Source of the DNA: Patescibacteria group bacterium
GTDB taxonomy: Bacteria; Patescibacteriota; Patescibacteriia; 2-12-FULL-60-25
Assembly (NCBI GenBank): GCA_018061755.1
Contig: JAGOTP010000004.1
Location: forward strand, 1-58,918
Length of the DNA: 58,918 nt
Reading direction: 5' to 3'
Part shown: positions 1 to 58,918 of the stretch, one piece after another
Numbering within the stretch: the first letter of the stretch is position 1
Layout: each line of letters opens with the position of its first letter
Program-made: the position numbers and the translations under genes
The notes under the pieces: generated by a model
Database searches by the model: none
What the model saw: the letters and a program-made list of their open reading frames with translations, nothing else
What the model was told of the DNA's origin: nothing

Positions 1-936
1 AACGAAGGGCTGACCCCGGTTCATACGTCCAACTTTCCTTCGATTGAAGCATTGATTGAAGAGGAGACGAAGCCTGTTGCTCATGTTCGTCCGCAAGGCA
101 TGGTCGTGTTGAATGCGGATGATCGTCGTGTCTTTGCCATGCGTCATGCGACAACGGCGGCTAGTCTGACGTTTGGAGAAGCGGATGGGGCGGATATTCA
201 TCTCCTGGATCACACAGTTCTCACGAAAGCGACTGATCACGGGGAGATTCCAACGGGTCTTCAGTTGCGCTTCCGTGTCTTGCAGCGTGAAGAATCATTC
301 TTTGTGCCATGTGTGTTCGGCCACTCTGCCGCCTATGCCGTTGGAGCTGCTCTAGCCGTAGCTGTTGCTCTCGATTTTACGCCAGAAGAATACCGTCGTT
401 TCGGTGAGCACTTTGATCCCTATCCTGGTCGCACACGGATCATTCCAGGCATCAAAGGGACGGTTCTCTACGACGATACCTATAACGCCTCACCAGCTGC
501 TGTGCTTTCGGGTCTGCGCGATCTAGCCGCGACGGTGGTGCGTCCTGGTCAGCGCAAGATTGCGTGCATCGGCGAAATGCGTGAACTGGGCGAGTCAGAA
601 GAGCGCATGCATCGCTTTATCGGTGCTGAAGCGGCTCGTCTTAAAATTGACCTATTGGTCCCGTGTGGTAGGATGGCGCGGGTTTTGGCTGAAGGTGCGC
701 TGGCGAATGGGATGTCTGAAGAACAGGTTCATTCGTTCGAAGATGTGCCAGAAGCCGGGCAGTGGTTGCAGCGTTTTATCAAGCCTGGCGACATCGTGTT
801 CGCCAAAGCCTCAGAGGGTCGCTTCGACTCAGTCGGAGCCCGTATGGAGCGCTTGATCAAAGAGCTAATGGCCGAACCGAACCGAGCAGGGGAGTTACTG
901 GTGCGACAAGACAAATCCTGGGCGCGTTACAGCTAA
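1..936 (+). CDS. murF: MurF ligase, C-terminal part (gene cut by the window edge)
   Basis: This is the 3' part of UDP-N-acetylmuramoyl-tripeptide--D-alanyl-D-alanine ligase, the cytoplasmic enzyme that adds the D-Ala-D-Ala dipeptide to the peptidoglycan precursor. The frame is open from base 1, so the start and the ATP-binding P-loop lie outside the window. Visible are the VLNADD motif that ends the central Mur ligase domain, the GRTRI...DDTYNASP block that opens the C-terminal domain, and a CIGEMRELG segment typical of MurF. The gene ends with TAA at 934-936, 54 bases before a tRNA. Other cell-wall genes (mreBCD, mrdA, alr, an ftsQ-like gene) occur later in the window but not next to it. The family assignment is confident; only the truncation limits it. 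Confidence 0.9.
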   Translation, partial: NEGLTPVHTSNFPSIEALIEEETKPVAHVRPQGMVVLNADDRRVFAMRHATTAASLTFGEADGADIHLLDHTVLTKATDHGEIPTGLQLRFRVLQREESFFVPCVFGHSAAYAVGAALAVAVALDFTPEEYRRFGEHFDPYPGRTRIIPGIKGTVLYDDTYNASPAAVLSGLRDLAATVVRPGQRKIACIGEMRELGESEERMHRFIGAEAARLKIDLLVPCGRMARVLAEGALANGMSEEQVHSFEDVPEAGQWLQRFIKPGDIVFAKASEGRFDSVGARMERLIKELMAEPNRAGELLVRQDKSWARYS

Positions 937-970
937 CCCAATTCACATGCAAACGACGACGTGGTTTACC

Positions 971-990
971 ATGTCGCTCGCGAGCGACAT
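971..990. repeat. Perfect 20-bp palindrome abutting the tRNA-Glu
   Basis: The sequence ATGTCGCTCG is followed directly by its reverse complement, ending one base before the tRNA starts. As RNA it would fold into a hairpin at the 5' end of the tRNA precursor, or act as a transcript end for murF. There is no T-run after it on the plus strand, so a classical terminator is unlikely. A processing signal or protein-binding site are alternatives. Confidence 0.6.
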
Positions 991-1065
991 GGCCTCATCG
1001 TTTAATGGCTAGGACAACCCCCTCTCACGGGGTAAATGGGGGTTCGATTCCCCCTGGGGCTACCA
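991..1065 (+). tRNA. tRNA-Glu (anticodon CTC), CCA encoded
   Basis: The sequence folds as a cloverleaf. The 7-bp acceptor stem GGCCTCA/TGGGGCT includes G-U pairs. The anticodon stem ACCCC/GGGGT closes the loop CTCTCAC, giving anticodon CTC. The T arm has GGTTCGATTCC and the 3' CCA is encoded. It reads GAG codons. The 3' half is overlapped on the other strand by the end of the serine recombinase reading frame, whose TGA stop falls in the anticodon loop. This is a common sign that an element has inserted at the tRNA 3' end. Confidence 0.95.
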
Positions 1066-2584
1066 AATTAGAAGCATCGTCACCCGACGGTGCTTTTGAG
1101 TTCTGGAAGTCCTGATTTAATTGGTAAACGAGCGAAAGTGATGGTGTTCCAAAATTCTCTCCATCGTAAGGAACGGGTTTTTTGAAGACTAGACCCATAA
1201 GCCTGTTTTTTCTAGGTAATCTGGATTCCAACCATTCTTTTGAGGTGTTCCGAACGTAATCAAAACAGTAGCCTAACGCGGCATTCATCTGGAACTCGCG
1301 CGTCCACTGATCCACGAGTAGAGTTCGTTTTTGCTCTATGAGAGTGTCCATAGCCCGTTTTTGCTGCGCAAAGTCTTCGTCACTGTAGATGCCAGTGCGG
1401 TGATAGACAAAAACCTGTTGCCTTTCTTCCTGTAGCCGCTCAACCTCGTTCTGAATGCGTTTATTTTCATGGTCTGCCGCACTTTGCTTTTCCGCCCATC
1501 GGTCTAATACGATCGCTTTGAAAAGCTCTTCGTGCTGCGGATTGGGAGTGATTCGATCAAGTAACTCAACAAACTGTTGTTCAAAGGCCTCCTTGGGAAT
1601 TGATCTGGCCGCTCTGCACTTGCGAGAGCCATGATGGTAGTAAGGGTATTTCATACCCTTCTTGCCGGTAGAGAAACTACCCGTCAACTCCTGTTCGCAC
1701 TCAGAACAAACAACTCTGCGTCTCAAAGGAAAATTATCGTTGTCGTACGCGCGAAGATCAGGCACGTTTGCTCCCTTCTTCTTTTTTTGGCACCTTCGGA
1801 ACAGATCTTCGGAAACAATGGTGCTAAAAGTCCCATACACGACCTCTCCAAAAGCCTCCATACGCCCACAGTAAATTGGGTTACGAAGCATCTTTTCAAT
1901 AAACTGGGGTGTCAGCGGCTTACCTGTTTTTGAAAGAAGCCCAATGCTTGTCGTGTAGGTAGCCAAAGATTTATAGGTATGAGTACCCGTAGCCCATTCT
2001 TCAAATGCTCTTAGAACGAGCGTAGCTGTTTTTGGATGAGGAAAAATGTTAGCCCCTTTGCCTTTTGTCGGTCGATAATAGCCCAGTGCCGCCGCCCAAA
2101 CCCAGATACCTTCTTTGAAGCGTTTATGCATCCCCATCTTCGTCCCTTCCGCTCTCATCGAATTATCGAATTCTGCAAAGCTCGAAAGCATTCCATCCAT
2201 CAATTTTCCCGTGGGAGTCTCATTGATTGGTTCGGTCACGGAACGTAAGACTGTACCGCCCCGTTTTAGAATGGATTGAACCATGATATGATCCTCCCTA
2301 TTTCTTGCGAAGCGGCTCACTTTGTAGACCAGAAAAACGCCTATATGATTGCTCTTTGCACCACAGAACGCAATCGCTTTGGTAAATTCAGTACGATCAG
2401 CTGTTTTAGCGGATTCACCCCGTTCGATGAAAACCGCAACCACTTCCCAGCCCATTCTTGCCGCATGTTCTCTGCATAGTTTTTCCTGCATCTCCAAGCT
2501 CGTATTATCAACCTGATCACTCGAAGAAACACGAACATAGATGATGCAGCGTAGAATGACGGCTAGCAAAAGCGGTGAAGGCAT
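1025..2584 (-). CDS. Large serine recombinase (site-specific integrase type)
   Basis: The protein is 519 aa. An N-terminal resolvase domain carries YVRVSSSDQ with the likely nucleophile Ser20, an arginine-rich SRFARN segment, and the E-helix that follows. After it come a recombinase domain (about 170-280), a zinc-ribbon with CSEC near residue 300 and a paired Cys further on, and a long charged coiled coil (about 365-430). This is the architecture of large serine integrases that move genomic islands. The last 13 residues read the complement of the tRNA-Glu 3' half (LVAPGGIEPPFTP), so the natural end of the protein may lie earlier and the current stop may have been created by integration. A small gene ends 12 bases upstream on the same strand. 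The start is the ATG at 2584; an internal start before YVRVS is possible. Confidence 0.88.
   Translation of the reverse strand: MPSPLLLAVILRCIIYVRVSSSDQVDNTSLEMQEKLCREHAARMGWEVVAVFIERGESAKTADRTEFTKAIAFCGAKSNHIGVFLVYKVSRFARNREDHIMVQSILKRGGTVLRSVTEPINETPTGKLMDGMLSSFAEFDNSMRAEGTKMGMHKRFKEGIWVWAAALGYYRPTKGKGANIFPHPKTATLVLRAFEEWATGTHTYKSLATYTTSIGLLSKTGKPLTPQFIEKMLRNPIYCGRMEAFGEVVYGTFSTIVSEDLFRRCQKKKKGANVPDLRAYDNDNFPLRRRVVCSECEQELTGSFSTGKKGMKYPYYHHGSRKCRAARSIPKEAFEQQFVELLDRITPNPQHEELFKAIVLDRWAEKQSAADHENKRIQNEVERLQEERQQVFVYHRTGIYSDEDFAQQKRAMDTLIEQKRTLLVDQWTREFQMNAALGYCFDYVRNTSKEWLESRLPRKNRLMGLVFKKPVPYDGENFGTPSLSLVYQLNQDFQNSKAPSGDDASNLVAPGGIEPPFTP
1073..1097 (+). terminator. Hairpin terminator of tRNA-Glu
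   Basis: AGCATCGTC and GACGGTGCT pair over 9 positions (one G-U) around a 4-base loop, followed by TTTT. It lies 8 bases after the tRNA CCA. A diverged copy of this tRNA-end plus hairpin block occurs at about 8864-8905. Confidence 0.75.
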
Positions 2585-2596
2585 ACAGATTGTATT

Positions 2597-2779
2597 CTAG
2601 CTCGGATTATGACTCTCGGGCAGTAACCCGCAGGGGATTTTGGAACTCGTTTCTTCATTCATTTTTTCCAGCGCTAAGTCAGTCAATCCATAGTATAGGT
2701 CGCGCAACTCCAAAAGTTCCTCATCCGATAGGTGGTCAAGGTTGGGTACGATCTTTCGCAACTTCTCCAAGCTCAACAT
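2597..2779 (-). CDS. Small acidic helical protein upstream of the recombinase
   Basis: The product is 60 aa from the ATG at 2779. A longer reading from 2815 would run through a hairpin terminator, so I prefer the shorter start. It is rich in Leu and Glu (LSDEELLELRDLYYGLTDLALEKMNEE) and probably forms two helices. It ends 12 bases before the recombinase start and is probably co-transcribed with it. Small helical partners often precede recombinases in such elements. No family is recognised, and a role as accessory factor is only a guess from context. Confidence 0.55.
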   Translation of the reverse strand: MLSLEKLRKIVPNLDHLSDEELLELRDLYYGLTDLALEKMNEETSSKIPCGLLPESHNPS

Positions 2780-2785
2780 AACAAA

Positions 2786-2806
2786 ACCCACGATACGCTC
2801 GTGGGT
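2786..2806 (-). terminator. Hairpin terminator between the 219-aa gene and the recombinase pair
   Basis: ACCCACGA and TCGTGGGT form a perfect 8-bp stem with a 5-base loop. On the minus strand it is followed by TTTTGTT just before the ATG at 2779. It ends the transcript of the gene that stops at 2855, or acts as an attenuator in front of the small gene. Confidence 0.6.
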
Positions 2807-2854
2807 CATGTTCAAATCACGCCTATTCCGTGTGGATCACGTGTAACTCGTTAG

Positions 2855-3514
2855 TCAGAGAAGACGCTTGATTGTACCGCCATCCGCCTTAAATAGAATC
2901 TCTATCCCAAGTTCTTCCTTAGTTTTGTTGTTCAACCGGACCATGGTTTCATAGACGGGCCGCATGGCCTTCTTATCACCCAGCTCATCTCCGCTGAAAA
3001 GTTCGTAGATAACGGACTGTTCTATCGCTGTCATTGGTTCATGTGAATACATCTCACGACAAAAAAGATGTTCATTAGTGCTTGTCCGTAGCTGGCATGT
3101 TTTGTCACGAAAAAAGAGCCTCGCCTCTCGATCATCGAAGAACGTTCCGTCCTTCGCGCTAAAAGCCGTAACGGATGCGTCTGATGTCTTGGTGAACGCC
3201 ACGCACAACGTATCAAATTCAGCTTGAAGAAGGGTAATTTTGTAACCTACCGGCTCGTATCCTGACATCTTCGCAATAAAATCTAATGTCATGGGCACTT
3301 CGTAAAATGGATCTGCTTCCACTGCATGTTTTTTGACCAGCATTTCTATGATCGACTTTTGGTCTTGTTTGGTTGGAGTGGTTGGATTGCTTGAGGTGTC
3401 TATTCGATACTTAAAAACGGCGTCTGACATGGACAGCGCCTTATCGTGTTTGATCTTGTTCAAAACCCACAAGACTTTTGCTTGGGCTTGTTTCTCGACC
3501 AACAGGGGATCCAT
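2855..3514 (-). CDS. Unknown cytoplasmic protein, 219 aa
   Basis: I do not recognise a family. The protein has no signal peptide or membrane segment. The first 35 residues are helical and basic. The middle contains a segment rich in beta strands (PVGYKITLLQAEFDTLCVAFT). The C-terminal 80 residues look like a small helical, possibly winged-helix, domain ending in a Lys/Arg-rich tail (GGTIKRLL). It lies in the recombinase island, divergent from the zinc-ribbon gene at 3740, with a structured RNA region between them. A terminator hairpin follows 49 bases after its stop. A DNA-binding or regulatory role would fit the context but is not demonstrated. Confidence 0.6.
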   Translation of the reverse strand: MDPLLVEKQAQAKVLWVLNKIKHDKALSMSDAVFKYRIDTSSNPTTPTKQDQKSIIEMLVKKHAVEADPFYEVPMTLDFIAKMSGYEPVGYKITLLQAEFDTLCVAFTKTSDASVTAFSAKDGTFFDDREARLFFRDKTCQLRTSTNEHLFCREMYSHEPMTAIEQSVIYELFSGDELGDKKAMRPVYETMVRLNNKTKEELGIEILFKADGGTIKRLL

Positions 3515-3599
3515 AGCAATGTTGCGCTCTCATCATAAATGACTTACCGTAGCGATGTCGAGATTCAAGTAATAAATACCCGAGCAGGGCCTACTTTGC

Positions 3600-3709
3600 C
3601 TTGTTTGTTAGGAGTTATTGATGCCCCGTAAAGGGCACTCCTGATAAAACAAGCAGCAATGACTCCGGTCTTGTTACTTGGGTCTCGACACCTCAGGGGT
3701 GTCCTTTTT
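3600..3709 (+). ncRNA. Candidate small structured RNA or leader with terminator
   Basis: Three nested stems are visible: CTTGTTT/AAACAAG (3600-3606 with 3647-3653), AGGAGT/ACTCCT (3610-3615 with 3637-3642) and GCCC/GGGC (3623-3626 with 3633-3636). A second hairpin, GACACC/GGTGTC at 3687-3703, is followed by TTTTT. Together they look like a structured domain plus intrinsic terminator, 31 bases before the ATG at 3740. It could be a free small RNA or an attenuator for the zinc-ribbon gene. It matches no RNA family I know. Confidence 0.5.
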
Positions 3710-3739
3710 GTTATGCCCCATTAACTCACTCATGCATCT

Positions 3740-4930
3740 ATGAAGCCCTGCCCCTACTGTGCCGAAGAGGTACAAGACGCTGCTATCAAGTGTCGTCACT
3801 GCAAAGCGGATCTCCCAACCGTTGAGAAAAAGCATGTTGAGACCGACAAAGCCTCTTCACCCGTAATCCGGCCCATCCCACCGCAAGCGACGTTCAGCCA
3901 AAGAGATAGGAAGTATCTCGGAAGGTTTGGGAAGGGTTTATTGATACTTATTCTGCTAGGGTTCAGCTTTAATGTTTGGTGGGTTACCCTCCCAATTCTG
4001 GCTATTTGGCTTCTACGTTTCAGAATCAAGATGGACGCAAAGAAGAAGTGGGGTCTTGTGATCGCTCTCGCCCTCATCCCATTCATCGGCACGGCTATCG
4101 TCTACGCACAAATTCCGACCGTGACCCTTTTAGAGCCTACAGACGGAGCAAAAATCCAAGCCGATACAATCCACGTCAAAGGGAAGGTGAGCCCACCTAC
4201 GGCGACTGTAGTCATCAATAGGAAAGATGTAACCCCAGAACAAGATGGGAGTTTTTCTTACGACCTATCATTGAAGTCGGGCAAGAATGAGCTGGATGTT
4301 TTCGCCAAGACAAAGAATCGCTCTAGCTGGCCAAAGAGTCTCACAATCCAACGAGACCCAACCGAAGCAGAAACAGCAGAAGCAAAGCGTCAGAAAGAGG
4401 CGGAAGATCAGGCTAAGGCCGACGCGAAGATCAAAGCATTCAGAGAACAGCTTACGAGCGAGATTACTACTTTGAAGGACTACAAGGCAGAGGCAAGCGT
4501 TCTTGGGAGTGACGTGGGTAGTGGGGTGGTTACCGTAAGAGGCTTCTTCAAGAGTTGGGCGACGGACGTAAAAGAAGGTCGCGCCTCAAAAGACCCTGAA
4601 ACAGTGAAACTCGCTGGCGAACTTGCAAAACAAGTCTCTCGCGTTCAAACAGCCATGTACCCAATCATGCGTAAGGCTTTTGCAGAGACATCTTCCGCGA
4701 AACTTTGGCGAGCTGATGCGAGCGTCAGGGTGATAGGGACAGGAAACAAGACTATCATCTTCACTTCCCACACATATGCTTCCAATTCCAACGTCGCTGA
4801 TTCGTATGAAGCGACTCAAGATGTGTTGGCGAATCTCAGATTCAGCCAAGTACGGTATGAGTGGTATGAAGGAAGTAAGTATCAATACTTCGATCTAAAC
4901 GTGCCAAAAGACGCGGATTTAGAGATCTAG
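3740..4930 (+). CDS. Zinc-ribbon membrane protein with Ig-like domain
   Basis: The protein is 396 aa. The N-terminus is a short zinc ribbon, CPYC (residues 4-7) and CRHC (18-21). Hydrophobic segments follow at about 57-88 and 100-122. Next comes a beta-sandwich (about 125-210, starting PTVTLLEPTDGAKI) of the kind seen in surface Ig-like or glucodextranase-B-type domains, then a charged Ala/Lys/Glu coiled coil (about 215-245) and a mixed alpha/beta C-terminal domain. It is likely an envelope protein with the zinc ribbon in the cytoplasm and the Ig-like part outside. It stands first of three plus-strand genes in the island. Its function is unknown. Confidence 0.7.
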   Translation: MKPCPYCAEEVQDAAIKCRHCKADLPTVEKKHVETDKASSPVIRPIPPQATFSQRDRKYLGRFGKGLLILILLGFSFNVWWVTLPILAIWLLRFRIKMDAKKKWGLVIALALIPFIGTAIVYAQIPTVTLLEPTDGAKIQADTIHVKGKVSPPTATVVINRKDVTPEQDGSFSYDLSLKSGKNELDVFAKTKNRSSWPKSLTIQRDPTEAETAEAKRQKEAEDQAKADAKIKAFREQLTSEITTLKDYKAEASVLGSDVGSGVVTVRGFFKSWATDVKEGRASKDPETVKLAGELAKQVSRVQTAMYPIMRKAFAETSSAKLWRADASVRVIGTGNKTIIFTSHTYASNSNVADSYEATQDVLANLRFSQVRYEWYEGSKYQYFDLNVPKDADLEI

Positions 4931-4993
4931 TTCTTACCCGTCCTCTTCGGCTTTACGAATCGTAGATGTGCGCACATACTCTCCCTAATCGCT

Positions 4994-5254
4994 ATGCTCA
5001 AAAACCTCTCACGTTTCTTTGTCGTGTTGTCAGTCGTAGGCGTGCTGTTCTCAGGCTCTCTTGTTGTTCCCACGGCCTACGCAAAGCCTGCACCAAAACC
5101 TGCCGTCGTGAACGTCGCTCCTGCGGTGAAAAAGAGTGTGAACAAAATCTGTCATGCCAAGGGGACGCGCTATTACACCCAGACGAAGACGTTTACTGCC
5201 TACAAGACACTGAAAGACTGTGTGAAGAGCGGGGGACGACTACCTAAAAGCTAA
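4994..5254 (+). CDS. Small secreted protein with CHxKG...YxTLxxCVxSGGR motif
   Basis: The product is 86 aa. A clear signal peptide covers residues 1-30 (basic start, hydrophobic core, cleavage near TAYA-KP). The mature part begins with a Pro/Ala/Val spacer and ends with a compact motif: CHAKG, aromatic residues, then YKTLKDCVKSGGRLPK. Two cysteines could pair. The motif recalls short C-terminal modules found beside secreted thermonuclease-like domains, but no nuclease domain is present here. The start is the ATG at 4994, with no SD sequence. It lies 63 bases after the zinc-ribbon gene and 23 before the next gene. Confidence 0.65.
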   Translation: MLKNLSRFFVVLSVVGVLFSGSLVVPTAYAKPAPKPAVVNVAPAVKKSVNKICHAKGTRYYTQTKTFTAYKTLKDCVKSGGRLPKS

Positions 5255-5277
5255 CCTGAAAAGCTAGGAGCGTAAAC

Positions 5278-5838
5278 ATGGAAAATGCGATCTGGAACTT
5301 GCTCCTTGGAGCGAAAGAAGATCTTACGTACTGTCACGAGATCTTAGCCCTGCCCAAGGCTTCGGCGATGAACTACGATCCAAGCCAGAGTATCGACCAG
5401 TTCTACATGACCGTCTGCAACCTCAGCTTCCATAACGCGCTGCTTATCATTTCTTCATTGATTGATACGAAACAGGCGAAGCCGGTCAGCTTCCGTAACT
5501 GGTCTGAATGCACTGATCGTGTCTGGCTAGACGGAATCGCTCAAAGGTTTGAGGCGAGCCCGTTAAAAATGATACGCGATAGAATCGTGGCTCACCAAGA
5601 CGCGGAGGTTGCCAGTATTGGCTTAATCTTGGGTCGGCGTCGGGGCATCTTCAATGACGCTCACGTGACGCAACTGCAAGGGTTTTTGGACGAAATGATC
5701 CAGTTCTTCTGTGGCCTAAATCCGGGCGGGAACAAGTACAGCTCAACTGCTTCATTCGATGCGTCTAGTGCTCAAGAAGAGGTCAAGGCGGCTCTAGAGA
5801 TCGCTAAGCCAAAGATGACTAGAAATCCGGTCATCTAA
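5278..5838 (+). CDS. Possible HEPN-fold protein (AbiU2-like), 186 aa
   Basis: The protein is all-helical. It contains the segment PLKMIRDRIVAHQDAE (about residues 96-111), which resembles the R-x(4-6)-H motif of HEPN domains (RDRIVAH). The preceding region, FHNALLIISSLID with an aromatic/Trp segment, is what I would expect of AbiU2-type HEPN proteins, which are linked to phage abortive infection. That assignment is by eye and not strong. A weak SD sequence (taggag, 8 bases before the ATG) is present, unlike most neighbours. The stop overlaps the stop of the convergent gene at 5835 by four bases. Confidence 0.5.
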   Translation: MENAIWNLLLGAKEDLTYCHEILALPKASAMNYDPSQSIDQFYMTVCNLSFHNALLIISSLIDTKQAKPVSFRNWSECTDRVWLDGIAQRFEASPLKMIRDRIVAHQDAEVASIGLILGRRRGIFNDAHVTQLQGFLDEMIQFFCGLNPGGNKYSSTASFDASSAQEEVKAALEIAKPKMTRNPVI

Positions 5839-6407
5839 GGACTGAGAGCGGTAAAGAAATGGTCAATTTTTAGATCATCTAGGCGCACCTCTTGGACGGG
5901 TTCTATCCCGTTTAGATGCATCAGTTTTAACTGAACCACATCAGGGAGCTTCGTTTTGTCTAGAACCTTGAATCTGAGCCGGAAAGACACATTCGGAACT
6001 AGAGAATTGTGGTGGTTGTAGACGATCCGGTCTCCTTCGGGCGACCAAGTGGCGGTCGAAAGTATGGCGATATTGGGATCAACCGGAGTATCGTTTTCTA
6101 CGGATACGGCTTGTTGGGTCAGTCCGACTATGTTGAAGGTTGGCTCAAGAAAAGCTCGCTTACCGTCATTTCTAAAAAATAGATCGAAAGAAACCAGATG
6201 ACCGGCGTCCGTGCCCTGTATGTTTGCGCGCCTCGCCTTAAAAATGGGTCGGTTCCACCAATCACGCATCCAACCCAAGCCCCAAATCACGGCTGACGCG
6301 GTAATACCGCCAGCCGCTCCCTCGATTATGCTGGGCCATCCGCTCTTTGAATCCGTGACTACAGCGACAATGTGGCTGCAATGCGAAAAAGCGCTGTAGA
6401 GATGCAT
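5835..6407 (-). CDS. Membrane-anchored protein of unknown function
   Basis: The product is about 190 aa from the ATG at 6407. An upstream ATG at 6449 lies inside the previous gene. One hydrophobic segment (IIEGAAGGITASAVIWGLGW, about residues 26-45) is followed by a beta-rich domain. The cytoplasmic or external placement of that domain is unclear. The ATG lies 8 bases after the stop of the helix-turn-helix gene upstream, so the two probably share a transcript. I recognise no family. Confidence 0.55.
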   Translation of the reverse strand: MHLYSAFSHCSHIVAVVTDSKSGWPSIIEGAAGGITASAVIWGLGWMRDWWNRPIFKARRANIQGTDAGHLVSFDLFFRNDGKRAFLEPTFNIVGLTQQAVSVENDTPVDPNIAILSTATWSPEGDRIVYNHHNSLVPNVSFRLRFKVLDKTKLPDVVQLKLMHLNGIEPVQEVRLDDLKIDHFFTALSP

Positions 6408-6414
6408 ATAAGGG

Positions 6415-6822
6415 TCAGGCTGCCCACGTAATTTTAGACATGGGATCACTCAGATCAAAACCATGATGGGTGCGTTGCAGCGTAAGGGGCTTGAGCTCCC
6501 CACGCGCTTCGCCGATCAGTCTAAACAGGATGCCATAGAGCTTGTCGGTCGGTACGTCGGCAAGAGTGCGTTGACCGAGTTCTTTTTCGACGGCTTCAAG
6601 CTGACGGGAGAGCGTTGCGAGCTCATGTTCCTTTGTTACGCGGTAACGCTCACGCAAAGATTCCTCATGGATCGCGCGTAGGTTTTGTATTGGTTCGGCC
6701 AGCTCATGACTCCATTCAATGAGTGTGGGTTTCGAGACGTTAATTTCTTTGGAGATATGTGAAAAACTCATGCCTTGAGCACGTAGCTCCATGAACTGAG
6801 CTTTACAGGCGGAATCTTTCAT
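6415..6822 (-). CDS. Helix-turn-helix DNA-binding protein with coiled coil
   Basis: The product is 135 aa. Residues 1-40 form a resolvase- or terminase-small-subunit-like helix-turn-helix (AQFMELRAQGMSFSHISKEI, then NVSKPTLIEW). A Glu/Arg-rich coiled coil follows at about 45-100. This combination is common in phage and integrated-element genes, where such proteins act as small terminase subunits or regulators; no large terminase is present here. It probably forms a unit with the membrane gene downstream. The family assignment is limited to the DNA-binding motif. Confidence 0.6.
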   Translation of the reverse strand: MKDSACKAQFMELRAQGMSFSHISKEINVSKPTLIEWSHELAEPIQNLRAIHEESLRERYRVTKEHELATLSRQLEAVEKELGQRTLADVPTDKLYGILFRLIGEARGELKPLTLQRTHHGFDLSDPMSKITWAA

Positions 6823-6887
6823 ATGAAGTACACGATTTTGCTTTATTTTAAATCATTATGGGGCGACCGTACAGGTAACGACAGGCA

Positions 6888-7694
6888 TCATTCTTGCTTG
6901 TCTGGCTGCCGCTTCTTACCGCTAGGCCACAGAGCGTTCACCTGTACCAGTGTCGCCCTCCCTAGCTGTTCGGATTTTGCCCTCAATACCAATAGCTCAT
7001 CTTCTACTTTTAACCATTGATCCGTTGGTTGCCCCGTGCGTTGGCGATACCGTAATACAACGGCGGCAAAATCAAGGTGCGCCGTTAAAAGTAGATCGCC
7101 CAGCAGAAGGGCTTTCTCTTCTTCAAAAATTGGTTCGTACTTTGGATTATGGACACCTGAGGCGTGGTCTTTAGTCCAGTAGAGCTGTGCGCCAAAGGTG
7201 CTTGCGTGTGCGGTCTTGCTAAGCATTTGGAAAGCCTTGCTGACTGATTCCTGACCGCGACCCACCAGATCCTTCTCTATAGCGTTTTCGCTGAAAGCAG
7301 CTTTAAACTCGGGACGGGTTTGATAGTCGTTTTGTTTTTCCAATAAGAATAGGTCTAATAACTCGGGATGGTAGGAGAGATATTGGAGCATGGAAAGATC
7401 GCTCATGACGTTCCTCGTCAATGGAAAACAGTCTCCATACATACCGCCCTCTAGCAAAAGACGTACGCTTTCGACGTGTTGGATGGAGCGACTAAGCAGT
7501 ATCAAGGTGGCTTTACTGTATTTAACACCAGTATCGCCGCTGTCTTCATCGGCGGTGACTTCATCCAGTAAGAGATCAACGATTAAGTGAATCAGACCAA
7601 GACTCGACCAATAGACTGGGTAGAGCGGAGCGAGACGTAACTTCGTTAGCTCTTTTATCTCTCGTTCCTTCTCTTCAAACTCTGTTTCTGACAT
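6888..7694 (-). CDS. DUF5677-like helical protein (possible HEPN relative)
   Basis: The protein is 268 aa, fully helical and without a signal peptide. The segment LLSRSIQHVESVRLLLEGGMYGDCFPLTRNVMSDLSML (about residues 86-123) has the spacing of DUF5677-type proteins, in which a row of helices carries conserved Arg and Glu. Later SKTAHAST may supply the His of an R...H pair. The tail is basic. Together with the gene at 8978-9781 and the HEPN-like gene at 5278 it makes a cluster of similar folds in one island. The function is not established, although RNA-targeting or abortive-infection roles are known for HEPN relatives. Confidence 0.5.
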   Translation of the reverse strand: MSETEFEEKEREIKELTKLRLAPLYPVYWSSLGLIHLIVDLLLDEVTADEDSGDTGVKYSKATLILLSRSIQHVESVRLLLEGGMYGDCFPLTRNVMSDLSMLQYLSYHPELLDLFLLEKQNDYQTRPEFKAAFSENAIEKDLVGRGQESVSKAFQMLSKTAHASTFGAQLYWTKDHASGVHNPKYEPIFEEEKALLLGDLLLTAHLDFAAVVLRYRQRTGQPTDQWLKVEDELLVLRAKSEQLGRATLVQVNALWPSGKKRQPDKQE

Positions 7695-7851
7695 AGATGC
7701 TACCGGTATATCCTACGGAGTTACTGAGGTAAACATCCGTTCATAGAAGCCTGTAGATGATCCCTACGAACCCAGTTCCACTTTTCTAGCCACTCCACAT
7801 CATACCCTCCGGATGACGGCAGGGTGACGCGAGTAGACGTGCATTTGAAAA

Positions 7852-7911
7852 CAAAGGAGCCGGCATCTACGAGACGCGAGCTCCTTTGCGAAGCATTGCG
7901 TGTAGACACCG
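7852..7911 (-). terminator. Terminator hairpin of the GC-rich unit, with possible pseudoknot
   Basis: CAAAGGAGC (7852-7860) pairs perfectly with GCTCCTTTG (7880-7888). On the minus strand this is followed by TTTTC, making an intrinsic terminator about 85 bases after the stop at 7974. The loop segment 7861-7877 can also pair with 7898-7911 in three helices (CGG/CCG, TCTAC/GTAGA, ACGC/GCGT), which would form an H-type pseudoknot. Confidence 0.6.
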
Positions 7912-7973
7912 GCTAGATAAGAAAGAGGATGCGCTGCCGCGAGTGCGGTAAAGAGAGTTCTGCGTATTGTCGA

Positions 7974-8420
7974 TCAGGTCGTCGCGTCCGCGATGCGCTC
8001 GACGAGCTCCACCGTCTCCGCCAGCCGATCGGCGGGGGCGCTGTTCGGACGTGAGGTCAGGAAGGTGTCTCGAGTCGTCAGCGCCTCGATGATCTCGTCG
8101 ACCTTCGTCTGGGTGAGCCCGACCTCTTCGAGGGGCTGCCCGGCGGGGGGCTTGAAGATCGCGGCGACGAGAGAGGACGAGGAGCCGAGTTCCTTGATGA
8201 CCCCCTCCCGAGTTCCACTGAGGCCGGTGCGCAGCATCTCGAGCACCCCCTCCCGCGTCTCGTAGTTGCAGGACACGTCGAAGAGCGGCTTGTAGTCGTG
8301 GCCGGGGCCACGTGCGATGACGAGGCCGTACTTGCCCGACTCCGGGTCTTTGATGACCGCGAAGTAGAGGTCATCGGGGTTGGTGAAGATCTCGAGAGCC
8401 GTGATGAGCGACAGTCCCAT
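7974..8420 (-). CDS. GC-rich orphan protein, 148 aa
   Basis: The ATG at 8420 has a good SD sequence (TGGAGG, 6 bases away), unlike the core genes here; an in-frame extension to 8606 would reach into the promoter. The protein begins with a beta-rich segment (DLYFAVIKDPESGKYGLVIARG) and continues helical (REGVLEMLRTGL, TKVDEIIEALTTRD, RLAETVELVERIAD). There is no signal peptide or membrane span. Codons favour C or G in third position far more than in the flanking genes. It has its own promoter, leader hairpin and terminator. I recognise no family. Horizontal acquisition from a high-GC source is an inference. Confidence 0.65.
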   Translation of the reverse strand: MGLSLITALEIFTNPDDLYFAVIKDPESGKYGLVIARGPGHDYKPLFDVSCNYETREGVLEMLRTGLSGTREGVIKELGSSSSLVAAIFKPPAGQPLEEVGLTQTKVDEIIEALTTRDTFLTSRPNSAPADRLAETVELVERIADATT

Positions 8421-8771
8421 GGTGTGCCTCCAGAAACGATGCACCGTTTGGCGGTGGGGACGTAATGTCCCTATTGAGCTGTGTGAATCCTCACGCCGCA
8501 CTCTATCGAGATTGTGGCGCTGTGTAAGGGCAAAACGACCTATTTTGCTCTCACACAGAAGGATGTTGTAATGCGAGACTGTAGCAGAAAAAGACGGTTT
8601 TGTCAACCGGCCTGACGGCTAAAATAAGCCTTTTACGCTAGGATAAGCCACTCTCTAGCATACGGAATGATGTTTCTTAATAGATGCTCAGCTTCTCTTA
8701 ACGAATAGATGCCCGATTGGAGAGTTCTGCTCATCTAACGGATAGACTAGCGCTCCTGTAAGTACTTTATT
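8421..8771. other. Intergenic leader and promoter stretch
   Basis: These 351 bases hold no convincing gene. They contain the 5' leader of the unit at 7974-8420 with the hairpin GGGAC/GTCCC (8457-8471), then its promoter, then AT-rich DNA. The latter has loosely repeated units (AATAGATGC twice, and AACGGATAGAC) between about 8670 and 8750. These may be operator-like but are too diverged to call. Confidence 0.5.
8578..8606 (-). promoter_or_regulatory. Near-consensus sigma-70 promoter of the 148-aa gene
   Basis: On the minus strand: TTGACA at 8606-8601, a 17-base spacer, then TACAGT at 8583-8578. Transcription would start near 8571, giving a leader of about 150 bases that includes the hairpin at 8457-8471. 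Confidence 0.65.
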
Positions 8772-8978
8772 TTAAGCCAAAATCCGCTCTCGTTCTGCGT
8801 CCTTTCCGAACTCGTACCATTGTTTCAGCTCTAGGATGAGCGGGTTCCAAACTTCCTCTATGTGGGCTACCAAAGAAGAAACATCGTCACATGGCGGTGT
8901 TTTTTCGTTTTCAGAAGTTCTCACACTAATCTCTGGTTCCGATCTGCAAGATACTTTATCTAAAGTATTGTCTTTCAC
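8772..8978 (-). CDS. Small protein, possibly coupled to the HEPN-like gene
   Basis: The reading frame has 68 aa and a GTG start at 8978 that shares its first base with the TAG stop of the upstream gene (TAGTG), a typical translational-coupling overlap. The C-terminal half (VWNPLILELKQWYEFGKDAERERILA) is helical. The middle (residues about 24-38) is encoded by the degenerate copy of the tRNA-end/terminator block and resembles the last residues of the recombinase. It may therefore be a chance frame over an attachment-site remnant. Real gene or accident cannot be settled by eye. Confidence 0.35.
   Translation of the reverse strand: MKDNTLDKVSCRSEPEISVRTSENEKTPPCDDVSSLVAHIEEVWNPLILELKQWYEFGKDAERERILA
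8864..8905. repeat. Diverged copy of the tRNA-Glu 3' end and its terminator
   Basis: GGGCTACCAAA is identical to 1057-1067. It is followed at the same spacing by a hairpin (AAACATCGTC ... GGCGGTGTTT, then T-rich) whose stem differs from the first copy at several positions but still pairs. Similarity continues for about 15 bases beyond. This is a candidate right attachment site of the island. Confidence 0.5.
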
Positions 8979-9781
8979 TAGGAAAAGAATCTTGGACTTT
9001 TAAGAAGCTTGAACCCGTCAATGCTGCAATGATCTGTAATCATTTTGGCGAAGAAGGGTATGGTGATTAGTGAAAGTTTTAGTGCAGGCTTATACCAGAA
9101 CACATCAATTGCTATTTGATTCTTAAATTCCGCGAGGCTTAGGCCAGACCACTTCATGTCGCCCGCACCTAGTCTTCTAACGGCGCTGTGTGCATCGTAG
9201 TTAGGGTGAGAAGCATTACAGATAACCCCATAAAGATCAGTCATCGGAGTGCGGCTTTCTAAAGATTCTGTCTCGTTTTCTGCAATATATCTGTCCAATG
9301 TTTCAAACATTGTGAGAATATTTACAGAGTCTATATGACCAATTCTTAGTTTCCCACTATCTTTTTTACTAATCTTATTGCCTAAAGATATTTGTTGAAG
9401 GCATTTAAGATAGTCATCAGGTTTGAGATCGCGTTCCATCAAAGAGTATAGATGAGCCAATAGGGCGGGAATTTCCATGAATGACTTGAGGATCGCAAAT
9501 ACGCTTAAAATGTTTTGTGTATTTATTGCTTCAATCAAACCATTTCTTAAGTAGATAGATCTAAGAAGGGTACTACTTAGAATTTCTTGTATTCGAGCAG
9601 GGATCAGTCTCTCATCTGAAGGATCATATTGATAGTTAATGTCGGTATAGATATAGCTCTCAAGTTGGTCTATATATCCCTCTAAAAGATCAAATGTTTC
9701 AGATACCCCTTCGTATTCATAGGAAGAAGGGGGTATCACTGGTCTAATGAGTTTAATGTCTAGAAAATCAGTTTTGTTCAT
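8978..9781 (-). CDS. Helical protein resembling DUF5677/HEPN-type families, 267 aa
   Basis: The protein is AT-rich in coding and almost entirely helical. The segment LRSIYLRNGLIEAINTQNILSVFAILKSFMEIPALLAHLYS (about residues 72-112) has the Arg/Glu-spaced helices seen in DUF5677-like proteins. Later CNASHPNYDAH (about 187-197) offers conserved-looking His residues. It is similar in plan, not in close sequence, to the gene at 6888-7694. No membrane segment is seen, although SLITIPFFAKM is hydrophobic. It may be part of a defence-type island. The start is the ATG at 9781, with no clear SD sequence. Confidence 0.5.
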   Translation of the reverse strand: MNKTDFLDIKLIRPVIPPSSYEYEGVSETFDLLEGYIDQLESYIYTDINYQYDPSDERLIPARIQEILSSTLLRSIYLRNGLIEAINTQNILSVFAILKSFMEIPALLAHLYSLMERDLKPDDYLKCLQQISLGNKISKKDSGKLRIGHIDSVNILTMFETLDRYIAENETESLESRTPMTDLYGVICNASHPNYDAHSAVRRLGAGDMKWSGLSLAEFKNQIAIDVFWYKPALKLSLITIPFFAKMITDHCSIDGFKLLKSPRFFS

Positions 9782-9963
9782 ACGCTTAGTATCTCATTTC
9801 TTAATTGAAAACACGATATTTGGTGGATATTTTTTATGATTTGTTATCTGATGGTGTTTTTTGTTCGGAAAACCTCGAGATAAGATACTAGTATGAAGCC
9901 AAACGCTTGCGGATCCGGTATGTTGTCAGCATATTCCCCACACAAGACCCTTTTTCTTTCTTT

Positions 9964-11721
9964 ATGAGCACCCCTCCCCGCTGGGATCTAAGCGATTTGT
10001 TCATCGGCACCCACGATCCAGCCATCGACCAAGCCTTCGCCACGGCCGCTACTGAAAGCAAAGCTCTTGTGAACGACTACAAGGGTAAAGTTGCCACATT
10101 ATCCGCTGATCGTATCCGTGATTTGCTTGAACGGTACGAGCGTATTCTCCAGACTCTTACCAAGCCCACAGATTTCGCTTATTTGCTTTATACGATTGAT
10201 CCAGGTGACGCGACTCGTGAAGGTTTCCAATCCGTTATGCGCGAGCGTGCACTTGAGATCGAGCGTGAGATTATGTGGGTTAATTTGGAGCTGGCTGAGC
10301 TTTCAGAAGAACGCCTGAAGAACCTTTTGTCTGCACAAGAAACCGCTTTTTATCGCCATGTCTTGGAAAATAACTTGGCTGCCAAACCGCATCAATTACC
10401 CGAAGCCCAGGAACAGCTTATGGCTGACCTACAACAAACAGGTCGCCAAGCTTTTTATACCCTGTTCGAACAGGAGGATGCGACGAAACGGTTCCAGCTT
10501 GATGGCGAAGAGCGGACTTTGGAATCGTTGATCCATGAAGGGTATAACCCCGATCGTGCTGTCCGTAAACAAGCGGTTGAAGTGCTGTCTAAGGGTCTCG
10601 AGGAAGAAGCTCAGCGTCGCAGCTTCATCTATACAAACATCATCAAAAACAAGCAGACGACCGATAAATACCGTAAATATGAATACCCGGAGCAGGTACG
10701 GCATTTAGCCAATGAAACCACACAGGCTGCCGTCGAGGCGCTTGCCCAAACGGTTGAGGCTTACCAAGGCCTCTTCCAACAATATTACGTTTGGAAAGCC
10801 AAGCAGCTTGGGATCGAGAAGCTGGCTGATTATGATCTCTATGCTCCACTGCCAGGTGTCGAAAAGACCTACACCTTCGATGAGGCTCGTGAAATTGTTT
10901 TGCAATCATTTGCTGCCTTCTCACCGAAAATTGCGGCACATGCCAAAGAGTTCTTTGATAACGGCTGGATCGATGCCGAGCCTGCACCAGGCAAGCAAAA
11001 TGGTGCCTATTGCCAGTATATTTCTGCAGACCTCCACCCTTATGTCTTCCTGAATTTTCAAGGCAAGATCGGCGATGTGCTGACCCTGGCCCACGAGCTT
11101 GGACATGCCGTTCACACGATGCTGGCGCGACCAAAAGGCTATTTGCAGTTCACGACGCCGCTCACGCTCGCAGAAACCGCTAGCGTCTTTAGTGAAATAT
11201 TGGTCTTCGATGAGTTGCACAAGCAGCTGACCGATCCAAAGGACCGGATTGCCTTTACTGCAGCCAAGATCGAAGAAACCTTCTCGTCGGTCTTCCGTCA
11301 GATCAACCTGTACCGCTTCGAGCAGAAGGCTCACCATTTTGTCCGCGAACACGGCTTTGCGACGCCTGAGAACTACCAGGAAATGTGGATGGAGACCACA
11401 AAAGAGCTGTTTGGCAACGCGCTCGATGTCTCGCCTGAGTACCGTCACCGTTGGAGCTATATCAGCCATTTCTTCGACCGCGAGTTTTACGTCTACGCCT
11501 ATGCCTTTGGGGAACTTATCACTTGTTGCCTCTACGAGGAGTCAAAACTTCATCCGGAAAATTTCAGTGAGAAATATACTGAACTTTTGAGTGGGGGTGG
11601 TGCAAAGAGTCCTAAGGAATTACTCGCTCCCGTAGGTCTTGATCCAGAATCGACGGAGACTTGGAAGCGGGGATTGGAATGGATCAAGCGTCTTGTTGAT
11701 GAAACCACAGCTGGCACATAA
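9964..11721 (+). CDS. pepF: M3-family oligoendopeptidase (PepF-like)
   Basis: A cytoplasmic zinc peptidase of the M3B oligoendopeptidase F type that trims short peptides. The active-site motif HELGH is visible in TLAHELGHAVHTMLAR, with the third ligand region (ETASVFSEI) about 25 residues later. The length of about 585 aa is normal. I choose the ATG at 9964 (MSTPPRWDLSDLF), because the WDLSDL opening is typical for the family; the frame is open from 9907 upstream. It is the first core-type gene after the island, and the plus-strand arm starts here. It is followed 38 bases later by the dUTPase-fold gene. Confidence 0.9.
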   Translation: MSTPPRWDLSDLFIGTHDPAIDQAFATAATESKALVNDYKGKVATLSADRIRDLLERYERILQTLTKPTDFAYLLYTIDPGDATREGFQSVMRERALEIEREIMWVNLELAELSEERLKNLLSAQETAFYRHVLENNLAAKPHQLPEAQEQLMADLQQTGRQAFYTLFEQEDATKRFQLDGEERTLESLIHEGYNPDRAVRKQAVEVLSKGLEEEAQRRSFIYTNIIKNKQTTDKYRKYEYPEQVRHLANETTQAAVEALAQTVEAYQGLFQQYYVWKAKQLGIEKLADYDLYAPLPGVEKTYTFDEAREIVLQSFAAFSPKIAAHAKEFFDNGWIDAEPAPGKQNGAYCQYISADLHPYVFLNFQGKIGDVLTLAHELGHAVHTMLARPKGYLQFTTPLTLAETASVFSEILVFDELHKQLTDPKDRIAFTAAKIEETFSSVFRQINLYRFEQKAHHFVREHGFATPENYQEMWMETTKELFGNALDVSPEYRHRWSYISHFFDREFYVYAYAFGELITCCLYEESKLHPENFSEKYTELLSGGGAKSPKELLAPVGLDPESTETWKRGLEWIKRLVDETTAGT

Positions 11722-11759
11722 TAGCTGTAGTTCTTAACTGTTTACTTACACCTTACACT

Positions 11760-12608
11760 ATGGAGCAGACTGGTTCTCTTAACAAAAACAACATGGAGCT
11801 GGCCATTCGCCCTGATTTGATCAAGACAACGATGGAACGGCTGAAGGCGTTAGGCGGCTACTGGATCAGTCGAGATGTGAAGATGGAGAATAGTCTGACG
11901 ATTCCCGCAAGATCAATCGCACGTGACGAAGTAACTATCTCTTTGACGAAAGAGGATCTTCCGCCCGTTCCTCTCAGTCGCGAACTGTTTACGCTTTTAA
12001 ATTGGTCAACAAGAAGTTATCTAGCTCAAATTGGGATCGAAGTAGATTTTGATGCTGATTGTGTGACGGATGAGATGCTACTAGGTCTAAATGAAGGACG
12101 ACAGGTTAGTATTCCAGTCGATATCCTCAATCTTTCAAATAGGCCGATCGAAGTGAGCGGAGGAATCATGCGATTTTTTTGGGTCAACGAAGATCAGAGA
12201 TTACGAGGTGAAGGGTTAGCGGGAGCGGTGAACTCTCAACAAATCATGATTAAAGGTGTAGCAGGAGCTGACTGGATGATAAATGAAGGTGGAACTGCTA
12301 TCACGCTTCCGATTCGTCAGGTATTCGCTATCCCAACCTCAGAAGAAGTCGTACGCATTAGTGGTAAGAAAGACTTGCCAGGAGTTCAGATGCCTGTTTC
12401 ACAAGTGGAAGAGACTGAGTTCAAAATAGGGGAGACGCCTCCGATTCGAATGGGAAAGGAGACAGTAGGTGTTATTAATTGGGGAGTCCAAGATCTTGGC
12501 GGTCGCCATACCCGTTCTCCACTCATTGACCCTGGATTTGAGGGACCAATCAGAACGGAAACGGTAAACACGCAGGGACCGATCAGTCTTCTGTTGTATA
12601 GGAAATAG
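11760..12608 (+). CDS. dUTPase/dCTP deaminase-fold protein, divergent
   Basis: The protein is 282 aa. The C-terminal part contains GRHTRSPLIDPGFEGPIRTE, which matches the conserved IDPGF.G core of the trimeric dUTPase/dCTP deaminase superfamily, followed by a beta-rich end. The N-terminal 130 residues are unusual for this family and do not match the short dUTPase. A catalytic role in pyrimidine nucleotide clean-up is possible, but key deaminase residues cannot be verified by eye. The gene ends at a strong bidirectional hairpin and converges on the kinase gene. Confidence 0.6.
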   Translation: MEQTGSLNKNNMELAIRPDLIKTTMERLKALGGYWISRDVKMENSLTIPARSIARDEVTISLTKEDLPPVPLSRELFTLLNWSTRSYLAQIGIEVDFDADCVTDEMLLGLNEGRQVSIPVDILNLSNRPIEVSGGIMRFFWVNEDQRLRGEGLAGAVNSQQIMIKGVAGADWMINEGGTAITLPIRQVFAIPTSEEVVRISGKKDLPGVQMPVSQVEETEFKIGETPPIRMGKETVGVINWGVQDLGGRHTRSPLIDPGFEGPIRTETVNTQGPISLLLYRK

Positions 12609-12646
12609 TAACCTTGGTTTAAAACAGACAACGCAAAAGAATTTGA

Positions 12647-12694
12647 AATCCCCCGTCGACCAGTCAAGCTTACGCTTGCGGTCGGCGGGGGATT
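12647..12694. terminator. Bidirectional terminator hairpin, 15-bp stem
   Basis: AATCCCCCGTCGACC (12647-12661) pairs with GGTCGGCGGGGGATT (12680-12694) over 15 positions with a single G-T. It separates two convergent genes. A second small hairpin, GTGCGG/CCGCAC, lies at 12701-12718, in the 3' untranslated part of the kinase transcript. Confidence 0.75.
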
Positions 12695-12733
12695 GGCCAC
12701 GTGCGGGGAGTGCCGCACGGCCTCGTTCTTGAG

Positions 12734-14365
12734 CTAGTGCCAGTAGCTCGGTAGTCGGATGACGTGAGGACGGAGGGGAAGGTGCTGGCGGCAGCCTTCC
12801 GGGAGGTCGGTGGGAGCACTACCCGGGAAGATGCGATCTCGGGTGTGGAGCGTGTTGCACCAATACCTCCGCCGTTCTTCACTCAGGCTATCCCAGTTCC
12901 TGCGTAGCCAGGCGTTTTGCAGAGCCTGAGAAGTGGGAGCGGGAGGAGGGCCCCCGACGTTGCCGAAGGGGGATGTTGAAGGCCTGATCGGGTAGCCGAC
13001 CGGATCGACGGATGCAGCTGGAGGTGGGGTGACCTCGTTCGGCGGCTCCTCTGGCGGATCCGTGGGCTCAGGTCGTCGGTTGCGGGTGCCCCGTCGAGCG
13101 TGGCGTCCGCGCCTTGAGGGCTCGCGTCCGCCGTCTTCGTCGACTGCACTGTCAGTCGTCTCTCCGGCGTCGCCTTCGCCCGCATCCGTTGCCACGATGG
13201 CTACGATCGGTTCGTGCGGCGTTGTTGATCCGGTGAGCGCGATGATTGCTCCGAAGTAGAAGACGGCGAACAGTGCGACGACTAGAACTACGGCGAGCCA
13301 GGATCTGATCAGCGACCAGCTCTTCGGGGGTTGACTCGCTCGAGGAGGTGATGATGACGGTGCGCCTTGAGCGCTATCCGTCTTCACCTCCACCTGAACG
13401 GTCTTGTCCCAGCGACTCGTCAGTCCAGCCGGCGGCAGGACTCCGCCTTGCGCTGCGACTGTGCCACCTGCTTTGAAGGTGTCGGAGGCGGCCGGTGCCG
13501 CAGGGCTGGTGGACGCTCGGGTCGCTGGTACCTTCTGCGAACCTGCCAACATGCGCAGGTACTGGTCCAGGTCACGGGCCAGGGGTTCTGCCGACGGGTA
13601 CTGCCCTTGCTGGTTGAGACAGAGTCCCTTCGAGATCATTGCCCACAGGCTGTCGTCAAGACCTCGCCGCTCCGGCAAGAACTTGCGGGAGCTGATAGCC
13701 TTGCCGATTTCAGTCCCGTTGAAGGGATATGCTCGAACCCCCGTCACCAGCTCGTAGAGGATGGCGGCGAGTGACCATGCATCGTCACGCGGTCCAGCGT
13801 CTTTCGTCGATTCGATCTGGGCAAGGCTGCAGAATTCCGGCGTGCCGAAGAAGACCCCCGTCCGTGTCGTTGCCTGGGTGTCATCTCGGAGTTTGGCGAT
13901 TCCGAAATCCAGCACCTTCACCTTGTCGTCTGACGTCAGGAAGATATTAGCCGGTTTCAGATCACGATGTGTGACGCTCTGTTCGTGAGCGTAGGCCACG
14001 ATCTGGGCGACATCCCGGATGATCTCGACCGCCTTGTAGGGGGAGAGTCGGTGTCGCGCGAGACGTGCGTCGAGCGATTCACCGATCAGGAGTTCCATGA
14101 CAAGGAAGAGGTTGCCCTCCGCCTCACCGTGGTCGATGTAGCTCACGATTCCAGTGCAGCCCTGTGACAGGCGCCTCAGGATCTGAGCTTCTTTGACGAA
14201 GCGTGCCCGGATTTCTCCGCGCGCCATCGAGCCGTACAAGACTTTGATGGCAACGAATTTCCCCGTCGGTTCGTGTCTCCCCTTGAAGACCCTGCCCATC
14301 CCTCCTTCTCCAAGGAGTTCGAGCAGGCGATAGTGTCCAACGCAGCTGCCTACGTCCAACTCCAT
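12734..14365 (-). CDS. Membrane Ser/Thr protein kinase, GC-rich, myxobacterial type
   Basis: The product is 543 aa from the ATG at 14365, which has a purine-rich SD region (CAGGGGTG). The kinase domain covers about 10-290: glycine loop GEGGMGRVF, Lys41 in VAIKVL, HRDLKPAN (133-140) and DFG (153-155). The APE-type motif reads SLAQIE instead of SPEQ, so that Glu is missing. A Pro/Ser/Ala linker is followed by one transmembrane helix (about 372-400), an external acidic/basic stretch and a short C-terminal domain with two Cys. Such kinases sense envelope signals. Strong GC bias, an SD sequence, its own promoter and its own terminator set it apart from neighbours and suggest acquisition from a high-GC donor. 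Confidence 0.88.
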   Translation of the reverse strand: MELDVGSCVGHYRLLELLGEGGMGRVFKGRHEPTGKFVAIKVLYGSMARGEIRARFVKEAQILRRLSQGCTGIVSYIDHGEAEGNLFLVMELLIGESLDARLARHRLSPYKAVEIIRDVAQIVAYAHEQSVTHRDLKPANIFLTSDDKVKVLDFGIAKLRDDTQATTRTGVFFGTPEFCSLAQIESTKDAGPRDDAWSLAAILYELVTGVRAYPFNGTEIGKAISSRKFLPERRGLDDSLWAMISKGLCLNQQGQYPSAEPLARDLDQYLRMLAGSQKVPATRASTSPAAPAASDTFKAGGTVAAQGGVLPPAGLTSRWDKTVQVEVKTDSAQGAPSSSPPRASQPPKSWSLIRSWLAVVLVVALFAVFYFGAIIALTGSTTPHEPIVAIVATDAGEGDAGETTDSAVDEDGGREPSRRGRHARRGTRNRRPEPTDPPEEPPNEVTPPPAASVDPVGYPIRPSTSPFGNVGGPPPAPTSQALQNAWLRRNWDSLSEERRRYWCNTLHTRDRIFPGSAPTDLPEGCRQHLPLRPHVIRLPSYWH

Positions 14366-14417
14366 GGTGTCACCCCTGTTTCCTCTTGGCTGTTTGTCCG
14401 TGTTGTGAAAAAGCTCT

Positions 14418-14492
14418 TTCGCCTGACAAAAACTCAAACCAGAGCTAGTGCAGGCGAACGCTACAGCCTAGCAAAAAATCAAAAAAAGTCAA
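14418..14492 (-). promoter_or_regulatory. Promoter and 5' leader hairpin of the kinase gene
   Basis: On the minus strand TTGACT (14492-14487), a 16-base spacer and TAGGCT (14470-14465) form a likely promoter. The leader then begins with a perfect 8-bp hairpin, TTCGCCTG (14418-14425) with CAGGCGAA (14451-14458). A stem at the very 5' end of the mRNA could protect it from decay. Confidence 0.6.
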
Positions 14493-14513
14493 TGATAGAC
14501 CGAAAAAATAGGC

Positions 14514-15227
14514 TTAGTTAGGTAAAAAAGACAGATCCATCCAGTACTTCTTGGGGTTTTGCGGATGAACCAGGACGTCGATGGTTGTTCTACCGGTCAA
14601 AAAAGGTGCCGGATCGGTCCAAACAATCTCGCTCAAAAAGTACTGAATTTCGCCTGTAAACGGGTTTTTGCCCTGTGTAGAAATTTGGTAACCGTAGTTA
14701 TGATTCACGCGAACACGAGTGTTCTGTTCAATAGCTAGATAGGTTGTTGCGATTCTCTGGCCATTTTGTTTTAACCAGTTTTTTAATCGCCAGTATCGAA
14801 TAACGATGATTGTTCGTCCAACGACGGCAGCGAGAAAGACAAGCCCGATGAAGCCCACCAAGACATTTCCGGCCCAAAGTTGGAGGAATGATTCAATCGA
14901 TGCGTCCTCTGCTTTGTTGGGAGGATAGATCACCTTCACTCGTTCACCGACAGCGTACGCGGGAGGATTGGTTCCGGCGGCGCCGTCAAAGGATAAAACT
15001 CGTCCATCAGTGGTTGTAAAACGTACCACCGGTGCATAGACTGAGCCTCGATTTTTGGCGTTGGTTCGTTCGATTAGGGCCGTGACTGTTCCTTCCGTTC
15101 GAGTCCCATGCTTTACCAATGCGTAGGTTTCTTGGCTTAGAGTATAAGCTGCAAACAGACAGCCAGTTGAGGCGAGAAGACAGATCAGTCCAATCACTGG
15201 CTGCATCGGATGAAAAGAGCGTGCCAT
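14514..15227 (-). CDS. DUF3592-type membrane protein
   Basis: The product is about 237 aa from the ATG at 15227. The frame extends to 15371 but would overlap the divergent gene. Two membrane segments (about residues 8-30 and 116-140) flank a beta-rich external domain with the RTEGTVTALIER...VRFTTTDG...VGERVKVIYPPNKAEDA pattern typical of DUF3592 proteins. A second soluble beta-rich region follows. The function of the family is unknown. It lies divergent to the M29-like peptidase gene and has no SD sequence. Confidence 0.7.
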   Translation of the reverse strand: MARSFHPMQPVIGLICLLASTGCLFAAYTLSQETYALVKHGTRTEGTVTALIERTNAKNRGSVYAPVVRFTTTDGRVLSFDGAAGTNPPAYAVGERVKVIYPPNKAEDASIESFLQLWAGNVLVGFIGLVFLAAVVGRTIIVIRYWRLKNWLKQNGQRIATTYLAIEQNTRVRVNHNYGYQISTQGKNPFTGEIQYFLSEIVWTDPAPFLTGRTTIDVLVHPQNPKKYWMDLSFLPN

Positions 15228-15303
15228 ACAAAGAATGCTTCCAGTGTGAGCTGGAGGAGGAATTTTTGCAAAAGACATCCATAATGTCGTACGCTCTATG
15301 CCC

Positions 15304-16344
15304 ATGACCTCTCTTGCCGAACGTCTCAGATCGAATATCCACGCGATCCTAACCCATGCTTTGCCCTGCACGCCGAGCGATCAGGTTCTCGTTATTTATG
15401 ACGAAGAAGAACCCCTCACCCGTCTGGTCTTAGGTGCTTATCGGACAAATGTGCCCTGGGCAACTTTTATTTCTTTTCCTGAAGAGGGTCCAGAAGTCGT
15501 GAAGCGGGCGATTGAGCGTTTGTCACCGGGAGCTTTGGTCATCTTGGTCCAATCTTCTAGTTTTCGCTTAGATGCCTTCCGTATTCGTATCGAACTGTTC
15601 CGACGAGGCTTACGTACGATCGAGCATCCACATTTGAACCGTCTCAAGACAGAAGGGGAGATTGAATCATATGTTGATTCATTGGCCTATGATCCCGTTT
15701 ATTACCATACTCACGGCGAAGAACTGACAAAACTGATTCAAAGTACGAAACAATTAAAGGTTGTCTCACGAGACGGCCATGAGTTGGTCTATCTGGGTCC
15801 TTTTGAGGAATCTAAGAAAAACACAGGCGATTATCGTGGTATGGAAAACGTCGGTGGAACCTTTCCAATCGGTGAGGTTTTTACCGAACTGGTTGATTTG
15901 ACCCGAGTTCAGGGGATTGCCTCGATCTTCGCTTATGGCGGTATGGATTTCCGTACCCGTATCGTCGAACCATTTCAGATTCAGATCGTAGATGGTCTGC
16001 TCGTTCAGGCCAAGGGAGCGCCAGCTGAATTTGAAGAGATTCTCGCCATGGTCAATCAAAACGAATCTCCATTTATCCGGGAGTTAGGCTTCGGTCTCAA
16101 TCGAGCCTTCTCGAAAGAGTATCCTGTAGCCGACATCACGACCTTTGAGCGCCAACTCGGTGTTCACGTCTCCTTAGGTGAAAAACATACAATCTATCGC
16201 AAAGAGGGGATGAAACCGAAAGACACAAAATATCACATTGATCTATTCGTTGATGTGGCGGAAGTTTGGTTTGACGATCACTGCGGATTCAAAAACGGAG
16301 CTTATCTTTTCCCTTCAGCCAGCAAAGCAGCAATCGGTGCATAG
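15304..16344 (+). CDS. M29-type (thermophilic) aminopeptidase-like protein
   Basis: The product is about 346 aa from the second ATG (ATGCCCATG; the first at 15298 adds two residues). The middle has NVGGTFPIGEVFTELVD, which corresponds to the conserved N.P.GEVFT block of the M29 family. Later ELGFGLN, a LGEKHTIY segment and a YHIDLFVD metal-ligand region (HxD) fit the metal site. These enzymes are cobalt/zinc aminopeptidases. Ligand order looks complete, but the N-terminal half is weakly conserved, so an altered substrate is possible. Its last 43 bases overlap the convergent rnhB gene. Confidence 0.75.
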   Translation: MTSLAERLRSNIHAILTHALPCTPSDQVLVIYDEEEPLTRLVLGAYRTNVPWATFISFPEEGPEVVKRAIERLSPGALVILVQSSSFRLDAFRIRIELFRRGLRTIEHPHLNRLKTEGEIESYVDSLAYDPVYYHTHGEELTKLIQSTKQLKVVSRDGHELVYLGPFEESKKNTGDYRGMENVGGTFPIGEVFTELVDLTRVQGIASIFAYGGMDFRTRIVEPFQIQIVDGLLVQAKGAPAEFEEILAMVNQNESPFIRELGFGLNRAFSKEYPVADITTFERQLGVHVSLGEKHTIYRKEGMKPKDTKYHIDLFVDVAEVWFDDHCGFKNGAYLFPSASKAAIGA

Positions 16345-16934
16345 CTTATGCGGTGGATGGGGGATGGTCCCAATCGTTGAAGAGCTGTCTGATGAGACCG
16401 TGTTCCATAGCCTTTGTGAACGGCTAGACCGTAGCCCGGGTATTCCTGGTCGAGTCTTTGCATGAAATGATCTCGTGAAACTTTGGCGACAATCGACGCA
16501 GCAGAGATTGAAGCGATCAGACGATCTCCGCGAATAATCCCACGGCTAGGCCAAGGGGCATCTTTGGGTAAGGGGAACCCATCGCTCAGCACGATCTGAG
16601 GAGACTCCTTTAAGCCCTCGATCGCACGACGCATGGCGAGAAGCCCTGCCTGACGAATGTTTAAGGTATCAATTTCCAGAGCGCTGGCTTGTCCCGCGGC
16701 CCAGCTTTCAACGTGTTCTTGTACCCAAAGAAAGATCTTCTCTCGTTGGAGGGAGGAGAGAAGCTTAGAATCACGTAAGAGGTTAGGTATACGTGGAAGT
16801 TTTTGGCCAAACGAGACGGCACCAGCAAAAACAGGTCCTGCCCAAGCACCAGAGCCGGCTTCATCTGTGCCAGCGATTAGGAAGGTGCCGGAAGCACGCA
16901 GTTGTTTTTCAAGTTTGAAGGTGGGTTTAAGCAT
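16302..16934 (-). CDS. rnhB: Ribonuclease HII
   Basis: RNase HII removes ribonucleotides and RNA primers from DNA. The protein is 210 aa, a normal length. It has the signature GTDEAGSGAWAGPV (DEAGRG in most members; here Gly-Ser), DSKLLS, a later Asp in LSDGFPL, and SIVAKVSRDHFM with the final catalytic Asp. The four acidic residues expected for the active site are present. It is minus-strand within a plus-strand arm and overlaps the convergent M29-like gene by 43 bases. A copy of the polar 13-bp motif lies 8 bases upstream of its ATG. Confidence 0.92.
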   Translation of the reverse strand: MLKPTFKLEKQLRASGTFLIAGTDEAGSGAWAGPVFAGAVSFGQKLPRIPNLLRDSKLLSSLQREKIFLWVQEHVESWAAGQASALEIDTLNIRQAGLLAMRRAIEGLKESPQIVLSDGFPLPKDAPWPSRGIIRGDRLIASISAASIVAKVSRDHFMQRLDQEYPGYGLAVHKGYGTRSHQTALQRLGPSPIHRISYAPIAALLAEGKR

Positions 16935-16941
16935 ATAAACG

Positions 16942-16954
16942 TTTTACGACGCAA
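16942..16954 (+). repeat. Polar 13-bp motif copy 1 (exact)
   Basis: TTTTACGACGCAA on the plus strand, in the divergent gap between rnhB and the secreted protein gene. It is the most distant copy from the 37.3-kb switch point and has the orientation expected for the left arm. Confidence 0.75.
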
Positions 16955-17007
16955 GAGTAGCGGGGTCAGGCGGAGCATGCTAGGCTTAGATTCCTATGGA
17001 GTATACC

Positions 17008-17427
17008 ATGCGTCGCATCGCCGGTTTTGCTGCCATCTTTTCGCTTATTTTAGGCGTTTTTGCGCCTGTCTCAGCGGAGGCAGCGATGGACCTATACAAC
17101 CCAAAAAAGCGCTACGGCGATGAAAAAACCGATATTGTAAACCCAGCTTCACGTTGTCTGACGGCAGCAGCGAAAGCAGCTCGAACGCGTGATCTCAAAA
17201 CCTTTCTTGAAGATGGAAAGAAGGCGGGTGTCGTAGGCGAAGAAGAGCATGAGCTGAGCGATGAATATGAGAAGTACGAAACAGCTCTCGAGTTCGCCTG
17301 GGGAGCCTTGGAAGAGCCTTACTGTGGTTTTGGAGCCTTTGGTTCGTCTGCTTCTCTGAAGTCCTATCAAAAGACGGTGTTACGCGCCCGCGCTGCTTTC
17401 CTCGACGCGGTCAAAAAGAACAAATAA
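17008..17427 (+). CDS. Small secreted protein of unknown function
   Basis: The product is 139 aa from the ATG at 17008 (MRRIAG; a start at 16996 adds four residues). A signal peptide (about 1-22, ending VSAEAA) leads to a mature helical, charged domain with two Cys (SRCLTA, EPYCGFG) that may form one disulfide. I recognise no family. It stands two bases before ruvX, so it is probably translated from the same transcript. A role in the envelope is inferred only from the signal peptide. Confidence 0.7.
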   Translation: MRRIAGFAAIFSLILGVFAPVSAEAAMDLYNPKKRYGDEKTDIVNPASRCLTAAAKAARTRDLKTFLEDGKKAGVVGEEEHELSDEYEKYETALEFAWGALEEPYCGFGAFGSSASLKSYQKTVLRARAAFLDAVKKNK

Positions 17428-17429
17428 CC

Positions 17430-17843
17430 ATGCGCTTGCTCGGCGTTGATTACGGGCGGGGACGGATTGGTGTCGCGTTGGGCGATACGGAGAGTCGCGT
17501 TGCAACCAGTCTCGAGATCCACCAGACATCTGGTGGATCGTTGCGTTCTGCCATCGACTACATCGTCGAACTCGCAAAAACGGAAGGCATCACGGATATT
17601 GTGGTGGGTTTACCCTTTCCTTTGGACGATCAAACACGTGAAACCGCCCAAGCCAAAGAGATCCGGGTGTTCATCGCTGGTTGTCGCGTGATGGGGTTGA
17701 CCGTCCATGAAGAAAATGAAACCTGGTCAACCCGCTTAGCCGAACGCCAGGCACGAGCCGGGGAACGACGTGGCCCGTCCGACGATCTGGCTGCCTCGGC
17801 CATTCTTCAAGCCTATCTCGATCGAACGACGCCGAAGCGCTAG
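17430..17843 (+). CDS. ruvX: RuvX/YqgF-type nuclease
   Basis: A 137-aa RNase H-fold protein (the usual length), known as a putative Holliday junction resolvase that also acts in 16S rRNA 5'-end maturation. It starts LLGVDYGRGRIGVALGD with the first catalytic Asp. It has the IVVGLPFPLDDQ segment (normally VGLP.NMDG) and a late SDDLAAS Asp region. It follows the secreted protein gene by two bases and precedes recO by nine, so the three form an operon. Confidence 0.9.
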   Translation: MRLLGVDYGRGRIGVALGDTESRVATSLEIHQTSGGSLRSAIDYIVELAKTEGITDIVVGLPFPLDDQTRETAQAKEIRVFIAGCRVMGLTVHEENETWSTRLAERQARAGERRGPSDDLAASAILQAYLDRTTPKR

Positions 17844-17852
17844 CATAGGCCC

Positions 17853-18662
17853 ATGAGTTATTTACGTGATACGGCCTTCGTTCTTTTGGCAGAGCCATTT
17901 CGAGAACGGGATCTCTGGCTGACCTTATATGGGGAACAGCATGGCAAGCTCGTGGGAATCGCTCGAGGTGTTCGCACTAGCTCTTCCAAACAACGCGGTC
18001 ACATCGAACCGTATTCCAAGATTGAGGTCATGGTGGCCAAGGGAAGTGCTTACGACAAGATTGCTGTCGCTCAAACCTGCGCTTCGAGTCATGGTTTACG
18101 GTCTTCGCTAGCGGGGTTAGCTATCTTTGGGAGTGCGGTTGCGTTAGTCGCTCGATCGACTCAGCCAGCGGTAGGGAATCAAGCAGTCTTTTCCTTATTG
18201 AACGACTTGCAGACTTTGTTATCCGGCCCTGAGACAGAGCGTATTTCAGCAGAGCGTTCGACCTTAATTTTTTCTTCGTTTGCTCTGCATTTTCTGGAAG
18301 CAGAAGGCTATGCCATGGAATTCGATGCTTGTCGTGTTTGCAGTCAGCCACTTGGTAAGGAGCCGGTCTGGCTTTCGACGGATCAAGGGGGAGTCATTTG
18401 TCGAAGTTGTGTTGCTCTCAGACCTCCGTCGCCGACAATGGGAGATTGGATTTCTGTAGCCGTTCTGCAAACGCTTCGTTTTTTGATCCGTGAGCCCTTT
18501 GCTTCCGCCTTAATCCTGAGCGCGCCTCGTTCAGTTCTGCTCGAAGCCTCAACGGCGGTTGACCGTATGTTAAGCGTTTTGCCTGGCAAAATGGACAAAT
18601 CAGCCCAGGGTTTTCTGCTGTCATTACAGAATCCGGTTGACGCTCATCCGGCGAACCGATAG
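17853..18662 (+). CDS. recO: DNA repair protein RecO
   Basis: RecO loads RecA on SSB-coated DNA together with RecR. The 269-aa protein begins with an OB fold (TAFVLLAEPFRERDLWLTLYGEQHGKLVGIARGVR, the typical opening). A helical domain follows, with a four-cysteine zinc finger formed by CRVC and CRSC (about residues 157-190). The start has no SD sequence (tagcataggcccATG). It ends the secreted protein-ruvX-recO unit, 25 bases before the tRNA-Val. Confidence 0.9.
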   Translation: MSYLRDTAFVLLAEPFRERDLWLTLYGEQHGKLVGIARGVRTSSSKQRGHIEPYSKIEVMVAKGSAYDKIAVAQTCASSHGLRSSLAGLAIFGSAVALVARSTQPAVGNQAVFSLLNDLQTLLSGPETERISAERSTLIFSSFALHFLEAEGYAMEFDACRVCSQPLGKEPVWLSTDQGGVICRSCVALRPPSPTMGDWISVAVLQTLRFLIREPFASALILSAPRSVLLEASTAVDRMLSVLPGKMDKSAQGFLLSLQNPVDAHPANR

Positions 18663-18687
18663 CATAGCCCAGACAAATCAAGACCAA

Positions 18688-18764
18688 GGACGCTTAGCTC
18701 AGTTGGTTAGAGCACCTCGTTTACACCGAGGGGGTCGTAGGTTCGACTCCTACAGCGTCCACCA
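18688..18764 (+). tRNA. tRNA-Val (anticodon TAC), CCA encoded
   Basis: The acceptor stem GGACGCT/AGCGTCC is perfect, the D arm contains AGCTCAGTTGGTTAGAGC, the anticodon arm CCTCG-TTTACAC-CGAGG gives TAC, and the T arm contains GTAGGTTCGACTCCTAC. The CCA end is encoded. It lies directly downstream of recO. Confidence 0.97.
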
Positions 18765-18795
18765 AAAAATCCTACCGGCAGTGGTAGGATTTTTT
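18765..18795 (+). terminator. Terminator of tRNA-Val
   Basis: AAAAATCCTACC and GGTAGGATTTTT form a perfect 12-bp stem around a 6-base loop, ending in a T-run, immediately after the CCA. Confidence 0.9.
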
Positions 18796-18845
18796 GTTTA
18801 TTCTATCGACAAAATCCCTCAAATTAGCTAAGGTTCTCACTATCT

Positions 18846-20414
18846 ATGGCGTATTCGTCCGAGCGGATTCAGGAGGTGAAAAGCCGTTTGTTGGAGCATA
18901 AGGATCTGCGGGCGGGGGAAGGGGAGCCGATTGCGGTCCACGCTGCCGTTAGCAAGGCCTCGACGCTTTACGAAAAATTGCGGAATGCGATTGACTATCG
19001 AGATGAGCATCTGCTTCGTAAGGGAGCGATTGCTCGTATTTTGCGTCGTCGACTGACACTTGATCGTAAGACGGAAGACACGGCTCTGACGTTGCTCCGT
19101 GAGTTGGTTGCAGCCGGCTATCTTCCAAATGCGGCTTTGCCTGAATCTTTGGCCCAAAAGGTCGCAACCATCATCGGTCGCTATCAGGCGATTCGTCAGT
19201 GTCGAACCGGGTCGGATTCGCATTATGCTTGGTTATACGGCGTCACGGTCGCTGAATTGGATGAACTGTTTGATACAAACAACGAACGTCGCTCTTTATC
19301 CTTTTTCCTGTATGAGCGCTTGGCCGAGTCGGTCATCTTGAGCAAGGGCGAGATGGATGCGAATGAGCGTCGTCTACAGATCTACATCGCGTGTATTCGA
19401 AGTTTTCAAAAAGCAGATGACGATACGTTGTCCCTGACGTTATTGCGTGGCTATCTCCCTGAGTGGACGACGCCTGAAATTTGGACTGCCGCACCTCAAG
19501 ATGTTGCCTATCGCTTGGTTGGGGTTCAGGCCCTTATTAAACGTCAACTCGGGCATCCTTGGTCAGCTAAATTCTTGCAGACGGTTCGTCCTCAGGCCGT
19601 TGCTTTGCGCATGTTGGTTGAAACGCTGATCAAAGATGGGGGATATGATCTCGAACGACTGGATAACCCAGACAAGCTTGAGAAAGGTGTCGCTGAAATG
19701 GCCGAAAAGCAGATGAGTCATGCTCGTGCCCGTTTACGAAGAGGAACTATTCGGGCCATCATCTACCTGTTTTTAACAAAAGTGATTTTTGCCTTGGCTT
19801 TGGAGATCCCATTTGAAGCTTTGTTATATAACCATGTTGATCGGACGACGCTCGCGATCAATGTGGCTCTACCGCCGGTCTTGATGATGTTTTTGGGTTC
19901 GTTGATCCGTTTGCCAGGTCGTCAGAATACAGACCGGATCGTAGCGATGGTGAAAGAATTGTTGGGCTCAGAACCGGTACCAGTGCTACGCATGTCGATC
20001 GCCAAAGCTCGCAGTATCCCAGGGCAGCTTTTGGTTAGTTTTGCCTATCTGCTCATGTTCCTGATTTCGTTTGGGGCTATTTCCTACGTATTGCATCGTT
20101 TCCACTTTACGCTGGTGAGCGCACTCATCTTCCTGTTTTTCTTGTGTGTCGTGAGTTTCTTCGCCTTTCGTTTGCGAACGAACGCGCGAGAAGTGGTCGT
20201 CTTGCGTCGACCTGAACGCTTTACGACGGCCGTCATCGATTTCTTCTCCTATCCGATTCTAAGAGCTGGACATTACCTCTCAACGGCCGTTTCGAAGATC
20301 AATGTCTTGATCTTGTTTTTCGACGTGCTGATCGAAGCGCCCTTCAAGCTCTTCTTGTCGGCCTTGGAGCACTGGTTAGCCTTCATGCGTGACCGTCGAG
20401 AGGAGATTGAATAA
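18846..20414 (+). CDS. Large unknown membrane protein, 522 aa
   Basis: Residues 1-295 are soluble and helical, with several Arg/Lys-rich stretches (RKGAIARILRRRL). Residues about 300-500 hold roughly five hydrophobic segments (around 305-325, 340-355, 398-415, 425-445, 475-495). No signal peptide is present, so the N-terminal domain is probably cytoplasmic. I recognise no family; it may be specific to the lineage. The stop overlaps the start of tgt (TAATG), so the two genes are coupled, which hints at but does not prove a shared function. Confidence 0.65.
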   Translation: MAYSSERIQEVKSRLLEHKDLRAGEGEPIAVHAAVSKASTLYEKLRNAIDYRDEHLLRKGAIARILRRRLTLDRKTEDTALTLLRELVAAGYLPNAALPESLAQKVATIIGRYQAIRQCRTGSDSHYAWLYGVTVAELDELFDTNNERRSLSFFLYERLAESVILSKGEMDANERRLQIYIACIRSFQKADDDTLSLTLLRGYLPEWTTPEIWTAAPQDVAYRLVGVQALIKRQLGHPWSAKFLQTVRPQAVALRMLVETLIKDGGYDLERLDNPDKLEKGVAEMAEKQMSHARARLRRGTIRAIIYLFLTKVIFALALEIPFEALLYNHVDRTTLAINVALPPVLMMFLGSLIRLPGRQNTDRIVAMVKELLGSEPVPVLRMSIAKARSIPGQLLVSFAYLLMFLISFGAISYVLHRFHFTLVSALIFLFFLCVVSFFAFRLRTNAREVVVLRRPERFTTAVIDFFSYPILRAGHYLSTAVSKINVLILFFDVLIEAPFKLFLSALEHWLAFMRDRREEIE

Positions 20415-21550
20415 TGAACACTATGTTTGAACATTTATCTTCCTCAACAAAATCAGCGGCTAGACGTGGTCGGTTGCAGACGGCTCATGGTGTCCTTGAG
20501 ACGCCCTTCTTCATGCCGATCGCAACGCGAGGAGCAGTCAAAACACTCTCATCGTTCGATATTGAGCGTTTGGCGTCGCCCATTCTGCTCTCAAATACCT
20601 ATCATCTGTGGCTGCGGCCTGGCATTGAGGTCTTGCGCGAAGCGGGCGGACTGCACAAGTTCATGGACTGGAATGGAGCGATTCTGACTGACTCAGGGGG
20701 TTTCCAGGTTTTTAGTTTAGAGGGTCTACGTAAACTCGATGACGATGGAGTGTGGTTTCAGTCGCATATTGATGGGGCAAAACTTCGATTGACGCCTGAG
20801 CATTGCATGGAAATTCAACGTGTGATCGGGAGTGATATCTGTATGGTGCTCGATGTTTGTACGAAGTTGCCAGCGACCGACAAAGAAATTCGTCGTGCTT
20901 TGGATCTGACAGGTGCTTGGGCCAAGCGCTCCAAAGAAGCTTTCCACGCTCTCAAAGAAGGATCGTTTAATCCGGGAGCCAAACTCTTCGGAATCGTTCA
21001 AGGCGGAACGGATATTTCATTACGTCAGGAAAGTGCCAAAACACTGGGTGAGATTGGCTTTGATGGCTATGCGATCGGCGGCTTATCGGTCGGAGAGCCG
21101 TTTGCGGAAGCCTGCACCGTTCTCGATGCCATCTGTCACGAATTACCAACTGACAAGCCTCGTTATTTCATGGGTGGAGCAAAGCCGCATGAACTGGTTG
21201 GCTATGTGAGACGTGGGATCGACATGCTCGATTGTGTCCTGCCAACCCGCAATGCGCGACACGGTGTGCTCTATCGTTTCCGTCACGATGACCTCGATCG
21301 AGAGGATTTCTATGAGGTTGTGCATATAACCAATGAAAAATGGCAACGTTCATCTGAAAAGTTGGTCGAACTTGGACCTGAGTCGACACCGGTCGATCAG
21401 GAATTAAGTCGTTACACCTACGGCTATCTGCGCCATCTGTTTACGGTGGATGAAATGTTGGGTCAGCGCTTAGCGACGATGGTAAACTTGCGGTTTTATT
21501 TGGAGCTGATGCGTAGAATCCGTCAGCAAATCGAAGAAGGCAGATTTTAA
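20414..21550 (+). CDS. tgt: tRNA-guanine transglycosylase, zinc site missing
   Basis: The enzyme exchanges guanine-34 of GUN-anticodon tRNAs for a queuine precursor. Present are LTDSGGFQVFSL, the nucleophile region MLDCVLPTRNARHG, GGLSVGEP and the Lys-rich ITNEKW. Length (378 aa) and order are normal. The CxCxxC zinc ligands that follow the nucleophile region in ordinary Tgt are replaced by PVDQELSRYTYGYLRHL. Only the His of YLRHL remains, so no zinc can be bound there. This is either a lineage variant or a weakened enzyme. It is coupled to the upstream membrane gene by a one-base overlap. Confidence 0.9.
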   Translation: MNTMFEHLSSSTKSAARRGRLQTAHGVLETPFFMPIATRGAVKTLSSFDIERLASPILLSNTYHLWLRPGIEVLREAGGLHKFMDWNGAILTDSGGFQVFSLEGLRKLDDDGVWFQSHIDGAKLRLTPEHCMEIQRVIGSDICMVLDVCTKLPATDKEIRRALDLTGAWAKRSKEAFHALKEGSFNPGAKLFGIVQGGTDISLRQESAKTLGEIGFDGYAIGGLSVGEPFAEACTVLDAICHELPTDKPRYFMGGAKPHELVGYVRRGIDMLDCVLPTRNARHGVLYRFRHDDLDREDFYEVVHITNEKWQRSSEKLVELGPESTPVDQELSRYTYGYLRHLFTVDEMLGQRLATMVNLRFYLELMRRIRQQIEEGRF

Positions 21551-21569
21551 AAAGCGGTTAAAACAACTT

Positions 21570-21620
21570 CACCCGCGCCGACGCAGAATCGACGAGGATG
21601 TCGTTGCGCGGGCGCGGGTG
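21570..21620 (-). terminator. Three-tier terminator, copy A
   Basis: CACCCGCGCC pairs with GGCGCGGGTG (10 bp), CGCA with TGCG and CGAC with GTCG inside. On the minus strand the stem is followed by a T-rich run (GTTGTTTTAACC). It ends the transcript of the 109-aa gene, and the same structure recurs at 22168-22218 with compensating changes. Confidence 0.75.
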
Positions 21621-21625
21621 GGGTG

Positions 21626-21955
21626 TCAGGGGGTAGCGGCGGGTGAGAAGTCGACGCCTACCAAGGTCAGGGTCACGCGCAGGAAGCCATCGGAGGGCGT
21701 CTGCGCATCGTGTTCGGAGTAGATTGCGACGGTGCAGTTCGGGCCGAAGCGCTTGTAGTCGGAGAACCGCGCGGTGATCGGCAGTCCTGCGTCGAAGCCC
21801 GAGGCGCGCCAGCTCAGCTGGATGGAGCCGATCCCATCGGGGAACTCCTCGGCTTCGGCACCGTCCTTTTTGGCGTCGGTCATCTCGGCCAACAGCTTAG
21901 CCAGCAGTGCTCCGTAGCGAAGCTGAGTGAACGGGTAGGGATGTCGTTGGTTCAC
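21626..21955 (-). CDS. GC-rich orphan protein, 109 aa
   Basis: It has a GTG start at 21955 with a clear SD sequence (AGGAAG, 5 bases away). The first third is helical (LRYGALLAKLLAEMTDAKKDGAEAEE) and the rest beta-rich (IGSIQLSWRASG, NCTVAIYSE, LRVTLTLVGVDF). It has no signal peptide. It follows a 36-aa reading frame by 12 bases, so the pair is dicistronic. Strong third-position GC. I recognise no family. It lies 5 bases from a strong terminator. Confidence 0.6.
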   Translation of the reverse strand: MNQRHPYPFTQLRYGALLAKLLAEMTDAKKDGAEAEEFPDGIGSIQLSWRASGFDAGLPITARFSDYKRFGPNCTVAIYSEHDAQTPSDGFLRVTLTLVGVDFSPAATP

Positions 21956-21967
21956 GGTCTCTTCCTT

Positions 21968-22078
21968 TCAGGGTGGTGTCGGGAACTTCGTGACGTTCTT
22001 GATGGTCACGGTGATTCGGCCGCTGCTGTCGGCGAAGATCGAGAAGTCGTTCGACCCCGTGACTCCTTCTTTGTCCAT
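21968..22078 (-). CDS. 36-aa small protein, GC-rich
   Basis: The reading frame runs from ATG 22078 to TGA 21968. It encodes a beta-rich peptide (NDFSIFADSSGRITVTIKNVTKF, written here in part). The SD sequence is weak. Third-position GC is high, as in the 109-aa gene 12 bases downstream, and the region between them holds that gene's SD sequence. The uniform codon bias over its whole length is the main reason to think it is real. Confidence 0.5.
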   Translation of the reverse strand: MDKEGVTGSNDFSIFADSSGRITVTIKNVTKFPTPP

Positions 22079-22119
22079 TTCTCAAAAAGCTGTCGATCAG
22101 CCTTTGGAATGGACAGATA

Positions 22120-22147
22120 ACCTTATCAAAAGGCCGGTGAGTGTCAA
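22120..22147 (-). promoter_or_regulatory. Possible promoter of the 36-aa/109-aa pair
   Basis: TTGACA lies at 22147-22142 on the minus strand. A weak -10 (TAAGGT, 22125-22120) follows at 16 bases. It sits between the terminator of the unit upstream and the ATG at 22078. Confidence 0.4.
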
Positions 22148-22167
22148 TCTGCTCTTAAAAACAACAA

Positions 22168-22218
22168 CACCCGCGCCGACGCAAGGCCGACAGGGTGTCG
22201 TTGCGTGGGTCGCGGGTG
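22168..22218 (-). terminator. Three-tier terminator, copy B
   Basis: CACCCGCG/CGCGGGTG, ACGCAA/TTGCGT and CGACA/TGTCG are nested (8, 6 and 5 bp). The minus strand then reads GTTGTTGTTTTTAAG. It closes the 160-aa unit and is about 80% identical to copy A at 21570-21620. Confidence 0.75.
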
Positions 22219-22227
22219 GGAGTGACT

Positions 22228-22710
22228 TCAGCCTTGGGGGTAGTTCAGCCCGGTGACCAGGATGGTCAGCTCGACCTGGACCAGGCTCTGGTTCTGCTTG
22301 GCGGGTCTTGCCCAGAGGGAGTAGGTCTGGTCCAGGTCGTTCAGACTTCCGGCCGTGATCTGGACATCGCAGCTCGTGATGCCGCTGGCTCGTTGCGTCT
22401 GCCGACCAGCGATGTTCTTGCCGAGCGAAGCCGTGAACGTCAGGAGCTGATCCGTCATCGGGTCCATACCGAGCTCGACGGCCTCGATCTTGCAGTCCAG
22501 CATCCAGTCGTGGCCGAAGGCGAGACGGATCGGTTCGAGCATCGTCATGTGGACGCTCGTCTTGTGGCCCTCGCATCTGAGCCCACCGATCGTGAGGCGC
22601 TTTTTCAGCTCGACGCCACGTTTCGTGGTGGTTGCAGAGAAGCCGTGGAAGAGCAGGAGGAGAAACTGTGCGAAGACTTCTCGCGGATTCGCTTCGTTTG
22701 TCTGGTTCAT
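22228..22710 (-). CDS. GC-rich orphan protein, 160 aa
   Basis: The start is the ATG at 22710, preceded by GGAA at SD distance. The frame continues to 22845 but crosses the promoter, so the short start is preferred. After a hydrophobic helix (VFAQFLLLLFHGF, about residues 12-24) the protein is beta-rich (KRLTIGGLRCEGHKTSVHMTML, DVQITAGSLNDLDQTYSLW, VELTILVTGLNYP). The general plan, helix then beta sheet with a late hydrophobic strand, is like that of the 109-aa protein next door, and distant kinship is possible. Its own promoter, leader hairpin and terminator are visible. No family is recognised. Confidence 0.6.
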   Translation of the reverse strand: MNQTNEANPREVFAQFLLLLFHGFSATTTKRGVELKKRLTIGGLRCEGHKTSVHMTMLEPIRLAFGHDWMLDCKIEAVELGMDPMTDQLLTFTASLGKNIAGRQTQRASGITSCDVQITAGSLNDLDQTYSLWARPAKQNQSLVQVELTILVTGLNYPQG

Positions 22711-22732
22711 CAGAATGTTTCCTTCGTTTGGA

Positions 22733-22755
22733 AAGAGCCCTGTCCTAAGGCTCTT
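22733..22755 (-). promoter_or_regulatory. 5' leader hairpin of the 160-aa gene
   Basis: AAGAGCC (22733-22739) pairs with GGCTCTT (22749-22755) around a 9-base loop, between promoter and SD sequence of the 160-aa gene. Comparable leader stems precede the other GC-rich units. Confidence 0.55.
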
Positions 22756-22786
22756 CAGTGTGATGAGGGGCGATTTAGGACAGCAA

Positions 22787-22815
22787 AATGTATATAAATG
22801 AGAGCTTTTTGTCAA
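22787..22815 (-). promoter_or_regulatory. Strong sigma-70 type promoter of the 160-aa gene
   Basis: On the minus strand TTGACA (22815-22810), a 17-base spacer, and TACATT (22792-22787) in AT-rich DNA. It lies back to back with the start of the helicase gene. Confidence 0.7.
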
Positions 22816-22843
22816 TTTAGTGCACTCCATGCACACTGAGGTC

Positions 22844-25828
22844 ATGTCTCCTCCTACGAACCTTCTCGAAGGCCTAAATGATGCCCAGCTCGAAGCGGTT
22901 ACCCATGGCGATGGACCGCTCTTGATTGTGGCTGGAGCCGGAACAGGAAAAACGACGGTGCTGACACGTCGCTATCAGCATTTGTTGCAAGAACCCGGAA
23001 TGTCGACGGAGTCGATTCTGGCCTTAACCTTTACCGAGAAGGCAGCTGGGGAAATGGAGGATCGAGTGTTGAAGCTCTTACCAGTCGGAGCCTATGATTT
23101 TTGGATTTCAACCTTTCATGGCTTTTGTCAGCGCGTTTTACAAGATCATGGCTTGGAAATTGGGTTGTCAACTCCGTTTCGTTTGCTGACGCCGACTGAT
23201 TGTTGGCTACTTTTGCGTCGCCATCTGTCCGAACTGCCCTTGCAGGCTTATCGACCTTTGGGAAATCCAACGAAATTTCTACGAGCCTTGGTTCAACACA
23301 TCTCACGCGCCAAAGATGAAGGGATCACTCCAGAAAACTATGCAGCCTTTGCTTCCAAGGCCACGTTTCCTGATCTGGCGGAAGGCGAAGCCGATGAGCA
23401 GGCGCGTTTACAGGAGTTGTCAGCTCTCTACGCAGCTTATGCCAAGATTATGCGTGAAGAAGGCTGTCTTGATTTCGGCGATTTGCTTTTGGAGACGTTA
23501 CGTTTGCTCCGAGAACGTCCGCGTATTCTTGAGGCTTATCGGACCCAGTTCAAGCATATTTTCGTCGATGAGTTCCAAGACACTAACTGGGCTCAGTATG
23601 AGCTGGTGAAGCTTTTAGCCGGCAAGCGGCAGAATCTGACGGTGGTGGGGGATGACGACCAGGCCATTTACAAGTTCCGGGGAGCATCCTTGGCGAACAT
23701 TCTGCAATTTCGAGATGATTTTCCTCAGGCCAAGACGGTCGCGCTTACCAAGAACTATCGTTCCAAGAAGGAGATTTTAGAAACGGCTTACACTTCGATT
23801 ACGAAAAATAATCCGAATCGCTTGGAGGTGAAGCTGGCCGACACGGGATTAAGCAAGCGCTTGGAGGCGGAGATGGGGGAGGGTGGTGCTGGAACGGTAG
23901 AGCTGCTTTGGGCTCGTTCAGTAGAGCAGGAAGCAGATCGGATTATTGAACAGATCGAACGGATCAAGCGTACGGATCCTTCCGCAACTTGGAATGACTT
24001 TGCGATTTTGGTTCGTTCAAACGATGGAGCGGAGCCATTCGTCGTAGGATTGGGTCAGGCTCGTATTCCATTCCAGTTCATGGCTTTGCGCGGGTTGTAT
24101 GCCAAGCCCGTCGTCATCGACTTGGTAGCCCTCCTGACGCTTCTCGATACCCACTTTGATTCTGCGATCGTCTGGCGTGTCCTGACGTTGGAAGTCTATC
24201 GTTTGCCAGCAGCTGATGTGGCTGAATTGTTGGGCTACGCTAATCGCAAAGGCTATTCGCTTTGGAGTGTGGCGCGAGAAGCCGCTTCGAGCGAAGCTTC
24301 CATTCATCTCAGCTCCGTAGGCCGCAAGATTCTTCAGCGAATGGTGCAAGATATCCAAAACCTATCTGAATCGGCCCATCGTTCCACACCTTTCCAGATC
24401 TTCCAGCTCGTGCTCGATAAAACCGGTTATTTGGGCCATGTCTTGGCGCTGCCTGAACGTGATCGTCAGGAGGTTCTCCGTCATGTGTCAGGTTTTGCTG
24501 ATCGTATTCGTCGTTATGAGCAAGTAACCCATGCACCGACCCTCCACGGATTCTTGGAAGAGTATCGAATGGAGATCGAGAGCGGGGAAGAAGGGGCTCT
24601 CGATAGCGATCCTGAGGCGGAGGGGCCAGATATGGTGAAGATTTTGACGGTTCATGCCGCCAAAGGCCTCGAGTTCCGCTTTGTCTTTGTCGTCTCCCTT
24701 GTCGATCAGCGTTTTCCAACTAGAGCGAGAACAGAAGCCATTCCTTTGCCGGATGGATTGGTTCACGAAAAAGTACCAGAAGGCAACGCGCATCTTGAGG
24801 AGGAACGTCGTTTGTTTTATGTAGCCTTAACCAGAGCGAAAGAGCGCTTGTTCCTGAGCGGTGCTTATGAATACGGCGGCGCTCGCGACAAGAAGCCCTC
24901 TTCTTTCTTGGCGGAAATGGATCTACAACCACCAGTTAAAGAGGCTTTGGCAGAGCGAGAGTTGGTTGAACTCCTCATGGAGAAGCCGAAAGAGGCTTAC
25001 GTTGCAGAAGCGGGTGATCTAGGTCTCTATCAGTTGAAACGTCGTTTCAGCTTTACCCAGCTGGCTGCCTTTCGAAAATGCGCCTTGCAGTATAAATACG
25101 CACATATCTATCGTATCCCGACGGTGGGTTCGTATCAGCGTAGCTTCGGTCAATCCATTCACCTGACCTTCCAGAAGGTCTTCCAGCTTCATCAAGCACG
25201 AACAGCCGCGTCTCAAGGCTCGCTTTTTGATCTTCCTGGTTCATCAGGCCCTTTTCCTGCTGGGAGTTGGGCCGTGTCTTTGGAGGAAGCGCTGGAGATC
25301 TATCAAGATTCTTGGATTGATGAATGGTATTTGGATCGTGATTTGCACGATGAGTATCGAGCCAAGGGAAAGGTGGCAGTCGAACGGTGTATGGCCGTTT
25401 GGTCAGCCTATCCGCCGCTCCCGCTTGAACTGGAGAAAGAATTCGTGCTTCAAGTCGGTGGTCATTCGATTAAAGGTAAGATTGACCGTGTAGATCAAAA
25501 CCCAGACGGAACCGTTACGGTCTATGACTACAAAACAGGGGAGGCAAAAGATAAGCTAGAAGCGGAAGATAAAGAACAGCTCTACTTGTATCAGTTAGCG
25601 CTCGAAGGGCGAGGGTTCAAGGTAAGCGCATTGAAGTATTTGTATGTCCTCGATCGACAAGAGCGAGACGTCGAGCTTCTCACCGAAGATGCCAAAGATC
25701 AGTTCCTGACGAAGATTGCAGAACGTATGGACGCGATTCTTCATTCTCGTTTTGAACCGACCCCAGAACCGTTTGTCTGTAAGTATTGCGATTTCCGGCA
25801 GATTTGCCCCTTTCGCAAACTAGCCTAA
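22844..25828 (+). CDS. UvrD/PcrA-type helicase fused to a Fe-S PD-(D/E)XK nuclease
   Basis: The protein is about 994 aa from the ATG at 22844; the frame opens at GTG 22820. Superfamily 1A helicase motifs are complete: Walker A AGAGTGKT (about 30-37), LTFTEKAA, VDEFQDTN, GDDDQAIYKFRGA, and late VHAAKGLEF and VALTRAKERL. The C-terminal 250 residues form a RecB/Cas4-like nuclease (KIDRVDQ, VYDYKTG) with one early Cys (FRKCALQYKY) and CKYCDFRQIC at the end, the four ligands of an iron-sulphur cluster. This is the layout of AddB/Cas4-type nucleases joined to a UvrD motor. It probably processes DNA ends for recombination with RecO and RecA. Confidence 0.92.
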   Translation: MSPPTNLLEGLNDAQLEAVTHGDGPLLIVAGAGTGKTTVLTRRYQHLLQEPGMSTESILALTFTEKAAGEMEDRVLKLLPVGAYDFWISTFHGFCQRVLQDHGLEIGLSTPFRLLTPTDCWLLLRRHLSELPLQAYRPLGNPTKFLRALVQHISRAKDEGITPENYAAFASKATFPDLAEGEADEQARLQELSALYAAYAKIMREEGCLDFGDLLLETLRLLRERPRILEAYRTQFKHIFVDEFQDTNWAQYELVKLLAGKRQNLTVVGDDDQAIYKFRGASLANILQFRDDFPQAKTVALTKNYRSKKEILETAYTSITKNNPNRLEVKLADTGLSKRLEAEMGEGGAGTVELLWARSVEQEADRIIEQIERIKRTDPSATWNDFAILVRSNDGAEPFVVGLGQARIPFQFMALRGLYAKPVVIDLVALLTLLDTHFDSAIVWRVLTLEVYRLPAADVAELLGYANRKGYSLWSVAREAASSEASIHLSSVGRKILQRMVQDIQNLSESAHRSTPFQIFQLVLDKTGYLGHVLALPERDRQEVLRHVSGFADRIRRYEQVTHAPTLHGFLEEYRMEIESGEEGALDSDPEAEGPDMVKILTVHAAKGLEFRFVFVVSLVDQRFPTRARTEAIPLPDGLVHEKVPEGNAHLEEERRLFYVALTRAKERLFLSGAYEYGGARDKKPSSFLAEMDLQPPVKEALAERELVELLMEKPKEAYVAEAGDLGLYQLKRRFSFTQLAAFRKCALQYKYAHIYRIPTVGSYQRSFGQSIHLTFQKVFQLHQARTAASQGSLFDLPGSSGPFPAGSWAVSLEEALEIYQDSWIDEWYLDRDLHDEYRAKGKVAVERCMAVWSAYPPLPLELEKEFVLQVGGHSIKGKIDRVDQNPDGTVTVYDYKTGEAKDKLEAEDKEQLYLYQLALEGRGFKVSALKYLYVLDRQERDVELLTEDAKDQFLTKIAERMDAILHSRFEPTPEPFVCKYCDFRQICPFRKLA

Positions 25829-25838
25829 GTTACTTCTT

Positions 25839-26132
25839 ATGGCTTTTCAACCGATTCGCCGTATTTTGCCAGACTCTATTCGACACGCAGGCATAGATGA
25901 GCAGGTCTCAAGTGTCCGCATCCTGACTTTGGCTCAAAGTTTGTTGGAAAAGTTTTGGGGATCAGAGAAAGCTGCCTACATCGAATGGATCTCGTATAAA
26001 GACGGAGCGCTACGTGTCCGTTCTCAAGCATCCGCCGCTCTCCAAGAGTTGCGAGTCTGGGAGCCGCGTCTCATCAACGAACTCAATCGTGAGTTGCGTG
26101 TAAAAAAAGTCGTGAAAATCGTTCAGGTGTAG
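25839..26132 (+). CDS. DUF721 (DciA-like) protein
   Basis: The product is 97 aa with the DUF721 pattern: an N-terminal helix, then YIEWISYKDGALRVRSQASAALQELRVWEPRLINELNREL, which is the strand, Gly turn, helix and lN motif of this family. DciA proteins load the replicative helicase in bacteria without DnaC/DnaI. The length is short, covering the core domain only. It lies 10 bases after the helicase and 12 before the membrane protein gene. Confidence 0.75.
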   Translation: MAFQPIRRILPDSIRHAGIDEQVSSVRILTLAQSLLEKFWGSEKAAYIEWISYKDGALRVRSQASAALQELRVWEPRLINELNRELRVKKVVKIVQV

Positions 26133-26144
26133 TATCATCGCTCC

Positions 26145-26534
26145 ATGCCTTACGCGCGGTTCCTTTTGTTCATGGCGATTGCAACATTGATTAGCCTTGT
26201 GGCTTGGGTCTATGTTTTATTCCGAATCGATCCCTTCACGAGTGGTTGGATTGGGCCGGTTTCTTTCTACGTTTCTTTGGGAGTCGTCTGTGTCGGCGGA
26301 TTCTTTTTGTTGGGAGCGCTCTTGCATCGCTTGACCTCAAAGGAAGGTCCTGTTTTGCCTCGTCATGTCCGTGCTTGGTTTCGTAGATCCTTTCTTTTGT
26401 CGCTTGGAACCATCGCTTCTTTAATTTTGGCCTCGATTGACCGTTTTTCCTTCCTGGTTTTCTTTCTGTTTCTCTTGGTTCTCTTCCTTTTGGAAGGTTT
26501 CTTTTTGTTTGTCCACCAGGGTCGTCGCATCTAA
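26145..26534 (+). CDS. Small four-helix membrane protein
   Basis: The product is 129 aa with four hydrophobic segments (about residues 5-24, 35-57, 80-97 and 102-124) separated by Arg/Lys-rich loops. No conserved motif is recognised. It lies between the DciA-like gene and mreB and is probably transcribed with the former. Its function is unknown. Confidence 0.65.
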   Translation: MPYARFLLFMAIATLISLVAWVYVLFRIDPFTSGWIGPVSFYVSLGVVCVGGFFLLGALLHRLTSKEGPVLPRHVRAWFRRSFLLSLGTIASLILASIDRFSFLVFFLFLLVLFLLEGFFLFVHQGRRI

Positions 26535-26547
26535 CCTTTGCCTTCCC

Positions 26548-26573
26548 TTGATCGAGATGGCATGCTGATGCCA
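26548..26573 (+). promoter_or_regulatory. Inverted repeat and possible -35 in front of mreB
   Basis: TGGCAT (26558-26563) and ATGCCA (26568-26573) form a perfect 6-bp dyad with a 4-base centre, six bases before the mreB start. TTGATC at 26548 could be a -35. It may be an operator controlling the shape operon. No -10 is clear. Confidence 0.4.
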
Positions 26574-26578
26574 GTTCT

Positions 26579-27631
26579 ATGCGACTGTCCAGCCTACTTG
26601 CTCCCTTTACCAAAGATCTGGCGATTGATCTGGGAACTTCAAATACGCTCCTGTGCCAACGAGGAAAGGGGATTGTGATCCAGGAGTCATCGGTAGTCGC
26701 TATTAATCGTCGTACGGGACAAGTCATCGCTGTTGGAGAGCAGGCCCGTTCCATGGTTGGCAAAACCCCACCGCATATTGCTGTGACTCGACCTCTCCAG
26801 CGAGGAATCATCGCGGACTTCGAAGTGGCGGAAAAAATGCTCCGCTATTTCTTTGATCGAGTGCATGCTGAGGGATCGTTTATTATTCCTCGTCCGAATG
26901 TCTTGGTTTGCGTTCCGCTTGAAGTGACGGAAGTGGAGCGTAAGGCGGTAGGGGACGCAGCACTGGCCGCTGGTGCCCGTTCTGTTCGTCTGGTTGAAGA
27001 GCCTATCGCAGCCGCTGTTGGCGCCGGTATCGATATATCTGCTCCAACCGGTAACATGATTGTAAATATTGGAGGTGGGAATACGGAGATTGCGGTTATC
27101 TCATTACGCGGCGTTGTTACATCAAAGAGCATCCCTACGGCTGGAGATGAATTGAACAAAAACATTGTTCAATATGCCAGAGATGTTTTCAGCTTGCTTT
27201 TAGGGGAACGAATCGCCGAAGAATTGAAGATCGGTATTGGGTCGGCGATAGAGCTGCCTGAGCCACTTGAAATGGCCATGCGTGGCCGTGATTTATTAAG
27301 CGGTTTGCCACGAGAAATCATCGTCAACGATACCCAGATTCGAGAAGCCTTGGGACGATCGGTCAAAGCCATCATCGAACAGATCAAGTCGATTTTGGAA
27401 GTTACTCCACCTGAGCTGGTGGCTGATATTCAGCAAAAAGGGATTGTCCTCACGGGTGGAGGTGCCTTATTACGTGGCTTGGATCAAGCGATTGCCAAGT
27501 GGACAGGATTGCCTGTTCGTGTGGCGGATGAGCCGATGACAAGCGCTGTGCGTGGAGCTGGGCTTTTGCTCGAAAGTCCTGAGCTCATGGCTGACGTGGC
27601 CTTCCCGGCAACAGACGTAGGTATTCGTTAA
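26579..27631 (+). CDS. mreB: Rod-shape protein MreB
   Basis: A bacterial actin that guides side-wall peptidoglycan synthesis. The 350-aa protein has the actin phosphate-1 motif DLGTSNTLLCQRGKG, the connect-1 region, EEPIAAAVGAG, the phosphate-2 motif MIVNIGGGNTEIAVIS, and the adenosine motif IVLTGGGALLRGLD. The start is at MRLSSLLAPFTKDLAIDLG; the basic/hydrophobic leader may attach it to the membrane. It begins a mreB-mreC-mreD-mrdA operon with gaps of 6, 10 and 18 bases. Confidence 0.95.
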   Translation: MRLSSLLAPFTKDLAIDLGTSNTLLCQRGKGIVIQESSVVAINRRTGQVIAVGEQARSMVGKTPPHIAVTRPLQRGIIADFEVAEKMLRYFFDRVHAEGSFIIPRPNVLVCVPLEVTEVERKAVGDAALAAGARSVRLVEEPIAAAVGAGIDISAPTGNMIVNIGGGNTEIAVISLRGVVTSKSIPTAGDELNKNIVQYARDVFSLLLGERIAEELKIGIGSAIELPEPLEMAMRGRDLLSGLPREIIVNDTQIREALGRSVKAIIEQIKSILEVTPPELVADIQQKGIVLTGGGALLRGLDQAIAKWTGLPVRVADEPMTSAVRGAGLLLESPELMADVAFPATDVGIR

Positions 27632-27637
27632 TCCTGT

Positions 27638-28426
27638 ATGAAACCTTGGATGATCAAGGGGCTGATCATTCTCGCGCTGTTTCTGGCGCTGGTCTTTTTG
27701 CGTAACCCAGCAGCTAACCTCGCACAGAAAGTCTTTTTGCCTTTGATCGTACGCTTTTCTGCTTGGTCGGAACGTATCGATCATGCTGGTCGATCGATTG
27801 CTTTGCCCAATGATGGATCTTTGCAGGTCTGCGAAACTCGTCTTCAAACAAAAATCGTTGATGCCGCTCGTTTGTCTGCTTTGGAGCAAGAGAACCGTCT
27901 GTTGCGCGCCCAGGCTTCCTTCTTGGCTGAGTCAGGCTATGATCATGTGGGTGCGCGCGTTATCGGTCGTCGCATCGATCACATCCATGCGCGACTGCTG
28001 ATTGATCGTGGAACCAATGATTTGATCGAAGAAGGCCAGGCTGTGATTGCTGAGAATGGGCTTTTAGTTGGAAAGATTGTAGACGCCGGAGCGAAGGTTT
28101 CAACCGTCGAGCTTCTAAGCGACATCGATAGCCGAATCGCTATGGCTTCAGCCAAAGACGGCCAATTGATCGGTGTGCTGGAAGGTCGTGGGAATGGAGC
28201 GGTTCTTTTGACTTACATTCCATCTTCCGTTGATGTCACAGCGGAAGACCTGCTTCTTACGGCCGGAACGGAAGAGAAGATTCCCCCTCGTTTGCCGGTT
28301 GGAGTCGTAAATGCTGTGACCCGCAGTTCGAAAGATCCTTTCTATCAAGCTTCGATCGATCCATCCCTCCGTATTGAGCGTTTATCGTTCTTATCTGTTC
28401 TGCGTCCGAGCGCCCTGACTCGTTAG
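27638..28426 (+). CDS. mreC: Rod-shape protein MreC
   Basis: MreC links MreB to the periplasmic synthesis machinery. The product is 262 aa: one N-terminal membrane helix (about 6-22), a coiled coil containing LSALEQENRLLRAQASFL (the usual MreC segment), and the beta-barrel domain with LIDRGTNDLIEEGQAVIAENGLLVGKIVDAG and a late LPVGVV. Length and order are normal. It is second in the shape operon, without an SD sequence. Confidence 0.93.
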   Translation: MKPWMIKGLIILALFLALVFLRNPAANLAQKVFLPLIVRFSAWSERIDHAGRSIALPNDGSLQVCETRLQTKIVDAARLSALEQENRLLRAQASFLAESGYDHVGARVIGRRIDHIHARLLIDRGTNDLIEEGQAVIAENGLLVGKIVDAGAKVSTVELLSDIDSRIAMASAKDGQLIGVLEGRGNGAVLLTYIPSSVDVTAEDLLLTAGTEEKIPPRLPVGVVNAVTRSSKDPFYQASIDPSLRIERLSFLSVLRPSALTR

Positions 28427-28436
28427 GTGATAAGCT

Positions 28437-28946
28437 ATGTCACGTGCTCTCGTTTGGATCCTAGCGTGGCTTCTGATGCTCATCTGGTCCTTGGGTATTC
28501 GTCCGTTTATTCCCGCTGCCTTGGTGATTGAACCATGTATTCCACTGCTGGTTCTATCGCTCATGGTCGGCCCGCTGCGTGTAGTGCTCCCGTTCATTCT
28601 GCTGACTGGTTTACTCTTTGACGCCTTCCAGCCCTTCCCTCGTTCGATCGCTTTTTTCTCCCTCAGTCTCTTCTCTTTCTTAGTCTGGTTGGCTGTTCGT
28701 TTCATTTTGGCTAGCCGTTCATTCTATAGCGCTCTAATCCTTGTGATTCTGATGCGGGCCGCTTTGGCAGGAATTCTTTTTGCGTTAGGTCCATCTTTTG
28801 GCCTGTTTGCTGCCGAACGAGCTGTTTTGCAGAACCCTTTGTTCTTTTTCCTGACAACCTTGGTTGATGCGTGTTTCCTCTTGATTGGGTTTCGTTTGGT
28901 CGCCCGTCCTCTCTTGGGTTTAAAACGGGTGCAGATTGCTCGTTGA
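28437..28946 (+). CDS. mreD: MreD-like membrane protein
   Basis: The product is 169 aa and very hydrophobic, with about five membrane segments. The LLTGLLFDAFQPFPRS stretch corresponds to the conserved G...D...G region of MreD. It lacks clear sequence markers otherwise; position between mreC and the class B PBP gene supports the call. It stabilises the MreC complex. Confidence 0.8.
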   Translation: MSRALVWILAWLLMLIWSLGIRPFIPAALVIEPCIPLLVLSLMVGPLRVVLPFILLTGLLFDAFQPFPRSIAFFSLSLFSFLVWLAVRFILASRSFYSALILVILMRAALAGILFALGPSFGLFAAERAVLQNPLFFFLTTLVDACFLLIGFRLVARPLLGLKRVQIAR

Positions 28947-28964
28947 TAAACTGAATCTATCTGT

Positions 28965-30914
28965 ATGGATACCAAACGTTATTTTTCTCATTTTATCGAA
29001 CAGACCGACCTGCGGATGCAGGGTCGAACAGACGAAGATGTTCGTCATGAACTTCTGTTTGAGCGTGACTGGAACCAGGCGAAGCAGCGTCCCTTGTATT
29101 TAACCGCTTCATTTCCACGTCGGCGATTCTTTATCGCGCTGTCGGTCGTGATTTGTGCTACCGCGCTTTTGTTAAGTCGTGCCCTCTGGATGCAAGTTGG
29201 TCAAGCCGAAAACTATGCTGCCTTAGCTGAGCGAAATCGCTTGCGTTCGACGCCGTTATGGCCTTTGCGGGGAGTGATCCGCGACCGTCAAGGAGTGATC
29301 TTGGCGGAAAACGCCCCACGTTTTCGTGTAAGTTTCCTGCCGAGAGAAGGCTTGCGTGAAGGCGTGCCACGAGAAGCAGCTTTAGGGGAGGCTGGCCGTG
29401 TGTTAGGGGTTTCGTACGCGACTCTTGCAACCTACGCCTCTGCCACGGGTACGGCACAAGATGAACCAGTCATCGTGACGGACAAATTGCCGTACGAGCA
29501 GGCCATGCGTTTTGCGACGGCTCTCCCTCGTCTACCGGGCTTTCGTTTGGAAGTTCACCCTATCCGTCGCTATCCGCAATCGACCGCAGTTTCGAGTTTA
29601 TCCCATATTTTAGGTTACGTTGGTCGACTCTCCCGAGAAGAGTATGAAAAGCGTTCTGAACTGGGCTATCGCTTGACTGACGATATCGGGAAGGCGGGGA
29701 TCGAGCGCTCCTATGAAGAGTTGTTGCGTGGTCGATTAGGTGAGCGTATGGATGAAGTAGATGTTCGTGGCCGAGCCAGCGCTTTCGTTGGTGAACGTCC
29801 GGCTCAGAATGGGGAAGACCTGACCCTCTCGCTTGATGTAGCGTTGCAAGCTGAGGCTGAAAGGGCTCTCGAAGCAGGGTTGCAGACGGCTAAAGCGACT
29901 CGAGGTGCGGTGGTTGCCATGGATCCACGTGATGGATCGGTTTTGGCCTTAGTCTCGTTACCCGCTTTTGATAACAACGATTTCGCTGGCAGTGTCTCGT
30001 CAACCGTTTATCAGAAGCTGACCGCTGATCCAGCACAGCCATTATTTTTCCGAGCAGTTGCAGGCGCTTACCCTTCTGGCTCAACGGTAAAAATCGTCAT
30101 GTCTGCCGCTGCCTTGGCCGAAGGTGTGATTCAGCCTCAAACAACGGTTCTTTCGAACGGTGGTATCCGAGTGGGACAGTGGTTCTTCCCAGACTGGAAA
30201 GCGGGTGGTCATGGTGTAACCAATGTGCGCAGCGCCATCGCCTGGTCCGTAAATACCTTTTATTACTATATCGGTGGTGGTTACGGTTCATTTGAGGGAC
30301 TAGGCGTAGATCGTATTAGTCGTTGGATGCGTCAGTTTGGCTTGGGCGCACGAACAGGCATCGATCTTCCCTCAGAGGCTAGTGGCCATGTCCCAGATCC
30401 AGCTTGGAAGCTCGCAACTCGCAAGGAACAATGGTATATCGGTGATACCTACAACCTTTCGATTGGCCAGGGAGATTTGCTCGTAACGCCGCTTCAAGTA
30501 GCGCTCTACACCTCTGAGATCGCGAATGGCGGAAAGAAACTCATTCCGCATTTGTTTCAGAGCGCTTCAGGCACGACAGCTCTCTCGTTTGCTACGACAA
30601 CCAAAGTTGGCGCTCCTGATGCGGCCTATGAGGTTGTCCGAGAGGGGATGCGCGACGGAGTTATCTATGGATCAGGTCGTGCTCTCTCGACTCTTCCGTT
30701 TGCGGCAGCGGGTAAGACGAGTACGGCTCAATGGAATAGTCAGGCGAATACCCATGCCTGGTTCACGAGTTTTGCTCCCTACGAGCGTCCAGAGATCGTT
30801 GTGACCGTACTCTTGGAAGAGGGGGGAGAGGGTTCGAGTGTGGCCGTCCCTGTCGCTCGTCAGGTCTTAAGCGCCTGGAACCGTCTCCGTCAGGAGCGCT
30901 CGGGCAAGTTTTGA
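28965..30914 (+). CDS. mrdA: Penicillin-binding protein 2 (class B transpeptidase)
   Basis: The elongation-specific D,D-transpeptidase. The protein is 649 aa. A cytoplasmic N-terminus is followed by a membrane helix (about 48-68) and the dimerisation domain with LRSTPLWPLRGVIRDRQGVILAENAPRF. The catalytic domain has YPSGSTVK (SxxK), WSVNTFYY (SxN) and AAGKTSTAQW. The third motif is KTS instead of KTG. It is the last gene of the shape operon and ends in TGA. An inverted repeat GAAGAT/ATCTTC follows immediately. Confidence 0.93.
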   Translation: MDTKRYFSHFIEQTDLRMQGRTDEDVRHELLFERDWNQAKQRPLYLTASFPRRRFFIALSVVICATALLLSRALWMQVGQAENYAALAERNRLRSTPLWPLRGVIRDRQGVILAENAPRFRVSFLPREGLREGVPREAALGEAGRVLGVSYATLATYASATGTAQDEPVIVTDKLPYEQAMRFATALPRLPGFRLEVHPIRRYPQSTAVSSLSHILGYVGRLSREEYEKRSELGYRLTDDIGKAGIERSYEELLRGRLGERMDEVDVRGRASAFVGERPAQNGEDLTLSLDVALQAEAERALEAGLQTAKATRGAVVAMDPRDGSVLALVSLPAFDNNDFAGSVSSTVYQKLTADPAQPLFFRAVAGAYPSGSTVKIVMSAAALAEGVIQPQTTVLSNGGIRVGQWFFPDWKAGGHGVTNVRSAIAWSVNTFYYYIGGGYGSFEGLGVDRISRWMRQFGLGARTGIDLPSEASGHVPDPAWKLATRKEQWYIGDTYNLSIGQGDLLVTPLQVALYTSEIANGGKKLIPHLFQSASGTTALSFATTTKVGAPDAAYEVVREGMRDGVIYGSGRALSTLPFAAAGKTSTAQWNSQANTHAWFTSFAPYERPEIVVTVLLEEGGEGSSVAVPVARQVLSAWNRLRQERSGKF

Positions 30915-30919
30915 GAAGA

Positions 30920-30948
30920 TTGACATCTTCCGTGGCGGCTCTTACCAT
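30920..30948 (+). promoter_or_regulatory. Promoter in front of greA
   Basis: TTGACA (30920-30925), a 17-base spacer and TACCAT (30943-30948). The -35 sits in the loop of a GAAGAT/ATCTTC dyad (30914-30929), which could be an operator. The start point would lie near 30955. Confidence 0.55.
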
Positions 30949-31022
30949 ATTCCCAGATGCGTGAGGTTTTCTGCCTCGCGCTTTTCATTCGTTTAATCCT
31001 CGTCTTCTCTCTCATTCGTCCT

Positions 31023-31487
31023 ATGGGCCAAGTCCAATACGTCAGCGCTGAAGGTTTAGAGCGCTTGAAGCAAGAATTGCATGAACTCAAGACGATCCGA
31101 CGTCGTGAGGCGGCTGGTCGTATTGAAGTTGCTAAAGCGCTGGGCGACTTGTCTGAGAACGCGGAGTACCATGAAGCTAAGGATGCCCTTGCTTTGTTAG
31201 AGGGTCGTATCTTCGAAATTGATGAGACCATAAAAAACGCCCAGCTCATCGAAGATCAGGGGGCTAAGAAGGGTGTTGTTCATGTTGGCTCAACTGTTAT
31301 TGTCGAAGTTCGCGGACAGACCAAGACCTTTACCATTGTCGGTTCAAACGAAGCTGAGCCGGCCACCGGCAAGATCTCGAATGAATCGCCGATTGGATTG
31401 GCCTTGTTGGGAGCAAAGGTTGGCGAGACGGTTGATGTCACAACCCCGGCTGGAACGATTGAATACCGCATCATCCAAGTTGATTAA
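31023..31487 (+). CDS. greA: Transcription elongation factor GreA
   Basis: GreA inserts a coiled coil into the RNA polymerase secondary channel to rescue stalled complexes. The 154-aa protein starts at ATG 31023 (MGQVQYVSAEGLERLKQEL); the frame is open from 30957 but the extra 22 residues are not GreA-like. The tip with GDLSENAEYHEAKD holds the two acidic residues used for transcript cleavage. The C-terminal FKBP-like domain ends ...GTIEYRIIQVD. It precedes lysS by 6 bases. Confidence 0.93.
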   Translation: MGQVQYVSAEGLERLKQELHELKTIRRREAAGRIEVAKALGDLSENAEYHEAKDALALLEGRIFEIDETIKNAQLIEDQGAKKGVVHVGSTVIVEVRGQTKTFTIVGSNEAEPATGKISNESPIGLALLGAKVGETVDVTTPAGTIEYRIIQVD

Positions 31488-31493
31488 TCTTGT

Positions 31494-33404
31494 ATGATCG
31501 AAGAAGTCCAAGTACGCCGTGAAAAACTAGAACGTCTCACGAAGCTTGGGATTGATGCCTATCCCAAAACCCATCGCCGTGATGCTTCGATTGGGTTGAT
31601 TCAAGCGTCTTTTGATGAGTTTGTCGCTCAAGGGAAGACGGTCACGGTAGGGGGCCGTGTTATGGCCGTCCGTGTGCACGGCGGCCTGGCCTTCGCAGAT
31701 TTGGTCGACGAAACGGGAAAGATCCAGCTGAGCTTGAAAGAGGAAGCACTGAACACGGCTTTCACTGTTTTTTGTGGCCAGATTGATCCAGGAGATATTC
31801 TCGAAGCCACAGGTATACCTTTTCTCACAAAGCGCGGAGAACGCTCGATTGCTGTTTCAGAATGGACGATTCTTGCCAAAGCCCTTCGTCCTTTGCCAGA
31901 CAAATGGCATGGTCTGCAAGATGTTGAGGCTCGTTATCGCCATCGTGAATTAGACCTCATAACGAGCTCTGAAGTAAAGAACACGTTTATTGTTCGATCT
32001 AAATTGGTTCAGTCGATGCGTCGTTTCTTGGACGAACGTGGATTCTTAGAGGTGGAAACCCCGATGCTCCATCCAATCCCAGGAGGAGCCAATGCCAAGC
32101 CATTCATCACGCACCACAACGCTCTCGATATCGATTTGTATCTGCGGATTGCCCCTGAGCTTTATTTGAAACGGTTGATCGTGGGAGGTTTTGAAAAAAT
32201 CTATGAAGTCGCGCGCTGTTTCCGCAACGAAGGGATCAGTCCGATGCATAATCCTGAGTTCACACAGATCGAACTGTATTGGGCGTTTGTTGGTCAGGAC
32301 TTTTTGGGTTTCTTGGAACAGATGCTTGTAACCATGATGGAGCAAGCAATTGGCTCAACCAAAGTTACGCGACAAGGTCATGAGCTTGATTTCAGCGCTC
32401 CTTGGTCACGCAAGACCTTTCGGGAGATTGTGCTTGAATCGTGTGGGATCGATGTGAACCGTTGTTTTACCTCAGAAGATGTCTTGAAAGAGGTGGCTAC
32501 GGCTGGTCTCAAGATCGATTTCCGTGGCTGTATTGGGTTGGGTGAACACTTGGATCAGCTCTATAAAAAGACCGCTCGCCCAGCTGTTGTTCAGCCAACG
32601 TGGGTTCTTGATTATCCGGTTGAAATGAAGCCGCTGGCTAATCGTAGCGCAGCAGACTCGACCAAGGCGGCTGTAGCTCAGCTCGTCGTCATGGGAGGAG
32701 AGATTGTGAACGCTTACTACTACGAGCTGAATGATCCGATCGATCAACGTCATCGTTTTGAAGAAGAAGAGAAGCTAGCGAGCCAAGGGAGTGAAGAGGC
32801 GCAGCGTATCGATGAAGATTTCTTGATGGCGCTTGAACAAGGCATGCCGCCGACAAGCGGTATGGGAATGGGTATCGACCGCTTAGTTGCCCTTCTCACG
32901 GATAGTCCAAGTTTGAAAGAAGTCATCTTCTTCCCAACACTTCGTCCGGTTGAACATTCGGGTAGTGAGATGAAAAAATCTAGCCAAACACAAGTTGCTC
33001 ATTCTGTCCTCTTGGATGATGGTAGTAAGCCACGTTGGAGTTTGCTAAACACAGCAGCGCATCTGGGAGCCTCCTTCGCCGCTCGTGAAGGCAAGAAGTT
33101 GATCCGGATGGATACGACGGAGACCAAAGATGGAGAAGCGATTCAGATGAATATCCAACATGCAATCATGATGAAGCGGGCAGCCGATTCAGCCGCGCTT
33201 CATCGTCTGAAGCAGGAAGCGGAGGCGCAGGGCTTACGAGTCGTGTGTTTAACCCAGGCGATGCAGGACTCAACGAACGATCAGAAGGTTAAGACGGCTC
33301 ATGCTGAAACCTTGGGAGATCAAACGAAGTATCTCGGTGTGCTGGTATTTGGTGGGAAGAAAGAAGTGGAGCAGCTTACCCAGACTTTCTCGTTGCTTGA
33401 GTAA
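31494..33404 (+). CDS. lysS: Lysyl-tRNA synthetase (class II) fused to a DUF2000 domain
   Basis: Residues 1-487 are a standard LysRS: OB-fold anticodon domain (TVGGRVMAVRVHGGLAFADLVD), motif 2 (FRNEGISPMHNPEFTQIELYWAF), and motif 3 (GMGMGIDRLVALLTD ... VIFFPTLRP). Residues about 488-636 are extra. They read VAHSVLLDDGSKPRWSLLNTAAHLG, then MQDSTND and YLGVLVFGGKKEVEQLTQTFSLL. That is the pattern of DUF2000, a peptidyl-tRNA hydrolase 2-like fold. The fusion is in one open frame with no break. It suggests a tRNA-linked activity, perhaps editing or peptidyl-tRNA release, but the role is unproven. Confidence 0.93.
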   Translation: MIEEVQVRREKLERLTKLGIDAYPKTHRRDASIGLIQASFDEFVAQGKTVTVGGRVMAVRVHGGLAFADLVDETGKIQLSLKEEALNTAFTVFCGQIDPGDILEATGIPFLTKRGERSIAVSEWTILAKALRPLPDKWHGLQDVEARYRHRELDLITSSEVKNTFIVRSKLVQSMRRFLDERGFLEVETPMLHPIPGGANAKPFITHHNALDIDLYLRIAPELYLKRLIVGGFEKIYEVARCFRNEGISPMHNPEFTQIELYWAFVGQDFLGFLEQMLVTMMEQAIGSTKVTRQGHELDFSAPWSRKTFREIVLESCGIDVNRCFTSEDVLKEVATAGLKIDFRGCIGLGEHLDQLYKKTARPAVVQPTWVLDYPVEMKPLANRSAADSTKAAVAQLVVMGGEIVNAYYYELNDPIDQRHRFEEEEKLASQGSEEAQRIDEDFLMALEQGMPPTSGMGMGIDRLVALLTDSPSLKEVIFFPTLRPVEHSGSEMKKSSQTQVAHSVLLDDGSKPRWSLLNTAAHLGASFAAREGKKLIRMDTTETKDGEAIQMNIQHAIMMKRAADSAALHRLKQEAEAQGLRVVCLTQAMQDSTNDQKVKTAHAETLGDQTKYLGVLVFGGKKEVEQLTQTFSLLE

Positions 33405-33416
33405 GCCCATTTGTTT

Positions 33417-33794
33417 ATGCGTATCGTTCTTTGTTACGGAATCTTCGATCGTCCTCTAGACGCCTACCAAACTTACTTCCATACCGCGCGTTTGCAAGGG
33501 AGTCGGTTGTATGTCGTTGTGGTTCGTGATCGTTTGGCGATGGAAGCCTTTGATCAGCTGCCGCAGATGGGAGAGGCTGACCGGCTAGAGCGCGTTCAGA
33601 GCCATCCATTGGTCGATAAAGCGTATCTGGCTCATGCAGAGGAGCCGCTGCGCACCATCGAGGCTTTACGACCCCACGTTTGTCTTCTGGGGGAGGAGCG
33701 ACACGGCCTACCTCACGCCTTTGAAGCCGAGTTGATTCGTCGCGGCGTCTTTCTCAATGTTCATTCGGTTGCCCATTCCTTATCTACTCGCTAA
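33417..33794 (+). CDS. Nucleotidyltransferase-like protein lacking the HxGH motif
   Basis: The product is 125 aa from ATG 33417. The opening RIVLCYGIFDRPLDAYQTYF matches the G.FD.lH.GH start of cytidylyltransferase-like proteins (FAD synthetase, RfaE, TagD type), and GSRLYVVVVRDRLA and ALRPHVCLLGEER are the following strand motifs. The catalytic HxGH is replaced by DAYQ, and the C-terminal ISSTKI signature is absent. The fold is probably kept and catalysis lost. It sits between lysS and serS with gaps of about 12 bases, which suggests a link with translation. Confidence 0.7.
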   Translation: MRIVLCYGIFDRPLDAYQTYFHTARLQGSRLYVVVVRDRLAMEAFDQLPQMGEADRLERVQSHPLVDKAYLAHAEEPLRTIEALRPHVCLLGEERHGLPHAFEAELIRRGVFLNVHSVAHSLSTR

Positions 33795-33805
33795 AGTCAG
33801 CCCAT

Positions 33806-35077
33806 ATGATTGATATTCAGTATGTTCGCGGAGCGGTAGAAGAGGTCCGTGAAAACTTACGTCGACGACAGGTCAAGGTTGATCTTGATCGCTTGTTGGT
33901 ATTGGACGAGGAGCGTTTGCGTCTGATCCAGGAATTGGGAGCTTTACGCCAAGAGCGAAATCAGGTTGCTGAACAGGTCTCACGAGCGACAGCTGAAGAG
34001 CGTCCTCAACTCATCGCACGTGGGAAAGAGCTGAAGCAGGTCTTGGCTGAACGTGAACCGGCCTTTGATGCAATTGAAGGCGAATGGAAAGAACTGCTGA
34101 TGCAGATTCCAAACCGGACCCACCCAGCCGTTCCAACAGGTGCTTCTGATGAAGAAAATGTCGAAGTAAAAATTGTCGGAGAGGCACAAGCTTTCACTTT
34201 TGAGCCCAAGTCCCATGTGGAGCTTGCCAAGCGTTTAGACCTCATCGATTTTGACCGAGGGGCTAAGGTCGCCGGAGCGAAGTTTTATTTCTTGAAAGGG
34301 AAGTTAGTCTTGCTTGAGCAGGCACTGATCCAGTGGGTCTTGAAAGAATTGGTAGCCGAAGGGTTTACGCCGATTGAAACCCCTGACGTGGCTAAGGAAG
34401 AAATCATGGCTGGCACGGGCTTCAATCCTCGTGGGTCAGAAGATCAGATCTATACCCTTAACGGGACGGATCTCTCGCTCGTCGCGACGGCCGAAATTCC
34501 GGTGGGAGGGTATTTCAAAGACGAGATCTTGGAAGCCAAGGATCTTCCTTTGCGTTTTGTGGCGCTTTCGCACTGTTTCCGTAAAGAAGCCGGTGCCTAC
34601 GGCAAGGAATCCTACGGACTCTACCGCGTGCATCAATTCACAAAGGTCGAGATGTTTATGTTCGCGACGCCCAGCCAGTCCGAAGCCTTGCATGAAGAAC
34701 TGCGGCGCTTGGAAGAGCGGATCTTTAGCAAGCTTGGTTTGCGTTATCGTGTGGTCGATATTTGTACGGGAGATTTGGGCGGACCAGCCTATCGCAAATA
34801 CGATTTGGAGGCTTGGATGTGGGGTAAGGGAGAAGGGAAAGGCGGTTGGGGTGAAGTGACGAGTACCTCGAACTGCACTGACTACCAAGCTCGACGTTTG
34901 AATATCCGTTATCGTACCGAAGACGGCTCTACAGACTTCGTGCATACCTTGAATGGCACGGCTGTGGCTTTGTCACGTGCTTTGATCGCAATTCTGGAAC
35001 AATATCAGGAAGCTGATGGGAGTATTCGTGTGCCAGAAGTGTTGCAACCGTTCTGTGGGTTCGATCGTATCGCTTAG
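33806..35077 (+). CDS. serS: Seryl-tRNA synthetase
   Basis: Charges tRNA-Ser. The 423-aa protein has the long N-terminal coiled coil (residues about 28-98, rich in Glu/Arg/Leu), class II motif 2 (SHCFRKEAGAYGKESYGLYRVHQF), and motif 3 (TLNGTAVALSRALIAILE). Length and layout are normal. It starts 11 bases after the nucleotidyltransferase-like gene and is followed 12 bases later by alr. Confidence 0.95.
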   Translation: MIDIQYVRGAVEEVRENLRRRQVKVDLDRLLVLDEERLRLIQELGALRQERNQVAEQVSRATAEERPQLIARGKELKQVLAEREPAFDAIEGEWKELLMQIPNRTHPAVPTGASDEENVEVKIVGEAQAFTFEPKSHVELAKRLDLIDFDRGAKVAGAKFYFLKGKLVLLEQALIQWVLKELVAEGFTPIETPDVAKEEIMAGTGFNPRGSEDQIYTLNGTDLSLVATAEIPVGGYFKDEILEAKDLPLRFVALSHCFRKEAGAYGKESYGLYRVHQFTKVEMFMFATPSQSEALHEELRRLEERIFSKLGLRYRVVDICTGDLGGPAYRKYDLEAWMWGKGEGKGGWGEVTSTSNCTDYQARRLNIRYRTEDGSTDFVHTLNGTAVALSRALIAILEQYQEADGSIRVPEVLQPFCGFDRIA

Positions 35078-35089
35078 GTTTTTTGTTCC

Positions 35090-36211
35090 ATGAAGACTTG
35101 GATCGAGCTATCTGCGTATGCCCTGCGTCATAACTATCGTCAGGTAGCTAACTTGGTGGCTCCAGCTCAGGTTATGGCTGTTCTGAAGGCGGACGCCTAT
35201 GGTCATGGCTTGCTTCAAGTAGCGGAGGCTCTGAAGGCGGACGCAGCTCTTTATGGCGTTGATCGTCTCGAAGAGGGGATCCAGTTGCGTCAGGCCGGTT
35301 TTGAATCTCAAATTGTGATCTTAGGCTTCACGGAGGCAAACGATGTTCGACGAGCCAGAGAATATCGACTTGATTTGGCCATCTCTAGTCTTGAAGCGCT
35401 GGAACAACTACATTTTACGACGCAAGAAAAAGGGGAAACGCTTAGGATTCACTTAGAAATCGAAACGGGCCTCTATCGTCTAGGTATCCCTCCAGAAGAT
35501 TACCCTCGTACGATTACGTTTTTGCAGGCTCACTCGGATTCAATCCAGGTTCAAGGACTCTTTACTCATTTTGCCAATGTAGAAGAGGAGCTGGATAAAG
35601 GATTCCCAGTCTTGCAAGAACAACGATTTCAGTCTGCCGTGCAGACCTTCACTGATGCGGGTATTCGGCCTCCGCAGTTGCACATGGCGTGTAGCGCCGC
35701 TGGTCTCGTCTTTGGCGCTTCCCATTTCAATCTTGTTCGCCTCGGAATTTCTCTCTACGGACTTTGGTCCTCAGAATTGGTCGAAGAACGATCGCGCACA
35801 AGAACAGATGTAAAGATTGTGCTAGAACCCGTCCTCTCTTGGAAAACGAAGATCGCTCAGGTGAAGTCTGTAGCTGCCAATGAAACGGTTGGCTATGGCA
35901 AGACACAAACCCTCACCAGAGCCTCTAAAATCGCCATCTTGCCGATTGGTTACTACGATGGCTATCCCAGAGCCCTGTCTTCGGTTGGCAACGTCCTGAT
36001 CCGTAATAGGCTCTGTCCGATCGTCGGGAGAATTTGTATGAATATGTGTATGGTTGATGTAACGGATGTGCCTCAAGCCACTGCAGGTGATGAAGTCACG
36101 TTGATTGGTCTGGGCATTCCTGCTGAAACGGTTGCAGCATTAGCGGGAACCCTGCACTATGAGCTCATAGCCCGTCTTTCAGCCAGCATCCCACGTCGCT
36201 TGGTTGCTTAG
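35090..36211 (+). CDS. alr: Alanine racemase
   Basis: Makes D-alanine for the cell wall using PLP. The 373-aa protein has the PLP lysine in AVLKADAYGHG (Lys33), the ETVGYGKT region with the second catalytic Tyr, and the C-terminal barrel with GRICMNMCMVDVTD. The usual MD in this last motif is MN here. A copy of the polar 13-bp motif lies inside the coding region at 35413. Confidence 0.92.
   Translation: MKTWIELSAYALRHNYRQVANLVAPAQVMAVLKADAYGHGLLQVAEALKADAALYGVDRLEEGIQLRQAGFESQIVILGFTEANDVRRAREYRLDLAISSLEALEQLHFTTQEKGETLRIHLEIETGLYRLGIPPEDYPRTITFLQAHSDSIQVQGLFTHFANVEEELDKGFPVLQEQRFQSAVQTFTDAGIRPPQLHMACSAAGLVFGASHFNLVRLGISLYGLWSSELVEERSRTRTDVKIVLEPVLSWKTKIAQVKSVAANETVGYGKTQTLTRASKIAILPIGYYDGYPRALSSVGNVLIRNRLCPIVGRICMNMCMVDVTDVPQATAGDEVTLIGLGIPAETVAALAGTLHYELIARLSASIPRRLVA
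35413..35425 (+). repeat. Polar 13-bp motif copy 2 (exact, inside alr)
   Basis: TTTTACGACGCAA in the alr coding sequence; left-arm orientation. Confidence 0.75.
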
Positions 36212-36228
36212 TCTGAAACACTGCTTTT

Positions 36229-37005
36229 ATGCCCTCGCTCTTTACCCTACGTAAACCCTATTTGTTGGTAGGAGTGATTGCGTTCGTCGGTTGGATCTTC
36301 TTGCTTTTTCGTTCCGAGTATTTCGAGCTAAAAGATGTTGAGGTCCAGGCGAGTGGGGGAATCATCTCTTCAGCGGACGTGCTACCGTTAGTTTTTCGTA
36401 TTTTAGATGAGCAACCGGCTCGTCCTTGGTCCAAGCGTCAACGATTCTTTCTGCCAACAGCAGCTTTGGAGGAGGGGATCAAGACGACGCTCTATGCGGA
36501 AGAGGTCAAAGTAGGTGATACAGAAAATAATATTTTACGACTCAACATCTCGTTTGGTTCTAGGTACATCTATACCACTCAAAATGGAGAAGAGTTTCTT
36601 AAGTGCGCCATTGCTAGGCCAGCGGGGATTGTTGTTACAGACCAACCTGTTTTGAATGCGGCTAGAAAGCGCTACCTATCTACAGATTTTACGACACAAG
36701 ACTTAGACGGTCTGGTGTATGTTCGAAATGCTTCCGGAACGATGGATGTACCCACGATGAAGCAGCTTTTGGAGCTAGGACGAATTTTAGACGACCATCG
36801 AATCAAATTTGCGCATATTGAAGAACAAACGTCCTCAACCGTTGCTGTTCATCTAGATAGGGGTCACGAGGTCTTATTTGATCTAAGTCAGCCCTTAAAG
36901 GAGCAGGCAGAACGTTGTCAGGCTATTTTACGAGACAAAGACTATCAAAAGACCCTACCAGCAGTGATCGACCTCAGAATCCCAGGACGAGCCTATCTAC
37001 GGTAA
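36229..37005 (+). CDS. FtsQ/DivIB-like cell-division protein
   Basis: The product is 258 aa. A short cytoplasmic N-terminus and one membrane helix (about 10-28) are followed by a POTRA-like start (FELKDVEVQASGGIISSADVLPLVF) and a periplasmic beta domain. It ends in VIDLRIPGRAYLR, like the conserved yIDLR.pgr.y end of FtsQ. Sequence otherwise is diverged. FtsQ ties the division-site synthase to FtsL/B. Position after alr, near other wall genes, agrees. Three copies of the polar motif (36533, 36687, and 36926 with two changes) lie in the coding sequence. Confidence 0.75.
   Translation: MPSLFTLRKPYLLVGVIAFVGWIFLLFRSEYFELKDVEVQASGGIISSADVLPLVFRILDEQPARPWSKRQRFFLPTAALEEGIKTTLYAEEVKVGDTENNILRLNISFGSRYIYTTQNGEEFLKCAIARPAGIVVTDQPVLNAARKRYLSTDFTTQDLDGLVYVRNASGTMDVPTMKQLLELGRILDDHRIKFAHIEEQTSSTVAVHLDRGHEVLFDLSQPLKEQAERCQAILRDKDYQKTLPAVIDLRIPGRAYLR
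36533..36545 (+). repeat. Polar 13-bp motif copy 3 (12/13)
   Basis: TTTTACGACTCAA, inside the ftsQ-like gene; left-arm orientation. One base differs from the consensus. Confidence 0.65.
36687..36699 (+). repeat. Polar 13-bp motif copy 4 (12/13)
   Basis: TTTTACGACACAA, inside the ftsQ-like gene; left-arm orientation. A further copy with two changes (TTTTACGAGACAA) lies at 36926-36938. Confidence 0.65.
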
Positions 37006-37017
37006 GTCCTACCCTAT

Positions 37018-37045
37018 GTGTCGTATAACTATTATTGTACGACTC
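37018..37045. other. dif-like 28-bp site (11-6-11 dyad)
   Basis: The left arm is GTGTCGTATAA, the centre CTATTA, and the right arm TTGTACGACTC. The arms are inverted repeats at 9 of 11 positions. Eleven-base arms around a 6-base centre is the geometry of XerCD dif sites, and the left arm matches the common XerC-arm consensus (ATTTCGCATAA) at 8 of 11. It lies 13 bases after the ftsQ-like gene, at the point where gene direction switches. No xer gene is in the window, so the partner is unknown. Confidence 0.5.
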
Positions 37046-37222
37046 TATATACCAGGCTTCCTAGGGTACCTTTATACCGCTGCTGTTAGGCTGGGTTGAG
37101 CCAAAAATCTGCCATCGGTACTGAACGAGCATGTCTTCTTGTTGCTGTCTCTGCCCTACACCCTCCCTCAAGGTTCCAGTTGCGCCGATATCCTCCTGTC
37201 GGGTCAAGAACGAGCTCTGTTG

Positions 37223-37235
37223 TTTTACGACGCAA
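37223..37235 (+). repeat. Polar 13-bp motif copy 5 (exact, last left-arm copy)
   Basis: TTTTACGACGCAA, in the strand-switch region. It is the last copy before the orientation flips. Confidence 0.75.
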
Positions 37236-37365
37236 TGCTTCAACGATCTGTTGGATGCAGGAACTAGAGTATGGTGAAGAACGATCTCAGACCACGCTTC
37301 CCCTGCCTTACGGTGGCGTAAGGGCTCTGGTGCTTAAGTTGTTTTTTATTTATGGGTTTGATTAT

Positions 37366-37378
37366 TTGCGTCGTAAAA
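37366..37378 (-). repeat. Polar 13-bp motif copy 6 (exact, first right-arm copy)
   Basis: TTGCGTCGTAAAA on the plus strand, the reverse complement of the consensus. It extends to CGTTTTA, so the central AAAACGTTTT is itself palindromic. Confidence 0.75.
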
Positions 37379-37444
37379 CGTTTTATCTTTCTCCCAAAAA
37401 ACTGGGCGTAGCTATATTTCTTTTAGCTCCCCTCTCCATCTCGT

Positions 37445-37463
37445 GACCTGTTAGGTCTTTTTT
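37445..37463 (+). terminator. Terminator at the end of the plus-strand arm
   Basis: GACCT-GTT-AGGTC followed by six T. It overlaps the last codons of the convergent SanA-like gene. Confidence 0.65.
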
Positions 37464-38089
37464 GCAACTGGTGATTGTGGTGGAATTACGTTTATATCAA
37501 ACCAAGCCTTTAAACTCGATAACAGATCTCTCGTAACGAACCACAGATCCTTTTTATAGGGCCTGATGTTGGCAGGAACACCATATGCCTCTAATCCGAA
37601 AGAACGGCAGAGGTAGATAGCTCGACCTAGATGAAAACGCTGCGTGATCAAGACAATCCGCTTGAGACGATAGACCTGTGACGCGCGACGACAGCTTTCA
37701 TAGGTACGGAAACCTTCATCATCTAGAATGAATCGATCCGGCGCTGCACCACGTTCTAGAAGCCATTTATGCATTACAGGAATCTCGGCCTCGCGAAAGG
37801 CTCCACCATCCCCTGTTAGGAGCATAGGCGCCCCCAAGAGACTTGAGACGCGTTCACCAACGAGTAAACGATCGGCGAGAGCATCACTTGGCTGTCCAGA
37901 ATCCTCAATCCCCGCTCCTAAAATCAAAACGGCGTCTGGATGCTTCGCTAACTGATCAACCGGTTTGATGAAAGGAATAGCCGATAGCTGAACATGCAGA
38001 ATAATGCCTAACGCAACAAGACTAAGACCTCCTAGTACGGTTAGACTGATGTATAAAACTCTTAAATTGCGTCGTAAAACGTTAGACAT
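37451..38089 (-). CDS. SanA/DUF218-type envelope protein
   Basis: The product is 212 aa from the ATG at 38089. The frame runs to 38206 but would overlap rmuC. One N-terminal membrane helix (about 11-33) precedes a DUF218 domain: DAVLILGAGIEDSGQPSDALADRL, LLTGDGGAFREAEIPVMHKWLLERG and IVLITQRFHLGRAIYLCRSFGL. SanA-type proteins affect envelope permeability. Their chemistry is not known. Codons 4-8 contain an exact copy of the polar motif. It is first on the minus-strand arm after the switch point. Confidence 0.82.
   Translation of the reverse strand: MSNVLRRNLRVLYISLTVLGGLSLVALGIILHVQLSAIPFIKPVDQLAKHPDAVLILGAGIEDSGQPSDALADRLLVGERVSSLLGAPMLLTGDGGAFREAEIPVMHKWLLERGAAPDRFILDDEGFRTYESCRRASQVYRLKRIVLITQRFHLGRAIYLCRSFGLEAYGVPANIRPYKKDLWFVTRDLLSSLKAWFDINVIPPQSPVAKKT
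38067..38079 (-). repeat. Polar 13-bp motif copy 7 (exact, in SanA-like gene start)
   Basis: TTGCGTCGTAAAA on the plus strand. It encodes Val-Leu-Arg-Arg-Asn near the N-terminus of the SanA-like protein; right-arm orientation. Confidence 0.75.
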
Positions 38090-38123
38090 GGTAGATGCAA
38101 CCGCTTCCGTTTGCTCCCAAACC

Positions 38124-39164
38124 CTACTCGTCTGCAAATGGCTTTTCCAACATGACCGGCTGTGCTCCCAAGGCCTGACCCGTAATACGCAGAACATCCT
38201 TATCAATTTTCACAAACTCTTTGTTCGCCAGATTATATTGACTGACTGCCGTGCCCAAGTGCTTCCCGATCGACTGAAAGTAGCTCTCATAAGCTTGGAG
38301 ATGGCGTGTGAGATCTCCCACTCGTATACGAATCTCTTTGGCCTGCTCTTCGATCTTCATGGCATTTAAACCCTGCAGGACGGTCTGTAGATAGGCGGAG
38401 AAGGATGTAGGCGAGACAATGATGACGTGATACTTGGAGGCTGCGCGCTGCAGCAAGTTCTCCGCCTCCGCCGCTAAGGCACCAATCTTGTTGACGAGTA
38501 GATCGTAGTAAATCGCCTCATGAGGGATAAACATGAAAGCGAATTCCGTCGTTCCATCTTGCGGGCGAATATATTTCGAGGTTTCCAAGATACGTTGTTT
38601 GATATCGTTCAAAAACACCTTCTCCAAACGGTCCTTCTCATCGTCAGATGTCGCCTCAACTAAACGGTTGTAGTTTTCTAAGCTGAACTTAGAGTCGATT
38701 GGCACAATTTTGTCTTTGACAAAGATAGCCGCGTCAACAATGATCCCGTCTTTGAAGGGATACTGCATCTGGTACTGCTCGGGAGAGAACAGGTTCCTGA
38801 GCAACGTCTCGAGGTAATACTCACCCAACACACCGCGCTGCTTTGGATTACTCAGAATGCGCTGCAGTTGATCGAGCTGTGTCGAGAAGGACAATACCTG
38901 GCGATTCGTCTCCTCGATCTTTACGAGACGTTCTGTGACGTCACGTACGGTACTCGTCATGTGATGACTTGAGCTCTGCTGCTGCTTCATGGTCTCGATG
39001 AGCGAGGTCTTTACGTCCCCTTGCATGTAGTCGAGCTTCTGCTGCAACGCCAAGAACAGATTCGGATCGATCGCTGGCTGGGCTAAGCGTTCGGACATAC
39101 GCCAGAGCAGATAGCCGATCACTCCAAACCCCAAGACAAAAATAACCGGCAAGAGCCATGGCAT
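38124..39164 (-). CDS. rmuC: RmuC-type recombination protein
   Basis: The product is 346 aa. An N-terminal membrane helix (about 3-20) is followed by a coiled coil (about 35-110). The RmuC domain then follows with RGVLGEYYLETLLRNLF, IVDAAIFVKDKIVPIDSKFSLENY and FAFMFIPHEAIYYDLL. Members limit inversions at short repeats and contain a PD-(D/E)XK-like fold; the D...DSK residues are visible. The gene lies 34 bases upstream of the SanA-like start on the same strand. Confidence 0.9.
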   Translation of the reverse strand: MPWLLPVIFVLGFGVIGYLLWRMSERLAQPAIDPNLFLALQQKLDYMQGDVKTSLIETMKQQQSSSHHMTSTVRDVTERLVKIEETNRQVLSFSTQLDQLQRILSNPKQRGVLGEYYLETLLRNLFSPEQYQMQYPFKDGIIVDAAIFVKDKIVPIDSKFSLENYNRLVEATSDDEKDRLEKVFLNDIKQRILETSKYIRPQDGTTEFAFMFIPHEAIYYDLLVNKIGALAAEAENLLQRAASKYHVIIVSPTSFSAYLQTVLQGLNAMKIEEQAKEIRIRVGDLTRHLQAYESYFQSIGKHLGTAVSQYNLANKEFVKIDKDVLRITGQALGAQPVMLEKPFADE

Positions 39165-39196
39165 AGTGCTTCCATTGTCCCAGGATTCTCTCTACC

Positions 39197-39230
39197 TTGA
39201 CAAGCGCTCTTCCATGACGAATTATCCACA
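39197..39230 (+). promoter_or_regulatory. Promoter with overlapping DnaA-box-like sequence
   Basis: TTGACA (39197-39202), 17 bases and AATTAT (39220-39225) form a plausible promoter for the acidic protein gene. TTATCCACA (39222-39230), a perfect classical DnaA box, overlaps the -10. A single box is not an origin, but DnaA could control this promoter. Confidence 0.45.
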
Positions 39231-39284
39231 AACGCAGACATCTATTCCTGTGCTATCTTCGACCCGTTGATTCCAATTTGTCGT

Positions 39285-39695
39285 ATGCCTACCAAGAAGC
39301 CCTCTCAGCCGCCCATCAAGTCATCTTCCGCCGCCAAGAAGACCTCCATCGGTTCTGCCGGAGCGAAGAAAGCGAGTCCTAAAGGGGATGATGCTCTTCT
39401 CGATGAAGACGCATTGCTTCCTGATGAAGACTTAGATGAAGATCTGGTTGACGAAGACGATGTGGAAGGTGATGTCAAAGAAGCAGACGCTGTGACCCCC
39501 GTAGAAGAGGAGGTCGAAAAAGCGGTCACTGAAGATGAGGAAGAGGAAGAAGATCCAGTCAATGAAGAAGAGATTCTCGCCAAAGGTGATGATCTTGAAA
39601 TCTTAAACTTGCTTGCCAAAAAAGCCAACCGTCTGGAAAAAGGCCTCGACGAGGATGAGCTGATGCCTGACGAAGAAGGCATGAACAGCTTCTAA
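39285..39695 (+). CDS. Acidic low-complexity protein
   Basis: The product is 136 aa from ATG 39285. The N-terminal 30 residues are basic with Ser/Pro/Lys (KKPSQPP, AAKKTS, AKKAS); the rest is dominated by Asp and Glu with a conserved-looking helix near the end (EILNLLAKKANRLEKGLDEDEL). It has no cysteine and no signal peptide. Such a basic-then-acidic layout recalls the N-terminus of sigma factors or chaperone tails, but no domain can be named. It is a plus-strand gene on the otherwise minus-strand arm. Confidence 0.6.
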   Translation: MPTKKPSQPPIKSSSAAKKTSIGSAGAKKASPKGDDALLDEDALLPDEDLDEDLVDEDDVEGDVKEADAVTPVEEEVEKAVTEDEEEEEDPVNEEEILAKGDDLEILNLLAKKANRLEKGLDEDELMPDEEGMNSF

Positions 39696-39715
39696 GCACT
39701 CATCTGATAAAAGCA

Positions 39716-39747
39716 GAAAACACGCTCCCGTCCGGGAGCGTGTTTTC
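39716..39747. terminator. Bidirectional terminator, 15-bp perfect stem
   Basis: GAAAACACGCTCCCG and its reverse complement flank a 2-base centre, with A-run and T-run on either side. It serves both the acidic gene (plus) and the exonuclease gene (minus). Confidence 0.9.
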
Positions 39748-39762
39748 TTATTTCGATCCGCT

Positions 39763-40344
39763 CTAGAGACCCAGCGAAAGATTGATTGCTTGCTTTGCTT
39801 CTGCGTTCGGCAGAGACAAAGGCAGTGGAATGCGCTGGGACTGTCCCTGACGATCGTTATAGGATACGTAACTATTCTGGAGGGCGAAGTCATAGACATC
39901 GCGCGTGACGCGCACATCTTGCAGACAATACTCACGGAGCTTATCGATCTCGCCTTTGCGCCAATATTCAACTGCCATCAGGCCATGACCAGACTTCCCT
40001 ACTCCCAAAGTCGCCTGAGCTACATCATCAAGCTTGATACGGAAGCCTAATTGCTTTTCGATCTCAACCAGGAGGTCAACCGTGGGCAACGCAGCCAGAA
40101 CACCCGTGTAGGACGTCTGGAGGCAGGGATAATCGAACCCAATGAGGTTATAGCCGATAATCCGGTCTGCACGCTCCAAACGAGGCCACAGGGCTGGTAG
40201 ATCCTCCTTGAGGAACGATTCAAAGGTATCCGTTTCGTAAAAGTAAGCTCCGACCAAGGAAACCTCTAACAAGGCAGGGTTATACGCGCCTACATCTTGA
40301 AAGGTATTTCGGGTTTCAATGTCGATAACGACTTCTTTACGCAT
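39763..40344 (-). CDS. 3'-5' exonuclease-like protein (RNase H fold, DEDD type)
   Basis: The product is 193 aa. VVIDIETRNTF provides the first D-E pair, IIGYNLIGFDYPCL the second Asp, and LREYCLQDVRVT the late Y-x3-D of DEDDy exonucleases. Similar predicted ribonuclease H-like proteins (YprB type) occur in many bacteria. Substrate could be DNA or RNA. It lies 41 bases downstream of typA, on the same strand. Confidence 0.75.
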   Translation of the reverse strand: MRKEVVIDIETRNTFQDVGAYNPALLEVSLVGAYFYETDTFESFLKEDLPALWPRLERADRIIGYNLIGFDYPCLQTSYTGVLAALPTVDLLVEIEKQLGFRIKLDDVAQATLGVGKSGHGLMAVEYWRKGEIDKLREYCLQDVRVTRDVYDFALQNSYVSYNDRQGQSQRIPLPLSLPNAEAKQAINLSLGL

Positions 40345-40385
40345 AGGGCTTGGAATGAACGAGGGGGTATCGCGAGAACGAAGAC

Positions 40386-42191
40386 TCAGCCGTTCTTTTG
40401 AGCGTCACGCTTGCGTTCGAATTCCTTCAAATACTGTTTGCGAATACGGAGCGATTTTGGTGTGACTTCGAGCAGCTCGTCTTCTCCCAGGTATTCCAAC
40501 GCTTCTTCTAAGCTCATGTCGCGTGGGGTATCGAGACCTTCGGCGACACCGTCACCCTTCGAGCGCATGTTGGACAGTTTCTTTTCTTTACAGACGTTGA
40601 CGGCCAAATCTTCTGGTTTAGCGTTCTGACCGATGACCATACCTTCGTAGACATCGACACCAGGACCGATAAAGAGCTGACCACGTTCCTGAGCAGCCTG
40701 AAGACCATAGGTGTTTGAGGTACCGGTCTCGTGCACGATGAGCGAGCCATGAGGAGCGCCGTCGATGGAACCAACGTGTGGCTGGTAGCCCAAGAAAAGG
40801 GTGTTGATGATGCCTTGGCCACGGGTATCCATCATGAATTCGGTGCGGTAACCGATCAACCCACGAGTTGGAATGATGAACTGGAGGTAACCGGTACCAT
40901 TTTCCATACGCATATCCTGCATTTCTCCCTTGCGGCGTCCCATCTTTTCGATGACGGATCCGGTCACACCTTCTGGACATTCGATCGAAACTTCTTCGAA
41001 TGGTTCCGTCTTCTTACCAGCTTCCTCTTTGAAAATAACCTGTGGGCGTGACACCTGAAGTTCGAACCCTTCACGACGCATACGTTCGATCAAAATCGAC
41101 AGGTGCAATTCGCCACGACCAGAGACAATGAAACAACCCTCTCCCCCACCAGATTCGACACGTAGAGCGACGTCGTTCTGCAATTCACGCTCCAAACGCT
41201 CTTTGATGTTACGCGAAGTGGAATACTGACCTTCGTTTCCAGCAAAAGGCGAGGTATTGACGCCGAAGGTCATTTTCACGGTTGGTTCCTCGATCTTGAT
41301 AACCGGCAAGGCTTCTGGATTCTGCGCATCAGCGATTGTTTCTCCGATGTTGATGTTGGCGACACCGGCGAAGGAAACGATATCTCCAGCCTGAGCTTCC
41401 TGGATTTCAGCACGACCCATACCGACAAATCCCATGATCGAGGTGATCTTGGATGGTGTCTGCTTGCCATCGCGGTCGATCCACATGACGTTGCCTGGTT
41501 TAAAGACACCACGCACGACGCGACCAATAGCCATTTTACCCTTATAGTTATCGTAGCTCACGTTTGCGACAGACACTTGAAGTGGACCAGTGGAATCGTT
41601 CTTAGGAGCTGTGACTTCTTTTAGAATCGTATCGAAAATTGGCGTAACACCTGTCATCGTCGAGAGATCTGGTTCAAGTCCAGCCTTCCCCTGCTTAGCT
41701 GACGCGTAGACAACCGGGAAATCCGTCTGTGCATCAGAAGCGCCGAGCGTAACGAACAAATCAAATGTCTGGTTCAAGACCCAGTCTGGACGGGCGTCTG
41801 GCTTATCGATCTTGTTGATGACGAGAATGATGCGGTGACCAGCCTCAATGGCTTTTTTCAACACGAAACGCGTCTGAGGCATCGGACCTTCTTTGGCGTC
41901 GACCAAAAGCAAGACACCGTCGACCAAGTTCATGATGCGTTCCACTTCTCCGCCGAAGTCAGCGTGGCCTGGCGTGTCTACAATGTTGATCTTGGTATTC
42001 TTGTAGAGAACGGCAGCGTTTTTGGCCAAAATCGTAATCCCACGTTCACGTTCCAGCTCGTTGGAATCCATGATCGTTTCTCCTTCCAAACCGCTCTCGC
42101 GGAAGGTATCGGACTGCTTCAAAAGAGCGTCGGCCAGGGTGGTTTTACCGTGGTCAACGTGGGCGATGATGGCGATATTGCGGATATCCAT
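40386..42191 (-). CDS. typA: GTP-binding protein TypA/BipA
   Basis: A ribosome-associated translational GTPase used in stress and late ribosome assembly. The 601-aa product starts at ATG 42191 ([18 protein letters not shown]); the frame is open further upstream but without typical residues. G motifs: AHVDHGKTT (G1), G2 threonine in [17 protein letters not shown] (G3), NKIDKP (G4) and the SAK-like YASAKQG (G5). The C-terminal TypA domain has [20 protein letters not shown]. Length is normal. Confidence 0.95.
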
Positions 42192-42305
42192 AGAAGTAGA
42201 GGTTGGTCTAGATAAAAACAGGCGCCGTTGCCGGCGTAACTGGGCGAAATGATAGATGAAAACCGGCTTCACGTCAAAGGAGACGATCTGGAACCGAAAG
42301 GTCAT

Positions 42306-42600
42306 TAAAAACGCGAAAGGGCTCCCCTAGGTTGGGAAGCCCTGCGAAAGGCGACGAAGAGTGTTCGCCAGCCGGTGAGGTAACCGGATCCGGACTACCT
42401 CCCGCTCATGACCAATTTCGTTGGCACACTGGGAGGAGGGACCAGGCGCCTACGAGTACAGCAGCGGATGGTGAGACGCTACTGCACAGTCTCAAGAGCA
42501 GAGAAGGATTGACGATGGGGAGGCATCGCTGTCCAAGGCTCTGCTCAAGGAGCGGGAGGTAATCCGGACGGAAGCCGTTGCCCGTCTCGCACTCTTCCGG
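42306..42600 (-). ncRNA. Highly structured non-coding RNA upstream of typA
   Basis: Long-range pairing is clear. Helix A joins 42356-42363 with 42590-42597 (8 bp). Helix B joins 42388-42407 with 42550-42569 (18 of 20). Helix C joins 42496-42503 with 42539-42546 (8 bp). Small hairpins sit at 42372-42387, 42513-42528 and about 42570-42590. On the minus strand the block ends in a hairpin (AGGGCT/AGCCCT, 42318-42343) and five T, so I read it as a minus-strand transcript of about 300 bases. No conserved RNase P, tmRNA or SRP core words are seen; the stem-bubble-stem plan recalls 6S RNA but this is unproven. Confidence 0.55.
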
Positions 42601-42750
42601 GATGCGGTGGCTAATCGCCAGGAAGCGCAAAAACGTTCAACGAGCGTCTGCAGATACGGGTTCGAAACCCGATCTTAGCTTTAAGCTGCGCCTATTGTTA
42701 GCGAGTTTCTTCTCGAGCGTCAAGAAACTTCAAGACGAATATCCCTTCTT

Positions 42751-42763
42751 TTGTGTCGTAAAA
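42751..42763 (-). repeat. Polar 13-bp motif copy 8 (12/13)
   Basis: TTGTGTCGTAAAA on the plus strand, extended to CGTTTTA like copy 6; right-arm orientation, non-coding. Confidence 0.65.
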
Positions 42764-42789
42764 CGTTTTAGATTTAGGTAAAATAATTG

Positions 42790-42870
42790 GAAGCCTGTTG
42801 TGTCCCTAGGGTCTCTGACCCTACCATTGGACGGACCGGGAGTGTTCCCGGCGGGATGACGAGGGCTTCC
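42790..42870. ncRNA. Folded RNA element A (multi-helix)
   Basis: GGAAGCC/GGCTTCC closes an 81-base element with a 7-bp stem. Inside are GTCCC/GGGAT, a 7-bp hairpin TAGGGTC-TCT-GACCCTA and a CCGG/CCGG hairpin. The fold is symmetric enough to be read from either strand. It does not match a riboswitch class I know. Confidence 0.45.
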
Positions 42871-42939
42871 GTGAGAGCAGATAGAGAACAAGTATTCCCT
42901 ACCTGTGAACGTACGCGTTAAACGTATTTTGAGCTTTTG

Positions 42940-42990
42940 GGAATCAGGAGCGAACCCTTTGCAGGGAGTTTTCACCGCTCGACCAATTCC
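42940..42990. ncRNA. Folded RNA element B (three nested stems)
   Basis: GGAAT/ATTCC, GAGCG/CGCTC and CCCT/AGGG are nested in that order. It lies 60 bases before the GH1 start. As a leader it could control the glycosidase gene; as part of a minus-strand RNA it would lie 5' of the block at 42306-42600. Confidence 0.45.
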
Positions 42991-43050
42991 TACTCCCATC
43001 ACATACCTTGTCAGCCGATCCGTCAAGCGGCCATACTTGAGGCAATACCT

Positions 43051-44247
43051 ATGAACTCCCCTTCTCCCAAACAGGACTTTTTATGGGGCGCTGCTACCTC
43101 TAGCCACCAAGTTGAAGGGAACAATCAGCTGAATGATTGGTGGGACTGGGAAAAACGCAACCAACCGGAGACGAAGCAGTCAGGCCTAGCCTGTGATCAA
43201 TGGCAGCGCTGGGAAGAAGACGTGGTACTTATCAAGGAACTGGGTCATAACGCGCATCGTCTCTCACTAGAATGGTCACGGATTGAACCGACAGAAGGAG
43301 TATTCGATGAAACAGCGCTCGACCACTATAAGCTCATCCTTCAGACGCTCCATAAGCACGGGATCAAAACCGTCGTCACTCTTCATCATTTCACTAACCC
43401 ACAATGGTTGATGGTAAATGGTGGATGGGTAAACTCTTGCGTCGTAAAACGATTTAGTCGTTATGTAGAAAAAGTGATCCAGGTCTTAGGGAATGAAATG
43501 GATTTCGTTTTGACGATCAATGAACCGGGCGTCTATGCGTTCATGTCCTACCAAGTTGGGGCGTGGCCTCCGCAGGAAAGGAGTATCTGGAGAATGGCTC
43601 GTGTGTTTTGGAATATGAGTCGAGCCCATCGTGCAGCTTACGACATCATTAAACACCGTCTCCCCTCTCTTCCCGTGAGCATCGCGCATAATGTCAGCAC
43701 CTTTGAGGCGGTTCATCCAAAGAGTCTGCGAGAACGTTTTGCTGCGCGTTGTTACAACTGGTTCAACAATCAGCTCTTCTATTCGCTGAGCGGATTACGA
43801 ACGCACGATGTCTTAGGTGTGAACTATTACTTCCATCGTCGTCTAGACGCAAAGGGAAGACTCTGGCCACGTTTTCAGGATCCCAAAGAGACGGGAAGAG
43901 CCGTCAGTGATCTTGGTTGGGAATTATTTCCAGAGGGCCTGGGACGAGCTGTCGATCTCCTACGAGGCTATCGTAAACCAATTCTTGTTACAGAACATGG
44001 CTTGGCAGATGCAGTCGACTCACGTCGACCAGAGTTCATTCGAGAGAGCTTGGGTGTGTTACTCAAACGCAGAGAAGAGGGCGCCCCCGTCATCGGGTAT
44101 CTTCATTGGAGTCTCATGGATAATTTTGAATGGGCAGATGGCTTTGAGCCGCGATTTGGTCTGGTTGAGGTCGACTACGTGACTCAAAAACGTACACCCA
44201 GACCATCGGCCTGGGTGTACAAAGACATCATAGAGAAATATAGCTAG
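43051..44247 (+). CDS. GH1-family beta-glycosidase
   Basis: The product is 398 aa, shorter than most GH1 enzymes (430-480), but the barrel is complete. It has FLWGAATSSHQVEG at the start, LHHFTNPQWL, the acid/base Glu in TINEPG, GVNYYF, the nucleophile Glu in VTEHG (ITENG in most) and the sugar-site YLHWSLMDNFEWADGFEPRFGL. It probably hydrolyses beta-linked disaccharides in the cytoplasm, as no signal peptide is seen. It is a plus-strand gene on the minus-strand arm and overlaps the convergent nuclease gene by 4 bases. An exact copy of the polar motif is in the coding region. Confidence 0.9.
   Translation: MNSPSPKQDFLWGAATSSHQVEGNNQLNDWWDWEKRNQPETKQSGLACDQWQRWEEDVVLIKELGHNAHRLSLEWSRIEPTEGVFDETALDHYKLILQTLHKHGIKTVVTLHHFTNPQWLMVNGGWVNSCVVKRFSRYVEKVIQVLGNEMDFVLTINEPGVYAFMSYQVGAWPPQERSIWRMARVFWNMSRAHRAAYDIIKHRLPSLPVSIAHNVSTFEAVHPKSLRERFAARCYNWFNNQLFYSLSGLRTHDVLGVNYYFHRRLDAKGRLWPRFQDPKETGRAVSDLGWELFPEGLGRAVDLLRGYRKPILVTEHGLADAVDSRRPEFIRESLGVLLKRREEGAPVIGYLHWSLMDNFEWADGFEPRFGLVEVDYVTQKRTPRPSAWVYKDIIEKYS
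43437..43449 (-). repeat. Polar 13-bp motif copy 9 (exact, inside GH1 gene)
   Basis: TTGCGTCGTAAAA on the plus strand, encoding Cys-Val-Val-Lys; right-arm orientation even though the host gene runs the other way from its neighbours. Confidence 0.75.
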
Positions 44248-45596
44248 CTCAGATCCACTGTTTCACTCAATCTTGGAGCGTGCGCTTGGATACCCAACTC
44301 TTCCGTAAGGCGTGTTGCGAGCGCGATCGCCGTCCCCTCTTCTCCGTGCGTACAGAAGACGTGTTTCGGTAAACCGGAAGCAGAACGGATCCAGTTGATA
44401 AGCGTCGGCTGGTCGGCGTGGGCGCTATAGGCACCGATGCTCTTGACTGAGGCACGCACCTCAATCCGTTCTCCCAAGACGGTGACCGTCTTCTCGCCAC
44501 TATACAGACGTCGTCCAAGTGTTCCTTGCGCTTGATAGCCAATAATCAGAATCGTATTCTTAGGGTTGCCTAAATAACGAACGAGATGATGCAAGATTCT
44601 CCCACCGTTCATCATGCCAGCGCCTGAGATAATGACCTTTGGGGGTGGAACAAAGTTGATCTTTTTTGATTCATCGCGGAGCTCACACAGATGCAAACCA
44701 TCAAAATCGAAGAGATCGTCACCCGCTGATACTCTGCGGAGCGCTTCAGGGTCGTAGTATTGAGGGTAAGCTCGAATGACTCTCGTGGCTCGAATGGCCA
44801 TCGGACTGTCCAGATAGACATCGATCTTAGGGAGCTTCTTCTGTTCAACCAAGTTATTCAATTCATAGAGGAGCTGCTGCGTACGCTCAATGGCGAAGGC
44901 CGGAATCAACAGCACCCCCTCTTTTTTAATGGTCTGCATAATCAATTCATGAAGTTTTTCGCTACGGGAAGACTCGTCCTCATGAATACGATTGCCGTAA
45001 GTTGATTCCATGACAACAGCGTCCATGTCGGAGAGCTGAGCCGTGGCCCGCAAAATGGGAACGTGGGTATTCCCCAAATCCCCCGAGAAAGCCAGTTTTG
45101 CTCCTCCCTGTTCACGGATTTCAATAAAAGCGCTCCCAAAGATATGACCGGCTTCACGGAAGCGAACCATCAAATCTTCCATGCGAATAGAGTGACTGTA
45201 CTCACAAGGAACAGAACGCTTCAGTACCTGCGTCACATCGTCTTCGCTGTAAAGCATCGGGCGGGCGTCGCGCCGATGGTTTTCTTCCATGATGTGGTAG
45301 GCATCTTCCAAAACCAACTTCATGAGATCGATAGTTGGAGCTGTGGCGTAGATTTTGCCTTTGAAGCCTTGTTTGATCAGACGCGGCAAACGGCCCGTGT
45401 GGTCTAAATGAGCGTGCGTGATAAAGACCGCATCGATGGTGGCTGGTTGGATGAAGACCTCTTCGAAGTTACGCGCTTCACAAAACTCACAACCTTGAAA
45501 CATGCCGCAGTCAACCAGGATGCGGGCTCGTTTGGTTTCAACGAGATAACAGGAACCCGTGACTTCGCGGGCAGCTCCAAGGAACGTCAATTTCAT
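44244..45596 (-). CDS. Beta-CASP metallo-beta-lactamase RNA nuclease
   Basis: The product is 450 aa. It has the metallo-beta-lactamase motifs THAHLDHTGRLP (motif 2), AGHIFGSAF (motif 3), SGDLG (motif 4), and the beta-CASP region with VMESTYGNR, PAFAIERTQ, SPMA and the late SAHADQ. These are the marks of the CPSF-100/YSH1-like group of RNA exo/endonucleases. It likely processes or degrades RNA in the cytoplasm. Zinc ligands are complete. Confidence 0.92.
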   Translation of the reverse strand: MKLTFLGAAREVTGSCYLVETKRARILVDCGMFQGCEFCEARNFEEVFIQPATIDAVFITHAHLDHTGRLPRLIKQGFKGKIYATAPTIDLMKLVLEDAYHIMEENHRRDARPMLYSEDDVTQVLKRSVPCEYSHSIRMEDLMVRFREAGHIFGSAFIEIREQGGAKLAFSGDLGNTHVPILRATAQLSDMDAVVMESTYGNRIHEDESSRSEKLHELIMQTIKKEGVLLIPAFAIERTQQLLYELNNLVEQKKLPKIDVYLDSPMAIRATRVIRAYPQYYDPEALRRVSAGDDLFDFDGLHLCELRDESKKINFVPPPKVIISGAGMMNGGRILHHLVRYLGNPKNTILIIGYQAQGTLGRRLYSGEKTVTVLGERIEVRASVKSIGAYSAHADQPTLINWIRSASGLPKHVFCTHGEEGTAIALATRLTEELGIQAHAPRLSETVDLS

Positions 45597-45656
45597 AAGA
45601 ACACAGGTAGTGTACTCGTTTCGAGACTAGAAGAGTAGTGGCTGAGGAAGCTATTC

Positions 45657-46454
45657 CTAGTCCTGGCCCTTCATTTTATTGCGATTTTTCTGTTGATGAA
45701 GCCAGTCTATGAGGGCTGTACTCGCCCGTCCTTCGAGAAGACGAAGTCCACGGGTCACATACTGATCTCTGGCAGCATTCGTTATCGTACCTAGGTATTT
45801 CTTCATTAGTTCTGGCCGATCTTCTTCCTTCTCAAAGAAGCGTATCCGAACCATGTCCAACTGCCTGATCTGAGACTCCCTGATCTCACCGAGCATTCGC
45901 ACGGACACACGAACGAATTCTTCGTGCATCTCATCTTGCAGCCTCTTTGCCTCCATTTTCTGTCTTTCTACATCAGCTTCTGCTAGAACTTTTTCCTTAG
46001 CTCTTTCCCCCTTTCGTGCAAGCGCCACTTCATGCTTAAGTACATCCTTAAGATAATTACGTACCGCTGTTAGTGCGTAACTCTTTGGCCTCTCCGCCTT
46101 TCCCGCCATAAGCTTGCCTAGGAGATGGTTCACCTGATCATCCGTGACTTGATATTTCACACGCTTGAACTCATCCCGTATTACCGTCTCATAGAAAGCG
46201 CGTCGGTCTTCTGGTGCTGAGAGCACTATTTCAGATTCACGTGTAGAGGCCTCAAACTTGCTCTTACGTGCAATTGCCGAAAATAGCACAAAACTGTGAG
46301 GCCTATTACTATCCTTCATCTTAGAGACTACTTCTTGCACGTCTTCTTCATCAAAGGGAATACGATGCTTTTTCCAGTACTCTTCGAGGTAAGTCTTGGC
46401 TTTCGATTCAGAGAACCCGGTCCCCATTTCATGACGACTACTCATATGTCGCAT
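45657..46454 (-). CDS. Sigma-like or helical DNA-binding protein with internal duplication
   Basis: The product is 265 aa and basic. The segment RPKSYALTAVRNYLKDVLKHEVALARKGER (near residues 123-152) resembles sigma-70 region 2.4 of ECF factors (SWLYRIARN.. D.LRR). The late region IRQLDMVRIRFFEKEEDRPEL, then KYLGTITNAARDQYVTRGLRLL, resembles region 4. An earlier segment (about 31-67, RPHSFVLFSAIARK) repeats the first half in weaker form. The start lies three bases after the dnaE stop (TAG-ACT-ATG), so translation is coupled. An ECF-like role is a hypothesis only. Confidence 0.45.
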   Translation of the reverse strand: MRHMSSRHEMGTGFSESKAKTYLEEYWKKHRIPFDEEDVQEVVSKMKDSNRPHSFVLFSAIARKSKFEASTRESEIVLSAPEDRRAFYETVIRDEFKRVKYQVTDDQVNHLLGKLMAGKAERPKSYALTAVRNYLKDVLKHEVALARKGERAKEKVLAEADVERQKMEAKRLQDEMHEEFVRVSVRMLGEIRESQIRQLDMVRIRFFEKEEDRPELMKKYLGTITNAARDQYVTRGLRLLEGRASTALIDWLHQQKNRNKMKGQD

Positions 46455-46457
46455 AGT

Positions 46458-49400
46458 CTACACCTCCGCCTTAACCGTGTCTGCTCCCAAAATCCCCTCC
46501 ACTTCTTTCGCGATGAGGTCGTTAAAGGCAATACGATAGGACGAGAGAATTTTCTGTTTTCCTCCCGGATTCTCAATCGCAAAGTACACATTATATTGCC
46601 CAGGATACTTATCGAGAATCCCACGCAAGGTCAAAAGGATCGTCTCTGGTAATTGAGCTCGCAGAGTCAAGGTAACTGCACGAATCTGTTTCGTAGGAGA
46701 ACCCGCAACCACCAAATCTTTCTTCAAAGCGTCTGAATCCTCTTCTACGACCGACATCACGCCACCCCGCGTTGATTCCTCGATCAGGTCGATGTTATCC
46801 GGCGTCACTTCATAGGCCGTTTCAGCCAGCACTTTCCAGTCCCCGTCCTTCTCTTGAGGTCGACCGCTTACGACCAGCACTTTCTCCCCTTCCCAAACCT
46901 CTGGCTTTTCTTTGTACGTTCTTGGGAAAACGACGACTTCGATGCTGCCGGTCAAATCTTCCAAGCGCAAAAAGACCATTGGTTCGTTGGCTTTGGTCGC
47001 GATCTTCTTGGCAGACGTGACCATGCCAGCCACGCGAATCGCTTTCTCTTTCTTGCGCTTCATGTCTCGCCCTTTGTCAGCCACTTCACTCAGAGGCGTA
47101 CAGAAGTGATTCAGACGACTGGCGTACTCCTCGAAAGGATGAGCTGAAAGATACAAACCGAGCAATTCTTTCTCCCACATCAAACAGTCGCGTTGAACCG
47201 CTGGAGGAGCGGGACGAAGCTGTAACTCGTCCTCACTAGACTCACTCGTGCTCGTGGCAGAAAAGAGGTTGAACTGTCCCGATGCCGATTCCTGAGCGTG
47301 ACGTCTGTGGAATTCCAAAATAGACTCAATGTTGAAGTAGAGCTGGTTACGATCACCAAACCGATCCAACGCCCCTGAACGAATGAAGACTTCCAGCGAG
47401 CGACGGTTGAACGACTTGTGGTTCATCCGTCGCACAAAGTCCGGCAGATCTTTGTAGGTGCCGTTCGCTTTACGCTCCTTGATCACGTATTCGGCCACAT
47501 CCTCTCCCAAACCTTTGATCGCGAGGAGACCGAAACGGAGCGTATTTTGCCCTTTTACAACCGCAAAACGAGCGAATGATTCATTCACGTCCGGTGGCAG
47601 AACCGGCATGCCCATGCGACGACATTCTTCAACCTCGATCGTGATACGGTCGATGTTCTGACAGTCAGAGTTCAGCAGTGCCGCCATGAAGGCGTCGGGG
47701 TAGCGAGATTTGAGGTAGGCTGTTTGATACGCAATCAAGGCGTAACAGGCTGCGTGAGATTTGTTGAAGCCGTAAGCCGCGAATTCTTCGAACTGTTGGA
47801 AAATAGCGGCGGCTGTTTCACGTTCCACTCCGTTTTTGACCGAACCATCGATGAATTTAAGCTTGAGTTCTCCCATGAGCTTGGCGATCTTCTTACCCAT
47901 GGCTTTGCGCAGCGTGTCAGCTTCACCCGGCGTAAAGCCAGCCATGTCTTTTGAAACTTGCATGACTTGCTCCTGATAGACCGGGATGCCGTAGGTGTTA
48001 CGCAGTGCACTTTCCGTCAACGGGTGCATGTATCTGATCTTTTCGCGGCCGTGTTTGCGGGCAATGAAGGACTCAATGAATTGCATCGGACCCGGACGAT
48101 ACAAGGCCACCATGGCGATGATGTCTTCGATCATGGTCGGCTTCAGTTCACGAATGTACTTCTTCATGCCTTCTGATTCCAGCTGGAAGACACCCGTTGT
48201 ATCGCCACGACCTAACAATTCGAACGTTTCCGCATCATCGAGCGGAATATCATCGATATTGATCACGTCGCCATAGACCGCCTCTACGATCGTGAGACAG
48301 TCACGGATAATCGAAAGGTTGGACAAACCCAAGAAGTCCATCTTGAGGAGTCCGATGGCTTCCGCCGAATGGCCCGCATATTGCACCACACGGTCGACGT
48401 CACCACCCTGAGCCTTCTGCATCGGACAGAACTGAACCAATGGCTCTGGCGTGATCACAATGCCACAGGCGTGCTGAGAAGCATGACGGGTCGTTCCCTC
48501 TAGGCGAATAGCGAGATCAATTAAACGCTTGATTCTTGGATCTGACTCATACATTCCGCGCAGTTCCGGTGCCTCCTTGATCGAGGTCTCAAGCGGAATA
48601 TGCTTCCCCTGAACCGGCGGAGGAATGACTTTTGAGATACGGTCGACATCGCCATAGGGCAAACCCAAAACACGCCCAACGTCGCGGACAGCAGCACGAG
48701 CCGCCATCGTTCCGAAGGTAATGATACCGGCGACGCGATCGAGGCCATACTTCTCTGTGACGTATTTGATGACATCGACACGTTTGACGTCGTCAAAGTC
48801 CGTATCGATATCCGGCATCGAGATGCGGTCTGGGTTCAAGAAACGCTCGAAGAGCAGGCCATAGCGCAAGGGATCGAGGTTGGTGATTTTGAGGGCATAA
48901 GCAACAACAGAACCGGCGGCCGACCCGCGACCAGGGCCCACAATGACACCATGCTCCTTTGCCCAGACGATATAGTCCTGCACGATCAAGAAGTAAGCCG
49001 CAAAGCCCATGCGTTCGATAGTAGCTAGTTCGAATTCCATGCGCTCCTTAGCCTCTTTGCATTTCTCTGGATCTGGATAACGCTCAACCAAGCCTTTTTC
49101 ACATAAAATCCGCAAAAAACTGTTATCGGTCTCCCCTACTGGCACCTCAAACTGTGGCAGGTGGTTTTTGCCTAAGACAATCTCGACGTTACACCGATCA
49201 GCAATCTTTCGGGTATTTTCAATCGCTTCCGGATGATCTTTGAATGCCTCGACCATCTCTTCTGGTGAGGACATGGACAGATCAATCGTCGAACTCGAAG
49301 AACGACGTTGGTCATCTAAGAGCTTCCCATCATGAATACACACCAAAACATCCTGGGCTTCGCGATCATCAGCATGGAGGTAGTGGACGTCCTTGGTTGC

Positions 49401-50012
49401 GACAATTGGTGTCTGTGTTTCTTTCGACAGCTGGATCAAAAGCTCATTGATCTCAGACTGAGTCGGTGATTCTGGATGATGCACCAGCTCAAGGAAAAAG
49501 TTATTCTCTCCCACCGCCTCTTTGTAGATCTGAATGAGTTCACGTGCCTTATCCAAATCATGCGCCTGACAAGCTTTCGGCACATCGCCTTTCATACAAC
49601 CAGACAGCACGATCAAACCCTTCCCGTATTCTTTCAAAAGATCTTTATCGATACGCGGAACGTAGTAAAAACCGTCCAGGTAGGAAATCGAAACAAGTTT
49701 AAGCAGGTTCTGATACCCCTCGTTGGTTTCCGCTAAGAGCGTCAAATGCGAAACACGGTTGTCGATACCTGCACGTTTGTCCGTGTGCTTGTTCAAGGCA
49801 ACAGCGACTTCGACACCCAAAATGGCCTTGATCCCCCCTTTTTTAGCGGCTTCATAGAATTCAATCGCTCCGTACATGGCCGAATGATCTGTAAGCGCGA
49901 TCGCATCAAACCCCAGCTCCTTGGCGCGTGCCACAATCTCGTCCACGTCGCCAATGGCGTCATGGAGCGAATACATGGAATGGGCGTGCAAGTGGACAAA
50001 GGGAGAAGCCAT
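46458..50012 (-). CDS. dnaE: DNA polymerase III alpha subunit
   Basis: The replicative polymerase. The protein is 1184 aa. It starts with a PHP domain (HLHAHSMYSLHDAIG). The polymerase palm carries PDIDTDFDD (two catalytic Asp) near residue 400. Later come the fingers (HASQHACGIVIT), a QEQVMQVSKDMAGFTPGEADTLRKAMGKK region, a helix-hairpin-helix, and an OB fold near residues 1000-1075 (IRVAGMVTSAKKI). Length is normal for DnaE1. The sigma-like gene follows directly. The start ATG 50012 has no SD sequence. Confidence 0.96.
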   Translation of the reverse strand: MASPFVHLHAHSMYSLHDAIGDVDEIVARAKELGFDAIALTDHSAMYGAIEFYEAAKKGGIKAILGVEVAVALNKHTDKRAGIDNRVSHLTLLAETNEGYQNLLKLVSISYLDGFYYVPRIDKDLLKEYGKGLIVLSGCMKGDVPKACQAHDLDKARELIQIYKEAVGENNFFLELVHHPESPTQSEINELLIQLSKETQTPIVATKDVHYLHADDREAQDVLVCIHDGKLLDDQRRSSSSTIDLSMSSPEEMVEAFKDHPEAIENTRKIADRCNVEIVLGKNHLPQFEVPVGETDNSFLRILCEKGLVERYPDPEKCKEAKERMEFELATIERMGFAAYFLIVQDYIVWAKEHGVIVGPGRGSAAGSVVAYALKITNLDPLRYGLLFERFLNPDRISMPDIDTDFDDVKRVDVIKYVTEKYGLDRVAGIITFGTMAARAAVRDVGRVLGLPYGDVDRISKVIPPPVQGKHIPLETSIKEAPELRGMYESDPRIKRLIDLAIRLEGTTRHASQHACGIVITPEPLVQFCPMQKAQGGDVDRVVQYAGHSAEAIGLLKMDFLGLSNLSIIRDCLTIVEAVYGDVINIDDIPLDDAETFELLGRGDTTGVFQLESEGMKKYIRELKPTMIEDIIAMVALYRPGPMQFIESFIARKHGREKIRYMHPLTESALRNTYGIPVYQEQVMQVSKDMAGFTPGEADTLRKAMGKKIAKLMGELKLKFIDGSVKNGVERETAAAIFQQFEEFAAYGFNKSHAACYALIAYQTAYLKSRYPDAFMAALLNSDCQNIDRITIEVEECRRMGMPVLPPDVNESFARFAVVKGQNTLRFGLLAIKGLGEDVAEYVIKERKANGTYKDLPDFVRRMNHKSFNRRSLEVFIRSGALDRFGDRNQLYFNIESILEFHRRHAQESASGQFNLFSATSTSESSEDELQLRPAPPAVQRDCLMWEKELLGLYLSAHPFEEYASRLNHFCTPLSEVADKGRDMKRKKEKAIRVAGMVTSAKKIATKANEPMVFLRLEDLTGSIEVVVFPRTYKEKPEVWEGEKVLVVSGRPQEKDGDWKVLAETAYEVTPDNIDLIEESTRGGVMSVVEEDSDALKKDLVVAGSPTKQIRAVTLTLRAQLPETILLTLRGILDKYPGQYNVYFAIENPGGKQKILSSYRIAFNDLIAKEVEGILGADTVKAEV

Positions 50013-50060
50013 AACCGAAGTCGATGGTAGCCGTCGGACAGGCTGCGGGCAATGGACGAA

Positions 50061-50084
50061 AAAAGCCTGGTTTTCCAGGCTTTT
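50061..50084 (-). terminator. Terminator of the 108-aa gene
   Basis: AAAAGCCTGG and CCAGGCTTTT form a 10-bp perfect stem around four bases. On the minus strand six T follow. It separates the 108-aa gene from dnaE. Confidence 0.85.
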
Positions 50085-50106
50085 CCTTACTTACGCTGAA
50101 CGCGGC

Positions 50107-50433
50107 TTACTCCTCGTCTTCATCATCTGAGTCTAGCCCTTTACGCTTGGCTTTTTTAGAACTGGATGATCGATGACTAAGCAATGACAAAAGCTTCTTC
50201 CCCCCTTCTGTCACAAGCGAGGCATACCCAGAAATACTCGTGAATCGTTCGGCGAGAAGCTCGATCGTTTCTTCGAGGGAAGTGATCTTGGCACGAGCAT
50301 CCTTTACAATCTCATCCGCCTGACGCAGGACGGACAACAAGCGATACAAGACCAAGCAGAGAAACACGGTAATCACGGCGAGACAGATACTCGCGACGGA
50401 ATACCAGACATCTTGCGTAGAGGAAAGGAACAT
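50107..50433 (-). CDS. Small DUF948-like membrane protein
   Basis: The product is 108 aa. One membrane helix (about 9-32) is followed by a coiled coil (about 33-65, LRQADEIVKDARAKITSLEETIELL) and a tail that is first Ser/Lys-rich and then ends in Asp/Glu (DSDDEDEE). This resembles small general-stress DUF948 proteins. It lies between pheT and dnaE with its own terminator. The function is unknown. Confidence 0.6.
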   Translation of the reverse strand: MFLSSTQDVWYSVASICLAVITVFLCLVLYRLLSVLRQADEIVKDARAKITSLEETIELLAERFTSISGYASLVTEGGKKLLSLLSHRSSSSKKAKRKGLDSDDEDEE

Positions 50434-50453
50434 AGATGATCTGAGTATACCAA

Positions 50454-50484
50454 AACACTCCCCATCGCGTCGACAGGGAGTGTT
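50454..50484 (-). terminator. Terminator of pheT
   Basis: AACACTCCC and GGGAGTGTT form a 9-bp perfect stem with a 13-base loop; on the minus strand TTTTGG follows. Confidence 0.75.
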
Positions 50485-50500
50485 GGATCATCGTTCTTTT

Positions 50501-52921
50501 TTAGGCTCTTAAACTTGCTCCCAAGGTTGAAACCAAGAGCTGTGTGATTTTCTGTACCTCTACCTCCACTTCTTCCGAGGATAATGTTTTGGTTGGACTT
50601 TGGAATGTAAGGTGGAAGGCGAGAGACTTCTTGCCGTCTTCTACCCCTTTTCCACGATACGTATCAAACCATTCAACTTCGACTGGGACCGTTGCAGTCT
50701 TCTGAACAGCTTTTGTGATTTGCTCGACCGTGACAGTCAGATCAACCACTAGAGCAATATCACGTTTGGAGGATGGGAAAGCAGGAATCGGTGTATAGGA
50801 CACACTAGAGCGTGAAGCTGCCTCCAATGCCAACAAATCAATCTCACACATTCCTAGACGTTCGTTCAATTTCCAAGCAGATGCCATGAGAGGATGCAGC
50901 TCACCAATCGTTCCGATGATTTGTCGATTCACAATAATGCTCGCTGACCGTCCTGGGTGCCACTGACCTCGGCTATCGGTTGTCAGAGATTCAAAGCTTG
51001 CGCTCTGAATGCCAAAACGCTGCAGAAGCAGCTCAGCCGCGCCCTTAGCCCGCTTCCAGATCTGGTCATCGCCACTCATCGCGATAAACAACATCGGATG
51101 TTCGTCCGGCAAGGTACCGCTGCGCTTTTCAAAACAATTAGCGAGTTCAAAGTAGCCCTGACCTGAAACACGTTCTTGGTTGTCGGCTACGACCTGCAAT
51201 ACACCTGGTAGCAAGCTGGGACGCATGTACTCAAGATCAGCCGCCAGCGGATTCTGCAAGCGAACCGTCTGATCCAAGTGATAACCTGTTTTCTGGAGCT
51301 GATCAGCCGAAACGAATGCGTAGCTGTAGACCTCCGTAAGTCCGGCTCCCTGGGCGATCGTACGGCAGCGGTCTTCGAGATCAAGTAGTGGATCAGATGG
51401 GCGTGTAGAGATACCAGCCGGGAAAATGGACGGCAGGTTAGCATACCCGTGCACGCGGGCGATCTCTTCCACCAAATCACGACCATCTTCGATATCGTGA
51501 TCGCGCCACCAAGGTACCGTTGCGCTCAATATTTCGTTTTTTACCTGAACCTCAAAACCAAGTCTCTCCAACGTTCCAACCATCTCGTCTGTTGGAAGAT
51601 CGATCCCGATCAAGGAACGAACTTGTTTTAGGGGAATAGAGAAGTGTTTCGAGACGTAGTGCTTCGTTTGGGAATCAAAGATCTGGCTCGTGACCTTACC
51701 ACCAGCTAGCGTCAGACATAACTCAACAGCTCGAGCCAAAGCACTTGGCAACGCTTCCGTCGACAGTCCTTTTTCGTAGAGCGATTGTGAGTCAGAGTAG
51801 AGGTTCAAAGCACGGGCAGTACGACGGACAGAAACCTGATCAAATGTTGCCGCCTCAAAAATGACAGAGGTCGTCGTAGACATCACACCCGTCGCTTCTC
51901 CACCCATGACACCAGCCACTGCGACCGGCTTGGTCGCATCAGCAATGACCAGCATCCCTGGCTGCAACTCGTACGTCTTTCCATCAAGAGCCTGGATAGA
52001 TTCTTTTGCCTTCGCCTGACGCACTTGGATCTGCTCTCCCTCTAACTTGGACGCATCAAAGACGTGCAGCGGCTGACCGAGTTCGAGTAACACATAGTTC
52101 GTAATATCCACCAAAACACTAATCGGACGTACGCCTGCCGAGAGCAATCGCTCCTTCAACCACCAAGGCGATTGACCATTCGTGACGCCATCAAGCTTCA
52201 CTCCCAAATAGCGACGGCAACGCTCAGCGTCCTCGACCTTGATATTCAAAGCCTTCGCATCGGCTGCCGGTTTAATCGCTTGTGATTTCAATCCTTTGAA
52301 CGGTAGATCCAGAATCGCTCCGGATTCACGAGCCAATCCCAAAATGCTCATCGCATCCGGACGGTTGGTTGTGACCTCGATGTCCATAAGAACATCTTTT
52401 TCACATCCCAGGACCTGCGCAAGTGGAGTTCCAGGACGCAGCTTTTCTCCTACCAGATCTGGCAACGCTAAGCCAAGATCAAGAATCTCTTTCTCGTCTT
52501 TCTTAGGGAAAGCCGTTCCCAAACCAATCTCTTCAGCTGCGCAGACCATTCCCTGGCTTTCGACGCCACGAATCTTGGTCAACTCCATCGTGACAAGCTC
52601 CCCTTCTCCATGCCAATGAACCTTGGCACCCAACATAGCCACAGCAACCAATTGATCTTGCGCAACATTAGATCCGCCACAGACGATCGTAAGCGGTGAG
52701 GCATCGCCGACATCTACCTGCAACACACGCAAACGATCAGCCTGAGGGTGTGGTTCAACTTTGACGATTTTTCCAACAACAATCTTCTCAAGTTCAGCAT
52801 CACGCGGAATGATTTTCTCTACGGCTGGTCCTGACAGCGAAATCCGCGCCGCAAAAGCTTCGGGCGACAGGTCACAGTCCAGATACTCACGCAGCCAATT
52901 GTAGGAAGTAAGCAGGTTCAT
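50501..52921 (-). CDS. pheT: Phenylalanyl-tRNA synthetase beta subunit
   Basis: The product is 806 aa. It starts NLLTSYNWLREYLDCDLSPEAFAARIS, then has the tRNA-binding OB fold (VGKIVKVEPHPQADRLRVLQVDVG), the B3/B4 editing domain (residues about 210-370, with SILVDITNYVLLELGQPLHVFDA), B5, the catalytic-like core, and the C-terminal anticodon-binding FDX-ACB domain (YTPIPAFPSSKRDIALVVD). All modules of the bacterial subunit are present. It is coupled to pheS, which ends 2 bases upstream. Confidence 0.96.
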   Translation of the reverse strand: MNLLTSYNWLREYLDCDLSPEAFAARISLSGPAVEKIIPRDAELEKIVVGKIVKVEPHPQADRLRVLQVDVGDASPLTIVCGGSNVAQDQLVAVAMLGAKVHWHGEGELVTMELTKIRGVESQGMVCAAEEIGLGTAFPKKDEKEILDLGLALPDLVGEKLRPGTPLAQVLGCEKDVLMDIEVTTNRPDAMSILGLARESGAILDLPFKGLKSQAIKPAADAKALNIKVEDAERCRRYLGVKLDGVTNGQSPWWLKERLLSAGVRPISVLVDITNYVLLELGQPLHVFDASKLEGEQIQVRQAKAKESIQALDGKTYELQPGMLVIADATKPVAVAGVMGGEATGVMSTTTSVIFEAATFDQVSVRRTARALNLYSDSQSLYEKGLSTEALPSALARAVELCLTLAGGKVTSQIFDSQTKHYVSKHFSIPLKQVRSLIGIDLPTDEMVGTLERLGFEVQVKNEILSATVPWWRDHDIEDGRDLVEEIARVHGYANLPSIFPAGISTRPSDPLLDLEDRCRTIAQGAGLTEVYSYAFVSADQLQKTGYHLDQTVRLQNPLAADLEYMRPSLLPGVLQVVADNQERVSGQGYFELANCFEKRSGTLPDEHPMLFIAMSGDDQIWKRAKGAAELLLQRFGIQSASFESLTTDSRGQWHPGRSASIIVNRQIIGTIGELHPLMASAWKLNERLGMCEIDLLALEAASRSSVSYTPIPAFPSSKRDIALVVDLTVTVEQITKAVQKTATVPVEVEWFDTYRGKGVEDGKKSLAFHLTFQSPTKTLSSEEVEVEVQKITQLLVSTLGASLRA

Positions 52922-52923
52922 AA

Positions 52924-54009
52924 CTAGAATTGATGCAAGAAGCGCACATCGTTTTTATACAGAACACGAATGTCATCGATTTTAAGACCTTCCTTCATAC
53001 AGAACGTACGCTCAACACCCAAGCCGAAAGCAAAACCTGAATATTCATTCGGATCAATGCCGCCAGCGCGTAAAACGTTGGGATGAATCATGCCGGCACC
53101 CCCTAACTCATGCCAACCACGCTTACACATACGACACTTATCTCCACTTGAGTCTTTTCCACTTCCGTCACATACGCCACAAGAAATATCGACTTCAAAA
53201 GAAGGTTCCGTGAAGCGAAAATGATGTGGGCGCAAACGAGCACGACGTTCAGGACCAAAGAAAGAATGGACGAAGTGGTCGATGATCCCGGTCAGATGCG
53301 TAATCGAAACATCTTTATCGATCATCATCCCCTCAAATTGATGAAACATCGGAACGTGGGTTGCATCGCTCTGTCGGCGATAGCATTTTCCAATATTAAT
53401 CAGACGGACAGGGAATTCTCCTTGAGCAACCGCACGCTTCATAACTCGTGCTTGCCAGTTTGAGACATGTGGCACAAGCACAATCTTCCCCTCTTCCGGC
53501 TTCTCACTGACTGGACTATCGACGAAAAACGTCTCCCAATCATCGCGCGCTGGATGATCCTTGGGCATGTTGAGCGATTCGAACGCATACCAATCCCAAT
53601 CGATCTCAGGATAACGAACCATGGAGAACCCAGCTTTTTCAAAGACCGCGCGGATTTCGCGGATGGCTTGCGTCGTCAAATGCAAGTGGCCGCTAGGAGG
53701 AAGTGTGCCAGGTTCTGTAATATCCACCGCTTCTTCTGCTAAACGTTCCTTGATGTCAGACGCTTCGAGCGTTGTTCGGGTCTTCGCAAAGGCTTCTTCA
53801 ATCTTGGTTTTGACTTCATTGGCGAGAATACCCAATTTTGGACGCTCTTCCGTAGCCACATCCTTCAATTCTTTCATCAAATCCGCCAAACGGCCTTTAC
53901 GACCCAAAATGGCCACCTCAAGGTCTTCGAGTGGCTTTGTCGCAGCAATCTTGTTCAGCTCATCTTGCGTGCTTTGCAAGAGCTCAGTGATACGTTCATT
54001 CCAAGTCAT
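52924..54009 (-). CDS. pheS: Phenylalanyl-tRNA synthetase alpha subunit
   Basis: The product is 361 aa. An N-terminal coiled coil (about 1-85) is followed by class II motifs 1-3: HPARDDWETFF, RVMKRAVAQGEFPVRLINIGKCYRRQ, and GFAFGLGVERTFCMKEGL. Near residue 280 it carries a CGVC...CRMC insertion before GMIHPNVL, probably a small zinc knuckle. Such knuckles occur in PheS of some other bacteria. It is first of the pheS-pheT pair, with rseP upstream. Confidence 0.95.
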   Translation of the reverse strand: MTWNERITELLQSTQDELNKIAATKPLEDLEVAILGRKGRLADLMKELKDVATEERPKLGILANEVKTKIEEAFAKTRTTLEASDIKERLAEEAVDITEPGTLPPSGHLHLTTQAIREIRAVFEKAGFSMVRYPEIDWDWYAFESLNMPKDHPARDDWETFFVDSPVSEKPEEGKIVLVPHVSNWQARVMKRAVAQGEFPVRLINIGKCYRRQSDATHVPMFHQFEGMMIDKDVSITHLTGIIDHFVHSFFGPERRARLRPHHFRFTEPSFEVDISCGVCDGSGKDSSGDKCRMCKRGWHELGGAGMIHPNVLRAGGIDPNEYSGFAFGLGVERTFCMKEGLKIDDIRVLYKNDVRFLHQF

Positions 54010-54021
54010 AAGTACTGCCAG

Positions 54022-55176
54022 TTAGAAGAGATTTTTGATGCCATTCAAGATACCGCCACCATATTGCCGCAGATCACGTAGCGTCACAAGCAGAACCAAA
54101 CCGATCAAGAAAATAAACCCGATACGGTGGATCGCTGCCTCCAGCTTGAGAGAAGCCTTGCGACGACGAATCGCTTCGATCGCAAGAAACAAGAATCGAC
54201 CTCCATCGAGGGCTGGGATCGGCAAAAAGTTGATCACAGCCAAGTTTAGAGAGAGAAGAGCGGCGAATTGAAGAAGTGGCCATATCCCTTGTTCCGCGAT
54301 CTTACCCGTCATGACAGCAATTCCAACGGGACCAGAGACATCCGCTCCGACAGACTTACCGATCACCAAATTGCGGATCAAGTCGAAGAATCCGACAACG
54401 ATCAACCCCGTGTAACGAGCAGTCAGCGCAATTCCCTCAGGAATCGCTCGGTACCAAACGAACCGTAGCTTCCCCGTATCCGCCATCGCGACGCCCAAAC
54501 CTTTTCGTCCCAAACTCTCGATTGTCTTTGGAGTTACTTCAACCGTTTTGACTTCTTGTTTGCGACGAATTTCAACTTGAAGTTTCTCCTGTTTTTCTGT
54601 TTGTTCTTTGATAATCGTTTGCGCTTGATCAACATTTGCAACTTCTCGACCATCGATACGTACCAGCTGATCTCCTAGACGAATATCCGCATCCGCCGCC
54701 GCCGAACCTGGCAAGACGTTCACGAATTCAACCGCACGATCATTGATAAGTGCGTGCTGCGGTGCGCCAGACAAATCACCACGAATCCCAACCATCAAAC
54801 CAATCGTGAGAATGGTACAAGCCAAGAGCCAGTTCATGATGACACCAGCCGCCAGGATGATGCCACGAGCGTAGAGCGGTTTGACGTTGAAAGAATCTGT
54901 ATCGCCCGTCGTCCCCTCTTCACCTTTCATCCGGACGAATCCTCCAAGCGGCATCCAGTTGAGCGACCAAATGGTCGAGGCATAGTCTTTGGTATCGTTA
55001 CTCGCTACACGTTTCCAACGGCCTTTATCTTTGACAAACCCCAGGGCACGCGGAGGAAACCCAAACCCAAATTCCTCGGTTTTGACCCCAAAAAAACGTG
55101 CAGCTAAAAAGTGGCCCAACTCATGGATCAAGACCAGAGCGGACAAAACAGCCAAAAAGATGATGAGCGTAAGCAT
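54022..55176 (-). CDS. rseP: Site-2 membrane metalloprotease (RseP-type)
   Basis: The product is 384 aa. The zinc motif HELGH sits in the first membrane helix (LVLIHELGHFLAARFFG). One PDZ domain (about 145-215, GSAAADADIRLGDQLVRIDGREV) follows, and the second catalytic motif NFLPIPALDGG lies near residue 315. Four membrane helices are visible. It cuts membrane-bound regulators or leftover signal peptides. It stands 12 bases upstream of pheS. Confidence 0.92.
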   Translation of the reverse strand: MLTLIIFLAVLSALVLIHELGHFLAARFFGVKTEEFGFGFPPRALGFVKDKGRWKRVASNDTKDYASTIWSLNWMPLGGFVRMKGEEGTTGDTDSFNVKPLYARGIILAAGVIMNWLLACTILTIGLMVGIRGDLSGAPQHALINDRAVEFVNVLPGSAAADADIRLGDQLVRIDGREVANVDQAQTIIKEQTEKQEKLQVEIRRKQEVKTVEVTPKTIESLGRKGLGVAMADTGKLRFVWYRAIPEGIALTARYTGLIVVGFFDLIRNLVIGKSVGADVSGPVGIAVMTGKIAEQGIWPLLQFAALLSLNLAVINFLPIPALDGGRFLFLAIEAIRRRKASLKLEAAIHRIGFIFLIGLVLLVTLRDLRQYGGGILNGIKNLF

Positions 55177-55218
55177 GTGGCTCAGTATATAGAGGTTTTT
55201 AGGATTTTGCGATCTATT

Positions 55219-55926
55219 CTAGACTAAGAGCAGAGCAGCACCAGCAAGACACGCAGTTTCAGCTCGCAGAACCTGCCGCGATAATCGTAGACGCCGCACC
55301 TTTCGCTCAGTCGCCAAACATTCCTCCCCTTCCGTCCATCCACCCTCTGGGCCAATAAATAAGGAGAGATGAGCCACTCCTGGCTCAGAAAACTGCTTAT
55401 CATCCCCTTCAGAGAGATCAGCCAAAGAAGCAAAGACCGTTTCTTTAGGATCTGTCTCTTGTAGAACTTGGTCAAAAGGTTTGACCTCGCTTAATTCGGG
55501 CAACCACAAACGACCTGACTGCTCTGTTGCTTCACGCAAGATTTTCTCCGCCCGTTCCGTCTTGATCCCCTCTTTGATCGTGCGTGTACACAGAATAGGC
55601 TGAAACCGTGCCACTCCCAATTCAGCACCTTTCTGTAGAACGAGTTCGGTATGTTCACGTTTCAAAAGAGAAAAACACAGGGTCAGCTGCATTCCCATTG
55701 GTTCGACTTCTTCGCGACGCGACAAAACTTGAACCTGTGCTCCGTCTCCCGAACATTTCAGTAAACGAGCGATAATTTCACGGCCCTTTCCGTCCAACAA
55801 ACAGACCTCCTCCCCTCCTCCGTAGCGCAAGACTCGGCTCCATTGATGAAGCAGGTTTGTATCTGTAATTTCAAAAACATCAACCGCTGACAAGGGTAGC
55901 TCGATCAGAAAACGATGGAGACGCAT
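55219..55926 (-). CDS. rsmE: 16S rRNA (uracil-1498-N3)-methyltransferase
   Basis: The product is 235 aa. It has the N-terminal PUA-like part (HQWSRVLRYGGGEEVCLLDGKGREIIARL) and the SPOUT knot with KGAELGVARFQPILCTRT, FIGPEGGWTEGEE and late LSRQVLRAETA. It methylates U1498 of 16S rRNA. Length and motif order are normal. It lies in the minus-strand series between rseP and the 191-aa gene. Confidence 0.93.
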   Translation of the reverse strand: MRLHRFLIELPLSAVDVFEITDTNLLHQWSRVLRYGGGEEVCLLDGKGREIIARLLKCSGDGAQVQVLSRREEVEPMGMQLTLCFSLLKREHTELVLQKGAELGVARFQPILCTRTIKEGIKTERAEKILREATEQSGRLWLPELSEVKPFDQVLQETDPKETVFASLADLSEGDDKQFSEPGVAHLSLFIGPEGGWTEGEECLATERKVRRLRLSRQVLRAETACLAGAALLLV

Positions 55927-55946
55927 ACAACGGGGACACGTTTGAC

Positions 55947-56522
55947 CTATTCTTGTTTGGCACAGCGCTCGAAAGCGGGCAGAAGCGTATCACGTGAAAC
56001 TTGCGCGCTGTCTTGCATAAAGCGTCGAACATCCGGTCGCAAGGCAAAAGCATTCCGCTCATTATACAAACGCTCCTGCAAATGACGGACTTGATCCAAC
56101 GCTTGGACACAGGCGGCTCGTGGAGTGGTCGCGAGCGACGTTCCCAAAGCGCCTGGTGGAACTTTGGCACTTGGAACTCCGTACTTATCAAAAATCCCCT
56201 GCAACTCAACCGTCTTTATTTGCTCAATCCGCAAGGCAGCAGCAAACGGCTGCATGGTTTGACCAAAGCGCTCAACCATCGAAGCAATCACATTCTCTAA
56301 ACGCTGCTGCTCCAAACCAAGCTCAATCAAGGTGATCCGCTCACTTTCTTCCAATTGGTCGATGGGGTAGGTCACGGAACCGTCCAAACACTCCGCAAGC
56401 AAGCAGGTATCAGCTTTTACGGACGGCAGCGGCGCCGTGTAGCGCGTATAAAAAAATCCGGCCGCAGCCATGCTGGCAGCGCCCAGGACCAAACAACCGA
56501 TATAGCCAAGAGCTCGATTCAT
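55947..56522 (-). CDS. Membrane-anchored ferritin-like (DUF2202-type?) protein
   Basis: The product is about 191 aa from ATG 56522 (MNRALGYIGCLVLGAASM). One N-terminal hydrophobic segment (about 5-24) may be a signal anchor. The rest is helical: LIELGLEQQRLENVIASMVERFGQTMQPFAAALRIEQIKTVELQGIFDKYGVP has the spacing of a DUF2202/ferritin-like four-helix domain, but the iron-binding Glu/His set looks incomplete. Two Cys occur in the DTCLLAEC stretch. An export or surface role is suggested by the N-terminus only. Confidence 0.5.
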   Translation of the reverse strand: MNRALGYIGCLVLGAASMAAAGFFYTRYTAPLPSVKADTCLLAECLDGSVTYPIDQLEESERITLIELGLEQQRLENVIASMVERFGQTMQPFAAALRIEQIKTVELQGIFDKYGVPSAKVPPGALGTSLATTPRAACVQALDQVRHLQERLYNERNAFALRPDVRRFMQDSAQVSRDTLLPAFERCAKQE

Positions 56523-56580
56523 ACAGGTGGGGGGAGATACTAAGGGCACAGCCTAGCAAATAGGCCAAAAAAACGGTAGC

Positions 56581-56636
56581 GGGGCCGCCTGCAGGAGTCT
56601 CGCGCGAGTAAAACGCGCGATACCGCAGGCGGCCCC
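56581..56636 (-). terminator. Two-tier terminator of the tail-anchored protein gene
   Basis: A perfect 12-bp stem GGGGCCGCCTGC/GCAGGCGGCCCC encloses a second perfect stem TCGCGCG/CGCGCGA. On the minus strand a run of seven T follows (56565-56571). It is one of the strongest terminators in the window. Confidence 0.9.
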
Positions 56637-56672
56637 GGTGGCAGACGTGAAGGGTTGTAGGCGAAGGAAGGG

Positions 56673-57110
56673 TTAGTGGCTCCTAACCACCCAGGCCACG
56701 AAGAAGATGAACAGCACGACCACCACAGGCCCGAGGGCGGCCAGGAGTACCGGCGACCGGGACGCCTGCGCCAGCGGAATCGGGGTCGGCACTCGGAGCG
56801 CCACCACTGTGGGCTTCTCACCCGACTCCTCCCTCAGACCACGTTGACGCCCATTGGCAGCGAGCACAGCCAGAGGGTCGTAGCCCTTGTCCTTGAGGAT
56901 CTTCGCCCTCTCGAGAGCGTCGGCGGAAGGACCACCCCTGCCCGACGCGTCGGGGTCGAGGATGAGCGCCATGTTCACGACAGTGCCGGGTGAAGGAGCG
57001 GCGCCAGACTCATCCGCCAGAGGAGCCTCCGCGGAGGGAGGGGATTCCTCGATGAGCCGCGGAACGAACTCGTCACCTACACCATCCTGTCGAGGATCAT
57101 TATTTCCCAT
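56673..57110 (-). CDS. GC-rich tail-anchored protein, 145 aa
   Basis: The ATG at 57110 has a strong SD sequence (AAGGAGG). The N-terminal 110 residues are soluble, rich in Pro/Ala/Glu/Asp, with a helix ALERAKILKDKGYDPLAVLAANG. A single C-terminal membrane helix (about 121-141, VLLAALGPVVVVLFIFFVAWVV) ends in a two-basic tail (RSH), so it is probably tail-anchored with the bulk in the cytoplasm. Third-position GC is very high. Promoter and terminator are its own. I recognise no family. Confidence 0.6.
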   Translation of the reverse strand: MGNNDPRQDGVGDEFVPRLIEESPPSAEAPLADESGAAPSPGTVVNMALILDPDASGRGGPSADALERAKILKDKGYDPLAVLAANGRQRGLREESGEKPTVVALRVPTPIPLAQASRSPVLLAALGPVVVVLFIFFVAWVVRSH

Positions 57111-57127
57111 TGCGTTCCTCCTTTTTT

Positions 57128-57143
57128 GGCGAACCAACTCGCC
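57128..57143 (-). promoter_or_regulatory. 5' leader hairpin of the tail-anchored protein gene
   Basis: GGCGA (57128-57132) pairs with TCGCC (57139-57143). On the minus strand the hairpin is followed by AAAAAAGGAGG, so it sits directly in front of the SD sequence. Confidence 0.5.
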
Positions 57144-57156
57144 GAAACGCGCTCTT

Positions 57157-57185
57157 GTATTACAATAAAACGCCTAAAAAATCAA
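57157..57185 (-). promoter_or_regulatory. Promoter of the tail-anchored protein gene
   Basis: On the minus strand: TTGATT (57185-57180), a 17-base spacer, TAATAC (57162-57157). It is near consensus. Confidence 0.65.
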
Positions 57186-57212
57186 GGTTTATGAAAAAGC
57201 TTTAGTTTTTGA

Positions 57213-57965
57213 CTAACGTTTCAGCTCTTTGGCGACGATCGAGCTCATGATAGCTCCCGCGATGACAAAGAGCGTCCCGATGACGAGGGCAGAGATCCAG
57301 GGGTTAATGTCGTAGTATCCCAAGGTCGCGTAACGCAGCAGGTTAATGGTGTGGTGGAGCGGATTGAATAGACTGATCGTGTCCCAAGGCTTCGGTAGAC
57401 GTGAAATCGGATAAAAGACGCCCGCCAAGAAAATCATCGGCTGTAGAACAAATGTTGTGACGAACGTCAGCGCTTCGAAGCCACGGGCTCGCATCCCAAA
57501 GATCACACCGATGAAACCGAACAACAAGCCGTTGACGAGAATAATCGGTAGCAAGATTAAGGGATGAGCTAAGCCTAATCCCGGAATCCACCAGACCGTT
57601 AAGACTAAAGCTAAAATCAATGTAACAACAGCGCGCGTCATAGCCGCCAGAGCATAAGCCATTCCAATGCCGAGTGGTCGAATAGGCGCGAGCTGCAAAT
57701 CGGCCATCGTTCCAAAGTTCCGAGCGATGACGAGTGCAAAGCCTGGGTTTGAAAACGAGCTGTTAATCAAGACCATGCCGAGCAGGCCAACATAGATAAA
57801 CGCCAACGCATTCGTTGTACCAATCTGCTGATCTCCCAAGACAACCCCAAAGATCAACAAATATAACCCAACCGAAACGATTGGGTTGAAGAGCGTATCC
57901 ATCCAAAGTTTGCGAAAACGCTTCGTCTCACGCGCAAACAAGGCCCACATGTAAGTAGAGAACAT
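57213..57965 (-). CDS. ABC-2 type transporter permease
   Basis: The product is 250 aa with six membrane segments. It has the ABC-2 permease features: an N-terminal RETKRFRKLWMDTLFNPIVSVGLYLLIFG, then AAMTRAVVTLILALVL and the C-terminal LQPMIFLAGVFYPISRLP followed by YYDINPWISALVIG. It is the membrane partner of the ATPase gene upstream (gap 3 bases). Such pairs export antibiotics, polysaccharides or lipids; the substrate cannot be told. Confidence 0.85.
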   Translation of the reverse strand: MFSTYMWALFARETKRFRKLWMDTLFNPIVSVGLYLLIFGVVLGDQQIGTTNALAFIYVGLLGMVLINSSFSNPGFALVIARNFGTMADLQLAPIRPLGIGMAYALAAMTRAVVTLILALVLTVWWIPGLGLAHPLILLPIILVNGLLFGFIGVIFGMRARGFEALTFVTTFVLQPMIFLAGVFYPISRLPKPWDTISLFNPLHHTINLLRYATLGYYDINPWISALVIGTLFVIAGAIMSSIVAKELKR

Positions 57966-57968
57966 AGA

Positions 57969-58868
57969 TTAACGCGTAAGTTCTAGGAAAATCTGTTCCA
58001 AAGATACTCGCTGGTTTTGAATTGATTTCAGGTTTGTTCCGTAGAACTTAGCCACCTCGGTCATGGCTTGTCCCAGATCTTCGTAAGGTAGTTCGAATGT
58101 TTTGCCGTTACGCTTCACTCCTTCAAGCGGGGGCTTTTCCGAATCATACAATTCGAATGACAGGGTATTGCCCGCGAATTCATGCTGCAACGCCTGTAAC
58201 GTCCCCTCTTTGATCACCCGCCCTTTGTGCAGCAGCGTAATGCGTTCACACAGCTGTTCCGCCTCTTCGAGATAGTGAGTCGTAAAGATGATCGTCGTCC
58301 CCTCGCGATGAAGCGTACGGACCAAATCCCACAACCGCTGACGAAGAGCCACGTCGACACCAGCTGTCGGCTCATCGAGGATCAAAACCTTCGGTCGATG
58401 AAGGATCGCCTTGGCCACCATCAAACGACGCTTCATCCCACCAGATAACTCACGCGCCCGTTTGTCAGCCTGAGGACCGAGCTCTAGCGCATCTAGCAGA
58501 TCCGCCGCTCGCTGCTTGCGTTCAGCTAGCAGCACGCCATACATACCAGCGTTATAGTAAAGTACTTCTTTCACCGTAAATGCAGGCTCTACTACCAATT
58601 CCTGCGGCACAATCCCTAGCAATTTCTTGGCTCCGACAGGATCACGAGCCAAATCAATCCCACAAATCTCAATCGTTCCCGCATCAGGGATCAACATTCC
58701 ACCCAGGAGAGAAATCGTCGTCGACTTACCGGCACCATTCGGACCAAGGAGGCCGTGGATCGTCCCCTCTTCAATCTGAATAGTCGTCGGGTGAAGAGCG
58801 ATGAACGGCTCCTTGCCAGGCGTTCGGTAGGTTTTCGTAATTTGGTTCAAGGCAACAGCAAAAGCCAT
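57969..58868 (-). CDS. ABC transporter ATP-binding protein
   Basis: The product is 299 aa. Walker A is GPNGAGKST, the signature LSGGMKRRLMVAKAI, Walker B KVLILDEPTAGVD, then the H-loop in TTHYLEEAEQL. The last 80 residues form a C-terminal domain like those of DrrA/NatA-type drug and sodium exporters. It begins a two-gene exporter operon with the permease; the start at 58868 lies 50 bases from the window end and has no SD sequence. Confidence 0.93.
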   Translation of the reverse strand: MAFAVALNQITKTYRTPGKEPFIALHPTTIQIEEGTIHGLLGPNGAGKSTTISLLGGMLIPDAGTIEICGIDLARDPVGAKKLLGIVPQELVVEPAFTVKEVLYYNAGMYGVLLAERKQRAADLLDALELGPQADKRARELSGGMKRRLMVAKAILHRPKVLILDEPTAGVDVALRQRLWDLVRTLHREGTTIIFTTHYLEEAEQLCERITLLHKGRVIKEGTLQALQHEFAGNTLSFELYDSEKPPLEGVKRNGKTFELPYEDLGQAMTEVAKFYGTNLKSIQNQRVSLEQIFLELTR

Positions 58869-58918
58869 AGAGAAAAGGTTAGAACCAACGCTGAACGTCA
58901 GGTTGAGCTAAATCCCGC

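Follow-up and report, generated by a model that had tools for sequence, protein, structure and literature searches.

A probable dif site at the probable replication terminus of Patescibacteria, with signs of a single-recombinase Xer system

The 28-bp sequence GTGTCGTATAACTATTATTGTACGACTC, located at positions 37018-37045 on the + strand of the window (the whole stretch of 58,918 nucleotides that was analysed, from the draft genome of a Patescibacteria group bacterium), is very probably dif, the site at the replication terminus where chromosome dimers would be resolved. The identification was made by comparison: the sequence is present in a single copy, is conserved in the class and the phylum, and appears to belong to a dif family that recurs across much of Patescibacteria, a large and mostly uncultured part of bacterial diversity. 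Together with the genes described below, it suggests an Xer/dif system that has a single recombinase and an FtsK carrying a gamma domain. No earlier description of a Patescibacteria dif or of its recombinase was found in the literature searched, in which subscription journals were thinly covered. A dif recognised at the level of the phylum would fix the replication terminus in draft genomes, would make a bacterial single-recombinase Xer system testable in E. coli assays, and would provide a candidate word for the orientation of FtsK.

The site, its conservation and the replication terminus

The site is composed of a left half-site, GTGTCGTATAA (37018-37028, + strand), a right half-site, TTGTACGACTC (37035-37045, + strand), and between them the 6-bp centre CTATTA (37029-37034, + strand), which is the predicted region of strand exchange. 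A sequence-only reading of the window had noted a 28-bp dyad with 11-base arms and a 6-base centre at a switch in gene strand, and had taken it for the terminus and dif of the chromosome. The dyad is present, with 9 of the 11 arm positions pairing around the centre, and so is the switch: nearly every long ORF between 16996 and 37005 is on the + strand and nearly every one between 37451 and 58868 on the - strand, with the exceptions that this reading had named. The final gene of the + strand replichore (36229-37005, + strand; 258 aa, no Pfam match) stops 12 bp before the site. A gap of about 400 bp (37046-37450) separates the site from the first - strand gene, which encodes a DUF218 protein (37451-38206, - strand), opens the - strand replichore, and is also next to the site in many genomes related at family level. 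A single weak terminator-like hairpin was detected in the gap (37445-37457), and no promoter-like site was found there.

Two other features of the window were noted. The first 12 kb (1-12000) have a flat GC skew and genes on mixed strands, unlike the polarised region from 12 to 37 kb. In the ORF at 31494-33404, the core of a class II (D/K/N-type) tRNA synthetase precedes a DUF2000 domain (E 5.5e-20), and the two appear to be fused.

Dyad geometry alone proves nothing here, because the genome (1.15 Mb in a 37-contig draft) contains 489 dyads that are equally good (11-6-11, at least 9 of 11 positions paired), 150 of them outside called ORFs and many terminator-like. Symmetry was therefore rejected as the identifying mark, and it is comparison that decides. 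When up to 3 mismatches are allowed, the 28-mer occurs once in the genome, and against the profile of the class the site scores 28.0 bits, while nothing else in the genome scores above 7.3. A search with its arms against 38 relatives returned 14 positive genomes with one site each and none for the reversed control; a conserved centre, GRTATA, emerged from this search even though it was absent from the query. The class consensus GTGTCGYATAAGRTATATTGTGCGACGC, searched with at most 3 mismatches in 381 genomes of the class, was found in 146, exactly once in each, and the reversed control again gave 0. With a slightly degenerate form of the consensus, 114 of 380 genomes of the phylum matched, in many families of other classes (control 0). 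A scan for the exact pattern in 84,980 species genomes recovered 37 loci, one site each, nearly all of them titled as Patescibacteria (Uhrbacteria, Magasanikbacteria, Kerfeldbacteria, Falkowbacteria, and others). One exact site comes from a contig of 5 kb that bears the title Woesearchaeota archaeon UBA10204, and is perhaps due to a binning error or to transfer.

Conservation extends to the place of the site. In seven genomes (G003, G007, G008, G010, G012, G013, and G017) the site lies within about 1.4 kb of the DUF218 gene, and within the family it is found at the same place in the same orientation; relatives located through the DUF218 gene rather than through the pattern also have the site beside it. 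Two of the sites, in G008 and G012, carry 4 mismatches and were missed by the consensus search with 3. The figure of 146 of 381 is a lower bound, since sites located through DUF218 escaped that search; the lack of a match in over half of the class genomes at this threshold is partly a threshold effect. In families f6, f32, f49, and f56 the site may be absent or replaced by a different one. Apparent double sites in G611 and G479 were considered as integrated prophages, a reading that we rejected; the copies stem from contig ends that overlap or from variation between strains.

The arms of the site in the window fit the class profile well, and four of its six departures from the consensus fall in the centre, where CTATTA differs from GRTATA at 4 of 6 positions. 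Across families, the GRTATA centre is otherwise well conserved.

Between about 12 kb and 36 kb of the window, GC skew lies above zero, and past about 44 kb it lies below; by arm, it is positive in the left arm (12001-37017, + strand) and mostly negative in the right arm (37046-58918, - strand). The cumulative skew of the window peaks at 36922, and 96 bp separate this peak from the dyad. In the 37-contig draft, skew was read contig by contig and yields no genome-wide extremum. Most contigs keep a constant sign, and the contig of the window (C33) has the largest switch from + to -; smaller switches in the same direction, on contigs without the site, occur in C9 and C17. The dnaA gene is located on contig C12 beside a switch from - to + near 30 kb, and this region is likely the origin. 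Two relatives, G023 and G168, each have one near-complete contig of 0.93-0.98 Mb. Skew sampled along these contigs stays positive over some 300 kb before the site, and is negative over some 400-500 kb past it. With the site always read in one orientation, skew was greater to the left than to the right in 49 of 52 further loci (Wilcoxon p 1.7e-9), and in 62 of 65 loci the gene to the left was on the + strand. The proposal that this is the terminus and dif of the chromosome is thus supported by skew, conservation and single copy.

The features tested for a dif are found at this site. It has 28 bp, with partly symmetric arms of 11 bp and a centre of 6 bp; one copy is present per chromosome in the source genome and in the class; and it is conserved among relatives at the terminus. 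It departs from the two-recombinase XerC/XerD form in two features and from the XerS/XerH form in the linkage of the recombinase gene, as described in the next section.

Half-sites, recombinase and FtsK

Both half-sites are XerC-like: the left reads GTGTCGYATAA, and the right, on the opposite strand, reads GCGTCGCACAA. The right half-site TTGTGCGACGC is not of the XerD type, TTATGTTAAAT. The arms are on average more symmetric (8.2 of 11 positions in the class and 8.7 of 11 in other classes) than those of the E. coli and B. subtilis dif sites (6 of 11).

The genome encodes two proteins with a PF00589 domain. The first, a protein of about 320 aa (ORF in L002; contig C35), has kept the catalytic residues R, K, HxxR, H, and Y. 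It is the one tyrosine recombinase conserved throughout the class. Among the 22 sequences compared, it belongs to a long type of about 310-330 aa with 54-71% identity to it, in which the catalytic residues are accompanied by a conserved [LI]T-x-RS motif, where x is mostly P ("LTPRS"). We read T-x-RS as XRX, the putative signature of dif binding by XerC, with the key position placed by our own alignment rather than from the figure of the paper. This Xer scores 236.7 bits against the XerC model and 237.4 bits against the XerD model, below the respective cut-offs of 335 and 330, so no protein here passes as XerC and another as XerD. Against the NCBIfam XerA model it scores 228.8 bits (cut-off 220), a model that also catches other integrases. 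Its best match in the PDB is 4a8e, an archaeal recombinase of XerC-like type, and XerA (5hxy) comes next.

The second protein (L003:1087-1920; 53.3-54.1 kb on C35) is closest to XerD models and no longer has the Arg, HxxR, and Tyr needed for catalysis. No good counterpart of it was found among the relatives compared; the idea of a conserved but catalytically dead Xer partner was rejected on this ground, and the protein looks like a decaying or non-catalytic paralogue. In G019, G022, and G026, PF00589 proteins of about 265 aa likewise occur, with truncated matches.

One recognition motif and two half-sites that are alike fit a single recombinase. Six genomes that are at least 97% complete (G005, G012, G025, G028, G036, and G037) have the site and exactly one Xer-type protein, the only one with PF00589, which makes a single-recombinase system look likely. 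The main alternative is a XerC/XerD dif served by two proteins, the second being either a variable tyrosine recombinase of 270 aa or a diverged Xer that was missed. A second tyrosine recombinase is indeed present in many genomes, with two to eight matches in several relatives, and the fixed polarity of the site implies that its half-sites are not fully equivalent. Against this stand the six near-complete genomes, the XerC-like character of both half-sites, the high symmetry of the arms, and the lack of the T-x-RS motif in the 270-aa type. We regard the two-recombinase form as unlikely and prefer the single-recombinase reading.

In comparison with the canonical XerC/XerD-dif of E. coli and B. 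subtilis, the site shares the length of 28 bp, the 11-6-11 arrangement, the single copy, the position at the GC-skew shift point, and a XerC-like left half-site; the FtsK gamma domain and the separation of dif and xer are also shared. It differs in its XerC-like right half-site and in having apparently one recombinase. Against a profile built from the known dif sites of E. coli, B. subtilis, V. cholerae, H. influenzae, and S. aureus, the site reaches 1.2 and 4.7 bits on its two strands, whereas the members of the profile score 28-32; scans with canonical dif sites would therefore miss it.

The archaeal XerA-dif system (PMC2958812) likewise has one Xer, arms with few mismatches, and a xer gene that is not beside dif. 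XerA has been described as independent of FtsK (PMC5357621), whereas here the organism is bacterial, an FtsK with a gamma domain is present, and XRX rather than XKX occupies the aligned position. In XerH-difH and XerS-difSL (PMC5357621), too, one bacterial Xer works with FtsK. In those systems the gene adjoins the site and the proteins have about 355 aa (PMC5357621); here the Xer scores far below the XerS cut-off and its gene is far from the site, which lies on C33 while the gene is on C35. The two are also unlinked in G011, G023, and G037, lying at 302 kb and 683 kb in G023 and at 57.6 kb and 634.6 kb in G037.

The FtsK of the source genome is complete, with its 4TM, alpha, motor, and gamma domains. 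We propose that recombination between sister chromosomes would leave a dimer, and that FtsK at the division septum would pump DNA towards the site, guided by the word AGGGGA on both chromosome arms. The single Xer would then bind both XerC-like half-sites at the two copies of dif, one protein serving the two half-sites, and the gamma domain of FtsK would activate it. Exchange of strands across the 6-bp centre by the activated Xer would free two monomers.

The strand-biased word AGGGGA

AGGGGA is the most strand-skewed hexamer in the source genome outside the window, with 328 occurrences on the leading and 55 on the lagging strand; its anagrams have ratios of about 1:1 to 2.5:1. The leading-strand excess is 201:22 in genes coded on the leading strand and 97:18 in genes coded on the lagging strand. 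As the word still prefers the leading strand in lagging-coded genes, it follows the replichore and not the coding strand. In the whole window it occurs 20 times forward and once in reverse to the left of the site (16 and 1 within the left arm, 12001-37017), and 3 times forward and 25 times in reverse to the right (37046-58918). The same reversal recurs in ten other families, where counts taken within 20 kb of the site add up to 102/13 on its left and 8/100 on its right, and it persists in G011, G023, G060, and G079, where GC skew to the right of the site is near zero. In G023 and G168, GGGGAG or AGGGGA tops the hexamers when these are ranked by strand ratio, though not when ranked by z.

We rejected a Shine-Dalgarno explanation of the bias: the 22 nt that precede called ORF starts contain only 2 matches, and the word is skewed in antisense in lagging-coded genes. 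Like the KOPS of E. coli, AGGGGA is a short G-rich word of the leading strand that points to dif from both arms, independent of the coding strand, and reverses at dif. It differs in its letters, and its standing is that of a candidate; judged from its distribution, which is as expected of KOPS, AGGGGA is a candidate KOPS-like word that may orient FtsK.

Viral copies and other readings of the site

Three scans of IMG/VR with partial forms of the site returned about 70 distinct viral contigs (L277-L346); by a rough estimate on an assumed collection size, well under one match was expected by chance. A large terminase subunit was recognised in 46 of these stretches, 38 of which have it no more than 2.5 kb away from the site. 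The distance between terminase and site is often 75-800 bp, and this holds across unrelated terminase families. A recognisable tyrosine recombinase was present in 2 of the 70 stretches, many of which are partial contigs. The viral 28-mer may be an attP that is used with the Xer of the host, or a resolution site of the phage itself. The assignment of hosts to uncultured phages is hard, and the 28-mer is a possible sequence tag linking such phages to Patescibacteria.

We give about even odds to a reading that joins all of these elements: an ancestral dif with two XerC-like half-sites would be common to much of Patescibacteria and be served by a single Xer with the XerC-type motif and by an FtsK that reads AGGGGA, and tailed phages would have adopted the 28-mer near their terminase genes so as to be integrated or resolved with the Xer of the host.

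The viral copies, often beside terminase genes, could also suggest that the site serves for the attachment of a phage or mobile element, and that its position at the terminus is incidental. This is very improbable, as the window has no phage genes flanking the site, and in one genome after another the site coincides with the skew switch; the viral copies are better read as phages borrowing dif.

A bidirectional transcription terminator with the dyad as its RNA hairpin would suit a site between convergent genes whose strand folds at -10 kcal/mol (z -2.9), in a genome where many similar dyads look terminator-like, but it can hardly account for a sequence that lacks a T run on either side, occurs once per genome in a constant polarity to GC skew, and is conserved across classes in its letters, including those of the 6-bp centre, and not merely in its pairing. 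Dif remains the preferred reading here too: a + strand gene lies to the right of the site in 13 of 65 loci, 8 sites overlap a called ORF, and the 28-mer is conserved at loci without convergent transcription.

Follow-up and report, generated by a model that had tools for sequence, protein, structure and literature searches.

Between typA (minus strand, start near 42191) and a family-1 glycosidase-like gene (plus strand, reading from about 43051), neighbors named from their motifs and from an earlier note, lies a strongly folded stretch of sequence. The question raised by this locus is whether that stretch is an RNA gene and, if so, what kind of RNA it encodes. The window, that is, the whole stretch of 58,918 nucleotides analyzed here, is one contig (C33) of a 1.15-Mb Patescibacteria genome that is 93% complete. 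Its TypA is 83% identical to a Candidatus Uhrbacteria protein and 81% and 77% identical to two more, which points to an Uhrbacteria-like host within the Patescibacteria.

Strand, fold, and borders of the RNA

The sequence folds far more stably than expected by chance, as the earlier note had claimed, and does so preferentially on the minus strand. At positions 42300–42680 the minus strand has a predicted minimum free energy of −182.8 kcal/mol (z = −8.4; 0/100 shuffles as stable) and the plus strand a z of −4.6; for 42308–42690 the two values are −9.55 and −5.34, respectively (200 shuffles each). A core domain of 182 nt (42388–42569, minus strand), in which a 20-bp stem (42569–42550/42407–42388) closes a branched junction, reaches z = −11.12 on the minus strand versus −7.47 on the plus strand, with a mean pair probability of 0.97. 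When both strands of the 58.9-kb window were scanned for uninterrupted stems, with G-U pairs allowed and partners within 260 nt, this stem was the joint longest, and its 12 G-C pairs were the most among the four stems reaching 17 bp. Another uninterrupted stem of 20 bp lies at 3556–3690 (plus strand), inside the gap at 3515–3739 between two open reading frames. Ten parts of the RNA were tested separately, and in nine of them, all but the H4a arm, z is lower on the minus strand. Furthermore, four G-U pairs, two in the 20-bp stem and two in hairpin H4b, become A-C mismatches on the plus strand. A plus-strand reading of the RNA was rejected because of the z-scores of the fold and this asymmetry.

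Several hairpins accompany the core, all on the minus strand. The 5′ hairpin H3 (42571–42648) is long and irregular (z = −2.86 on the minus strand, −0.20 on the plus strand). Arm H4a (42496–42546) carries a hairpin at 42529–42512 whose loop, CCUCCC (42523–42518), is unpaired with probability 1.0; this arm is not strand-specific (z = −3.97 on the minus strand vs. −4.26 on the plus strand). H4b (42456–42487) is predicted to form 11 bp, including its two G-U pairs, and H4c (42418–42455), predicted from the fold and from unpaired probabilities, has the apical loop UCCCUCCUC; together these two hairpins have z = −5.30 on the minus strand and −1.67 on the plus strand. H5 (42372–42387) has the loop UACCUC, again unpaired with probability 1.0. 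The earlier note had described nested helices of 8, 18–20, and 8 bp with side hairpins. The long stem is present at 20 bp, the predicted fold has side hairpins in and beyond it, and an 8-bp helix (GAGCAGAG/CUCUGCUC) lies inside it; in place of the second 8-bp helix we find only shorter or imperfect ones.

In a tiled scan of the window (588 tiles of 200 nt) the RNA region is not top-ranked, probably because tiling splits the 20-bp stem. The top tile covers a terminator at about 12650–12700, and other high-ranking tiles fall in a kinase-like gene and a tRNA. By eye, the product of this GC-rich gene (12734–14437, minus strand) is a serine/threonine protein kinase that has a membrane segment and a low-complexity tail; the gene is followed by that strong terminator and may be acquired. 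In the gap separating the RNA from the glycosidase gene, positions 42793–42880 form a compact multibranch fold (GGAAGCC...GGCUUCC) on either strand. Rfam has no convincing match to this fold, and the genome contains no further copy of it.

The predicted stand-alone gene spans about 380 nt (42307–42690, minus strand). We place its 5′ end near 42690 because a promoter-like site, TTGACG-N18-AACAAT or equally TTGACG-N17-TAACAA (42694–42723, minus strand), precedes it there; the extent first proposed, 42306–42600, is correct on its 3′ side and stops about 90 bases short on its 5′ side. Promoter-like sites number 3 in 951 bp versus 0.4 expected, and the one preceding the RNA has a weak −10 element and is weaker than the typA promoters. 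At the 3′ end lies a terminator-like hairpin of 10 bp (AGGGCUUCCC/GGGGAGCCCU; 42307–42346, minus strand; z = −4.16), after which a bulged UUC is followed by GCG pairing back with CGC at the base and then by U5 (42311–42307). A terminator had been noted here before; its hairpin and U-run are present, but its form is non-standard and it is absent from the list produced by a simple terminator scan.

Downstream of the RNA is a separate typA promoter, TTGACG-N17-TATCAT (42249–42277, minus strand). Sites of the form TTGAC-N-N15-19-TANNNT occur upstream of typA in 26/30 family loci (own included), which supports both the promoter type and a separate promoter for typA. Since typA has its own promoter downstream of the RNA, the RNA is better read as a separate gene than as a typA leader. 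Its position upstream of typA, as originally described, can now be given a strand, the minus strand, which is also that of typA. The region is GC-rich, as had been observed (58.7% vs. 50.5% for the window), and occurs once in its own genome. We consider it likely that the minus strand here carries a genuine, separate gene for an RNA, with expression and terminator activity presumed from the flanking sites. If real, it would offer a concrete and testable starting point, as a highly structured RNA encoded on its own in a genome of 1.15 Mb.

Known families and relatives

No known RNA or protein family accounts for the region. Searching Rfam over the window, a check that the earlier note had proposed, returned nothing above cut-off except two tRNAs, and the RNA has no strong match to any known family, consistent with its first description. 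RNase P RNA and tmRNA had been discounted on sequence words, and both are encoded elsewhere in the genome (RF00010 at C18:18614–19025, 172 bits; RF00023 at C30:135961–136385, 97 bits); RNase P RNA has no match in the window, and neither ARAGORN nor Rfam finds a tmRNA there. A tmRNA- or tRNA-like 3′ end on the plus strand (GGGTTCGAAACCC), proposed by eye, was dropped, as both programs match nothing at that site. Pfam has no match to the region and PHROGs reaches E = 0.26–0.31 at best, in agreement with the view that it is non-coding. Pseudogene frames were likewise rejected, with nothing in Pfam and E values no better than 0.26 in PHROGs.

The suggestion of a divergent 6S RNA is not supported. 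A 6S RNA consists of a closing stem, a large central bubble, and a terminal hairpin. The RNA studied here resembles it in being a long, helical, stand-alone RNA, but its unbroken 20-bp stem leads into a branched junction with no central bubble of the open-promoter-like kind, and its length is roughly double the 187 positions of the model. The 6S model (RF00013) matched 0/38 genomes, own included, and 5/14 controls, so that it can miss divergent 6S RNAs.

Searches for relatives returned essentially the RNA itself. In blastn comparisons with 96 genomes (own included), 56 gave matches at E ≤ 1, all but the self-match at most 39 nt long. These seemed to cluster on the stem and were set aside: of five read in context, four were contained in long open frames, and one lay at the beginning of such a frame. 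A covariance model of the core, which as a single-sequence model may miss diverged stems, found only the core itself in 41 family genomes (40 plus its own). With laxer filters in 37 genomes (36 plus its own) it added one 43-nt match (11.9 bits, E = 3.84), and in 35 relative typA loci it found two chance-level stretches and nothing convincing. Phages and plasmids searched contained no match to the RNA, and viral contigs no occurrence of one exact 22-mer from it. With no homologue, and no second genome of the genus, among the genomes searched, the RNA either occurs in its genus alone or has diverged too far to be recognized by these methods. Some relatives also have structured stretches upstream of typA (L026, L045, L029, L022, L042, L024, and others); compared by eye and with the covariance model, these share no common structure. 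In two Uhrbacteria genomes (G012 and G018, loci L022 and L024) typA is preceded by promoter-to-terminator units with CCUCC words, in which only one predicted loop holds CCUC and which contain, by eye, short frames of 26 and 8 codons preceded by Shine-Dalgarno sequences; we saw no similarity between these units and the RNA.

Loop words and a putative anti-Shine-Dalgarno mechanism

The composition of the loops suggests what the RNA might do. Its ten predicted loops are UAA, UCG, CACC, CCUCCC, UCUCACCAUC, UCCCUCCUC, UACCUC, CACUC, CUUUC, and AACCUA. In statistics framed after the loops had been inspected, they contain one G in 57 nt (0.018 vs. 0.139 in shuffles; 2/400 as low), three of them hold CCUC or CUCC (shuffle mean 0.50; 4/400 as many), two hold CCUCC (0.06 in shuffles; 2/400), and CCUCCC occurs three times in the RNA (0.42 expected; 0/500 shuffles). 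Three loops expose anti-Shine-Dalgarno words: CCUCCC in H4a, CCUCCUCCC in H4c, where the loop and the next two stem bases spell the word perfectly, and UACCUC in H5. These words are unpaired with probabilities of 0.75–1.0 (in H4c, 0.99–1.0 for the first CCUC/CUCC words and 0.75 for the last). One further copy of CCUCC lies hidden within the 20-bp stem, and CCUCCUCCC occurs three times in the whole window, counting both strands. Co-folding with three typed Shine-Dalgarno-like oligos, generic rather than this organism's own, gains 5.4 to 7.2 kcal/mol for H4a, 0–5.8 for H5, and 0–3.1 for H4c, a range that lends little weight there to H4c as a pairing loop. In a rough scan based on uncertain start codons, few of the 43 open reading frames checked are preceded by strong Shine-Dalgarno-like words, and targets may thus be few.

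The best explanation we can offer is that the locus is a lineage-specific small RNA gene. Its minus-strand transcript would start from a promoter of its own at 42723–42694 and end with the bulged hairpin and U5 at 42307, shortly before the typA promoter, which is separate. A rigid scaffold formed by the 20-bp stem and the branched junction would then present nearly G-free, C-rich loops, of which CCUCCC, CCUCCUCCC, and UACCUC would base-pair with the purine-rich Shine-Dalgarno sequences of several target mRNAs, thereby blocking 30S binding, with the RNA acting in trans. We offer this stand-alone, trans-acting anti-Shine-Dalgarno small RNA, taken as a whole, as a tentative reading. Strand, fold, loop exposure, promoter-like and terminator-like sites, and the lack of a known family were computed; binding and repression of targets are what we infer from them, and the anti-Shine-Dalgarno mechanism is possible but far from assured.

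Weak Rfam matches to 42300–42705 are headed by alpha-r14 (RF02344), the “cuckoo” small RNAs of rhizobia (NfeR1/SmelA075), at 19.4 bits against a gathering cut-off of 58.8 (E = 0.15); this match runs through the CCUCCUCCCA loop and has E = 0.47 in a longer stretch. In published descriptions, alpha-r14 is defined by the presence of CCUCCUCCC in the unpaired part of each of three hairpins (PMC10746234), and this loop word of alpha-r14/SmelA075 is called an anti-Shine-Dalgarno motif, the stems varying while the loops are kept (PMC10746234, PMC3927594). The RNA studied here shares the identical loop word and, like alpha-r14, appears to be a separate gene with its own promoter, here a promoter-like site. 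It differs in having one perfect word (H4c) and two partial ones (CCUCCC and UACCUC), where alpha-r14 has three or four perfect words, in its length (about 380 nt vs. 123 model positions), in its 20-bp scaffold stem, and in its host (Patescibacteria vs. Alphaproteobacteria). Because of the low score and the number of perfect loops we do not assign it to alpha-r14; it may work as that family does without belonging to it. RNA III is named in PMC3927594 among regulatory RNAs with at least partial anti-Shine-Dalgarno loop words. RNAIII of the Gram-positive S. aureus is, like the RNA studied here, large and highly structured with anti-Shine-Dalgarno loops; the latter has no Rfam relation to it and no recognized coding part.

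More doubtful is the broader proposal of a new class, at the level of the genus, of large anti-Shine-Dalgarno RNAs with multiple loops in the Candidate Phyla Radiation. In it, a rigid scaffold of 380 nt would present several CCUCC loops, which would repress mRNAs or compete with the 16S tail, and the class would have evolved independently of, and convergently with, the rhizobial cuckoo RNAs. If true, such convergence would hint at which regulatory solutions minimal bacteria keep. The literature searched contained no paper on small RNAs or 6S RNA of Patescibacteria.

Alternative explanations and a terminus-clustered motif

A structured RNA standing alone could also work by way of a protein, as a scaffold, or as a sponge (6S-like RNA polymerase binding, protein titration, or association with ribosomes), its C-rich loops being incidental or serving as protein contacts. 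We regard this as a serious though unproven contender. Most antisense small RNAs are smaller and less complex than one of about 380 nt with ten hairpin loops, and with no 6S match in this genome or its relatives, the 6S role is, as judged by RF00013, unfilled. However, the RNA has no internal bubble of the 6S type and that model does not match it, and a protein-binding role leaves the bias of the loops toward CCUC words unexplained.

It is improbable that the region holds no functional RNA and is instead what is left of a mobile or foreign element, inserted as GC-rich DNA with inverted repeats, or a plus-strand gene that has decayed. Its elevated GC content and lack of homologues speak for this, and an open plus-strand frame of 65 codons (42481–42675) resembles a charged helix, some of whose words (KEREV, KALLKE) are shared, by eye, with chance DNA matches (L004, L007). 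Against it stand a single genomic copy, no match in phages or plasmids, the failure of Pfam and PHROGs to match, a best protein match of E = 0.028 among 56 relatives, the asymmetry of G-U pairs versus A-C mismatches, and the minus-strand stability of several independent domains.

A cis-acting typA leader, such as an attenuator or riboswitch, is very unlikely: the RNA does lie on the typA strand, directly upstream, with a terminator-like hairpin at its end, but typA has a promoter of its own between that hairpin and its start codon, as do 26/30 family loci, and the covariance model found nothing convincing at the typA loci of relatives. The least probable reading is a DNA-level replication-terminus element (e.g., a cruciform or fork-trap accessory), raised because the window has its GC-skew maximum at 36–44 kb and because, some 65 bp upstream, there is a motif that clusters at the terminus; the strand asymmetry of the fold favors an RNA, and the motif also occurs in relatives that do not have the RNA element.

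This motif, close to TCTTGCGTCGTAAAACGTTTTA, is found five times in the window, at 16935 (minus strand) and at 37370, 38071, 42755, and 43441 (plus strand), versus 0.43 expected (16-base part, ≤3 mismatches). At ≤2 mismatches it is present in 34/41 genomes including its own, where a reversed-pattern control also matches in many. It occurs in other genera as well, several times on the typA contig, in contexts that are varied and in some cases shared. At one mismatch, 4/5 sites genome-wide lie on the window contig, which holds both the GC-skew maximum and a switch in gene strand near 37 kb, and the motif may be a candidate terminus site (Ter-, dif-, or matS-like).
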